From an uncultured Verrucomicrobiales bacterium (GTDB lineage: Bacteria; Verrucomicrobiota; Verrucomicrobiia; Verrucomicrobiales; DEV007), in the NCBI GenBank assembly GCA_937891465.1, contig CALAHF010000085.1, forward strand, positions 1 to 41,541: a stretch of DNA of 41,541 nucleotides, given 5' to 3'. Both the position numbers and the translations under genes were made by a program. This document shows, piece after piece, positions 1 to 41,541 of this stretch; position 1 is the first letter of the stretch, and each line of letters starts with the position of its first letter. The notes under the pieces are model-generated. The model did not search any database. It was not told where the DNA came from and worked only from the letters and a program-made list of their open reading frames with translations.

Positions 1-590
1 ACCGCGCGGTAAGCCCCGTTTCGATCAATGCAGACTGCTTCAACGGAGGCTTTTTGCTCATCGTTGAGCTTTTCAAAAAATACTTCCAGGCTGGCTTTCT
101 TTTTACCCTCATGTAGGTGGAGGAGTTCTCCAGTGTCGGCATTGAGCACGCTGGTGACGCAGCCGTGGCCTTTATGAACGGCTTTTTCATCAACGAGAAG
201 CGCTCGAATGTTGTCAAAATCCGGCGGTGGTAAATCAGCCTCTAACACGTCGCGATCATATCGATAAGCCGTCGCCGCCGGAACTTCGACCAGCATCGGC
301 GGCATCGCAGCGAAAGGCACGTAACGAGCCAGCAGGCTGACGTAACGCATCAACCGCCAAGTGGCCTTGCGCGTGGGATGGATTTCCTCCGGGCGAAAGG
401 AGTGGTAACAGCCACAGGATGAACATTTTCCCTGAGTGATCGGATATTTCACAATGGCAACAGGACCAGCCCCGCAACCCAGATCAAAAGCAACGGAATC
501 CCGCACCCGGTTCACTGCCATCTCCTTCCCGCAATCCGGGCATTTAAGCGTGCGCCGACCATCCCTCCTCAAATTGATTTGAATTCCCAC
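1..590 (-). CDS. ISL3-family transposase, partial (runs off left edge)
   Basis: Reading the minus strand from about 590 gives an open frame to the window edge. An N-terminal zinc-binding region shows CPDCG and then CSSCGCYH, the paired Cys motifs of the ISL3 zinc-finger domain. It is followed by the DDE domain motifs LLVDEKAVHKGH and later CIDRNGAYRAV, which hold the first two catalytic Asp residues of ISL3 transposases. The likely start is GTG at 588-590; the frame stays open about 70 bases further upstream to a TAA but offers no ATG. The first residues before the zinc finger are fewer than usual for the family, so the start is uncertain. The C-terminal half lies outside the window, so intactness cannot be judged. 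Confidence 0.8.
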   Translation of the reverse strand, partial: MGIQINLRRDGRRTLKCPDCGKEMAVNRVRDSVAFDLGCGAGPVAIVKYPITQGKCSSCGCYHSFRPEEIHPTRKATWRLMRYVSLLARYVPFAAMPPMLVEVPAATAYRYDRDVLEADLPPPDFDNIRALLVDEKAVHKGHGCVTSVLNADTGELLHLHEGKKKASLEVFFEKLNDEQKASVEAVCIDRNGAYRA

Positions 591-789
591 CCCGGTGCAG
601 CTTACACTCTCAGTGACGTAGCTCTTGAACGAATAAACGGCTTGGAAGCTTTTTTATTTTCACACCGAATTTTTGAGCCGCTTTTCAAGAGCTCGTCACC
701 TGTTTTTTCAGCAAAATCGTCCGCAGATGTGAAAGGGAGCCAGAAATTTGCAGGGGTACTCCATCACGCAGAGTGGCCCTGACGAATAG

Positions 790-1068
790 TTGGCAATTCG
801 AAACAAGATATCCGAGTTGGAGTTGCCTGAAATTCCTAACTCGCCCGTTCAATTGGCCGCTTGGCTAGTGGGGCGAAAAATCGAGTCTGCCGGCACAAGC
901 GGCCGCCATGTCATTCAATTTAGCCGTGACAGCGCGGTCCTTTATCATAAGACGAAGAGCGGCAGGAAAGTGGCATATCGCGCTCTGTCGGATCGCATCG
1001 TAGAACTCAAAATGTTAATGCACCCTCTCAATCCCGTCAGGACCGACGCGCCGATAAGAACTCCTTGA
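790..1068 (+). CDS. small hypothetical ORF (92 aa), doubtful
   Basis: This is an open frame with a TTG start and no convincing ribosome binding site. The predicted protein is basic, has no membrane segment and matches no family I recognise. Its last 15 or so residues are encoded by the first copy of the ~70 bp repeat described at 1019-1089, so the natural C-terminus may have been replaced when the repeat arrived. It could be a remnant of an element gene or chance coding. Confidence 0.25.
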   Translation: MAIRNKISELELPEIPNSPVQLAAWLVGRKIESAGTSGRHVIQFSRDSAVLYHKTKSGRKVAYRALSDRIVELKMLMHPLNPVRTDAPIRTP

Positions 1069-1089
1069 AAAAGCAATTTCCTGTCAGTT
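1019..1089 (+). repeat. ~70 bp repeat, copy 1
   Basis: The segment begins GCACCC, has GGACCGACG in the middle, then a TCCTTGAA box, and ends near TGTCAGTT. It aligns by eye along its length with segments at 1296-1364 and 3448-3517, all in the same orientation. Confidence 0.7.
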
Positions 1090-1434
1090 AATCACAATCG
1101 ACGCAAAAAGGCCGCGTGAACGCATGCGCTCAAGGGGTTTCACCATTTCTCTCTAAAAGGTCGAGGGCGTCCCTTACTGCCAAAAAAACAGGGAAAGAGA
1201 TTCCTTACCCATGCCATAAACCTATGGAATAGGGGATGTGGCTCTGCGGGCGGCTCTGGGTTCCCGCCCTAATCTTATGGGGGCGGCGGTTGGCAGCACC
1301 CCTCAATCCCAGTCTGACCGATGCCCAGATAAAAAATCCTTGAACAATTAAATTCCTATCAGTTTTTATCTAATACGGTAACTGCTTGACTTGAAATCAG
1401 CCAAAATAAGTAATCTCTTCCGCTTTGGAATCGT
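1069..1434. other. gene-free stretch between the small ORF and the autotransporter
   Basis: No convincing gene is seen here. The stretch holds the end of repeat copy 1, all of repeat copy 2, and a short perfect hairpin CCATA-AACC-TATGG near 1213-1226. The composition suggests degraded mobile-element DNA, but no inverted repeats of a complete element could be fixed. Confidence 0.5.
1296..1364 (+). repeat. ~70 bp repeat, copy 2
   Basis: This copy has GCACCCCTCAATCCC at its left end, then CTGACCGATG, then AAAAAATCCTTGAA and CCTATCAGTT at the right end. It is most similar to the copy at 3448-3517 in the AAAAAATC block. Confidence 0.7.
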
Positions 1435-1473
1435 GTGGATGAGGAGGAACCCAATGATTCTGAATTATCGACC

Positions 1474-3396
1474 ATGAGATTAAAAACCGCTCACTTTCCA
1501 ACACTTCCCAACACTGTATTCAGCTCCGCACGTGCTTCCGTGAAACTCATTACTTCCGTGCTGTTGCTTGCGATCCTCTCCGCTGCCTCGTGTTTTGGAC
1601 CGTCCTCCGCATTCGCAGCGCCTCAAACTTTTGAAGTGGGCTGGTCCTACGACTCCGGTCCCAGTACAGAAGCAGCCGGTTCAGGGACCATCACTTTCGA
1701 CCCGACGGATCCGAACTTTAAAAACCCAGGGTTTAATGATACAGAAGACCCTGTCCTTGATTGGAATGTTCTCGGGTTTGAGTTCAATTTTACCGGGTTG
1801 CCGGGGGGGCCGATTACGTTGAACACGGGCAATGTGCGGAGTCTTCAGCTCGCAAGCCTCAAAGGCGTCTCTTTGGACTTTACAACCGATCTCATTCCTC
1901 AAGGATTTTTTCCGGGGGGAGGCAACGATTTCAATATTTTTGGAAAAATAATAAATGGGACTTCAGAAAACGAGCTCAGCTTTATTGGGGATGGAACCCG
2001 TTTGAATCTAACCGTCTTTCGCCCTCTCGGTTTGGTCTCACCCGCCGCATCCGCCTCACCGGGCCAGCAAAGCGCTCCTGTCCCGACGGTCCTTGTTACT
2101 AACCTCGGTGCAATCAGCTCAGCCGAAACCACTGGCCTGAATTCGATAAGCACTACTCTCAGCAGCGTGCAGAATGCCGTGCAAAACGCAGTTGTTGATT
2201 TAAACAACCGGATTTTCAACGCCCGCAGCGGCGGAACGCAGAGCGGCAATGGTAACGGAGTTGCTTCCACACTCGACAACACGAGCCGGTATCTGAATTT
2301 TGCCCAAAACCAGAACATTGATTACCGCGTCGCGCTCGGTTTGGCCGATGGCGAGACAGTTGAAGTCGTCGATACGCTTTCCGGCTTGGGAGCAGGTGCC
2401 GGACATCCTTTTGCCATGGTCGGCGTTCCTGTCGTGACCGGATCCGCCGTGATCGCTGTCGAAGGTGGCAGCGGCAAAAACTCCGTGACCGACAAAGTCG
2501 TGATCGAAGAGGCATCGCAGGCGAAGTTCGAGGTGTTTTCATCGTTTGATTACGGTTACTACGATCAGGACAACCTGACCCGCAACTCCCGCGGCTTCGA
2601 AGTTGACAGCTACGCCGGTTCCGCCGGACTGGAAATGCGCCTCACCGATTGGTTGGTCGCAGGAACGGCTTTCACCTATCTGGAAAGCAACACGAACTCG
2701 ACCGCGAATCTCGGCAGCGGTGATCTGAATGGCGAAGTTTACAGCGTCTACGCGACGGCTTTCCACGGAAACACTTATCTGGATGTGCTTTACAGCTACG
2801 GCGATTTCGATAACGACATTTCGCGAAACACCCTGCTCGGGCGCACCGCATATGGCGATACCGAGAGCCACTCGCACAACATCGATTTGAATCTCGGCCA
2901 CACGGTTCAGGTGAACGAGCAGTTTAGCTTCGGTCCGTCAGCGGGCCTGAATTACACCACTGGTGAGGTTGACGGGTACAATGAGCGCAACGGCGGCTCT
3001 GCCAATTTGATTTACCCCGACCACGATTTTGAATCGATGATCGGGCGCCTCGGTGGATACGCGACATTCAAATGCAACACCGCCGCCGGATTATTGACGA
3101 CACAAGCCAGCGCCAGTTGGGCCCACGAATTTGATCCTGAGAATGGCAACGTGACGGCTAGTCTCGAAACCAGCCCGTTTGCGCTCGTGACAGGGAACAG
3201 CGCCCGCAGCACCGGCGGCTACACCGCCGAACAGGAACGCGCCCACGCCGGGGCGGATTGGTTGGAACTCGGCGCCACGACCCGCCTCGATATCAGCAAC
3301 ACCGGATTCAATTTTGAACTCGGATATCAGGGCATGTTCGGCCGGACCAACGCCAGCGGGCATTTTGGTTCTGCGAAGATTGGTTACGAGTGGTGA
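1474..3396 (+). CDS. autotransporter-type outer membrane protein with a short passenger
   Basis: The protein is about 640 residues. It starts with a signal peptide (basic start, hydrophobic stretch around LITSVLLLAILSAASC, cleavage after SAFA). A Gly/Ser/Asn-rich passenger of roughly 300 residues follows. The last ~280 residues show the alternating aromatic/polar strands of an autotransporter beta-barrel (PF03797 type) and end in GYEW, an aromatic C-terminal residue as expected for barrel insertion by BAM. I chose ATG 1474; GTG at 1435 in the same frame would add 13 residues before the signal peptide and is less likely. The passenger has no protease or adhesin motif that I recognise. It is flanked on both sides by copies of the ~70 bp repeat, so it may have come in with the accessory region. 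Confidence 0.8.
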   Translation: MRLKTAHFPTLPNTVFSSARASVKLITSVLLLAILSAASCFGPSSAFAAPQTFEVGWSYDSGPSTEAAGSGTITFDPTDPNFKNPGFNDTEDPVLDWNVLGFEFNFTGLPGGPITLNTGNVRSLQLASLKGVSLDFTTDLIPQGFFPGGGNDFNIFGKIINGTSENELSFIGDGTRLNLTVFRPLGLVSPAASASPGQQSAPVPTVLVTNLGAISSAETTGLNSISTTLSSVQNAVQNAVVDLNNRIFNARSGGTQSGNGNGVASTLDNTSRYLNFAQNQNIDYRVALGLADGETVEVVDTLSGLGAGAGHPFAMVGVPVVTGSAVIAVEGGSGKNSVTDKVVIEEASQAKFEVFSSFDYGYYDQDNLTRNSRGFEVDSYAGSAGLEMRLTDWLVAGTAFTYLESNTNSTANLGSGDLNGEVYSVYATAFHGNTYLDVLYSYGDFDNDISRNTLLGRTAYGDTESHSHNIDLNLGHTVQVNEQFSFGPSAGLNYTTGEVDGYNERNGGSANLIYPDHDFESMIGRLGGYATFKCNTAAGLLTTQASASWAHEFDPENGNVTASLETSPFALVTGNSARSTGGYTAEQERAHAGADWLELGATTRLDISNTGFNFELGYQGMFGRTNASGHFGSAKIGYEW

Positions 3397-3423
3397 TTGA
3401 TTCGTTTCTTGCGGATCTATTTT

Positions 3424-3443
3424 GAATCAATAGGGTCAGATTG
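3424..3443. repeat. CAATAGGGT interspersed repeat, half unit
   Basis: GAATCAATAGGGTCAGATTG matches one half of the interspersed repeat family at positions 1-13. It lies between the autotransporter stop and ~70 bp repeat copy 3. Confidence 0.5.
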
Positions 3444-3447
3444 AATT

Positions 3448-3517
3448 TGCACCCCCTCAAACCCGGCCGGACCGACGCCCCGATAAAAAATCTTTGAATA
3501 AGCAAATTCCTATCAAT
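3448..3517 (+). repeat. ~70 bp repeat, copy 3
   Basis: The left end is GCACCCCCTCAAACCC, the middle GGACCGACGCCCCGATAAAAAATC, and the right end CCTATCAATC. It replaces the coding sequence of the minus-strand integrase after about its 60th codon. Confidence 0.7.
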
Positions 3518-3693
3518 CGGCACTTCGCCTCCTTGTAGTCAACCGTTCGAAGAGACCGGATAATCTCGCATTTTGGGTTCCCGCCATTGGTCACATACGG
3601 GCCTTTTCCCCTTAGATCAGTCGGGATGGCACGACAAATTATGAAGGTATTATTTCGTCTTCTAAGTCCGGGGATTTTCGGCATTTCATTCAC
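3457..3693 (-). pseudogene. tyrosine recombinase (phage integrase), N-terminal stub
   Basis: The first ~60 residues look like the N-terminus of a tyrosine-type integrase: MPKIPGLRRRNNTFIICR, then AIPTDLRGKG, then EIIRSLRTVDYKEAKCRL. This fits the family pattern of a short strand-forming start, an R-x-x-P-x-D-L-R block and the SLxTxDxxEA block. After that the frame runs straight into ~70 bp repeat copy 3 and stops at 3457. The core-binding and catalytic domains with the R-H-R-Y residues are absent. It begins 90 bases beyond the 3' end of tRNA-Asp in the same orientation, which is the usual place for an integrase of an element inserted at a tRNA 3' end. Confidence 0.65.
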
Positions 3694-3782
3694 GTGTTAA
3701 CTTACATCATTAACGTGAAACCCTCAATCGGGAGCCTTGATCTCCAACGAGTTACATCACCCTTAGAACCTTACGGAAAAAG

Positions 3783-3859
<77 letters not shown>

Positions 3860-3911
3860 ATGGTAGTTATAAATAGGCCCCACATCCCTTACGGGTGGTG
3901 GAGCGGGCCGG

Positions 3912-3940
3912 ATTCTAAACTCAATCATTTGGCCGTGCAA
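3912..3940 (-). promoter_or_regulatory. promoter of tRNA-Asp
   Basis: On the minus strand TTGCAC (-35) is followed by exactly 17 bases and TAGAAT (-10). Transcription would start about 45 bases before the tRNA 5' end. The hexamers match the housekeeping sigma consensus well. Confidence 0.7.
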
Positions 3941-4034
3941 CAAAAAGTTGCTCAGAAATGACAAATCGTTTCACCGTTGACGATCTCACCCCCGCGCGGT
4001 ATGACTTGGCCTAAAAATTATCAATCGTAAGACT

Positions 4035-5054
4035 ATGGCAGATACACCAAAATACTATGCAGGGCTTGATATCGGGGGCTCCACCGTCAAAACCGTTCTG
4101 GTGGACGACATGGGCGAAGTCGCCGGTGAAATGCTCGAAGTCAAAAGCCACGTGAAGGACGGTTTTGAAGCCACGTTTGGTCAACTTGAAGGGGCACTGG
4201 ATCAACTTTGCACAGCAATCAATATTGAGCGTTCTCAGGTGAAGGGGCTGGGTATGGACGTCCCCGCTCCTTCTTGTGAAGGCACAATTTGGGGGAAAGC
4301 CAACCTTCACGAGAATTGGGTCGGCACCAATATTCGCGACGAATTTTCGAAGCGGGTCAATATCCCTGTTTATATGACGAATGACGGAAATGCAGCGGCC
4401 TTGGGCGAGTATGCGGTGCGACGCAAACACCTTGGTGGCCTGATGCTGATTGCTCCGGGAACGGGTCTCGGCGGTGGCTTTGTTCTTCCAGGGGGTCGTG
4501 CTCACGAAGGGCAAAACGGACTCTCTCTTGAGGTCGGCCACGTTTCCGTTCCTCACCGCGAAGATGACAATGAACTTCCCACCTGCTCTTGCGGCCTGAA
4601 AGGTTGCCTCGAAGCGTGGGTTTCACTCGTTGCGCTTCGACGCCGAATTGGCCTTGAATTGGCGAAGCCGGAAAATGCAGATCACCCGTTGAATGATGAC
4701 TCCGCCATCGAAGAAAAAGCGTTTCGCTTGCGTGATTTTGCTCAGGACGGAGACGAGCTGGCCATTTCAATTTTCCGCCAGCAAGCCCATATTTTAGGCT
4801 ATGGAATTGCTGATTTGGTGCGGGTTTTTGATCCCGGTTTGATTGTGATTGGTGGTGGTTTGGCTGAGACCGAGGGCTTTCGCGACGATTACATGAATTG
4901 GATCAAAGAAGGCTTCCGCGAGCGCGCCTGGCCGATCTATCAGAATAGCCCAATCGATCCAGATCGTGAAACCACCCGTTTTGAGTGGGCTCGCGGAGGA
5001 GATTCTTCTGCAGCGCTTGGGGTTGCATTCACCGCCCGCGAAATGTACCGTTAA
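4035..5054 (+). CDS. ROK-family sugar kinase (glucokinase-like)
   Basis: This is a 339-residue cytoplasmic protein of normal ROK length. It phosphorylates a hexose, most likely glucose, with ATP. The N-terminal phosphate-binding loop is LDIGGSTVKTVL (about residues 11-22). The catalytic Asp lies in TNDGNAAALGE (about 115-125). A second ATP loop follows as GTGLGGGFV. The zinc-binding motif of ROK proteins is complete: a His in EVGHVSV and the Cys cluster CSCGLKGCLEAW. There is no DNA-binding N-terminus, so this is a kinase and not a ROK repressor. It converges on the hydrolase remnant with only 7 bases between the stops. The exact sugar cannot be told from sequence. Confidence 0.9.
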   Translation: MADTPKYYAGLDIGGSTVKTVLVDDMGEVAGEMLEVKSHVKDGFEATFGQLEGALDQLCTAINIERSQVKGLGMDVPAPSCEGTIWGKANLHENWVGTNIRDEFSKRVNIPVYMTNDGNAAALGEYAVRRKHLGGLMLIAPGTGLGGGFVLPGGRAHEGQNGLSLEVGHVSVPHREDDNELPTCSCGLKGCLEAWVSLVALRRRIGLELAKPENADHPLNDDSAIEEKAFRLRDFAQDGDELAISIFRQQAHILGYGIADLVRVFDPGLIVIGGGLAETEGFRDDYMNWIKEGFRERAWPIYQNSPIDPDRETTRFEWARGGDSSAALGVAFTAREMYR

Positions 5055-5061
5055 ATCGGAA

Positions 5062-6227
5062 CTAATTGCCGAGCACGCCTCGATTTTTCAGCCATTCCAC
5101 AGCTGAAACCGGCCATTTGGTGACGGTTTCGTTGGTAGCCCGAAGGCCATACCCGTGCCCTCCGGTTTCGTAAACGTGCAACTCAGCAGGCACCCCCACC
5201 TTTTTGAGCGCGGCAAACATCGCCACACGGCTCAGGCAGGTGACGCGATCATTCGCGGCGTGGGCAAAAAACATCGGCGGAGAAATCACGTTCAGTTCGG
5301 CGAATTCGTGAAGCTCCCCCGTTTTCTCATCAACCAATTCGCCGGGGTAAATCACCATCACGAAACTCGCCCCGCAAAAAGAGTTGTCGATTTCATCTGC
5401 TTTTGTGCATGCGGAAATGCCATCTGCAAGGGCAGCTAAAACAGCGGTTTGCCCTCCTGCTGAGAATCCCATCACTCCGACCTTGTCCGGATCCAACTCC
5501 CACTTTTCGGCGTTGGCATGAACCATGGACAACGCTCGCTGAGCATCCATGACCGGTCCGAGCGCTTTTTCGGGGATCACCAAATTCGGATTTCCGGCCC
5601 CTGCCACCAACTCGTCGCCATGGGGAGCCGTTGGCACGCGATATTTCAACACGACTGCTGTAATTCCCTGATGATTCAACCACTGAGCCACTTCCGTGCC
5701 TTCCAAATCCTGTGCTAAAATATGGAATCCACCGCCGGGGCAAACCACAACCGCCGCCCCGTTTGCTTTATGATCGGGCGGAAAAAAACCTCGATCTGCG
5801 GAGTCGAAACATGACCGAGCCGAATCACGGGATTCCCAGCAACCAGATTTGAGCCCGCATTTGAAGTGTCACGCTCCTCCCCTTCCACCATCGTAGGCGT
5901 GCCGGGCATCACTTTGGGCCACAGATCGATTTTTTCCGTAACTTTCGATGGTGGGATTTTAAAATCAGGCTCCTCTCCGTTGGCTATTTTTTCATCGCCG
6001 CCCGAATGATCTTCCCCCGTTTTTCACGAGTCATCACAGGCGTCTCCTTCATCCTTGCCTCAATAAAGGTCTTAAATTTATCCTTTTGCTCTTCCGACAA
6101 ATTTTTGAAGGCCTCAACATCCTCTTTTTTGCCGTCCCTGCTCCTCTTCCTGAGAAAAAGCGGTGGCCGCAAACGCAATCGCCGCCGTGAAGGCGACGAT
6201 TCGATTGTTGAAAGAAAGAGGTTTCAT
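5062..6227 (-). pseudogene. secreted alpha/beta hydrolase (esterase-like), broken by three frameshifts
   Basis: Four reading-frame pieces on the minus strand join into one protein of about 388 residues. Piece 1 is a signal peptide (MKPLSFNNRIVAF...ATAFSQ). Piece 2 is a charged linker (KEDVEAFKNLSEEQ...RAAMKK). Piece 3 contains EKIDLWPKVMPGTPTMVEG. Piece 4 (5062-5748) holds the hydrolase core: VVVCPGGGF oxyanion region, GFSAGG nucleophile Ser, AANDRV acid and GGHGYG His. The breaks fall in homopolymers at about 6125-6130 (one base extra), 5987-5992 (one base short) and 5782-5788 (one base short). The last piece alone may still be expressed, but it would lack the signal peptide. Alternatives are a real decaying gene or homopolymer sequencing errors. 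The family includes acetylxylan and carbohydrate esterases. Confidence 0.75.
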
Positions 6228-6246
6228 TTCAGACGAGACAATTCGC

Positions 6247-6753
6247 TCAGCGCAACCGCGGCGGCGTATTACGCGGCGAATCTTTCACCCCACGACTGCT
6301 GCCACTGGATGAGGACGATGATTTCTTGCTGCCTCCACCACCTGAGGACGATGACTTTTTGCTACCACCACCCGATGACGACGATTTTTTTGATGAAGAT
6401 GATGATGATTTTTTAGAAGAACTTGAACCTCCGCCGCTACTCCGATTTGAACTCGAGCTGCTGCGATTCGAGCTGGAACTCGACTTATTTGTGGAAGACG
6501 AAGAGCGGTGATCATCCCTGTAGTCAGAATGATCGTGATGGTCGTGATGGTCGTGGCGATCATGACCGTCGTAATAAGCGTTTCGTCGGAGATAAGAATG
6601 CCGTAGACGATCGTCGTATCCTCGATCCGTAAACGGGCTATAACCCGATCCTCGAGAATATCCCTGCGACGAGTATCCACCGTGATCATAAACGGTGCAG
6701 GAGGAGAAAGTGGCGGCAAGCGCCAAAGCAAGACAGAATTGGAGTAGTTTCAT
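6247..6753 (-). CDS. low-complexity Ser/Lys- and His-rich lipoprotein
   Basis: The protein is about 168 residues, starting at the ATG before KLLQFCLALALA. The signal sequence ends in a lipobox-like FSSC, so it is probably lipid-anchored outside the inner membrane. A Tyr/Gly segment follows, then a His/Asp block (DGHDRHDHHDHHDH) that could bind metal. The last ~80 residues are runs of Ser broken by KK, NR and GGG, which are surely disordered. An upstream in-frame start would add MISKCS and is less likely. No enzyme domain is visible. The function is unknown. Confidence 0.7.
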   Translation of the reverse strand: MKLLQFCLALALAATFSSCTVYDHGGYSSQGYSRGSGYSPFTDRGYDDRLRHSYLRRNAYYDGHDRHDHHDHHDHSDYRDDHRSSSSTNKSSSSSNRSSSSSNRSSGGGSSSSKKSSSSSSKKSSSSGGGSKKSSSSGGGGSKKSSSSSSGSSRGVKDSPRNTPPRLR

Positions 6754-6837
6754 AGAACATTTAGATATCAAAGCGTGAGACGAACAGGCCTATCCGTCTA
6801 TTCAAAATATTTCATTTTTTAGGGGAGAAGGCGTTTT

Positions 6838-6881
6838 GAGCCAACCCTGTACGTTCGATGAACATAGCCTTTTGGTTCGTA
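6838..6881. repeat. diverged CAATAGGGT-type interspersed repeat
   Basis: CCAACCCTGTACGTTCGATG followed by AACATAGCCTTTTGGTTCGT keeps the layout of the interspersed family (CCAACCCT, GTTCG, TTGGTTCG) with several substitutions. It runs into the hairpin repeats to its right. Confidence 0.45.
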
Positions 6882-7036
6882 ACAGTGACATCATGCGATT
6901 GCCGTTCCGGCCATCTTCAGACCGCGAGGCAAGCTCGCTTTTGTCACTGTTGGTTCGTATCAGAATGTCTTCCGGTTCCGCTTCGCGAAAATTCTCAGAC
7001 CGCTGGCAAGCCAGCTTGTCGCCCTGTTGGTTCGTA
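6872..7036. repeat. two tandem REP-like hairpin units (~78 bp)
   Basis: TTGGTTCGTA occurs at 6872, 6950 and 7027, giving periods of 78 and 77 bases. Unit 1 has a perfect inner hairpin GCGAG-GCAAG-CTCGC (6924-6938) and a perfect outer 10-base arm pair AACAGTGACA / TGTCACTGTT (6881-6890 and 6942-6951). Unit 2 has GCTGG-CAAG-CCAGC (7002-7015). The two inner stems differ in sequence but both pair perfectly. They lie just past the 3' end of the beta-helix gene and may stabilise or end its transcript. Confidence 0.7.
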
Positions 7037-7041
7037 GAACT

Positions 7042-8352
7042 TTATTTTCGGATCACCGGCTCAACGCCTTCAGGCAACCCGCGGATCTTGCAATTTTCGA
7101 TCGAATTATCCGACCCGCCTTCCACGAGAATTCCACTTTTGCAATCCGTGAGAATCAAACCGGAAAGCGACATGCCTTCACAGTTTTCTAGAATGATTGC
7201 ACCGCCTTCTGTTTGAAATTTGTGAAGCACTGAATTCGCAAAAACACAGTCTCGGCAGTTTGAAAACCGAATCGTTCCAGGGCGCTCAAACTGACGCGGA
7301 TTGAACGTGTTCCCGGTCGCGACCACTCGCTGGCTGTTCGACACGGTCATAAAATTAGGCTTGGGGGCGAAGCTGGTATTTCCCGAAATCGCCACGTCCA
7401 TCGAGTGATCAATCACGATTCCTTCAGTCGTATCGCTCATCACATTCCCAGAAATCGTCACTGAATCGATCGGCCAGATTTCTTTGCCGCTGAGCCGAAT
7501 GTTTGCTCCGCCGGGAGCTTTGGTCGCGCCTTCTTTTCCATAATTGGCGCTGTGCTGAATCGTGCAACCCGTGATCGCAATTTCGGCAATCGACTTCGAT
7601 TTATCCCCTCTACTACCGGAAACATCGATCCACACATTGGCCGTTTTTGTCGGCGTCTCGTCAGCCGGCATGTTGGCCTCGATATCACACCCCGTGATCT
7701 GAAGGTTCCGCACATTGCCATCACGAACGACAATCCCTCCGCCCCGATTGTAGCTCACGTGGGAGTTGGAAATATTGATCTGATGCAGATTCACGTCGTC
7801 GAGATAAATCCCGATCCCACTATTCTCATAGAGATTGCAGTCAGAGATCGAAACGTTCCGGTTACGCGTCGCCAAGACAATTCCATGACGGCACCAGCGG
7901 ACCGCTGTTTTTGTAACCACCGGCTCGAAGGTCTGATACAGCTCAATTCCATCAGCTTCCGGGTGATTTCCAATGATTTCAATTCCTTCCACAATCGGCA
8001 TGCGCTCCGCCCAGGTCGTCGCCTTAAAAGATGTTGGCGAAGCGGTTCCCTCGTGCGATCCCGCGATCCGAATCGCAGATCCCGGACCATCCATAATCAG
8101 TGTCGCTCCGCCGTCTTCTGATTTCACAACGACTCCACCGTGTTTCGCCAAATCGACATTCAATCCCGTTGTCAGTCGGTAAACGCCCCCTTTCAAAATC
8201 AAACTTCCGCCATTCGCATCAAGCTGCTTCTGCAATTCAGCCGACGAATCCGGCATCGATTTCAGATCGGGATATTGATCAATAGCGGAAGGAAGTTCTT
8301 GCCCGAAAGCTGTCGAAGCAAAGAGTGATAGAGCGAACAGAAAGCGAATCAT
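7042..8352 (-). CDS. secreted right-handed parallel beta-helix protein
   Basis: The protein has 436 residues with a signal peptide (MIRFLFALSLFASTAFG). From about residue 50 on it shows repeating ~22-residue coils with the pattern of parallel beta-helix (PbH1) repeats, such as NVSISDCNLYENSGIGIYL, INISNSHVSYNRGGGIVV and LQITGCDIEANM. Such folds are found in pectate lyases, alginate epimerases and other polysaccharide-active proteins. No clear catalytic set can be pointed out, so substrate and activity are unknown. It is co-directional with the subtilase gene upstream, about 80 bases away. Confidence 0.8.
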   Translation of the reverse strand: MIRFLFALSLFASTAFGQELPSAIDQYPDLKSMPDSSAELQKQLDANGGSLILKGGVYRLTTGLNVDLAKHGGVVVKSEDGGATLIMDGPGSAIRIAGSHEGTASPTSFKATTWAERMPIVEGIEIIGNHPEADGIELYQTFEPVVTKTAVRWCRHGIVLATRNRNVSISDCNLYENSGIGIYLDDVNLHQINISNSHVSYNRGGGIVVRDGNVRNLQITGCDIEANMPADETPTKTANVWIDVSGSRGDKSKSIAEIAITGCTIQHSANYGKEGATKAPGGANIRLSGKEIWPIDSVTISGNVMSDTTEGIVIDHSMDVAISGNTSFAPKPNFMTVSNSQRVVATGNTFNPRQFERPGTIRFSNCRDCVFANSVLHKFQTEGGAIILENCEGMSLSGLILTDCKSGILVEGGSDNSIENCKIRGLPEGVEPVIRK

Positions 8353-8431
8353 GCCGCAGACTAGCGGTCGCAGTTTCTCCCGTCCATTGGCTCATTGACG
8401 GCAATTATTTTCGCAACGAACCAATCCGCTA

Positions 8432-9988
8432 CTACTTTCGATTTATCGCTTCTGAAACCGCCGCATATGCATCAATCAAACCATGCCCCGTCTGATGATC
8501 GTATCCGCTTTCTCCCACATCTCGGGCGGTCGAGATGATAATCTCACGCACTTCCCACGGCTTCAATTCAGGGTTTGCGGAAAGCATCAGTGCAATAGTT
8601 CCGCAAAACATCGGGCCGGCGAATGAATTCCCGTTTGAGGCCTGCTCCTTCACTGATCCGTCAGGTAAAAGCTGGGGCAGACGGAAATTAAAAGCAACGA
8701 CTTCAGGCTTGTCGACAAGCCCGTCTTTGTAATGGGCAGTTTCCCAGAGAACTGGCCCCTGACTCGAAAACGGCGTACGGCTGAGGTCTTTCTGAATGCC
8801 GGCGGCGGCAAAGACAACGTGCGGAATGTCTTCGGGAGTCCGCATCTGAACTGGAACCGGCGCGAAACTCGGGCTGCCTTTCATGGCAAAATTACCGGCT
8901 CCGGACACAAAATGAACACCGCAAAATGCGCCGTGCTCCATCATTTTACGCCAATGCGATCGCATATCACCAAGGTTTGGACGGGAAAAACTCATACTGT
9001 AGGTATCTGCGCCCTGCTCAATCGCCCATTCGATCGCAGCCTCAACTCTCCGGGAAGCGAGGACTCCCGCCCACTGCGACTCGGGCGCAATCCCAAACTG
9101 GTGAGGGCTTTCTTCGGTTCCTTTTCCGCAAATGATCGCCGCGCACTGGTGCCCATGAAGCACGCTTCCCGACACCTTCTCCGAATTTTTTGGCATCGCC
9201 ATTCGTGTCAACTGGGGACGATTCAGCGAAAAATCATATCCATGAATATCATTGATCAAACCGTTCCCCGAGTCGTCTTTTCCATTCTCTGTTTCATTTG
9301 GGTTGCGAAACAGCGTCGCCTCGATACTCGGAGACAGAATGAAATTTCCATCGTGAATGACGTTCAGCACGCCTTCTCCTGCAATCTTGTGTTCCTTCCA
9401 AACCTGGTCAGCTTTAAGCGCCGTGATATACCAATTGGGTTTGAATCGTTCAGGAGAAAATGGTTCACGCTCCGTTTTCTTCGGCGGCGAGGCGACAGGC
9501 TTTGCTGCCGGCCTTTGGTTTCTCCGCGTTTCCGCCGGACCTGCGAAATAAATCATCCTCACTCCTGGAATTTTCTTCACTTCCTCGAGAGCATCACGAT
9601 TGATTTGGCAGGAGAATCCATTGACGATCCAATGAAACTCGAGGTTAGAAATTGCATTCCTTACCGCCAACTCGTTCAAAGATTCACCAACTGAAGCCTG
9701 CGATTTTTGGCTGAGAGCCTTTAAAATTCTGATGACTTTTTCTCGGAGTTCATTCCGACCCATCTCATCAAATTCTTTCGTCCTTCGGAGATAAGCTTTC
9801 CCGTCGCCTAAAAACTGCGCTTCAAACCACACGGTGATCCTGAATTGATTACGCGGGAATGCCTCGATTCTCGGATCCTCCCAAACGCCTGCGCCCTCCA
9901 ACTTCTCAGTCTTTAAGGGAAGGAGTTCTTGAGCACAAAGCGTTGCGTTCAGGATTGAGAGCAGCGTGAGAATAACAAACGGCTTCAT
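8432..9988 (-). CDS. S8 subtilisin-like serine protease with altered Asp site
   Basis: The protein has 518 residues with a signal peptide (MKPFVILTLLSILNATLCA) and a prodomain-like region to about residue 160. The subtilase domain runs from about 185 to the end. The His site is HGHQCAA (His278), the oxyanion Asn is in SGAGN (Asn366), and the nucleophile is GNSFAGP (Ser455). The segment NPNETENGKDDSGNG matches the calcium-binding loop of related secreted subtilases. The first catalytic motif, normally VxVIDTG or ILDDG, reads NVIHDG: His212 sits where the catalytic Asp belongs, with Asp213 next to it. The enzyme may be weak, use Asp213 or be inactive. It is exported to the periplasm or beyond. 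Confidence 0.88.
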   Translation of the reverse strand: MKPFVILTLLSILNATLCAQELLPLKTEKLEGAGVWEDPRIEAFPRNQFRITVWFEAQFLGDGKAYLRRTKEFDEMGRNELREKVIRILKALSQKSQASVGESLNELAVRNAISNLEFHWIVNGFSCQINRDALEEVKKIPGVRMIYFAGPAETRRNQRPAAKPVASPPKKTEREPFSPERFKPNWYITALKADQVWKEHKIAGEGVLNVIHDGNFILSPSIEATLFRNPNETENGKDDSGNGLINDIHGYDFSLNRPQLTRMAMPKNSEKVSGSVLHGHQCAAIICGKGTEESPHQFGIAPESQWAGVLASRRVEAAIEWAIEQGADTYSMSFSRPNLGDMRSHWRKMMEHGAFCGVHFVSGAGNFAMKGSPSFAPVPVQMRTPEDIPHVVFAAAGIQKDLSRTPFSSQGPVLWETAHYKDGLVDKPEVVAFNFRLPQLLPDGSVKEQASNGNSFAGPMFCGTIALMLSANPELKPWEVREIIISTARDVGESGYDHQTGHGLIDAYAAVSEAINRK

Positions 9989-10215
9989 GGGGAGAAAACT
10001 GGATTGGCGAATATTCAGAAGCTCTTATTCAGCCGATTTTGTGGGAAAAAATCAAGACTATCAGTCGAAAACAAATTTGCGCCGAGATCCACAATTCACC
10101 CAACTTAAACATCCCATCCAACCTAACGGAACGATCAAGCATACCAATGGTCTAAGAACCCGCTTGAATCGTTGACTTTTCACCCTTTTCGACGACACGT
10201 CTCGCTCTCTATTTG

Positions 10216-10680
10216 ATGGACAAACTCGCGCGGAAATTGCAACCGGCAGAGGGGTATTTTGAGCTGCAGATGTACCAAGAAGCATGGGACGAGCTCGACC
10301 AACTCGCTGAAGAAGCACAACACCAACCTGTTGTGCTGGAATTTCGTACCATGATTCAAATGAATCAGGAGAAATGGGAAGGGGCGCTTTCTTCGGCCGA
10401 AGCCCTTTGTGAAGGGGCTCCCGACGAGCATTCAGGCTTCATTCATGCCGCTTATTGCCTCCATGAACTGGGAAAAACCGAGGATGCAAAAAATAAGCTC
10501 TACAACGGACCTGCGACGTTGCAAAAGGACCCACTCTACTTTTATAATCTTGCTTGCTACGAAGCCCAGCTTGGCGAAACTGATACCGCTCGGAATTGGC
10601 TGAATCGTGCTTGCAAACTCGACGAGAGTTTGGAAACACAGGCGCAGTCAGATCCAGACTTACAACCCCTATGGGAGTAA
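10216..10680 (+). CDS. small TPR-repeat protein
   Basis: The protein has 154 residues, starting at ATG 10216 directly after a TTG. There is no signal peptide, so it is cytoplasmic. It is built of about four helix pairs of tetratricopeptide type, including AEGYFELQMYQEAWDELD, HAAYCLHELGKTEDAKNKL and YNLACYEAQLGETDTARNWL. TPRs bind other proteins; the partner is unknown. The gene ends 10 bases before the serine hydrolase gene, so the two are probably co-transcribed. Confidence 0.8.
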   Translation: MDKLARKLQPAEGYFELQMYQEAWDELDQLAEEAQHQPVVLEFRTMIQMNQEKWEGALSSAEALCEGAPDEHSGFIHAAYCLHELGKTEDAKNKLYNGPATLQKDPLYFYNLACYEAQLGETDTARNWLNRACKLDESLETQAQSDPDLQPLWE

Positions 10681-10690
10681 AAATACCATT

Positions 10691-11860
10691 ATGTTAGACC
10701 CCAGAACTAAAAAGGACAAAATCGAAGAATTGTTCAACGAAAACTTCGAAAAATACGGAGAGCTCGGCGCGAGCGTTTCGATTTGGACATACGGCGAAGA
10801 AGTAATCAGCCTAAACGGCGGCACTCTTGGAAAAGCCGATAAGCGTCCGTGGAACAAAAATACGGTTTGCCCTGTTTGGTCCGCTACAAAAGGACCGGCT
10901 GCAGCGGCTTTTCTTGTGGCGCTGGACAACGCGAATCTTGAGCCGGATGGATTGGTCGAAGAGGTTTGGCCAACGCTCCACGCTGCTCAGGGAACGGGTT
11001 TGACGTTCGCACATCTGCTTTCGCATCAGTCCGGTCTTGCCGTGCTCGACAAGAAAAACCGGGCGAACATTGAAGATCACCAGTCTGTCGTTGAAGCGCT
11101 CGAAACGCAAAAGCCTGCCTGGGCACCGGGTAGCGCTCATGGATATCACCCACGGACCTGCGGATTTTTGCTCGACGAAGTGCTTCGCCGGATTTCCAGC
11201 ATTCCTACGCTTTCGCTTTTCTGGCGTGAGAAAATTGCAGATCCCAACGGAATCGATTTCTGGATGGTCATGCCGGAGGAAGATGAATTGGTTCGTTCCA
11301 AGCTCGCTCCTGTCGTTCCGCCAACGCACAAAAAAGTGCCGGCTGACGAAAAGGATTTCTACAAAGAACTCGGCAAAACCACTTCGCTTACCGCAGGTGC
11401 ATTTGATTCTCCCACAGGAATGAAAGGGCTTACGGACGTGAACAAAATCACGATTCAACGCCTCGGAATCCCATCGTTGGGCGGATTTGGCTCGGCGTGC
11501 GGCCTCGCAAAAATGTATGCGATTATCGCCAACAAAGGAAAATGGTGGAGCCGGACGGTTTTCTCGAAAAACGTGCTGAACTGGATGGGTGAACTTCAAG
11601 TAGACGGAGCTGACAAGGTTCTAAAGATGCCGACGTCGTTCACTAATGGTTTCATGGCTGACCCCGTGGCTCGCGTTCACAAGATTCGCTCGAATTTCGG
11701 CCCAAATAAAGGGGCGTTCGGTCATCCAGGCGCTGGTGGATCCCACGCTTTTTGCGATCCGGAAAACGGCATCTCATTCGCTTACGTGATGAATCAAATG
11801 GAGCCCGGTGTGATGCCGAACCAGAAGTCGCAGCGCCTCGTTGACGCGTTGTATTCGTGA
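10691..11860 (+). CDS. beta-lactamase-family serine hydrolase (class C / EstB-like)
   Basis: The protein has 389 residues. The nucleophile motif S-x-x-K is SATK (Ser64-Lys67 from ATG 10691), and the second motif is GYHP, with Tyr153 in the place of the Y-x-N tyrosine. A late GHPGAGG block resembles the third motif region (H/K-T/S-G) of the family. These enzymes are esterases, peptidases or lactamases; without a signal peptide this one is probably a cytoplasmic esterase rather than a resistance enzyme. I chose ATG 10691 over upstream in-frame codons because those overlap the TPR gene. A strong hairpin terminator follows about 70 bases after the stop. Confidence 0.85.
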   Translation: MLDPRTKKDKIEELFNENFEKYGELGASVSIWTYGEEVISLNGGTLGKADKRPWNKNTVCPVWSATKGPAAAAFLVALDNANLEPDGLVEEVWPTLHAAQGTGLTFAHLLSHQSGLAVLDKKNRANIEDHQSVVEALETQKPAWAPGSAHGYHPRTCGFLLDEVLRRISSIPTLSLFWREKIADPNGIDFWMVMPEEDELVRSKLAPVVPPTHKKVPADEKDFYKELGKTTSLTAGAFDSPTGMKGLTDVNKITIQRLGIPSLGGFGSACGLAKMYAIIANKGKWWSRTVFSKNVLNWMGELQVDGADKVLKMPTSFTNGFMADPVARVHKIRSNFGPNKGAFGHPGAGGSHAFCDPENGISFAYVMNQMEPGVMPNQKSQRLVDALYS

Positions 11861-11928
11861 TCACGAGCTCAAATCAATCTCGGTAATGAATTAAAGCCGA
11901 GACGACGAGCGATAAAGAATTAACAACG

Positions 11929-11957
11929 ATGGCGCACTTTCTGAGTGCGCCATTTTT
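11929..11957 (+). terminator. intrinsic terminator after the serine hydrolase gene
   Basis: ATGGCGCACT and AGTGCGCCAT form a perfect 10-base stem with a TTCTG loop, followed by a run of T. It ends the TPR/serine hydrolase transcript. Confidence 0.85.
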
Positions 11958-11970
11958 ATGCCCTTACACA

Positions 11971-12001
11971 AAAAAACCGCTCACGAAATCGAGAGCGGTT
12001 T
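11971..12001 (-). terminator. intrinsic terminator for the minus-strand TPR membrane protein gene
   Basis: On the minus strand AAACCGCTC and GAGCGGTTT form a 9-base stem followed by a run of T. It lies about 70 bases past the stop of the minus-strand gene and back to back with the plus-strand terminator. Confidence 0.8.
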
Positions 12002-12071
12002 CAAATGTGTGTCTGTTTCGACCGTGAATCAAAACTGAGCCCTAGCTCCAAGTCCGAGCCCAGGCGCTAGT

Positions 12072-12974
12072 TCACTTGGTGCGGGTGCTTGGAACAGCTG
12101 CAGGCTCACCCGGAGCAGGAGCAGGAGCAGGAGCAGGGGCCTTGCCTTTGTTATTCCCTTTCGCCGCTGGAGCCGGGACTGGAGCAGCTGCGGGCTTCTT
12201 CGCCGGAGCAGGATCGTCCTTGATAACTGGGGGCGTTTTATCAACCGCTGGCTTCTTTGGCTCAGGCTTAGGTTCAGGACGGTCTACAACCGGAGGATTT
12301 CCGATTTTGGCCAACTCAATTTTCTGCGTTGCTTTATCGACGAACGGATTGCCGGCATGCTTTGAAATTGATTCCAAATAGAGCAATTCAGCTTTTTCTG
12401 CATCGCCACCTTCCAACGCAAGGTCACCGAGACGAATCCGCGCGAGTGGAGACAAATCCCCATCAGGCTGAGCTTCGAGAGTTTTTTCGTAATACGATTT
12501 TGCTGCGTCAGCATTTCCTGCGACATGCTCGATGTTCGCAATCGCAAACAATCCCTGCGCCAATCGAGGGTGAGACTGAAAATCTTTTACAAACGCTTCA
12601 AACGTCGCTTTTGCGTCGGCTGATTCCTTCCGATCCAGCTGGATATCGGCCTTCGTCAGCATCGCATTTCCTGCTGAAAGTGAGCCCGGAAAATCAGCGG
12701 CCACTTTGTCTAAAGCAGCTGGATCGCGGGACGTTTGCGCCGCAGAAAAGGCCTTACTGGCATCCGAATGCTTTGCCGCATTCACTTGCTTCATCACGAG
12801 AAATCCGCACACCGCAACCGTCGCGAGGATAATTGCACCCACGATAAGCGTTTTGTTTTTCTCGAGCGATGCAATCGCATCATCCGCATTACTTTCCGCC
12901 AGCGCCTCTTCAACAGAGCGCTCTTGAGTTGGAGCATTCTCGTCAGATGCAGGAGTTGGTCTATTTTTTGCCAT
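12072..12974 (-). CDS. single-pass membrane protein with TPR repeats and Pro/Ala-rich tail
   Basis: The protein has 300 residues. A charged N-terminus is followed by one membrane helix (TLIVGAIILATVAVCGFLVM, about 42-61), putting the rest in the periplasm. Residues ~70-215 are tetratricopeptide-like helix pairs (AKATFEAFVKDF, AAKSYYEKTLEAQP, KAELLYLESI). The layout resembles YfgM/YbgF-type periplasmic TPR proteins. The last ~80 residues are a Pro/Ala/Lys-rich, mostly repetitive tail. It follows cysK on the same strand with about 55 bases between them. Confidence 0.75.
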   Translation of the reverse strand: MAKNRPTPASDENAPTQERSVEEALAESNADDAIASLEKNKTLIVGAIILATVAVCGFLVMKQVNAAKHSDASKAFSAAQTSRDPAALDKVAADFPGSLSAGNAMLTKADIQLDRKESADAKATFEAFVKDFQSHPRLAQGLFAIANIEHVAGNADAAKSYYEKTLEAQPDGDLSPLARIRLGDLALEGGDAEKAELLYLESISKHAGNPFVDKATQKIELAKIGNPPVVDRPEPKPEPKKPAVDKTPPVIKDDPAPAKKPAAAPVPAPAAKGNNKGKAPAPAPAPAPGEPAAVPSTRTK

Positions 12975-13030
12975 GTCGTTCTATTAAAATTAGATTAAAA
13001 ATCAAAAATTCGATGCTATCACTTCACCAT

Positions 13031-14020
13031 TCAGGAGCCGACCTTAGCGCGGGCTTCATCTGCAAGTGGGGTAGAAAGGTAACGCTCACCCGTTGAGCAC
13101 GCGATCGTCACGATCAGTTTACCGGCATTTTCAGGACGTTCTGCCAGTTCAATCGCCGCGCAAACGTTCGCACCGGTGCTGATGCCACCGAGAATTCCTT
13201 CTTCAGCAGCAAGTCGCCGGGCCATTACAAAGGAATCTTCATTGGAAACTTTGATGCACTCTGTGATCTGTGGATCACCCGAGGCTGAATTCAAATGTAG
13301 GTTGCCTGGAACAAATCCCGCTCCCGTTCCTTGAATCTTGTGGGGGCCGGGGGTCAATTCTTCGCCCGCGAGCGTTTGTGAGATTACTGGAGAATCGGAA
13401 GGCTCTGCCGTTACGACCTGAATCGCTGGATTTTTCGCCTTCAATCCTTCAACACAACCCGTAGCTGTTCCGCCCGTTCCAACCGCAGAAACAACGATAT
13501 CAACTTTGCCGTCCGTATCTGCCCAGATTTCTTCAGCCGTAGTATCGATATGAACCTGAGGATTCGCCGGATTCTCAAACTGTTGAGGAATCCATGAATT
13601 CGGAGTCGAAGCAGCAATTTCCTCCGCTTTTGCGATTGCGCCCTTCATTCCCTTCGCACCTTCCGTCAAAACAAGATCCGCCCCCAAAAGTGCCAGCAGC
13701 GTGCGTCGCTCCACACTCATTGTTTCAGGCATCGTCAAAATCAGATTGTAGCCCTTCGCCGCGCAAACAAACGCGAGCGCGATCCCTGTGTTACCACTGG
13801 TCGGCTCGATAATAACCGTGTCTGCGTTGATTTTTCCATCACGCTCACCCGCCTCAATCATTGCCATACCGATTCGGTCCTTCACCGATCCCAGCGGATT
13901 AAAAAATTCGCACTTTAAAGCGATCGTTGCATTCAGTCCTTCGGTGACCTTATTCAGCTTCACCAGAGGCGTTCCGCCAACTGTTTCCACAATGTTATTG
14001 TAAATTTTTCCGTGTGCCAT
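13031..14020 (-). CDS. cysK: cysteine synthase (O-acetylserine sulfhydrylase)
   Basis: The protein is 329 residues, the usual length for CysK. It makes cysteine from O-acetylserine and sulfide using pyridoxal phosphate. The PLP lysine is in [11 protein letters not shown] (Lys47), and the substrate loop is [11 protein letters not shown]. The glycine-rich phosphate-binding loop is [12 protein letters not shown] chose the ATG before AHGKIYNNI; an upstream in-frame start would add MNKISD and is not needed. The enzyme is cytoplasmic. Confidence 0.95.
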
Positions 14021-14218
14021 GTCAGATATTTTGTTCAATTTCGTCCGAACCGTAAGTAGTAGGCTGAACGTAGCCTCTTTTCAAAGGCATTTTTTGACCC
14101 AAAACTTTGAAAATTTGAGACTTGCGCTTCCGAAATCGCATCTTATAGCCATAGTGGTTTGAAAATTCGCCCTCAGCGAAATCATCACCTCTCCAGAACC
14201 CTGTCACCACCAAGCACG

Positions 14219-14503
14219 ATGTCTGACATCCTTTCAGAAGAAGAAATCGAAACCCTCTTGAAAAAATCTCCCGAATGGGAGCATGAGGCAAAAGAAATCA
14301 CCAGAGTTCTCGAATTCGATGAATTCATGGATGCCATCGACTTTGTCGACGGTGTTGCTGAAATCGCTGAAGAAGCGAATCATCACCCAAAAATCGAAAT
14401 AAACTGGTGTACCGTAACGCTCAGCCTCACGACGCACGATCAAAACGGCCTCACCGACGCCGATTTCGAGGTCGCGAAGCGAATCGACACGCTGATCGAT
14501 TAA
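14219..14503 (+). CDS. phhB: pterin-4a-carbinolamine dehydratase
   Basis: The protein has 94 residues, starting at ATG 14219 (SDILSEEEIE). It shows the family signature NHHPKIEI, then WCTVTLSLTTHDQNGLTDADF, with the paired His of the active site. The enzyme dehydrates 4a-hydroxytetrahydropterin to recycle the pterin cofactor of aromatic amino acid hydroxylases. No hydroxylase gene is in the window. The upstream reading frame extends 20 codons but those residues do not fit the family. Confidence 0.92.
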   Translation: MSDILSEEEIETLLKKSPEWEHEAKEITRVLEFDEFMDAIDFVDGVAEIAEEANHHPKIEINWCTVTLSLTTHDQNGLTDADFEVAKRIDTLID

Positions 14504-14532
14504 ATCGCTCTCGCGACAAAGATTTCATTTCC

Positions 14533-14579
14533 CACGATCAAATAGGGTTCGTTCGACGAACATACCCTATTGATTCGTG
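14533..14579. repeat. CAATAGGGT interspersed repeat, inverted arrangement
   Basis: CACGATCAAATAGGGT on the left and ACCCTATTGATTCGTG on the right are near-perfect inverted copies around a short GTTCG-CGAAC centre. It lies between the convergent pterin dehydratase and DoxX genes and could act as a two-way terminator. Confidence 0.7.
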
Positions 14580-14597
14580 AAGACATTCCGAACAGAC

Positions 14598-14631
14598 GGG
14601 GTTGAATCATCGAACCAACCCTATTCGTTCG
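14598..14631. repeat. CAATAGGGT interspersed repeat, second partial copy
   Basis: GGGGTTGAATCATCGAACC followed by AACCCTATTCGTTCG contains one clear CCAACCCTATT unit in reverse orientation and one weak unit. It sits directly before the 3' end of the DoxX gene. Confidence 0.55.
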
Positions 14632-14638
14632 AAAAATT

Positions 14639-15079
14639 CTACTTTTTGCGGAAAATTGCGCTGTCGATGCTGAATTTTCCGCCTCCCAATGCACAGATTA
14701 GCACAATCGCGAAAACGTAGAGGAGTGCTTTTTCACCGACTTCAAAACCGCCACCAAGCGATCCGAAAACGTGTGCATACGCTGCAACCACGAGCGTAAT
14801 ACCGGCCCAGATCGCTGACGGACGCGTAAAAAGTCCGATCATTATCAGGACACCGCAAACGCCTTCGCCAATTCCGGCCATCCACGCCATTGCTTCCGGC
14901 GCTGCCATTCCCAGCTTTCCGCCAAGCATTCCGACGAATTCCTCACTCGGCGGCAACTTTCCTTTTCCGTGGGTGAACAACCCGTAGCCAATAAAGCCGC
15001 GAAACAGCATGTAAATGACCTGCGCACAGGTTGAATCGAAACCGCACGTTCCGAAAATACAGTTTTTAAGTTTGCTCAT
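14639..15079 (-). CDS. DoxX-family membrane protein
   Basis: The protein has 146 residues with four predicted membrane helices, matching the usual DoxX size. Typical features are RGFIGYGLFTHGKGKL near the first helix, EGVCGVLIMIGLFTRPSA in the middle and a final helix VGEKALLYVFAIVLICALGGG. DoxX proteins are linked to quinone or thiol redox roles, but the reaction here is unknown. I chose ATG at 15079; a GTG two codons upstream is possible. Confidence 0.85.
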   Translation of the reverse strand: MSKLKNCIFGTCGFDSTCAQVIYMLFRGFIGYGLFTHGKGKLPPSEEFVGMLGGKLGMAAPEAMAWMAGIGEGVCGVLIMIGLFTRPSAIWAGITLVVAAYAHVFGSLGGGFEVGEKALLYVFAIVLICALGGGKFSIDSAIFRKK

Positions 15080-15198
15080 ATTCACGTTAATTAATCACGG
15101 AACCACTGATTATCAATCTATCCGAAATACTCTCCTGATTTCGAAATGGCACCGGTATAACGATTTTGGGAACATACTTCGCTCCCACAATCATTCGT

Positions 15199-15945
15199 TT
15201 ACATTTTCGCGTGAGCCTGGGCAGAGGTCGATAATGACGGAAGCATGATAACCCGATTCAAAAACCGGCGACAAACGCCTTGGGCTTTGGCCCGAAAATC
15301 ATGTTTCGAAATTCCAAAACCCATCAGGCACTTCCCATGATCCAGCCACACGGCGCGCTCTACACACATAAAGACTGCCTGAAATTGAAGCGACCAAATC
15401 GTTGATGAAATCGGCAGCCATCGCCGCTGATTCAATCGAAAAAATTCTTCGTGAAAGGCGATGTGCTTCACTTCATCACGAAGCACTTTCTGGCACATTG
15501 ATTTGATCACTGGATCCGGAACGTGCTTTGCCAGTATGCCGTAATAGGCTTCCGCAATTAATTCTGCCGTCAGCAAAATTTGCAGATTAAATTCCAAGCC
15601 GATCAGCGTTCGGAATTTTCGGAAAATCGAATTCATCCAATGCTTCGACTTCAGCTCGCCGTTCAAATAAATGACCGCCTTCGCCAAAATTTCTGCGTGA
15701 TATTGCTCCTCGGCTACAAACAGGTCGACCGCTTCTTTATAATCCGGGGACCCCTCTCAACTTTGTTCGACAAAGCTCTTAAGCCGAGTTCCACCACCAC
15801 TTTCGCCCAACTGAAATGTCGCTAGGGAATCCACTAGCAACCGCGTTCGTTTTTCCGAAAGAATTGGTGAGTCCGCCGCCCAATCCGGCTCAGCCCACGC
15901 ATGTCGGTTGATTTCAAAATGAGCAATCCACTTTTTGGCATTCAT
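15199..15945 (-). pseudogene. ferritin-like diiron protein with an in-frame TGA
   Basis: Two open pieces lie in exactly the same frame, separated by one TGA at 15757-15759. Piece 1 ends FQLGESGGGTRLKSFVEQS and piece 2 begins EGSPDYKEAVDLFVAEEQYH. Together they make a ferritin-like four-helix protein of about 248 residues with the metal ligands in place: Glu in LGES, E-x-x-H in EEQYH, Glu in AELIAEAYY and D-E-x-x-H in RDEVKHIAFH. The stop would arise from CGA (Arg) by one change. It lies just downstream of ispH on the same strand and would share its transcript. Confidence 0.72.
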
Positions 15946-15967
15946 ACGAATCAATAATGTCGGTTCG
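15943..15967. repeat. diverged CAATAGGGT interspersed repeat at a start codon
   Basis: ACGAATCAATAATGTCGGTTCG differs from the consensus CGAATCAATAGGGTTGGTTCG mainly in the GGGTT core. It fills the gap between the ispH stop and the ferritin-like start codon. Confidence 0.5.
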
Positions 15968-15972
15968 CTAAA

Positions 15973-16866
15973 TCAGGCGATCGCTTTTAGTGAGTCGAAA
16001 AGCATCAGCCGACGTTTTTCTTTAGTGAATTCTTCGAGTTGGGCAACAACTTCCTGAACGGTTTCCTCGAGAGTAGATGTCCCGGCCGTAACACCGACAT
16101 GTTGCGATTCTGCAAACCAGGCGAGCTTCAAATCATCCGCCGTTTCGACCTGAAATGCGACCGCACCTAGATCACTAGCTCGATTGGCGAGTTGCCGCGT
16201 GTTGTTGCTGTTATTCCCGCCAACGACGACAACGGTGTCGCATTGCGAAGCCAGCTCGTTGAGCGCTTGCTGCCGATTTTTTGTCGGTTTGCAGACGGTG
16301 TCGATGAACTTGACTTCGCCTTCAGGTCTGGACTCACCAATTTTACCCACCAGATTCTCCACGTGAGAAACTGGCTGAGTAGTTTGCGAGACAACGCCAA
16401 TCTTCTGCCAATCTCCAGGAATATTTGCGATTTCAGATTCATCGATAATGACAATTGATTCTGGAAAATCAGTGATTAATCCCCTCACCTCGACGTGATC
16501 TCGCGTTCCGATAACAACCGGTTTAAAACCCGCCAGAACCAGGCATTCCAAAGATCGATGCGCTTTCTTTACCAAAGGGCAAGTCGTATCAAAAACCTTC
16601 TTTCCAGTTTCAGCCCAGGAGTTACGAACGGAATCCGCCACGCCATGAGCCGTAAAAACAACCGCTTCTGATTTGATCTCTTGCGGTTTCGAATCAAGGC
16701 TGCCAATAGCCACTCCGGCTGCATCCAGTTTTTTCTGAACCACCGGATTGTGGACCAACTCACCGAGAACGGTGGCGGATTGAATTTCTGCGATTTCCTG
16801 TGTTTGAGCGATCGCATCGCGAACGCCGAAACACATGCCGTAGTGACTTGCGAGGTGTATTTTCAT
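15973..16866 (-). CDS. ispH: 4-hydroxy-3-methylbut-2-enyl diphosphate reductase
   Basis: The protein has 297 residues, normal for IspH (LytB). It carries out the last step of the MEP isoprenoid pathway, making IPP and DMAPP with a 4Fe-4S cluster. The three cluster cysteines are Cys12 (GMCFGV), Cys96 (TTCPLV) and Cys192 (DTVCKPTKNRQ). Substrate-binding His residues are in LVHNP, TAHGV and DHVEV, and the catalytic Glu is in HVEV. A 17 bp palindrome matching the one before the neighbouring regulator operon lies 39-55 bases upstream of the start. Confidence 0.95.
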   Translation of the reverse strand: MKIHLASHYGMCFGVRDAIAQTQEIAEIQSATVLGELVHNPVVQKKLDAAGVAIGSLDSKPQEIKSEAVVFTAHGVADSVRNSWAETGKKVFDTTCPLVKKAHRSLECLVLAGFKPVVIGTRDHVEVRGLITDFPESIVIIDESEIANIPGDWQKIGVVSQTTQPVSHVENLVGKIGESRPEGEVKFIDTVCKPTKNRQQALNELASQCDTVVVVGGNNSNNTRQLANRASDLGAVAFQVETADDLKLAWFAESQHVGVTAGTSTLEETVQEVVAQLEEFTKEKRRLMLFDSLKAIA

Positions 16867-16904
16867 GATTAAATTCCTGTTCTTATTTTGTTGATGTTTA
16901 CTTT

Positions 16905-16921
16905 ACTTTGTATCACAAAGT
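16905..16921. promoter_or_regulatory. palindromic operator upstream of ispH
   Basis: ACTTTGTATCACAAAGT has perfect 7-base arms. It differs at only 2 of 17 positions from the site at 17894-17910. A TTGAAA -35-like box lies just upstream on the minus strand, so a bound protein could block the ispH promoter. Confidence 0.65.
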
Positions 16922-16938
16922 TATCTTTCAAAAAAATG

Positions 16939-17244
16939 TCACATGTCAGGATTTTTTGACGAACTGACAATTTGCTCAAGAATTTCAAGGTAGCTTTGAA
17001 ACGCCGCCCGTCCGTTCGACGTCAGGGCATATTTTGTTTGGGGACGCTTTTCCATTTCCTTCGTGATTGAAACGTATCCGGCTTTGAAAAGCGTCCGCAT
17101 GTGAGTAATCAGATTGCCGTCGCTGAGTCCAAGTTCGATTTTTATATCCTGAAAACACCACTCCTTCCGCGCCGCGAGCAGTGTCATGATCGCGAGCCGG
17201 TTTTTTTCGTGGATCAATTTGTCCAGTTTATCGAAATCGAACAT
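16939..17244 (-). CDS. winged-helix transcriptional regulator (HTH_27 type)
   Basis: The protein has 101 residues starting at ATG 17244 (FDFDKLDKLIHEKNR). The helix-turn-helix spans WCFQDIKIELGLSDGNLITHMRTLFKAGYV, followed by the wing ITKEMEKRPQTKYALTSNGR and a dimerisation helix. This fits the small PF13601-type regulators of about 100 residues. It begins 8 bases after the stop of the membrane protein gene, so both are one operon. Palindromes before that operon and before ispH are good candidates for its binding sites. Confidence 0.85.
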   Translation of the reverse strand: MFDFDKLDKLIHEKNRLAIMTLLAARKEWCFQDIKIELGLSDGNLITHMRTLFKAGYVSITKEMEKRPQTKYALTSNGRAAFQSYLEILEQIVSSSKNPDM

Positions 17245-17252
17245 TGGAAAAA

Positions 17253-17879
17253 TTAGTCTGCTTTTTTCCGCGCGATAACTCCGGTCCACAACGCATAAAG
17301 CGCTGACCACAGACCGAACGTAATCATCATCACGAAGCTGGCTTGCGAAACAGAATTGTCTCCGGGAAGTGGCTTCCCGAGTTCTTTCCACATGAACAGG
17401 CCCAAACCGCTGACCAGCAGAGCCCAGCCGAGGCGGGTGACTGAGCGAGGTGCAAATGAACTGGTTCCAAGAAGACTCAAACCCGCAAAGACAACCCAAA
17501 TCGTTGCGCAACGGACCGGATCTTCATTTACGAATGCAAAGACGAGACCGATCACTCCACCCGCCAAAAATCCCGGCAACATCGTGATGACTGCGTGAAT
17601 CATCTGAGGTGACGGGAACGATGACTTCCGCTGTTTCGAATTTTTGAAAAGTAAAAACGAATTCACACAATCCAAAACTAGAAGCACCGCGAGCCAGAGT
17701 CCCACAAACATTCCGATTCCAACGGATGATCCATTCATGAATAAATATCCACCCACTGCAAAACTGGCAAGCGCTCCGGAGAATGCGGAGGTCGTCGAGA
17801 GAACGCGATAGGTCGTCGCGCGCTCCATCAATTGACGGATGACTTGGATACTTTCTTCGGCAGATTGGGGTGCACTCAT
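17253..17879 (-). CDS. polytopic membrane protein paired with the winged-helix regulator
   Basis: The protein has 208 residues with about six hydrophobic helices (for example ALASFAVGGYLFM, IGMFVGLWLAVLLVLDC, FLAGGVIGLVFAFV, IWVVFAGLSLLG, LGWALLVSGLGLFMW and ASFVMMITFGLWSALYALW). The N-terminus SAEESIQVIRQLMERATTYR is a conserved-looking soluble helix. Pairs of such a membrane protein and an HTH_27 regulator occur in many bacteria; the protein may sense a signal and pass it to the regulator, but this is inference. A palindromic site lies 15-31 bases before the start. Confidence 0.75.
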   Translation of the reverse strand: MSAPQSAEESIQVIRQLMERATTYRVLSTTSAFSGALASFAVGGYLFMNGSSVGIGMFVGLWLAVLLVLDCVNSFLLFKNSKQRKSSFPSPQMIHAVITMLPGFLAGGVIGLVFAFVNEDPVRCATIWVVFAGLSLLGTSSFAPRSVTRLGWALLVSGLGLFMWKELGKPLPGDNSVSQASFVMMITFGLWSALYALWTGVIARKKAD

Positions 17880-17893
17880 CGATTCACAGATTC

Positions 17894-17910
17894 ACTTTGT
17901 TTCGCAAAGT
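17894..17910. promoter_or_regulatory. palindromic operator upstream of the membrane protein/regulator operon
   Basis: ACTTTGTTTCGCAAAGT has perfect 6-base arms and matches 15 of 17 bases of the site before ispH. Its position just before the start fits self-repression by the regulator. Confidence 0.65.
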
Positions 17911-17947
17911 AACAGTGAGCCGCATTCTGAATTCACGCAAATAAAAA

Positions 17948-18394
17948 TTACGGGACCCACTTTTTCCAATCGCCCTTTAGTACGTAGACAGGATCCAATC
18001 CCACAGCCTGCCGAAGCTTTTCGGCAATTTCTTTGCTACGTTCACAACGACGATCGCAATACACGACGACTGGTTTCCCCAAGGACTCGCTCAGTATTTC
18101 GATATTTTTAGGGATGAGAGTTTCCCAATCTTCCTTATTTAAAGAAATGGCGCCCTCCATGTGTTCCTTCTCGAATTTCTCGGTCTGTCGGGCGTCCACC
18201 CACAATACTGAATCCAATCTATCTCCTAAACGCTCCCGCAACACATCGGCTTCTAGCGCAAGCGGATCAAAGATCTCCACAAAATACCAAGCGGGTTTCT
18301 TCGGATGAAACAACGCCGATCCAACCGCAAAAATCAGCGAAATACCGAGAATGATCGCGGCTTGAACCACGGTCTTTTTTGTCGCAGCAGTCAC
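17948..18394 (-). CDS. membrane-anchored rhodanese-domain protein
   Basis: The protein has 148 residues. One N-terminal helix (VVQAAIILGISLIFAVGSALF) anchors it, with a periplasmic rhodanese domain behind. The Asp/Arg block is VLWVDARQTEKFEKEH and the active-site loop starts at Cys113 in VVYCDRRCERS. It could transfer sulfur or hold a thiol for redox or copper chemistry. It starts 5 bases after the DUF1573 stop and is the last gene of the respiratory run. Confidence 0.85.
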   Translation of the reverse strand: MTAATKKTVVQAAIILGISLIFAVGSALFHPKKPAWYFVEIFDPLALEADVLRERLGDRLDSVLWVDARQTEKFEKEHMEGAISLNKEDWETLIPKNIEILSESLGKPVVVYCDRRCERSKEIAEKLRQAVGLDPVYVLKGDWKKWVP

Positions 18395-18399
18395 GGGTT

Positions 18400-19188
18400 T
18401 TAGAATTCAGATTTCGAAATCGTGAAGAAAGCCATCTGACTTTGATGTGCTTTGATTTCGAGGTCAGTTTCGATTTTCACAAAACCCAGCAGATTGTCAT
18501 CCGTCGATTTCGGGGTAACGACAATTTCGTATTCACGTCCTTTTGTAATCTCTTTCAAACTCACCGTCACGAGATCGGGACGCGAGCTACTGACTTCAGT
18601 GACGTGAATCGGTTTCTCTCGAATGGTAATGAATTTGAACGATTTCGGTTCAACCGGCCCCCCGAGCTTCCAAGTCACGTTCTTCGGTGTCACTTCGAGG
18701 ATCGGAGGCACATCCACTTTCACGGGCAGAAAAATCGGGCGACCTTTATTTTGATCGGTATACACCTCGATCATTTTTTCAGCATGACCCAGCAATTTGG
18801 TGATTTCAAACACTGCGTCAATGCTGGTCGTTTCTCCTGGATCCAAAACGGTATCGGCGGCCTCAACGAGCAAACAGGAACACGTCGTATCCAGTCTTGT
18901 AATCGTTATCTGCGAACGGCCAACATTTTTGACGGTGAAATGTGCATCCACAGTCTCTTCTCCAGCCTTGGCTTCGGCTTCGAAAATCGGCGGCGTGAAT
19001 ACCAAATCTCCTTTTTGTTTACTTTCAGGGACAATCGAAGTCTCCGCGTCCCCCTCTTCCGAAGGATCCGGAACCGCGGGTTCCTGTTTTCGACATCCTG
19101 TAAAAACCAACATTGCAGAAAGGCAGATACCTACGATCCAATAGGGTTGGTTCGATGACTCAATAGGGTTGGATCGTATTTTTGCCAT
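18400..19188 (-). CDS. DUF1573 lipoprotein
   Basis: The protein has 262 residues. A lipobox-like FTGC places the lipid at Cys32, so it is anchored in a membrane facing the periplasm. The DUF1573 signature is VKNVGRSQITITRLDTTCSCLLV, where the TCSC pair could bind metal, followed by DPGETTSIDAVF. A second Ig-like domain covers the C-terminal half. Residues 5-18 are encoded by a copy of the interspersed repeat. It is next to rhodanese, DUF420 and SCO1 genes, so a copper or thiol role in oxidase assembly is plausible. Confidence 0.82.
   Translation of the reverse strand: MAKIRSNPIESSNQPYWIVGICLSAMLVFTGCRKQEPAVPDPSEEGDAETSIVPESKQKGDLVFTPPIFEAEAKAGEETVDAHFTVKNVGRSQITITRLDTTCSCLLVEAADTVLDPGETTSIDAVFEITKLLGHAEKMIEVYTDQNKGRPIFLPVKVDVPPILEVTPKNVTWKLGGPVEPKSFKFITIREKPIHVTEVSSSRPDLVTVSLKEITKGREYEIVVTPKSTDDNLLGFVKIETDLEIKAHQSQMAFFTISKSEF
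19133..19177. repeat. CAATAGGGT interspersed repeat inside the DUF1573 gene start
   Basis: Two direct units of CAATAGGGTTGG lie between perfect terminal arms ACGATCC and GGATCGT. The whole element lies within the first codons of the DUF1573 gene. Confidence 0.8.
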
Positions 19189-19203
19189 GCACTCTCAGGA
19201 GAT

Positions 19204-19662
19204 TTAGTTCCCCGGAAGATACCATTGATAAAGCATAAAATAAACGAGGACTCCGGTCACACTCACGTAGGCCCAAATGGGAAAGGTCCACCGCGCCCAT
19301 TTTTTATGACGTTCAAAATTTCCCCTGGCAGCAAAAACCACGGTGGTTATCACCATCGGAAGATTGACAACGGCGAGAATAATATGGGAGATCAAAATCG
19401 GATAATAAATTTTCCGGGCGGTTTCGTATTCCTTCGGAAAGGTCGTATGAATATCTCCTTTGAGAACATGATATGTGACATAGCAAGCCAGAAACGCAGC
19501 CGAGAATGTGAGCGCACAGATCATAGCCCGCTTATGCCCGACTTTTTTACCTTGTTTGATCAGGATAAATCCCACCAGCAACGCAATGGCGCTAAGCCCA
19601 TTCAACGTTGCGTTCAGTGGGGGGAAATCGGTGATGCCAAAGGCAATAGTGAGCTCGTTCAT
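19204..19662 (-). CDS. DUF420 membrane protein (oxidase assembly)
   Basis: The protein has 152 residues with about four membrane helices. Family features include PPLNATLNGLSAIALLVGF, the paired-His helix region KVGHKRAM, CYVTYH and the late HKKWARWTFPIWAYVSVTGV. DUF420 members such as CtaM are needed for heme-copper oxidase maturation in Gram-positive bacteria. Its place next to SCO1 and the heme A genes fits that role. Confidence 0.88.
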   Translation of the reverse strand: MNELTIAFGITDFPPLNATLNGLSAIALLVGFILIKQGKKVGHKRAMICALTFSAAFLACYVTYHVLKGDIHTTFPKEYETARKIYYPILISHIILAVVNLPMVITTVVFAARGNFERHKKWARWTFPIWAYVSVTGVLVYFMLYQWYLPGN

Positions 19663-19670
19663 GAGTTAAA

Positions 19671-20468
19671 TTACTTGTCGGCAGTAGTTGCCCCTTTGTT
19701 GTTCGGGTCAAATTCAGATAGAATCATCTCGAGTTCCAGTTTAAGACGTTCAAACTCAAGCTCCCCGAAGGTATCAACGCCTTGAATATCCGGACGATTT
19801 TTGAGCGACTGGGCGCTCATCACATCGTAAAGCCCTCGAACATTTGCAAATTCATCAACGAGAACGAGGCGCTGATCGTGAGCATACGGGCCTACCGTCG
19901 GGATCAGTTCAGGATCGGTCACCTCTTTGGTTTCAAAAAATCGAAATTCGTCGCGCATGTAGTCTTGAATTTGGTCTGGATCCCCAGTCAAAAACATCCA
20001 GTTCGGCACATCCACGCCTCGCTCTTTGACCCACGCGTTCATTTTCTCCGGCGTGTCACCTTCGGGGTTTACACTGATCGAAACGAGGCTGAAATGGGGA
20101 TATTTTTCGGAAAACTCTCCATGCAACAACTTCATCATCGCAGCCATCCCGAGACAACCTGACGGGCAATCCGTGTATTGATAACCAGCAACGAATGCTT
20201 TTTTTCCGTATATTTCTTTGCTAAACGAGATTTTTCGCCCATCGCGATTCGTTGCGACAAGATCGGTTTCCAACTTGTAAAGCTTGCCCGGCCTGTAGTT
20301 CTGATTTTCGTACTGCATTCTTCGGCGAAAGCTTTCAGGAATGACGATGAACCCGATCACAGCGAAGATACAGATAACAGCAACGGAACTCCACCAAATC
20401 TTCGGATTGAAGTTTCGTGGTTCATAATAATCGTCGGGCAAAGATTCGTCTTTTGGGTCGATGGCCAT
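19671..20468 (-). CDS. SCO1/SenC-family copper chaperone
   Basis: The protein has 265 residues starting at ATG 20468 (AIDPKDESLPDD); the frame is open further upstream but overlaps the neighbouring control region. One helix (VAVICIFAVIGFIVI) anchors a periplasmic thioredoxin-fold domain. The copper ligands of SCO proteins are all present: C-x-x-x-C as DCPSGC (Cys101, Cys105) and His197 in PYAHDQRLVLVD. It would deliver copper to the CuA site of subunit II encoded upstream in the same run. Confidence 0.93.
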   Translation of the reverse strand: MAIDPKDESLPDDYYEPRNFNPKIWWSSVAVICIFAVIGFIVIPESFRRRMQYENQNYRPGKLYKLETDLVATNRDGRKISFSKEIYGKKAFVAGYQYTDCPSGCLGMAAMMKLLHGEFSEKYPHFSLVSISVNPEGDTPEKMNAWVKERGVDVPNWMFLTGDPDQIQDYMRDEFRFFETKEVTDPELIPTVGPYAHDQRLVLVDEFANVRGLYDVMSAQSLKNRPDIQGVDTFGELEFERLKLELEMILSEFDPNNKGATTADK

Positions 20469-20493
20469 TTTTGAAAATAGGTAAAATGATTTG

Positions 20494-21405
20494 TTATCGA
20501 GTCCACGCGATAAGCGCGATTCCGAGAAACACAGGGAGATAAAGCAGGGTGTATAAAAAGAGTTTTCGTGCATCGCTTCGCTCCCGAGTTTTCACGAATC
20601 TAAGAGCCAAAAAGGTCATGCCGAGGCCTAAAAGTATGCCGGGGATTGCAAACCACCACGGCGTCAGGTTCGCAAAAACCGTGATGAGAGGTAGCAAGGC
20701 AACCAGAACAGAAAAGAACAGGGCCAACTTGGAAGTCAATCCTCCCGATTCATCTTCGTTTGCCCACATGACAAATCCACCTTGTTTGTATTGCTCCCGA
20801 TACATCCAATTGATTGCGAGGAAGTGGGGCATTTGCCATAAGAACAAGAGAGAGAAGAGGAACAAGGCTCCCCACGAAAACGATTCCCCTCCTGCAGCAG
20901 CCCATCCAATCAGTGGAGGGAATGCGCCAGACATAGCCCCAACAAGGGTGTTCGTAGACGATTTTTGCTTCAACGGCGTGTAGATGAACAAGTAAGTGAA
21001 AAGCGTTGCCCCCGCGAAAAATGACGCCGTTGGATTGGCTTTGATGGACAAGTGAACCATTCCAAAAGCGCACAAAATGACACCAATTCCAAAAGCAGCC
21101 GAACGGGGAATTCGATTGGCGGGCAGCGGTCGATCTGCCGTCCGATCCATTTTCGCATCCACGTCGATTTCCATCAATTGATTGAAAACAGCTGCACCAA
21201 AAGCGGCAAGGACGGTTCCGAATGTGGTGTGTAACAGAATGCTCCACGAAAATGTACTGAGCATTTTTGCACCGACAAGATATCCAAAAACTGTTGTAAC
21301 TACCACCAGAGCACTGAGACGTGCTTTGGTCAGCGTCATCAGGTCCTGTTTCGCGGTAGCGAAGATGCTGAGTTTCGAACTGTCAGTTGTGTCGGCCATT
21401 TCCAT
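20494..21405 (-). CDS. ctaB: protoheme IX farnesyltransferase (heme O synthase)
   Basis: The protein has about 303 residues with multiple membrane helices. It adds a farnesyl group to heme B to make heme O. The prenyl-binding Asp motif is NQLMEIDVDAKMDRTADRPL, matching the UbiA-type N-x-x-D-x-x-x-D and the D-R-T-x-x-R-P-L block of CyoE/CtaB. The start ATG 21405 falls 7 bases after the stop of the heme A synthase gene, so the two are coupled and would act in sequence. Confidence 0.95.
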   Translation of the reverse strand: MEMADTTDSSKLSIFATAKQDLMTLTKARLSALVVVTTVFGYLVGAKMLSTFSWSILLHTTFGTVLAAFGAAVFNQLMEIDVDAKMDRTADRPLPANRIPRSAAFGIGVILCAFGMVHLSIKANPTASFFAGATLFTYLFIYTPLKQKSSTNTLVGAMSGAFPPLIGWAAAGGESFSWGALFLFSLLFLWQMPHFLAINWMYREQYKQGGFVMWANEDESGGLTSKLALFFSVLVALLPLITVFANLTPWWFAIPGILLGLGMTFLALRFVKTRERSDARKLFLYTLLYLPVFLGIALIAWTR

Positions 21406-21412
21406 GAGAAAA

Positions 21413-22543
21413 TCAGCGGGAATCGGCGGCAATCAAGACTTCGTTTTTCGAGCGAATGGCCCAGACCAGGATCGAGAATGCACATGCCAGGATTGCGAGA
21501 CCATTGAGCACGTGAAAATTGGTAATCCAGAAAGACTTTTCAGTGACAATGACCAGAACTCCAAGGGTTACCTGAGCCACCAGCAATCCGGCAACGATCG
21601 ATTGAAAGCGAACAAATCGCACATCCATATTTTTTTGTCGGACCAGCCAACCGAAGAACACAAATGCCAGCAAAAAAATAGCGAGCGCGGTGACTTTGTG
21701 AAAAAACATGATCGTGATAATCGGGTGATCAAATGCAGGAACAAGCTCCCCGCCAGTTTTGACAATTCCAGAGTCGGCTAACCCGAATCGATGATGGTGC
21801 CTCATCAATGCTCCCAATGCGAGTTGCGTAACGACGACGCTTACGCTGATTGTCGCAAAACTCATGAGCGCAGAACGTGACCGGTGAGCAACCACCGGAC
21901 GAATCCCCTCCCAATTCGGTGAAGCAACAATTGCAATTAAAATCAACACGCAGAAAAACGCTTGAGCAAAACACCCGTGAAAAACTGCCCAACTATCCGA
22001 AATCTCCGTTACCCGAAGGCCGCCGAAAATTGCCTGAGCGGTAACCATGAGAAATGCCAAACCAGCGATTTTTTGGATCAATGACCAGCCCCGACGGAAC
22101 CAACTTACAATAAGCCAACCGATCGGGATCAGGCTGCTGATAACTCCAATCAACAGTAACATCTGCTTCCGTTCAGCCGAGAACCGTTCGCGACCACTTG
22201 CGATGAAAATTCCAAAAATCAGTGTTAGAAGGAGAAAAATCCCCAGAACTTCAAGGCCTCGCTTTTTTGACGTTGAACCGTAGGTCCAGATCAAAAGGCC
22301 CAACGTGAGAAATCCGACCAAGTTAGCAAAGAGCCGGTGGGTATGCTCCAAAAACGGAGCTAGATATTTAAGCCACCCTTCGGGATTGATCGAGCCATGA
22401 CTCAGCGGCCAGTCAGCAAAGGCCATTCCTGCGCCTTCGGTCGTCGTCGCCGCCCCCCACCATATGAGGAACACGGTTGCAGCTAATAAAACGACTATAT
22501 ATCGTCGCAAGGCGACGGAGTATGTTTGAGACGGAAAGTTCAT
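21413..22543 (-). CDS. ctaA: heme A synthase (COX15/CtaA family)
   Basis: The protein has 376 residues starting at ATG 22543 (NFPSQTYSVALRR), with eight predicted membrane helices. It oxidises the methyl group of heme O to give heme A. The heme-binding His residues appear as FLEHTHRLFAN, VFHGCFAQ, MFFHKVTAL and NFHVLNG, in pairs in each half as expected for the duplicated four-helix fold. A GTG four codons upstream is a possible but less likely start. Confidence 0.93.
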   Translation of the reverse strand: MNFPSQTYSVALRRYIVVLLAATVFLIWWGAATTTEGAGMAFADWPLSHGSINPEGWLKYLAPFLEHTHRLFANLVGFLTLGLLIWTYGSTSKKRGLEVLGIFLLLTLIFGIFIASGRERFSAERKQMLLLIGVISSLIPIGWLIVSWFRRGWSLIQKIAGLAFLMVTAQAIFGGLRVTEISDSWAVFHGCFAQAFFCVLILIAIVASPNWEGIRPVVAHRSRSALMSFATISVSVVVTQLALGALMRHHHRFGLADSGIVKTGGELVPAFDHPIITIMFFHKVTALAIFLLAFVFFGWLVRQKNMDVRFVRFQSIVAGLLVAQVTLGVLVIVTEKSFWITNFHVLNGLAILACAFSILVWAIRSKNEVLIAADSR

Positions 22544-22620
22544 GGTTGTTTCCACGGGAGATTACGAATCAAACCCAATCGTGGAAACCCGAGAAAAGGG
22601 TGTCGGCGCACTTCCTGAAA

Positions 22621-23391
22621 TCACTCTTTCGGTAACATCGGGTTCTGAGCAGCATGCCACTCATCGTATTCTTTCTGCTCCATCACCACGACTGACGCTA
22701 CCATCTGCGCATGACTAGCTCCGCAGAGCTGGGCGCATACAATATCCCATTCACCAACTTTGCTGGGAACGAACCACATTGGAATTTCCGTCCCTGGAAT
22801 AGCGTCTTGCTGACTGAAGAATGGAACAATAGCCAAACCGTGAATCACATCTTTCGAAGTTACCTGAATAATTACCGGCCGCCCAATCGGAACCACAAGC
22901 TCATTCACTGAAACAAAATCATCGAGTGAATTAGGATCATTTTTATCCAAGCCAATTCCATTGGAACCGCCCGTAATCAGACGATTATTGGTAATGCCCA
23001 GCATCTTGTCGGCACCGGCGTAATGAAACGTCCAACGGAACTGCTCACCAACAGCTCGCAGCTTCACCACATTTTCCCCCTTTGGCATATTTTCGATATC
23101 AGCACGTTTAGCCCAAAGCGGATATGCGAACCCGAGTAGGAGCACCACTTCGACGATCACCACACCAACCTCCAAGTGAGTTGAAAAGTGCGACGTGATT
23201 CCGTGATAACGTGCACTGGGGTGCTTCTTTCTCCGGAATTTCCACAAAATGACAACCAGAAAACCTGTCCAGAAAATGGTAAGTGCTGCCACAAACCAGT
23301 GAATGATCGCAAGCACGTGATTTCCGATTTCAGCATGCTCTGATGCCAGTTCATGCATGTAGAGAATCTCATTAATCCATTCGATATCCAT
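22621..23391 (-). CDS. coxB: cytochrome c oxidase subunit II
   Basis: The protein has 256 residues. Two N-terminal helices (about 26-50 and 73-92) anchor a periplasmic cupredoxin domain. The CuA ligands are His184, Cys219, Cys223, His227 and Met230 (VIHGLAIVP and CAQLCGASHAQM). Position 221, usually Glu, is Gln here. There is no fused cytochrome c domain; separate c-type cytochromes are encoded upstream in the run. Electrons pass from cytochrome c through CuA to subunit I. A repeat fills the gap before this gene. Confidence 0.95.
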   Translation of the reverse strand: MDIEWINEILYMHELASEHAEIGNHVLAIIHWFVAALTIFWTGFLVVILWKFRRKKHPSARYHGITSHFSTHLEVGVVIVEVVLLLGFAYPLWAKRADIENMPKGENVVKLRAVGEQFRWTFHYAGADKMLGITNNRLITGGSNGIGLDKNDPNSLDDFVSVNELVVPIGRPVIIQVTSKDVIHGLAIVPFFSQQDAIPGTEIPMWFVPSKVGEWDIVCAQLCGASHAQMVASVVVMEQKEYDEWHAAQNPMLPKE

Positions 23392-23398
23392 GTCGTTT

Positions 23399-23442
23399 AC
23401 GAGTCAATAGGGTTGGTCTGTCGATCCAATAGGGTTGAATCG
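23399..23442. repeat. CAATAGGGT interspersed repeat upstream of subunit II gene
   Basis: Two direct units (GTCAATAGGGTTGG and TCCAATAGGGTTGA) make a ~44 base element that fills almost the whole 61-base gap between the small membrane protein stop and the subunit II start. Confidence 0.8.
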
Positions 23443-23452
23443 AAACACAAAA

Positions 23453-23686
23453 TCAATTTTGATCTTCAGAAACAGGAACCGGTACTGGAACCATTTCTTC
23501 AGCCATTTTCGAGCGTTTGGCCAAGTAGCCAATGAAAGTTAAAAAGCAGGCAAGAACCGCCATCAAAATCAGAAAGAGAACGGCAATTGCCGAATTCGCA
23601 GCAATCGCGATGTTGTTGTCAGCCCCGCTCATGCACCGTGGGCAGGCGAGGATCGACATGGCGGCTAAAAAGGTTGAAGTGATCAT
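23453..23686 (-). CDS. small membrane protein with a CPRC motif
   Basis: The protein has 77 residues starting at ATG 23686 (ITSTFLAAMSILA). The first segment looks like a signal or anchor followed directly by CPRCMSGAD, then a second helix (AIAVLFLILMAVLACFLTFIGYL) and a short charged tail with a repeated Val-Pro unit. The C-x-x-C could bind a metal or act as a redox thiol. It lies between the subunit IV and subunit II genes and is likely an oxidase accessory or assembly protein. Confidence 0.65.
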   Translation of the reverse strand: MITSTFLAAMSILACPRCMSGADNNIAIAANSAIAVLFLILMAVLACFLTFIGYLAKRSKMAEEMVPVPVPVSEDQN

Positions 23687-23715
23687 TTTAAAAGTAATTA
23701 CGATACCAAGTGGTC

Positions 23716-23913
23716 TCAGGTGATGACCTTTCGTGTCTTTCTTACAAAACAAATTCCGTAGCCAAAAAGTAAGACTCCAATTGAAGCACTAATCCAGCCC
23801 ATAATCCGGAAGCTGGCAGGTAACTCTTCTATCAACAACGCCCACGCTCCAAATCCGACACACATTAAAAATGCAAGGAAAATGAAGACAACGTGGAAGT
23901 TTTTGAGTGTCAT
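23716..23913 (-). CDS. small two-helix membrane protein in the oxidase operon
   Basis: The protein has 65 residues with two hydrophobic helices (VVFIFLAFLMCVGFGAWALL and WISASIGVLLFGYGICFV) and a basic C-terminus. It has no metal-binding motif. It sits between the genes for oxidase subunit IV and the CPRC protein with short gaps, so it is probably a small oxidase or supercomplex subunit. Confidence 0.65.
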   Translation of the reverse strand: MTLKNFHVVFIFLAFLMCVGFGAWALLIEELPASFRIMGWISASIGVLLFGYGICFVRKTRKVIT

Positions 23914-23930
23914 GACGGGCGATTTCTAAT

Positions 23931-24296
23931 CTAGGACTTCAAACTTGGGAATCCATTGGTCCGAACGGTTTCGAACGCTTCTTTAATCGGATCCCAACCA
24001 GCAAAAAGCGTAAGTGCCATAAGGCTGAGGGCGAAACAAAAGGTAAAAATAAGAAACTTATAAACCAACGTCTTCTCGTGATTCAGGTGCATGAAGACCA
24101 ACGCAACAAGAGATGCTTTGACCGTCGCAACGAGCAATCCAATGACAAAATCTTCCCAAGTCGCGCCCGGCAATCCAAAGTCAAAAATAGGGAATGCGCC
24201 TAATGACACGGTGACGCAAGTAAACACTAGCAGTGCGATACCCACTGCTTTGTATGCTTTTTTGTGTTTGGCAATCTCTTCTGGGGAACTGGCCAT
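23931..24296 (-). CDS. cytochrome c oxidase subunit IV
   Basis: The protein has 121 residues with three membrane helices. The middle block ATVKASLVALVFMHLNHEKTL is the typical motif of bacterial subunit IV (CtaF / COX4_pro). It stabilises the oxidase core and binds no cofactors. The gene follows subunit III with a gap of about 30 bases. Confidence 0.9.
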   Translation of the reverse strand: MASSPEEIAKHKKAYKAVGIALLVFTCVTVSLGAFPIFDFGLPGATWEDFVIGLLVATVKASLVALVFMHLNHEKTLVYKFLIFTFCFALSLMALTLFAGWDPIKEAFETVRTNGFPSLKS

Positions 24297-24326
24297 GGTA
24301 TTCTAAAAAAGGTGGGCTTTAAAAAA

Positions 24327-25793
24327 TCAAAGGAGATACATGATCGGGAACAGGAAGATCCAGACCAAGTCAACAAAGTGCCAGAACAAGCCGCCAACCT
24401 CTACCCGGTTAGCAAGGTGCTCTGGATTCTTCAAATATAGTTTTTTACCAAACATTACGAAGTGCAGCAAAACCAGCGCCCCACCGATAACGTGGAGACC
24501 GTGCAGTGCAGTCATCGTAAAATAAATCGCGTAGTAGTTTCCGTAACGCGGACCGTGATTGCCCATGAAACGGATATCACTGCGAGGAACGCTAATGGTG
24601 TGGTGCTCACCATGATCGTCATGCCCATCAGCATCTCCGTGGCCATGTTTTTCTTCAGCATGATCGCCCTTGTGTGGATCATCTTCGGACTTTTTCTCTT
24701 CAGACTTGGCGTGATTGCCGGCTGTATCTTCGAAATCTTCATGCGGGATGGTGTGAAGATTGATATAAGCGCTCTGAACTACTTTTCCCGGAATCGGCTC
24801 GCCCTTGAAGTGGCCACGAATTTTCTCCAGCGACTTTTCCTGAGCCTTCTCCCAGTTGGGTCGGACCTGATGATATTTCTCAAAAAAGCTCCACACCATT
24901 GATTCTTTCTGTCTGCCAATTGGTATCATCTGGAGATCGATCTGATGAGGAATCAATTCAACGTAATCATTGATGAGCTTGCCCTCCACCACAACATTAT
25001 CGATGTAGTTTAGCTTTTTCTCATCGTAATTGGTTACTTTCCGGTCTTTCGCCAGCAACTTGAATGGTTTAACTGCTGTCAACTCAGCCTTCGTAGAAAC
25101 AATTTTCAACTGAGCCGCCTCGCCTTTTTTCTTAGCAGCGCGGAACTCTTTCCGTGCTGCTGCCAAATCCTGAGAAACCCGGGCGCGCTTCTTATAAAAC
25201 CATTTCCTCAGGCCCTTCTCACCCTGAAGAGTAACGGTTTCTTCCCCCTCCATCACTGTGAAGTCTGGAAACGCTCCGTCCACATGTCCTACAAAAGCAG
25301 GCAGATCGCTCTGAAGGCTCAACGTAACCTTGGAAGCTTCGAACGAGATCTTGTCTGTACCATTCGCAATTTCGCCCTCTACAACGGAGTCATCAGTGAG
25401 TTTAATTCCATAGTGATGATTGAGCTTTTTGTTATACTCGAAGGCCTTCACGCACATGAAAATAGCAGCACAAGCGATCACAGCGGACATCCAATTCCGG
25501 AACACGTTCCAATTCCTTTCTTTCAAGGCAAGCCAGGCAAACACGACGAAGACGGACGACAGAATCAGAATAATCGTATTGAGGAATCCAAGCCAAATAC
25601 CCGACCCGTGAACATCCAGCCCCATTGGCCATGGAGTATCAACGCCATCATTAACGCCCACGCGGAGAAATACATACGCCGAAAAAAGGCCGCCAAAAAG
25701 CATCACCTCAGATGCAAGGAACAGCCAAATTCCAACTTTGGCGTTGTAAAGTCCCGTGTCTCGCCGGGCAGTTACTTCGTAGGGAATTTCCAT
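24327..25793 (-). CDS. coxC: cytochrome c oxidase subunit III with a large hydrophilic insertion
   Basis: The protein has 488 residues; bacterial subunit III usually has about 200-290. Residues 1-125 give the first membrane helices (KVGIWLFLASEVMLFGGL, IWLGFLNTIILILSS). The family resumes at about 410 with FMGNHGPRYGNYYAIYF and TALHGLHVIGG, and ends with a normal last helix. Between them, residues ~127-410 are hydrophilic: a beta-rich part, a coiled-coil-like basic stretch (about 195-240) and a His/Asp/Glu-rich run at ~358-398 (for example EEKHGHGDADGHDDHGEHH). The frame is continuous, so this is a true insertion and not a gene fusion by frameshift. The His-rich part could bind metal. Confidence 0.93.
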   Translation of the reverse strand: MEIPYEVTARRDTGLYNAKVGIWLFLASEVMLFGGLFSAYVFLRVGVNDGVDTPWPMGLDVHGSGIWLGFLNTIILILSSVFVVFAWLALKERNWNVFRNWMSAVIACAAIFMCVKAFEYNKKLNHHYGIKLTDDSVVEGEIANGTDKISFEASKVTLSLQSDLPAFVGHVDGAFPDFTVMEGEETVTLQGEKGLRKWFYKKRARVSQDLAAARKEFRAAKKKGEAAQLKIVSTKAELTAVKPFKLLAKDRKVTNYDEKKLNYIDNVVVEGKLINDYVELIPHQIDLQMIPIGRQKESMVWSFFEKYHQVRPNWEKAQEKSLEKIRGHFKGEPIPGKVVQSAYINLHTIPHEDFEDTAGNHAKSEEKKSEDDPHKGDHAEEKHGHGDADGHDDHGEHHTISVPRSDIRFMGNHGPRYGNYYAIYFTMTALHGLHVIGGALVLLHFVMFGKKLYLKNPEHLANRVEVGGLFWHFVDLVWIFLFPIMYLL

Positions 25794-25845
25794 GGTTTCG
25801 GAAAGATATAAGAAATCAAAACAAAAGTCAGGTCGTGATCTAAAA

Positions 25846-27792
25846 TCACTCGCCTTCGACCGTTTCTTCGGGAGTTAAATTTGGGGTTTCCTCAACCTCA
25901 TCGCCAGCGTCCGGCTCAAACTGAGGAGTAAAATCAGTGTCAGCACCTGGAACGCTATATTCATAGGGGTCACGATACGCAACAGGCTCTTCGATAAAGT
26001 TTCCATGCGGGGGCGGAGTCGGAGTCGACCACTCGAGAGTCGTCGCATCCCACGGGTTATCGTTTTTGATCTTCTTACCAGAGAACGCACTCCAGAAAAT
26101 ATTGATAATGAACGGCGCTTGAAAGACAGCAAGCAACCAGGCAGAGGTCGAAGTAACGATGTTGAGATCGATCAAATAAATCGAGTGATCGGCAGCACCC
26201 TCAGCAGTAACGCGTCCCATGGTGGCAAGCACCTCGTCAGTCCGACCCAGAAGAGATTGAAAGGCACGCGCAATCACGCCGTCACCCATAAAAATCTGTG
26301 CGCTAATTTCCTCATAAGCCTTGCCACCGTCAAACGCGCGACGGTGAAACCCTGCCATTCCCTGAAGCATCATCGGGAGGAAAATCCCATTCATGAAAAG
26401 CAATGAAGGCCAGAAGTGGAGATGACCCAGCATGGTGTTCATCTGGCGTCCAGTGTGTTTTGGATACCAGTGATAGATTCCTGCAAAAAGTCCAAAAATT
26501 GTACCTGGCGCAACCACATAGTGGAAGTGACCAATCACATAATAGGTGTCATGAAGGTGGAGGTCCGGAAGACTGAAAGCGAGCGGTAAACCGGTCAATC
26601 CACCAAAGCCAAACATTGGAATAAAGGCCGTTGCAAACAACATCGGAATGGTAAATCGAATCGAACCTCCCCACATCGAAATAAGAATCGATGTAATCAA
26701 GATCACCGAAGGCACGGAAATCAAAACCGTGGTCGTCTGGAAAAAGGTCGAAATCGCGGGTCCCATTCCCGTCATATACATGTGGTGAGCCCACACAATG
26801 AAGCTCAGGAATCCAAGCACCATAACCGCGTAAACCATTGTCTTATAGCCCCACAAAGGTTTTCGGGTGTTGCAGGGAATAATTTCCCCCACAATTGCAA
26901 TCGCAGGCAGAACAAGAACATAAACCTCCGGATGGCCAAGAAACCAAAAGAGGTGCTGGTAAAGAAGTGGACTACCGCCACCCGCAGCGATGAACTCAGC
27001 CCCGTTTACATTCAGGCCGGTGGGAACGAAGAAGCTGGTCCCTGCCATGCGGTCCATCAACTGCATGATCGCCGCTACTTCAAGAGGCGGGAATGCCAAC
27101 AAAAGTAGAAAACCAGTGACCAGCATCGCCCAAACAAAGAAGGGCATCCGCATCCAAGTCATACCACGACACCGCAAATTAATGATCGTGGTGATAAAGT
27201 TTACCGCTCCCAAGAGGGATGAAGAGATCAAAAACACCATCCCGACCAGCCATAAGGTTTGCCCGGTCCAAAACAAATCACCGAAGTGAAGATCCGTCGT
27301 CGTGGCTAAAGGAGAGTAGTTGGTCCAACCGACTTTCGCTGCTCCTGAAGGGAGAAAGAACGATGCCAACATTACGATACCACCTATGAGAAACGACCAA
27401 AAGCTGGCCATATTCAGTCGAGGAAAAGCCATATCCGGCGCTCCGATTTGCAAAGGGGTGACGTAATTACCAAACGCACCAAACGCCAACGGGACGACCC
27501 CAAGGAAAACCATAATCGTTCCGTGCATCGCTCCGAACATATTATAAAGCTCACCGGTCACTTTTCCTTCATCATCCAGCCATGCCTGAAACCACGGGAA
27601 ATCAGAAAGCATGGGGACTGCGCGATCCGGAAAGGCAATACTCCATCGCATCACCATCATGAGGAAGAATCCGATCGCCAAAAAAGTCAGAGCGACAAAT
27701 CCGTACTGCAAACCGATCACCTTGTGATCGGTTGAGAAAATGTACTTTTTCCAGAAAGGAGGGTCGTGATGTTCGTGGGCGTCTGCGCTCAT
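25846..27792 (-). CDS. coxA: cytochrome c oxidase subunit I (A1-type heme-copper oxidase)
   Basis: The protein has 648 residues and 12 core helices. All cofactor ligands are present: low-spin heme His90 (AMHGT) and His424, high-spin heme His422 (GHFHYVV), CuB His287 with cross-linked Tyr291 (WFLGHPEVYVLVLPA), and His336-His337 (WAHHMYM). Glu289 in HPEVY marks a D-channel A1-type enzyme. The loop around 475-545 and an acidic Pro-rich tail of about 60 residues are longer than in minimal forms. It reduces oxygen to water and pumps protons, and contrasts with the ligand-poor CcoN-like protein of the same run. Confidence 0.97.
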   Translation of the reverse strand: MSADAHEHHDPPFWKKYIFSTDHKVIGLQYGFVALTFLAIGFFLMMVMRWSIAFPDRAVPMLSDFPWFQAWLDDEGKVTGELYNMFGAMHGTIMVFLGVVPLAFGAFGNYVTPLQIGAPDMAFPRLNMASFWSFLIGGIVMLASFFLPSGAAKVGWTNYSPLATTTDLHFGDLFWTGQTLWLVGMVFLISSSLLGAVNFITTIINLRCRGMTWMRMPFFVWAMLVTGFLLLLAFPPLEVAAIMQLMDRMAGTSFFVPTGLNVNGAEFIAAGGGSPLLYQHLFWFLGHPEVYVLVLPAIAIVGEIIPCNTRKPLWGYKTMVYAVMVLGFLSFIVWAHHMYMTGMGPAISTFFQTTTVLISVPSVILITSILISMWGGSIRFTIPMLFATAFIPMFGFGGLTGLPLAFSLPDLHLHDTYYVIGHFHYVVAPGTIFGLFAGIYHWYPKHTGRQMNTMLGHLHFWPSLLFMNGIFLPMMLQGMAGFHRRAFDGGKAYEEISAQIFMGDGVIARAFQSLLGRTDEVLATMGRVTAEGAADHSIYLIDLNIVTSTSAWLLAVFQAPFIINIFWSAFSGKKIKNDNPWDATTLEWSTPTPPPHGNFIEEPVAYRDPYEYSVPGADTDFTPQFEPDAGDEVEETPNLTPEETVEGE

Positions 27793-27844
27793 GATTTCCG
27801 ATGCTTCAGCTATTCAAAAATAAAAATTTAACGTTAAGTGGTGA

Positions 27845-28579
27845 CTATTGAACAGGCTCGCCTGTCAGCAAATCAACCTTTGCTCCTTCCAACATTGCAT
27901 CCTCCGGAATGGCGAGTAATCCAGCTTCGTCCCAAATTCCTTTTCCTCCAAATTCTTCACGTGCGGCCTTCATCATTTCAGCAGTAACGACTCCGTCATC
28001 CCCTTCAGGAAGAGCTCCGTAAGTCCTGCGGATATAAGTTGCCACTTGAGCCAACTTTTCGTCATTAAGCGCGCTCCATGCTGGCATTAATTGATTGTAA
28101 GACTGTCCAGCAACGGTAAACGGTCCATTAATTCCGTTAATCAGAATTGCACCAACACGTTTCGTGCCACCGTCAACCCACTCGGACCCAGCCAAAGGAG
28201 GGTATTGACCGGGTGCTCCCATTCCTGAGTCCTGGTGACACAATTTACAGTTTTGATAAACCTTCTTACCACCCTTCATCCATTTATCGATCCAAGGAGA
28301 ATTATCTTCTGCTGCAGCATCGCCGCCTTCGCCTGGACGCGGCTCAGGCACATACCCATCATGAGCATAAATGGAGTCTTTAAATCCATTGCTGTTTCCC
28401 AGAACAATCCCACCGCAAATCAGAATCATTGCGCAAAGAACCATTGCCAGCATCCCCATTTGTTCCTTCCCCGCAGGCATAAGAACCCGCTCGCGTTTCA
28501 CCGCATCGTGCATGTCTACAACACTGGTTTTGCCAGAGTTGTAGTCCAGATTTTGATCGCTGTTTGGGTCGCTACTCAT
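27845..28579 (-). CDS. membrane-anchored monoheme cytochrome c
   Basis: The protein has 244 residues. A cytoplasmic N-terminus of about 40 residues and one helix (MLAMVLCAMILICGGIVLG) precede a periplasmic class I cytochrome c domain. The heme site is CKLCH (Cys111, Cys114, His115) and the likely Met ligand is in NQLMPAW. A ~60-residue C-terminal extension follows. Placed just before subunit I, it may be the electron donor to CuA in place of the fused cytochrome found in caa3 oxidases. Confidence 0.88.
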   Translation of the reverse strand: MSSDPNSDQNLDYNSGKTSVVDMHDAVKRERVLMPAGKEQMGMLAMVLCAMILICGGIVLGNSNGFKDSIYAHDGYVPEPRPGEGGDAAAEDNSPWIDKWMKGGKKVYQNCKLCHQDSGMGAPGQYPPLAGSEWVDGGTKRVGAILINGINGPFTVAGQSYNQLMPAWSALNDEKLAQVATYIRRTYGALPEGDDGVVTAEMMKAAREEFGGKGIWDEAGLLAIPEDAMLEGAKVDLLTGEPVQ

Positions 28580-28598
28580 GTCAATTCACAGTAGAAAA

Positions 28599-29198
28599 TC
28601 ACTTCAATTCCGCAGGTAATGGTTGGTCCTTTTTTCTGGAAAGCAGATAATCTACCAATGCCTCTGCATCGGACGTTGGCTCCCATTCATCACCATTCTT
28701 CACGTAAAGATTTCGGTAAGCAGGCATCATGTTTACTGAAGATACGCTTTTGGGATTGCTGAGGATACGATGAAGTGCCTCTCGATCCATCCGGCTTCCA
28801 ACATTTGATAAATCCTGTCCAATCCGCTGATAACCCAGCATTGCAACCGATTCGCCATGGTAATCTTGTGGCCGCGTTTCACGCATTTGCCCTTGACGAC
28901 CGCCCCAGCCTTCATGCCACATATCTGGCCCTGCATAGGTTGGCCGAACCATTTGAGTGTGACAGTAGACACACCCCTCACGCACATAAATTTCAGCACC
29001 GAAATCACTAGCACCGACAGTTGCTGCAACCGAAGAGGGATACTGAGCAAAATTTCCAGCAACTTCTTCTCCTTCAGCATATTCAACAGGCTGCGCAAGT
29101 GCCTCCCGATTATAGGGCACAACGATCATCAAGACCCAAGGCACGCCAAAAGCGAGTCCGAGTCCTGAAAGCAACTTCCATAAAGAGTTCTGATTCAT
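28599..29198 (-). CDS. CcoO-like membrane-anchored cytochrome c
   Basis: The protein has 199 residues. One N-terminal helix (LLSGLGLAFGVPWVLMIVV) is followed by a cytochrome domain typical of CcoO/FixO: EIYVREGCVYCHTQMVRP (Cys76, Cys79, His80), RIGQDLSNVGSRMD and the Met ligand region MMPAYRNL. In cbb3 oxidases CcoO passes electrons to the CcoN subunit. Here its partner, encoded directly upstream, lacks most heme and copper ligands, so this protein more likely relays electrons toward the A1 oxidase. Confidence 0.9.
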   Translation of the reverse strand: MNQNSLWKLLSGLGLAFGVPWVLMIVVPYNREALAQPVEYAEGEEVAGNFAQYPSSVAATVGASDFGAEIYVREGCVYCHTQMVRPTYAGPDMWHEGWGGRQGQMRETRPQDYHGESVAMLGYQRIGQDLSNVGSRMDREALHRILSNPKSVSSVNMMPAYRNLYVKNGDEWEPTSDAEALVDYLLSRKKDQPLPAELK

Positions 29199-29242
29199 TT
29201 TGTAATCAAAAAATACTAAATCGTTCGTCTAACCATTTACCA

Positions 29243-30724
29243 CTAAACCACTTCCTCGGAAGTAAGACCCGCAGCTGCTTCCGAAGTTGCAACCGATCCC
29301 GGCTCAACATGAATTAGCGTGGGCCCTTCCGTTTTCCGTCCGCGACCGATAAACATCAGTCCCATTTGGTAAACGAACCATAAATTCGAAATTCCAATCA
29401 AGAGCCAAGCAAGTATCCGCCCAATCACATAACCCTGGCTATTTTCCACAGACAATCCGAATCGGGTCGCGTAGTCGGCCATATTTCCACCCTGAGCGAT
29501 TCCGCCTACTAGCATGACCAATACCACCGTGAGGATTCCGTATGCACTCAACCAAAAATGCCAGCGAATCATCCCGCCGGAAACCCATTCACATCCAGTA
29601 ATTCGAGGAACGATAAAATACATTGCACCAAAAATGGTCATTGAGAAGAACCCGTAAACCGCAAGCGTATCAAGTCCGACCAGAAAGTGACTGAACTGGA
29701 GATATTTCCCAACCGGAAAATAAGCGTTTAAGCCGGCCAACACTCCATACATCGCAAGAAGGAACATGCCAAACATCGTGAAGCGCAAACTCGGGCTGAA
29801 TTCCCACAAGCGGGAACGCCCACGAAGTGTCATCAAAAGGTTTGTCGCGGTTGCGATCACAGCGATCAAGATGAAAACTGAGGCAGCTCCGCTGATTGCA
29901 GGCATCCATGCTGGAAATGGACCGCCCATAAAACGTTGAAACCCTGTCCAACCAGCAAGAATAGCCAATGCCCAAAACGCCATCTTTGCGAGAGGATAGC
30001 TGTAAATTGGACGCCCTGCGATTTTAGGAACGATATAATATGCGACCGCAAGTGATACAGGGGCAAACCAGAAATAGATCAAATTCGATATAAACCAAGC
30101 GTTGGTTCCTGCAGCCATTACTGGCGCGGCTCCGTTACCGATAAAGACGTTAGCGGTGATAAAGATCCAGGGGAACCAAACCGCAGCACCGATAATGAAG
30201 AGCTCTGACACATAAACCCCGCCTGCCCGACGGACTCGATACATCGGAATCACCCAAATAGTGATCAGTAAATACGAGGCCCCCAAAAGCGGCCACAACC
30301 AAGCTGGGAAATCCAACCATGGCAATGAACGACCAGCTCCAAAAATGATTCCAAATGTTCCCAGACCAACCGCAAAATTCCAGACATGACCGGCTACAAT
30401 CACGCAAGTGGACTGCAAACGCCCCAGCCCTACACGAGTAAGACGTACCATGATCCAAAGGATAACTCCCATGCCAGCCTGCATCGCCCAACCATACACA
30501 AGTGCATTCATATGCGCCGGGAAGAGACGGCCATAGCCAAAGATCGGCATGTCCTGAAACATCGTTGGAACAGCAAGTTTTAACGAGCTCAAAAAGCCAA
30601 GTGCTGTCGCCACGAACAGCCATACCGCTGCACTAGTGAAAAAGAGCATCACAGGAAAGCGCACTGATTTATCAATCTCAGCGCGTTCCAGAATGTCTTC
30701 AGACGTGGCGTTTAAATCACTCAT
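29243..30724 (-). CDS. CcoN-like heme-copper oxidase subunit lacking most cofactor ligands
   Basis: The protein has 493 residues and 12-13 membrane helices and aligns without gaps to cbb3 subunit I in the key helices. The low-spin heme His of helix II is kept (His71 in FPAHMNALVYGW). The CuB His of helix VI is Ser213 (WFISNLIYF for WWGHNAVGF). The CuB His pair of helix VII is Gln263-Arg264 (TGFQRFM for AGPHHLH). The H-x-H of helix X that binds both hemes is Leu351-x-Thr353 (VGLDTLAVYGF). Thus five of six ligands are gone, while VPKIAGRPIYSY and GAMYFIVPR stay conserved. It cannot be a normal oxidase. It probably serves as a structural or quinone/cytochrome-docking subunit with the CcoO-like cytochrome. 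Confidence 0.9.
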   Translation of the reverse strand: MSDLNATSEDILERAEIDKSVRFPVMLFFTSAAVWLFVATALGFLSSLKLAVPTMFQDMPIFGYGRLFPAHMNALVYGWAMQAGMGVILWIMVRLTRVGLGRLQSTCVIVAGHVWNFAVGLGTFGIIFGAGRSLPWLDFPAWLWPLLGASYLLITIWVIPMYRVRRAGGVYVSELFIIGAAVWFPWIFITANVFIGNGAAPVMAAGTNAWFISNLIYFWFAPVSLAVAYYIVPKIAGRPIYSYPLAKMAFWALAILAGWTGFQRFMGGPFPAWMPAISGAASVFILIAVIATATNLLMTLRGRSRLWEFSPSLRFTMFGMFLLAMYGVLAGLNAYFPVGKYLQFSHFLVGLDTLAVYGFFSMTIFGAMYFIVPRITGCEWVSGGMIRWHFWLSAYGILTVVLVMLVGGIAQGGNMADYATRFGLSVENSQGYVIGRILAWLLIGISNLWFVYQMGLMFIGRGRKTEGPTLIHVEPGSVATSEAAAGLTSEEVV

Positions 30725-30738
30725 TTTGAATTCGAAAA

Positions 30739-31230
30739 TTACTTACTTTGCTGCGCTCCCGCTGCTTTACCGCCTTTTGCCTTACCTTCGTTGCTCTTCT
30801 TAGGCTTTGATTCGGGAGCAGGGGCAGTTTGAGCTGGAACCAGAGGATCTTCGCTATTTTTTGCGGCCGCGGCCTTTTCCGCCGCGGCTTTTGCAGCATT
30901 CCCAGCAATGTTTTTAAGATCCGTTTCCGAGCCCGGAACGATCATTGAACTTGCTTTGGCCGAACTCGCAGAAAACGACGCCATCGATGCCTCGACCTTT
31001 TTCTGGTCAAAAAGGGAGTCCTGGGCCGATACAACCTCTTTTAAATTACCGTCACGTTTCTCGATTTGCGCGGGCGTGAACTGCCCGCTCTCAGTAGCTT
31101 CTGCTCCCGTCTTAAAATCAGCAATCCACAAAACGAGGCCCGCCAGTAAGCCGAAGCTCACAAACGTAAGCGCTCCCGCGACGGTTGCCCGAAGTCGGTT
31201 TTCGCTTGAATCTGCAGGATGTTCACTCAT
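30739..31230 (-). CDS. single-pass membrane protein of unknown function in the respiratory run
   Basis: The protein has 163 residues. A short N-terminus and one helix (ALTFVSFGLLAGLVLWI) precede a periplasmic region with an Asn/Gln/Ser-rich helix and a long Ala/Lys/Pro-rich tail. It lacks heme, copper or Cys motifs. The gene lies between actF and the CcoN-like gene, only 14 bases from the latter, so it is likely a linker or accessory subunit of that module. I do not recognise the family. Confidence 0.65.
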   Translation of the reverse strand: MSEHPADSSENRLRATVAGALTFVSFGLLAGLVLWIADFKTGAEATESGQFTPAQIEKRDGNLKEVVSAQDSLFDQKKVEASMASFSASSAKASSMIVPGSETDLKNIAGNAAKAAAEKAAAAKNSEDPLVPAQTAPAPESKPKKSNEGKAKGGKAAGAQQSK

Positions 31231-31248
31231 TCAAAAAAACTTATGTTT

Positions 31249-31291
31249 GGATCAACAGGGTTGGCTCGTTGATTCAATAGGGTTGGTTCGT
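31249..31291. repeat. CAATAGGGT interspersed repeat between actF and the next gene
   Basis: Two direct units (ATCAACAGGGTTGG and TTCAATAGGGTTGG) make a 43-base element in the 78-base gap between the actF stop and the start of the one-helix protein. Confidence 0.8.
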
Positions 31292-31308
31292 TTCTAATAA
31301 AATTCAGG

Positions 31309-32847
31309 TCAGTTAACAACGTTTAGACTTTCATCAAGACGAGGGTCACGACAAGGGAAAAGGCTGGCTGTACCGAGGCGCCAGAGGAAGAAAAATCCGA
31401 AGATTCCGCCAACAGCAAGAAAAGCAATCACATCATACCAGATGGCACCCGGGATCGTCATCATGCCGCCATCAGTAAGTGACGGCCCACGCTCTGGGAT
31501 GATAATCCAATAGATATCAAGGACGTGCATACACAATATCCACGCAGAAGCGGTGCAAATATAAGTCAGGTTCTTTTTAGCCTGCTGAATCAAAAGCATC
31601 AGGAATGGAATGAAGAAGTGGCCCACTACGAGAGCGAGAATGGTATACATGTTCCAAAATTCCGCGTTCCGCTGGAGGTAGAAACGAGTCTCTTCGGTAA
31701 TATTTGCATACCAGATCAGGAAGAACTGAGAAAATGCGATGTAACCCCAGAAGACCGTAAAAGCGAAGAGCAGACGTCCCATAAGGAGATAATGCTCAGG
31801 CGTCACAACCTTTTTAAGATATCCAACCTTCATCAAAACCGTGATAACCAAGATCAGAAGCGCCATGGAGTTCAAAGCCGAACCTGCAAACAGGTAAACT
31901 CCCCACATGGTTGAAAACCACGTGTAATCGAGGGCCATCAACCAATCAAAAACCAAAAACGTCCAGGCTGTAGCGAAAAACGGAAGGAATCCGCAAGCCC
32001 ATTTGCGCTGAAGTAAAAACCACTTCGGATCTCCATCCTTATCATTCTTCACTGACCAAAAACGAAGGGCATAAATAATTCCGACGAGTGCGATAAAATA
32101 CAAAACGAATCGGAACGTCCACGCGCCTTCATTGAGATAACCGCGCTTTTTCCACAGCATATAATTACCATCGTGGTGATCAAGATAGACTTCCTTTGCA
32201 ATCTCTTCCTTCAGCGCTCCTTCAGAAAGATCATGCTCAGTAACTTTTGCCAAGTCGGCCTCCTGTTTTGCAAGCTGATCTGATAAAGCCATCTTTGCTC
32301 CGGGCCTCGCCTTCGCTTGGTCAGCTAAGTTTTGAGCTTTAAATGCATCAAATTCAGACTGAGCCGTTTTCTGACCAGCTTCGTATTCGCCCTTAAGCTT
32401 TGCCACAGCACCTTCTTCATACCTCGCATCGACCTTCTCATCCAAAGCTGCCTTTAAAGGAATCCACTCCCAGAGTGCTTCTTTAAAAGTTGGAACGGTC
32501 ACCAACGGGATCCCTAAAATCAGAACAAACAAAACCATCGTCCCGATATTCTCCATCATTCGGCGAACGACGATTCCCCAACCTGAGTTGGATGCATGGT
32601 GAAGCAACGTCCAGAAAATCCCACCGATCGAAAGCGTCAGGAAAAACACGATAGCGAACAACCATGAGTAAGCCATTGCCCCGGATCGCGAGTAACCACC
32701 CTCCTGCTCAGCGCCACCCGTTGCAGCAAGAACAATAAAGATGATTGCAAAAAGCACACCACCTCCAAGGAGAAGAAACTTCAAAAGGCCTCCGCCCTTG
32801 AAATGTTCCCCGTCGCGGAAATCGTCTGCGTCTTTCAGTCCTGCCAT
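31309..32847 (-). CDS. actF: alternative complex III quinone-binding subunit ActF, with insertion
   Basis: The protein has 512 residues; ActF is usually about 400. It has around ten membrane helices and belongs to the same family as ActC, with typical blocks such as GYLNEGAWTFRFVLYF, FLVFDWLMALDYTWFSTMWG and WYANITEETRFY. It is part of the membrane domain that oxidises menaquinol or ubiquinol. Residues ~133-220 form a charged, Ala/Lys/Glu-rich, coiled-coil-like insertion between the third helix and the next conserved block. It is the last of the six act genes. Confidence 0.93.
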   Translation of the reverse strand: MAGLKDADDFRDGEHFKGGGLLKFLLLGGGVLFAIIFIVLAATGGAEQEGGYSRSGAMAYSWLFAIVFFLTLSIGGIFWTLLHHASNSGWGIVVRRMMENIGTMVLFVLILGIPLVTVPTFKEALWEWIPLKAALDEKVDARYEEGAVAKLKGEYEAGQKTAQSEFDAFKAQNLADQAKARPGAKMALSDQLAKQEADLAKVTEHDLSEGALKEEIAKEVYLDHHDGNYMLWKKRGYLNEGAWTFRFVLYFIALVGIIYALRFWSVKNDKDGDPKWFLLQRKWACGFLPFFATAWTFLVFDWLMALDYTWFSTMWGVYLFAGSALNSMALLILVITVLMKVGYLKKVVTPEHYLLMGRLLFAFTVFWGYIAFSQFFLIWYANITEETRFYLQRNAEFWNMYTILALVVGHFFIPFLMLLIQQAKKNLTYICTASAWILCMHVLDIYWIIIPERGPSLTDGGMMTIPGAIWYDVIAFLAVGGIFGFFFLWRLGTASLFPCRDPRLDESLNVVN

Positions 32848-32887
32848 GGTTTGTGGTTACTAAAAATTGGAATCAAAAAAGAATAAG

Positions 32888-33511
32888 TTATTCGCCGGTC
32901 GAAGCCTGCAAAGCCTTCACGTAAGCAACAATCGCCCAACGATCATGAACATTGATGGCGCCGTTGTAGGGCCCCATCAACCCTTTGCCGTGGGTAATCG
33001 TCCAAAAAAGTTGTCCTTCAGGAAGCGCCTTAACACGCGGATCCAATAAATTTGCTGTGGGAGGAATAGCCCAATATTTAGAAACGACACCCTGCCCGTT
33101 TCCGCTTTTGCCATGGCAAACGGTGCAGTTGATTTCAAACCGCTGTTGTCCACGCTCAAGAAACTCTTCATCCACCTTCACCTGCTCGGGAAATCCCTCA
33201 CCGAAGAAATCCTCAAACTTTCCGGTGTTGTAATAGTCTGAACCAACGCTGAAATCCAGATTGGTGGTTCCGATCCCCGCACTTGCATCAATCGGCTGAA
33301 CAAATCCAAGAGGAACAGTACCTGCGATCGGCTTCCGCGACCCCTGATTATCAGCAAAAAAGTGACTCGGCTTCTGATATTTGACCTTGTACTGGCGGTC
33401 CATGTCTGGGAATAACTCGAACGGTGGACTCGTGAATTTCGCACCGCGCGGCCCCAACGCAGAAACGATGGTCACGGTCAAAATTGCAAGAACTAGGAAA
33501 AACCAGCGCAT
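32888..33511 (-). CDS. actE: alternative complex III monoheme cytochrome c ActE
   Basis: The protein has 207 residues with an N-terminal anchor or lipid-type signal helix. Its heme site is CTVCH (Cys129, Cys132, His133), followed by GKSGNGQGVVSKY and a Met ligand near GLMGPY. ActE takes electrons from ActA and hands them to the terminal oxidase side. The gene lies between actF and actD with short gaps, the standard order. Confidence 0.92.
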   Translation of the reverse strand: MRWFFLVLAILTVTIVSALGPRGAKFTSPPFELFPDMDRQYKVKYQKPSHFFADNQGSRKPIAGTVPLGFVQPIDASAGIGTTNLDFSVGSDYYNTGKFEDFFGEGFPEQVKVDEEFLERGQQRFEINCTVCHGKSGNGQGVVSKYWAIPPTANLLDPRVKALPEGQLFWTITHGKGLMGPYNGAINVHDRWAIVAYVKALQASTGE

Positions 33512-33520
33512 TAGATCAAA

Positions 33521-34069
33521 TTAGGCTTCAAGGAGTTCGATTTCACCCGCACCAATTTCTTCAAGAAATTCGCGGGTCCGCTCTTTGCGGAATTTAGGAT
33601 CACGAGACTCAATTACGAGAATGAATCCGTCGTCAGAAAATTTGTTAAATAACGCTGAATTGAACAGCGGGTGATTCCAGCGTGGAAGCATGATAAACGC
33701 GCACAATCCGATCAGCGTTGCGAACGCAGTGAACAAAATCGTCAACTCAAACATCACAGGAAAGAATGCAGGAATAGTACTGAGATTCGTCGGCTTATTC
33801 TGCACGACGGTCGGGTAAAGCATCACCTGCGTGAAAAACTCAAGCGAAAGAGCCGTCAGGAACCCCGTAACACCACCAATCAACGAGCACGTCGAAAGCC
33901 ATGACTTCCCGAGCCCCATCGCCTTATCAATTCCGTGAACCGGATAAGGAGTGTGGACATCCCAGCGCTTAAACCCGGCATCGCGCACATGCTCGGCGGC
34001 ATGATAGAGTTCCGGCGCTGAACCAAATTCAGCGATGTAAGCAAACGGTGTTGTTCGATTTTCACTCAT
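33521..34069 (-). CDS. actD: alternative complex III membrane subunit ActD (DUF3341)
   Basis: The protein has 182 residues with two central helices (CSLIGGVTGFLTALSLEFF and FELTILFTAFATLIGLCAFIML). The start FAYIAEFGSAPELYHAAEHVRDAGF and the end DDGFILVIESRDPKF are conserved ends of DUF3341. It has no cofactor and helps bind the membrane and periplasmic parts. It starts 8 bases after the actC stop. Confidence 0.93.
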   Translation of the reverse strand: MSENRTTPFAYIAEFGSAPELYHAAEHVRDAGFKRWDVHTPYPVHGIDKAMGLGKSWLSTCSLIGGVTGFLTALSLEFFTQVMLYPTVVQNKPTNLSTIPAFFPVMFELTILFTAFATLIGLCAFIMLPRWNHPLFNSALFNKFSDDGFILVIESRDPKFRKERTREFLEEIGAGEIELLEA

Positions 34070-34077
34070 TCGTTGTG

Positions 34078-35529
<1,452 letters not shown>

Positions 35530-35549
35530 TGGTGGTTTAAATCAGTTTT

Positions 35550-35594
35550 ACGATCAAATAGGGTTGGTTCGTTGAATCAATAGGGTCCGATCGT
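35550..35594. repeat. CAATAGGGT interspersed repeat between actB and actC
   Basis: Two direct units (TCAAATAGGGTTGG and TCAATAGGGTCC) lie between perfect terminal arms ACGATC and GATCGT. The 45-base element fills most of the 74-base gap. Confidence 0.8.
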
Positions 35595-35603
35595 GAAAAA
35601 GGG

Positions 35604-38600
35604 TTAGTGCATTTTTGAAGTCGAAACACCCACTTTATCCGCCCCTGGCATTGCCGGATTTGGATTCTTAATGCGGGCCAAATAACTCGTCCGTGGACGG
35701 GTTCCGATATATTTCAACAAATCGTAATTTCTTGGATTATTCTTACCTCCAACAATTGAATCCTTCTCATTCATCAAGTTTCCGAAGTCAATCGCCCCTG
35801 CAGGACATGCATCCTGACAAGCGACTGTGAGTGAATTCGCCTTAACCTGAACATCAGCGGAATCGCGAGCAGCAACTTTAGCTCCAATCTTCGCCTTGCT
35901 GATTCGCTGAACGCAATAGGTGCATTTCTCGATCACGCCGCGCATCCGAACCGTTACATTCGGGTTCTTCTGAAGTTGCTCAGAAGTGGTCGCGTGACCC
36001 TCGGCTGGAGCAAGCGGCCCGTGATACAACTTATCAAGCGGACGCTTATTGTAATCAAAGTAATTGAAGCGACGCGCCTTATAGGGGCAGTTATTCGCGC
36101 AATAACGCGTTCCGATACAGCGATTGTAAGTCATCGCATTCAAACCATCGGAACTGTGAACCGTTGCATTCACTGGGCAAACCGTCTCACACGGAGCCGC
36201 CTCGCACTGCTGACATGCAACTGGCTGGGTAATCATCTCAACCGCATCGTCATCAATCGACCGACGACCGGGAGTTTCCAGCTTATCACCAAAAGCGTAA
36301 TCCGTAACACCGCCGCGATCACTAATGAGCTCGTGGTCTTTTTCGCTCGTAAAATAGCGGTCCATCCGGATCCAGTGCATTTCACGACCCGCCAGAACCT
36401 GGTGCTTTCCAACAATTGGAATATTATTCTCAGCCTGACACGCCACCGAACAAGCATTGCAACCGATGCACGAATGCAAATCGATCGTCATCGCCCATTG
36501 GTGATTCGGATCTACTCGGAAAGCATGACCTTCAAGAGCCCAATCCGAATTCTCCTCATTCCGCGTCGGATTAAGGTCATCCGAACTGGTGAAATCGTAC
36601 CCTTTATAAAGCGAAATCTCTTCAGGAATATGAGCATCCATTCCCTGGGTTTGAGCAAAATCATCATGCTCATCGAACATGTCTTTAGTTCCTTCGCGAA
36701 CCAAAGCACGCCCCTCCATGCTGTAGTGTTCAGCCGTGAGAGCCAAATCATGCTTATAACCAAGCTTTTTAACGGTCGCACCAGGAATCACAAATGGATT
36801 CGCAGTCGTCCGCAATGGATTCACATCAAAACCAACACCCGTTCCGACGTTTCCAACAGAAACCTCTTCATCAACACCGTAGTAACCCACAGACAACTGA
36901 AGCGTGTAATCAGCCTGACCCGGACTCCGCAAAACAGGGGCTTTAATTGAACGATCACCAACAGCAATCTCAACCATGTCCCCATCTTCAAGACCAAGAC
37001 GCGAAGCCGTTCCAAAACCGATGAGCGCAGCATTATCCCACGTGAGCTTTGTGATTGGATCAGGAGATTCCTGCATCCAACCGTTGTTCACAAATCGACC
37101 ATCGTAAGTCGATGACCCGGGAACCAAATTCACCTCGAGAGCCTCCGGGTGAGGAAGATCGGAGAATTTAAGACCAGACGGAGCCGAAGGACTACCAGAA
37201 GCAGCTGGATACTTGGTATCTTTCGCGAAACCGATCCGAACCACATCATTCCAGTCCGCACCGCCAGCAACTCGCTTAAACGTCTCTTGAACCGCAACCA
37301 AGGCATCTGCAACCAGATTGACTTCAGCTTTGGCCTCCACTGCAACTGGAGCAGCAGCCTTTTCACCTTCTTTAACAGGCTCACCAGCCGAAACTGGAGT
37401 CGCAGCCACAGCCGCAACAGGAGACACAAGAAGTGACTGCAAAAAGTTAATTTCAGAAACCCCACCCCACATCGGGCGAATCATAGGCTGCTGAACAGAA
37501 TAGACACCGAGCTCAGAACGAAAATCGCCCCAGGCCTCCAAGTAATGCGTCGCCGGCACATGCCACGTCGACTGCCGCGCCGTCAAATTAACGCGAACCC
37601 CATGGTGAACTACCCGAGGAACCTTCGCAAAAGCCTCAGCCACATTCAAATCAGCAGGAGCATCAAACACAGGATCCGACTCAGTTGAAACAAAAAGCGT
37701 CTTAATTTTTCCAGAATTAATATCCGCAACCAGCTCAGCTAACCCTGAATTTGTCTTCTGACCGGTATTAACAACCGAAACAGGCGCGCCGAGCGCCGCA
37801 TTCATAACAGCGACGAGATGATGAACCTCTTTAGGCTGAGCAGAACCAGCAACCACCAGCGACTTACCTTTGGCAGCCAGTAAATCTTTAGCACACTCAG
37901 AAATCCATTTGGTGTTGTAAACCGCCTTATTGATTCCACCCGCACTGAAACCTGAAATCTCAGCAGCAAGCAACGCGGCAACCTGCAGCACCTGACTCGA
38001 AGCAACACGATAGCGGTGATCAGCCATTCCACCAGTCAGCGTAAAACCTGACTCAACGGAGTAGAGGCGATTCATTTCACCACCATCATCAACCTTCCGA
38101 CCACGAGCAAATTCAGCTACAGGATCCTCACCCTGCTTATCAAGCCCCATGAAATCACAGTCGAGTGACAAAACCCGCTCGGCCTTTTCAAAATTCGGCA
38201 CCGCACGACCACCTTCACCGTATATCTCGTTTTCAGCCGCCTCACGACTGCCACCAGCAAGAACATCGTAGCTATAAACCTTAGATCCCGCGTATTTCGC
38301 AACCGCATCCGCAAGCAGGCGAGCCCGCGTCGGAGAAGAGTTCTCAGAGATCAAAAACGCAACCCCATCACCGGACGCCGCCTCACGAAAGCCATTGAGA
38401 AATCCGCCTTCAAAATCAGCAGCAACCGTTGGATTACCAGCCTTCAAATAGCCACGCGAGCGATCCGGATCATACATGTCCAGAATCGACGCCTGCGTAA
38501 AAGCATCCGACCCACCCGACATATTCGGGTGCAATTTATTTCCATCCACCTTCGTCGGGCGACCATCATAAGTCGTCACCACCAACGGGTCACAACCGCG

Positions 38601-38918
38601 ACCACCCAAACGAGGCTTTGCCGTTGCGTAAAAAAGCGCTTTTCCGGGAACCAACCACTCAACGTGATCATTAAACGGAACCAAATTTCGAACCGGACGA
38701 CTGCACGCCACACCAAATCCAGCCAGAGCTGTCGCAGCACCCATCAACTTAATGAAATTACGACGCGAATCATCATCCGACTCCAATTCAGCAGCACCCT
38801 GAGGAAATTCCCGCTCCAACCAGGATTTAAAATCCTTGGAATCCTCCAATTCACCAAGGCTCCGCCAATATTGGCGACCAGTCTCAGGAGCTTCAGGATG
38901 TATCCACTTGCGCTTCAT
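35604..38918 (-). CDS. actB: alternative complex III iron-sulfur subunit ActB (fused B1-B2)
   Basis: The protein has 1104 residues. A twin-arginine motif SRRNFIKLMG (Arg52-Arg53) is followed by a lipobox-like GVAC with Cys72, so it is Tat-exported and probably lipid-anchored. Residues ~80-740 resemble molybdopterin oxidoreductases but without a visible cofactor site, as is usual for ActB. Residues ~790-1080 hold four Fe-S cluster motifs: CIGCNACSVACQAENN, CQQCEAAPCETVCP, CIGTRYCANNCPYKARRF and the pair CTYCVQR plus CQDACPAGA. It carries electrons between quinol subunits and the ActA hemes. The mid-region has an Ala/Lys/Glu-rich linker near 520-545. Confidence 0.96.
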   Translation of the reverse strand: MKRKWIHPEAPETGRQYWRSLGELEDSKDFKSWLEREFPQGAAELESDDDSRRNFIKLMGAATALAGFGVACSRPVRNLVPFNDHVEWLVPGKALFYATAKPRLGGRGCDPLVVTTYDGRPTKVDGNKLHPNMSGGSDAFTQASILDMYDPDRSRGYLKAGNPTVAADFEGGFLNGFREAASGDGVAFLISENSSPTRARLLADAVAKYAGSKVYSYDVLAGGSREAAENEIYGEGGRAVPNFEKAERVLSLDCDFMGLDKQGEDPVAEFARGRKVDDGGEMNRLYSVESGFTLTGGMADHRYRVASSQVLQVAALLAAEISGFSAGGINKAVYNTKWISECAKDLLAAKGKSLVVAGSAQPKEVHHLVAVMNAALGAPVSVVNTGQKTNSGLAELVADINSGKIKTLFVSTESDPVFDAPADLNVAEAFAKVPRVVHHGVRVNLTARQSTWHVPATHYLEAWGDFRSELGVYSVQQPMIRPMWGGVSEINFLQSLLVSPVAAVAATPVSAGEPVKEGEKAAAPVAVEAKAEVNLVADALVAVQETFKRVAGGADWNDVVRIGFAKDTKYPAASGSPSAPSGLKFSDLPHPEALEVNLVPGSSTYDGRFVNNGWMQESPDPITKLTWDNAALIGFGTASRLGLEDGDMVEIAVGDRSIKAPVLRSPGQADYTLQLSVGYYGVDEEVSVGNVGTGVGFDVNPLRTTANPFVIPGATVKKLGYKHDLALTAEHYSMEGRALVREGTKDMFDEHDDFAQTQGMDAHIPEEISLYKGYDFTSSDDLNPTRNEENSDWALEGHAFRVDPNHQWAMTIDLHSCIGCNACSVACQAENNIPIVGKHQVLAGREMHWIRMDRYFTSEKDHELISDRGGVTDYAFGDKLETPGRRSIDDDAVEMITQPVACQQCEAAPCETVCPVNATVHSSDGLNAMTYNRCIGTRYCANNCPYKARRFNYFDYNKRPLDKLYHGPLAPAEGHATTSEQLQKNPNVTVRMRGVIEKCTYCVQRISKAKIGAKVAARDSADVQVKANSLTVACQDACPAGAIDFGNLMNEKDSIVGGKNNPRNYDLLKYIGTRPRTSYLARIKNPNPAMPGADKVGVSTSKMH

Positions 38919-38945
38919 TAAAAAATATCAAATATCAAGAATTCA

Positions 38946-39716
38946 CTATCGGTGACAGGACGCACAATCTTGCGGCGGATGCACATTCCACAATCCCTGC
39001 AGATGCTTACCCACGATTTTTTGCGTCAAAGAATCACCTTCACCAATTCCATCTGCCTCCATCAACTCCGCCTCAGACTTGCCGGACTTACTAGCGATCC
39101 TAGCATAAAATTCACCCACGTTCTCATCTTCAGCCTCCCAATCAAGATTGGTAATCTGATCCAGCGGACGAAGGTGTTCATCAACATTCCTGTGACAATC
39201 GAGGCAGAACCCCATGCTCAGGTTTTTCGCGTGATAAACCACGGACATTTCATTCACCTTGCCATGACACTCCACACAACTGACACCGCGATTTACGTGA
39301 GCAGCATGGTTAAAGTAAGCATAATCAGGAGTTTCGTGGATTTGAACCCAACGAATTGGATCGCCCGTGTAATTCTCGTTATCAGTATCCATCGCCTGAC
39401 GCAAAGGCTCGAGAGCAGGAGAATCAGCCTTCACCTTACCGGGGCCATGGCAATTCCAGCAAGTTTGAGCTGCAGGAATATTTGAGTGCGGAGAATCTTC
39501 CACGAAAGTATGGCAGTAACGACAATCCATTTTCAACTGCCCCGCATGAAGCGAATGATCAAAGGGGATTGGCTGCTGCGGCGCGTATCCGACTCGCGTA
39601 AACTTTGGCGTCGCAACATACCACGTCAAACCTGCGATAACGGTGGCTAATGCACCGAGGCAGATGATCAATTTTATAGGCAGGAGATTAATCCAGCGTG
39701 GAAAGATGTTTCCCAT
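38946..39716 (-). CDS. actA: alternative complex III pentaheme cytochrome c ActA
   Basis: The protein has 256 residues with one N-terminal helix (LPIKLIICLGALATVIAGL) and a periplasmic multiheme domain. Five C-x-x-C-H sites are seen: CRYCH (65-69), CWNCH (86-90), CVECH (147-151), CLDCH (171-175) and CASCH (251-255), the number known for ActA. It is the first gene of the run. A perfect CRP-type palindrome is centred about 40 bases before its start. Confidence 0.95.
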   Translation of the reverse strand: MGNIFPRWINLLPIKLIICLGALATVIAGLTWYVATPKFTRVGYAPQQPIPFDHSLHAGQLKMDCRYCHTFVEDSPHSNIPAAQTCWNCHGPGKVKADSPALEPLRQAMDTDNENYTGDPIRWVQIHETPDYAYFNHAAHVNRGVSCVECHGKVNEMSVVYHAKNLSMGFCLDCHRNVDEHLRPLDQITNLDWEAEDENVGEFYARIASKSGKSEAELMEADGIGEGDSLTQKIVGKHLQGLWNVHPPQDCASCHR

Positions 39717-39747
39717 TACAAAAGTTTCGAGGCGGCTATTTAAGACT

Positions 39748-39765
39748 TTGTGAAAAATTTCACAA
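39748..39765. promoter_or_regulatory. CRP/FNR-family type operator upstream of actA
   Basis: TTGTGAAAAATTTCACAA is an 18-base perfect palindrome that contains TGTGA-N6-TCACA, the exact half-sites of the CRP consensus. It lies in the only sizeable gap upstream of the 22-gene respiratory run. On the minus strand a weak promoter (TTGTGA, 17 bases, TAAATA) overlaps it, so the effect could be repression or activation. Confidence 0.65.
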
Positions 39766-39974
39766 GCGCTTTTTGGATAAAATTTCTAAGAAAATTTACG
39801 AATGACCGTGCGTCCGCGATGCAACTCTTTTATTGCCACTTTCTGAACGATTTTTGATATGATAGAAATCAACCGGACCTGCCCGCCTTTGAGACGACGT
39901 CGTAACCGAAAATTCCTCCGAGTAACCGTCCATAATGAGGAGTTTGAGCAATCCCACCCCGAGCCGCGAAGGAA

Positions 39975-40367
39975 TTGAAAACAGCCACGAACAGTCCGCT
40001 TTTATCATATCGAGATCAGTTTTTTACAAACCTTGACGGATTTTTGAAAACCTTCTGGCCCTTTCTGATCGCAGCAAGCATCGCAGCGGCGCTCGATTTT
40101 GTTTCGACTTCAAGATTCATGAATGAGGGAAACATCATCGACGAAGTTCACCCGATCATCCGATGGATCTCATTCCTGCTCGGCCCGTTCTGGGGTCCAT
40201 TAGTAGGAAAAATCGGCCAACTGGTGTTTTTAACCCTCTTCACCATCATGTTCCGCAAATGGGCGCGGGTCATTTTTGTCATCGTGACCGTGATCTATCT
40301 TTACGCCGCCTGGTTCAACACGTGGGGCATCGCTCTCTATACCCCAAGATTCTTTCAGTTTCTGTGA
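39975..40367 (+). CDS. small membrane protein of unknown function
   Basis: The protein has 130 residues from a TTG start; no ATG lies near the N-terminus. Three or four helices are seen (FWPFLIAASIAAALDFVSTS, WISFLLGPFWGPLVGKIGQLVFL and VIFVIVTVIYLYAAWFN). The first helix ends in LDFVSTSRFM and a Glu/Asn/Asp-rich loop follows, resembling small DUF5658-like proteins, but I cannot confirm the family. It converges on hisA. Confidence 0.6.
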   Translation: MKTATNSPLLSYRDQFFTNLDGFLKTFWPFLIAASIAAALDFVSTSRFMNEGNIIDEVHPIIRWISFLLGPFWGPLVGKIGQLVFLTLFTIMFRKWARVIFVIVTVIYLYAAWFNTWGIALYTPRFFQFL

Positions 40368-40379
40368 GGGCGCACAAAA

Positions 40380-41171
40380 TCAATCCAACTCCCGTGCGTT
40401 CCACGCAACACAATCCGCATACGTCACCAGCGATCCGCCAAAAATATCCAGCGCACTACCAATCGTAAGATCGACCATTCCGCCGCTTAACTCGTGAACG
40501 CGCTCCAAATCTGCCAATGAACGGGCACCACCGGCATAGGTAACCGGCTTTTTGCCCCACGCCCCGAGCATCGTTACCAATTCTTCGTCGATTCCCTCGC
40601 ACTTGCCTTCCACATCGGCGGCGTGAATCAAAAACTCCGCGCAGGAACCCGCCAACGAATCCAGCGTTTCGTGCGTAACTTTCAAATCCGTCGGCGTTTG
40701 CCATTTGTTCATCGCCACGATCCATTCACCGGATTCCGCCGAACGCCGACATGACAAATCGATCACCAGCTGCATCCAGCCAGTCTCCGCGTGCAATTCA
40801 GCGAGTCGATCCTCCTGAAAATGCCCGTCTTTTTCGAAAAGATACGAGGTCGCGATGACGTGCGTGGCCCCCATATTAAGCCAGTCCGACGCATTCTCCG
40901 CCGTGATTCCACCTCCAATTTGCATGCCATCCGGATACGCCCCCAGAGCCGCCCATGCCGCCGCATCATTCCCCGGCCCCAGTTTAATGACGTGCCCTCC
41001 CCGCAATTCGTCCTTTCCATAAAGCTCCGCAAAATATTCAGGTGATTCGTCTGCGACAAAATTCTCGCGCAGCGATTCTGCATCCGAATTCAGCGTTCCC
41101 CCGACAATTTGCTTCACCTGCCCTTCGTGCAAATCAATGCAGGGGCGAAATTTGGTTTTTGGTTTTCCCAT
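40380..41171 (-). CDS. hisA: eukaryote-type HisA (ProFAR isomerase)
   Basis: The protein has 263 residues of a (beta/alpha)8 barrel. It isomerises N'-ProFAR to PRFAR, the fourth step of histidine synthesis. The sequence follows the fungal/plant HIS6 type rather than the usual bacterial HisA: FRPCIDLHEGQVKQIVGGTL, HVIKLGPGND, QIGGGI, LVIDLSCRR, WIVAMNKWQT, FLIHAADVEGKCEGID and VTYAGGARS. The catalytic Asp pair is in CIDLH and HAADVEG. No other his genes lie nearby. Confidence 0.93.
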   Translation of the reverse strand: MGKPKTKFRPCIDLHEGQVKQIVGGTLNSDAESLRENFVADESPEYFAELYGKDELRGGHVIKLGPGNDAAAWAALGAYPDGMQIGGGITAENASDWLNMGATHVIATSYLFEKDGHFQEDRLAELHAETGWMQLVIDLSCRRSAESGEWIVAMNKWQTPTDLKVTHETLDSLAGSCAEFLIHAADVEGKCEGIDEELVTMLGAWGKKPVTYAGGARSLADLERVHELSGGMVDLTIGSALDIFGGSLVTYADCVAWNARELD

Positions 41172-41319
41172 ATCAGTTCAGAAAAATACCGCCACCTTCG
41201 GGGAACCCGTTCACGAGTCAACAGTATCCGTTCATCGGTAAGTTCAACGTTCTATTGCATAAAAGAGATTGGTGTAGAGCTGATGAGGTCTACTGCGTTG
41301 CCAGCCTCAAAATAAAGCC

Positions 41320-41541
41320 ATGCAAAAGACCAAAACCTACAGCCATCTGTACCGGAAAGACCGTGACGTAATCTATCGAATGAAGCAACGGGGGGAAAAG
41401 CAGGAGGACATTGCCGACACCATTGGAACGTCGCAGAGCACCGTCAGCCGGGAGTTGAAACGCAATTGGCAGCGGACGGTCAGGCTATCGAGCTGCTCAC
41501 GGGGTATGAGGTGCACACGATCACTCTTGACAATGGCCTTG
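41320..41541 (+). pseudogene. IS30-family transposase with internal deletion, partial (runs off right edge)
   Basis: From ATG 41320 the frame gives the IS30 N-terminal helix-turn-helix: KTYSHLYRKDRDVIYRMKQ, then QEDIADTIGTSQSTVSREL and KRN. Directly after, the frame turns to nonsense, while another frame from 41472 encodes DGQAIELLTGYEVHTITLDN, which is the DDE catalytic region with its TxDNG motif. About 130 or more codons that usually lie between are missing, so the gene is dead. The rest lies beyond the window. Confidence 0.75.

Follow-up and report, generated by a model that had tools for sequence, protein, structure and literature searches.

The catalytic subunit CcoN of cbb3-type oxidases is marked by six histidines for heme b, heme b3 and CuB together with a tyrosine in helix VII, and CcoP of the same enzymes carries two CxxCH motifs. 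For alternative complex III (ACIII), a supercomplex with an aa3 oxidase was reportedly described from Flavobacterium johnsoniae by Sun and co-workers in 2018, and to our knowledge no CcoN/CcoO module is present in it. In Methylacidiphilum kamchatkense, ACIII genes are co-located with those of a cbb3 oxidase, which was tied to oxygen affinity, according to PMC6688271, and a cbb3 oxidase is listed for these methanotrophs in PMC8498564, PMC10205796, PMC8170126 and PMC11102522.

The operon and its CcoN-like gene

The window analysed here, a stretch of 41,541 nucleotides from an uncultured Verrucomicrobiales bacterium, holds the ActABCDEF genes in order, which constitute an ACIII operon. The genes from ActA to CoxD follow one another on the minus strand, CoxB comes after a gap beyond CoxD, and CtaA and SCO1 lie further along. 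In minus-strand order, the features are as follows.

38946..39716, minus strand: ActA, multi-heme cytochrome c, named by order
35604..38918, minus strand: ActB, iron-sulfur subunit, named by order and sequence
34078..35529, minus strand: ActC, NrfD family (PF03916)
33521..34069, minus strand: ActD (PF11821, 6.6e-56)
32888..33511, minus strand: ActE, mono-heme cytochrome c, named by order
31309..32847, minus strand: ActF, named by its place in the operon, with no Pfam match at E 0.01
30739..31230, minus strand: small protein P0003 with one hydrophobic stretch, without a Pfam or NCBIfam family at E 0.01
29243..30724, minus strand: CcoN-like subunit P0001, 493 aa, with H71, S213, Q263, R264, L351 and T353 in the ligand columns and A257 in place of the tyrosine
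28599..29198, minus strand: CcoO-like subunit P0002, a mono-heme cytochrome c that retains its CxxCH and distal Met
27845..28579, minus strand: mono-heme cytochrome c P0005 with a hydrophobic N-terminal stretch and a weak CcoP match
25846..27792, minus strand: CoxA, A-type oxidase subunit I, all ligand motifs visible
24327..25793, minus strand: CoxC (subunit III) with a long insert
23931..24296, minus strand: CoxD (subunit IV)
22621..23391, minus strand: CoxB (subunit II) with a CuA-type motif, without a fused cytochrome c
21413..22555, minus strand: CtaA, heme A synthase family (PF02628)
19671..20573, minus strand: SCO1/SenC copper assembly protein family (PF02630)

ActD and ActC were named by Pfam and the other Act genes by order and homology between loci, the name ActF being assigned to 31309..32847 (-) from the usual Act gene order. 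The first-pass annotation had placed the CcoN-like gene inside an operon of Act complex III and an A1 oxidase, and the gene indeed lies between the ACIII and A-type oxidase parts; its CcoO-like mono-heme partner is the company expected of a cbb3 subunit I gene. A counterpart of P0003 between ActF and CcoN was also seen in L003, L006-L009, L093 and L099, while an extra cytochrome c gene takes this position in 14 other loci of the window's order. The long insert of CoxC (488 aa) is hydrophilic with a histidine-rich stretch.

The CcoN-like frame (30724-29243, minus strand) is complete, with 493 residues and no internal stop, and the protein matched PF00115 with an E value of 1.1e-44. Its ligand columns were read against the solved CcoN chains 9g6b_A and 3mk7_A and relatives with complete ligand sets. 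The reading made from the letters alone, which had given S213, Q263-R264 and L351-x-T353 with only His71 left, agreed with both the structures and the relatives, so that one of the six histidines remains. The helix VII tyrosine column, to which that reading had not extended, is occupied by alanine (A257). The protein scored 99.1 bits against the NCBIfam ccoN equivalog cut-off of 583 bits, a failure that does not decide the matter since L051, a relative with a complete active site, also fell under the cut-off (253.7 bits).

Intact and broken relatives

Screening of 387 Verrucomicrobiota genomes gave matches in 122. Within ACIII operons, 99 copies were read (the window, L003-L016, L048-L067, L073-L076 and L088-L147), which are unfused and mostly about 500 residues long; some of these rows are close kin, and named and unnamed records may overlap. 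When copies with fewer than all six histidines were called broken, 26 loci of the class were intact and 73 broken, the latter retaining no histidine in 17 cases, one in 49, two in six and three in one, and displaying 42 different six-letter ligand patterns. The ligand loss is fixed in a clade, as had been asked of the relatives, and it was found far beyond that clade as well. Seven further copies on short stretches comprised six broken and one intact. The Act genes were visible in 97 of the 99 loci, with all six in 86, L004 and L005 being cut by contig ends, and the gene order was the same in intact and broken operons. Fused CcoN-CcoO proteins with frames of 660-843 residues were found in L080-L087, and L080, the one tested, passed the ccoN cut-off. 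A further two, smaller groups (L068-L071 with L079; L072, L077 and L078) lie elsewhere than in ACIII operons and have the full six histidines, apart from L079, in which the frame is split and the first column is missing. In L103 (9173-10672) and L104 (1270-2778), CcoN keeps only the low-spin heme b pair, H71 and H353, and the b3 and CuB ligands are lost; these copies are possible intermediates.

In the alignment of the 99 rows, the stretches around helices II and VI were gap-free in every row, and those of helices VII and X had gaps in one and four other broken rows, respectively, the window and all 26 intact rows being free of them. No histidine was present within four columns of any lost ligand position, the nearest being H346, five before 351. 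Misalignment was thus ruled out as the cause of the missing ligands in the window, and with it the objection, foreseen in the first-pass annotation, that other histidines might occupy the ligand positions. The helix VII tyrosine was present in 26 of 26 intact rows and in none of the 73 broken ones. Judged by these columns, the window protein is almost certainly not an oxygen reductase.

The genome of the window (95.6% complete) contained two PF00115 matches, the CcoN-like protein and the neighbouring CoxA, and no bd oxidase match was found in it. A second complete CcoN, which had been considered as the possible true partner, was not seen in the PF00115 search, with the reservation that a copy may have been missed in an assembly of this completeness. 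The comparison was extended to 92 genomes, of which 65 have a broken and 26 an intact copy, as tallied from the ligand reads, while G228 was not read. At least one further PF00115 match, with ligands mostly unchecked, occurred in all 65 genomes with a broken copy. Neither a further PF00115 match nor a bd oxidase was found in G001 and G146, two small genomes (1.3-1.7 Mb) with an intact copy. The ACIII-linked six-histidine CcoN (L051 and L114, respectively) was the sole terminal oxidase found in them, a position that the intact form can thus hold. In the 92-genome set, the broken form was never the only oxidase found. CoxA followed downstream, on the operon's own strand, in 34 of the 73 broken loci versus one of the 26 intact loci, counts in which the rows are not independent, and it was not found beside the operon in the other 39 broken loci, some of which are short.

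The broken copies include those of methanotrophs. The five genomes of group f5 that were searched had two to four PmoA-family genes each. In G152, taken as M. kamchatkense Kam1, the ACIII-linked CcoN (L073) has the ligand pattern SESHFV, in which five of the six ligands are absent, and the ACIII-linked 'cbb3 oxidase' reported for M. kamchatkense therefore appears, on its ligand columns, to be the broken copy. The five PF00115 matches of G152 were the broken copy, NorB, a ba3 type and two with the A-type HPEVY motif; another cbb3 subunit I was not among them, and a bd oxidase match was present. To judge from such ligand columns, the published 'cbb3' annotations rest on broken copies of this kind, and the high oxygen affinity of Methylacidiphilum is tied in PMC6688271 to a cbb3 oxidase with a catalytic subunit lacking five of six ligands. 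In Methylacidiphilum caldifontis IT6, a nitrous oxide reductase cluster lies inside the ACIII cluster beside aa3 and 'cbb3' genes, according to PMC11102522.

Fold, constraint and history of the ligand loss

An AlphaFold2 model of the CcoN-like protein, built with 61 rows, had a pLDDT of 92.8 and a pTM of 0.92, and predicted that the 12-helix subunit I fold, nearest to that of CcoN, is kept. The five best structural matches were cbb3 subunit I chains (Z 46.4-47.8), headed by 3mk7_D (Z 47.8, rmsd 2.0 over 443 residues), and nitric oxide reductase ranked after the cbb3 chains (Z 42.0). The 26 intact rows share 115 invariant columns, 108 of them non-metal and seven metal/Tyr columns. The window protein keeps 73 of the former but one of the latter (Fisher one-sided p 0.008), which is not the pattern of plain decay. 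On average, the broken rows retained 62% of the 108 other columns versus 13% of the seven metal/Tyr columns, and the metal/Tyr fraction was below the other-column fraction in 73 of 73 rows.

Pairwise dN/dS of broken CcoN was 0.028-0.287 in 10 of 11 pairs, rough values since several dS exceeded 1, and the pair of the window and L003 was saturated. The claim that the gene is under selection and not decayed was borne out by these values. The dN/dS of CcoN was higher than that of ActC in eight of eight comparable broken pairs and higher than that of CoxA in six of seven. A young pseudogene or a sequencing artefact is hardly conceivable as an explanation of the missing ligands, as open frames occur in many species, the dN/dS is low and the ligand sets are broken in 73 of 99 loci; the former was rejected on the intact frame and the low, if rough, dN/dS. 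The predicted retention of the 12-helix membrane fold might instead be taken to mean that the protein has acquired a new function in binding quinone or conducting protons. Such a function is very improbable on the present sequences, since no newly conserved column (at least 80% in the broken set and below 40% in the intact rows) was found and the columns released in the broken rows include 246 and 323, which we take to be K-pathway positions.

The remaining histidine deserves separate consideration. All 30 rows from the window's order carry H71, while column 353, where its partner ligand would sit, holds I, T, L or V in them, and a bare scaffold does not explain this invariance. The CcoN-like protein might keep a five-coordinate heme b on His71 in the low-spin pocket and act as a redox or gas-sensing subunit, and the exact retention of H71 and H353 in L103 and L104 indicates that the low-spin site can persist after the active site is gone. 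Nevertheless, 68 other columns were equally invariant in the 30 rows, and H71 may thus be a packing residue; moreover, H71 was absent in 40 of the 73 broken rows. We regard such a heme-bearing redox or sensing subunit as quite unlikely.

The same-operon relatives with a full active site point to an ACIII-linked cbb3-type oxidase as the ancestor and to a loss that seems recurrent. All 14 outgroup CcoN rows in the tree had six histidines, and the intact state was therefore taken as ancestral. Under the assumption of irreversible loss, the tree of CcoO and cytochrome c required seven losses (six changes if reversible), the tree of ActB, ActC and ActF 14 losses, or 11 with forks below 95 collapsed (nine changes if reversible), and the CcoN tree three losses, or two with forks below 95 collapsed; a second CcoN tree without outgroups gave two state changes. 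Intact and broken rows are interleaved in the trees of the neighbour genes, which do not carry the trait themselves. The grouping of all broken rows as one clade was rejected by the Act data (lnL 3116 lower) and was not rejected at 5% by the CcoN data (lnL 65 lower, p 0.054). Two other groupings were rejected by the CcoN data, a single f6 clade (lnL 487 lower) and f10 with f13 (lnL 78 lower, p 0.03). The broken L053 was located inside the intact group f4 in the CcoN tree, and a constrained test on the CcoN data accepted L060 within f4. When 25 broken rows were placed singly among 22 intact rows, with very long end branches and mostly low support, L053 and L060 joined f4, and of the nine f6 rows six joined f6 and L134, L141 and L145 did not; L061 (f10) went to f4 and L075 (f5) to f6. 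We read the conflict between the CcoN tree and the neighbour trees as long-branch attraction, exchange of ccoN between operons being another possible cause. It is firm that the ligand loss happened more than once, and it likely happened several times.

Proposed role and comparison with known systems

The heme-bearing partners of the broken CcoN were retained. Every one of the 99 loci read, 73 broken and 26 intact, has the CxxCH of CcoO. That of the downstream cytochrome c was seen in all 73 broken loci and in 24 of the 26 intact ones, the remaining two intact loci yielding none. The distal Met of CcoO was present in all 26 intact loci and in 47 of the 73 broken ones, including the window. In the other 26 broken loci it was replaced by Cys (17), Lys (3), Arg (3), His (2) or Ala (1), so that the CcoO heme may not relay electrons in all lineages. 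The 17 loci with Cys all belong to the window's order (L010-L016, L089-L091, L095-L098 and L100-L102). The model of P0002 was less confident (pLDDT 83.3, pTM 0.69); its five best PDB matches were all CcoO chains with TM-scores of 0.51-0.59, and the protein scored 52 bits against the NCBIfam ccoO cut-off of 200.65 bits.

We consider the window protein to be probably an ex-catalytic subunit of an ACIII-linked cbb3-type oxidase that is now a non-catalytic membrane scaffold. The ancestor, encoded as ActABCDEF-CcoN-CcoO-cytochrome c, would have paired a quinol-oxidising ACIII with a C-type oxidase of its own, as supported by the intact relatives, which in two genomes are the sole terminal oxidase found. 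In the lineage of the window and several others, CcoN would then have lost its b3 and CuB ligands together with the tyrosine of helix VII, and mostly the low-spin heme ligands too, while its fold persisted along with the CxxCH motifs of CcoO and cytochrome c. The dead CcoN may hold CcoO and cytochrome c against ACIII, and electrons would pass from menaquinol to the ACIII hemes, on to the hemes of CcoO and cytochrome c, and then to CuA of the co-encoded A-type oxidase. We infer this wiring role from co-conservation and gene order. The structural or electron-relay role that the first-pass annotation had suggested is favoured to this extent, with the relay assigned to the hemes of CcoO and cytochrome c and not to the CcoN-like protein itself. 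Two main doubts attach to the scaffold: H71, invariant in the window's order, could be a heme ligand, and the CcoO Met is replaced in other lineages.

The latter doubt bears on another explanation, in which the CcoN-like subunit is a mere assembly or stability factor for ACIII or the A-type oxidase and CcoO and cytochrome c lie off the main electron path. The 26 broken loci, among 73, with a replaced distal Met agree with it, as does the mono-heme ActE of F. johnsoniae, which was dispensable for electron transfer from ACIII to aa3 according to PMC8552683, such that extra c-hemes need not lie on the path. The retention of CxxCH in both cytochromes in all 73 broken loci argues against it, and we judge it unlikely.

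For the scaffold reading extended to the whole group, we see roughly even chances, perhaps slightly less, that the ACIII-cbb3 supercomplex in Verrucomicrobiae was repeatedly and independently turned into a metal-poor 'wiring harness' feeding another oxidase, with seven or more conversions counted on the neighbour-gene trees. The oxidase core would have been gutted, the c-heme subunits kept, and the electrons passed to another oxidase. If true, a large share of the ACIII-linked genes that carry the label 'cbb3 oxidase' in this class, those of methanotrophs among them, do not encode an oxidase. The intact and broken operons within one class offer natural before/after pairs for what a III-IV supercomplex needs besides oxidase catalysis. 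The data suggest that this former enzyme, no longer active, has taken on a scaffolding role in the respiratory chain.

A heme-copper oxidase core that lacks its metal centre and is retained under selection was not found described in the open-licence literature searched. With CcoN of Pseudomonas stutzeri (3mk7) and Rhodobacter capsulatus (6xkw), the window protein shares the fold over 443 residues, the neighbouring motifs and a CcoO partner, but its identity to them is 22-23% and it lacks five of the six metal histidines and the helix VII Tyr. Unlike in these cbb3 oxidases, the downstream cytochrome c of the window has one CxxCH, and the genes sit with ACIII. Closer are the six-histidine CcoN of ActABCDEF-CcoNO-cytochrome c operons, as in L051 of G001, which share the operon and a similar length and differ from the window protein in their complete active site; the identity is about 33-41%, and they fall into one clade with it in the CcoN tree. 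The Methylacidiphilum 'cbb3-type oxidase' beside ACIII is the same gene in the same operon (L073-L076), described as an oxidase in PMC6688271 and PMC8498564, yet its SESHFV pattern lacks five of six ligands. The ACIII-aa3 supercomplex of F. johnsoniae, as presented in PMC8552683, resembles the window in that ACIII is paired with an A-type oxidase.
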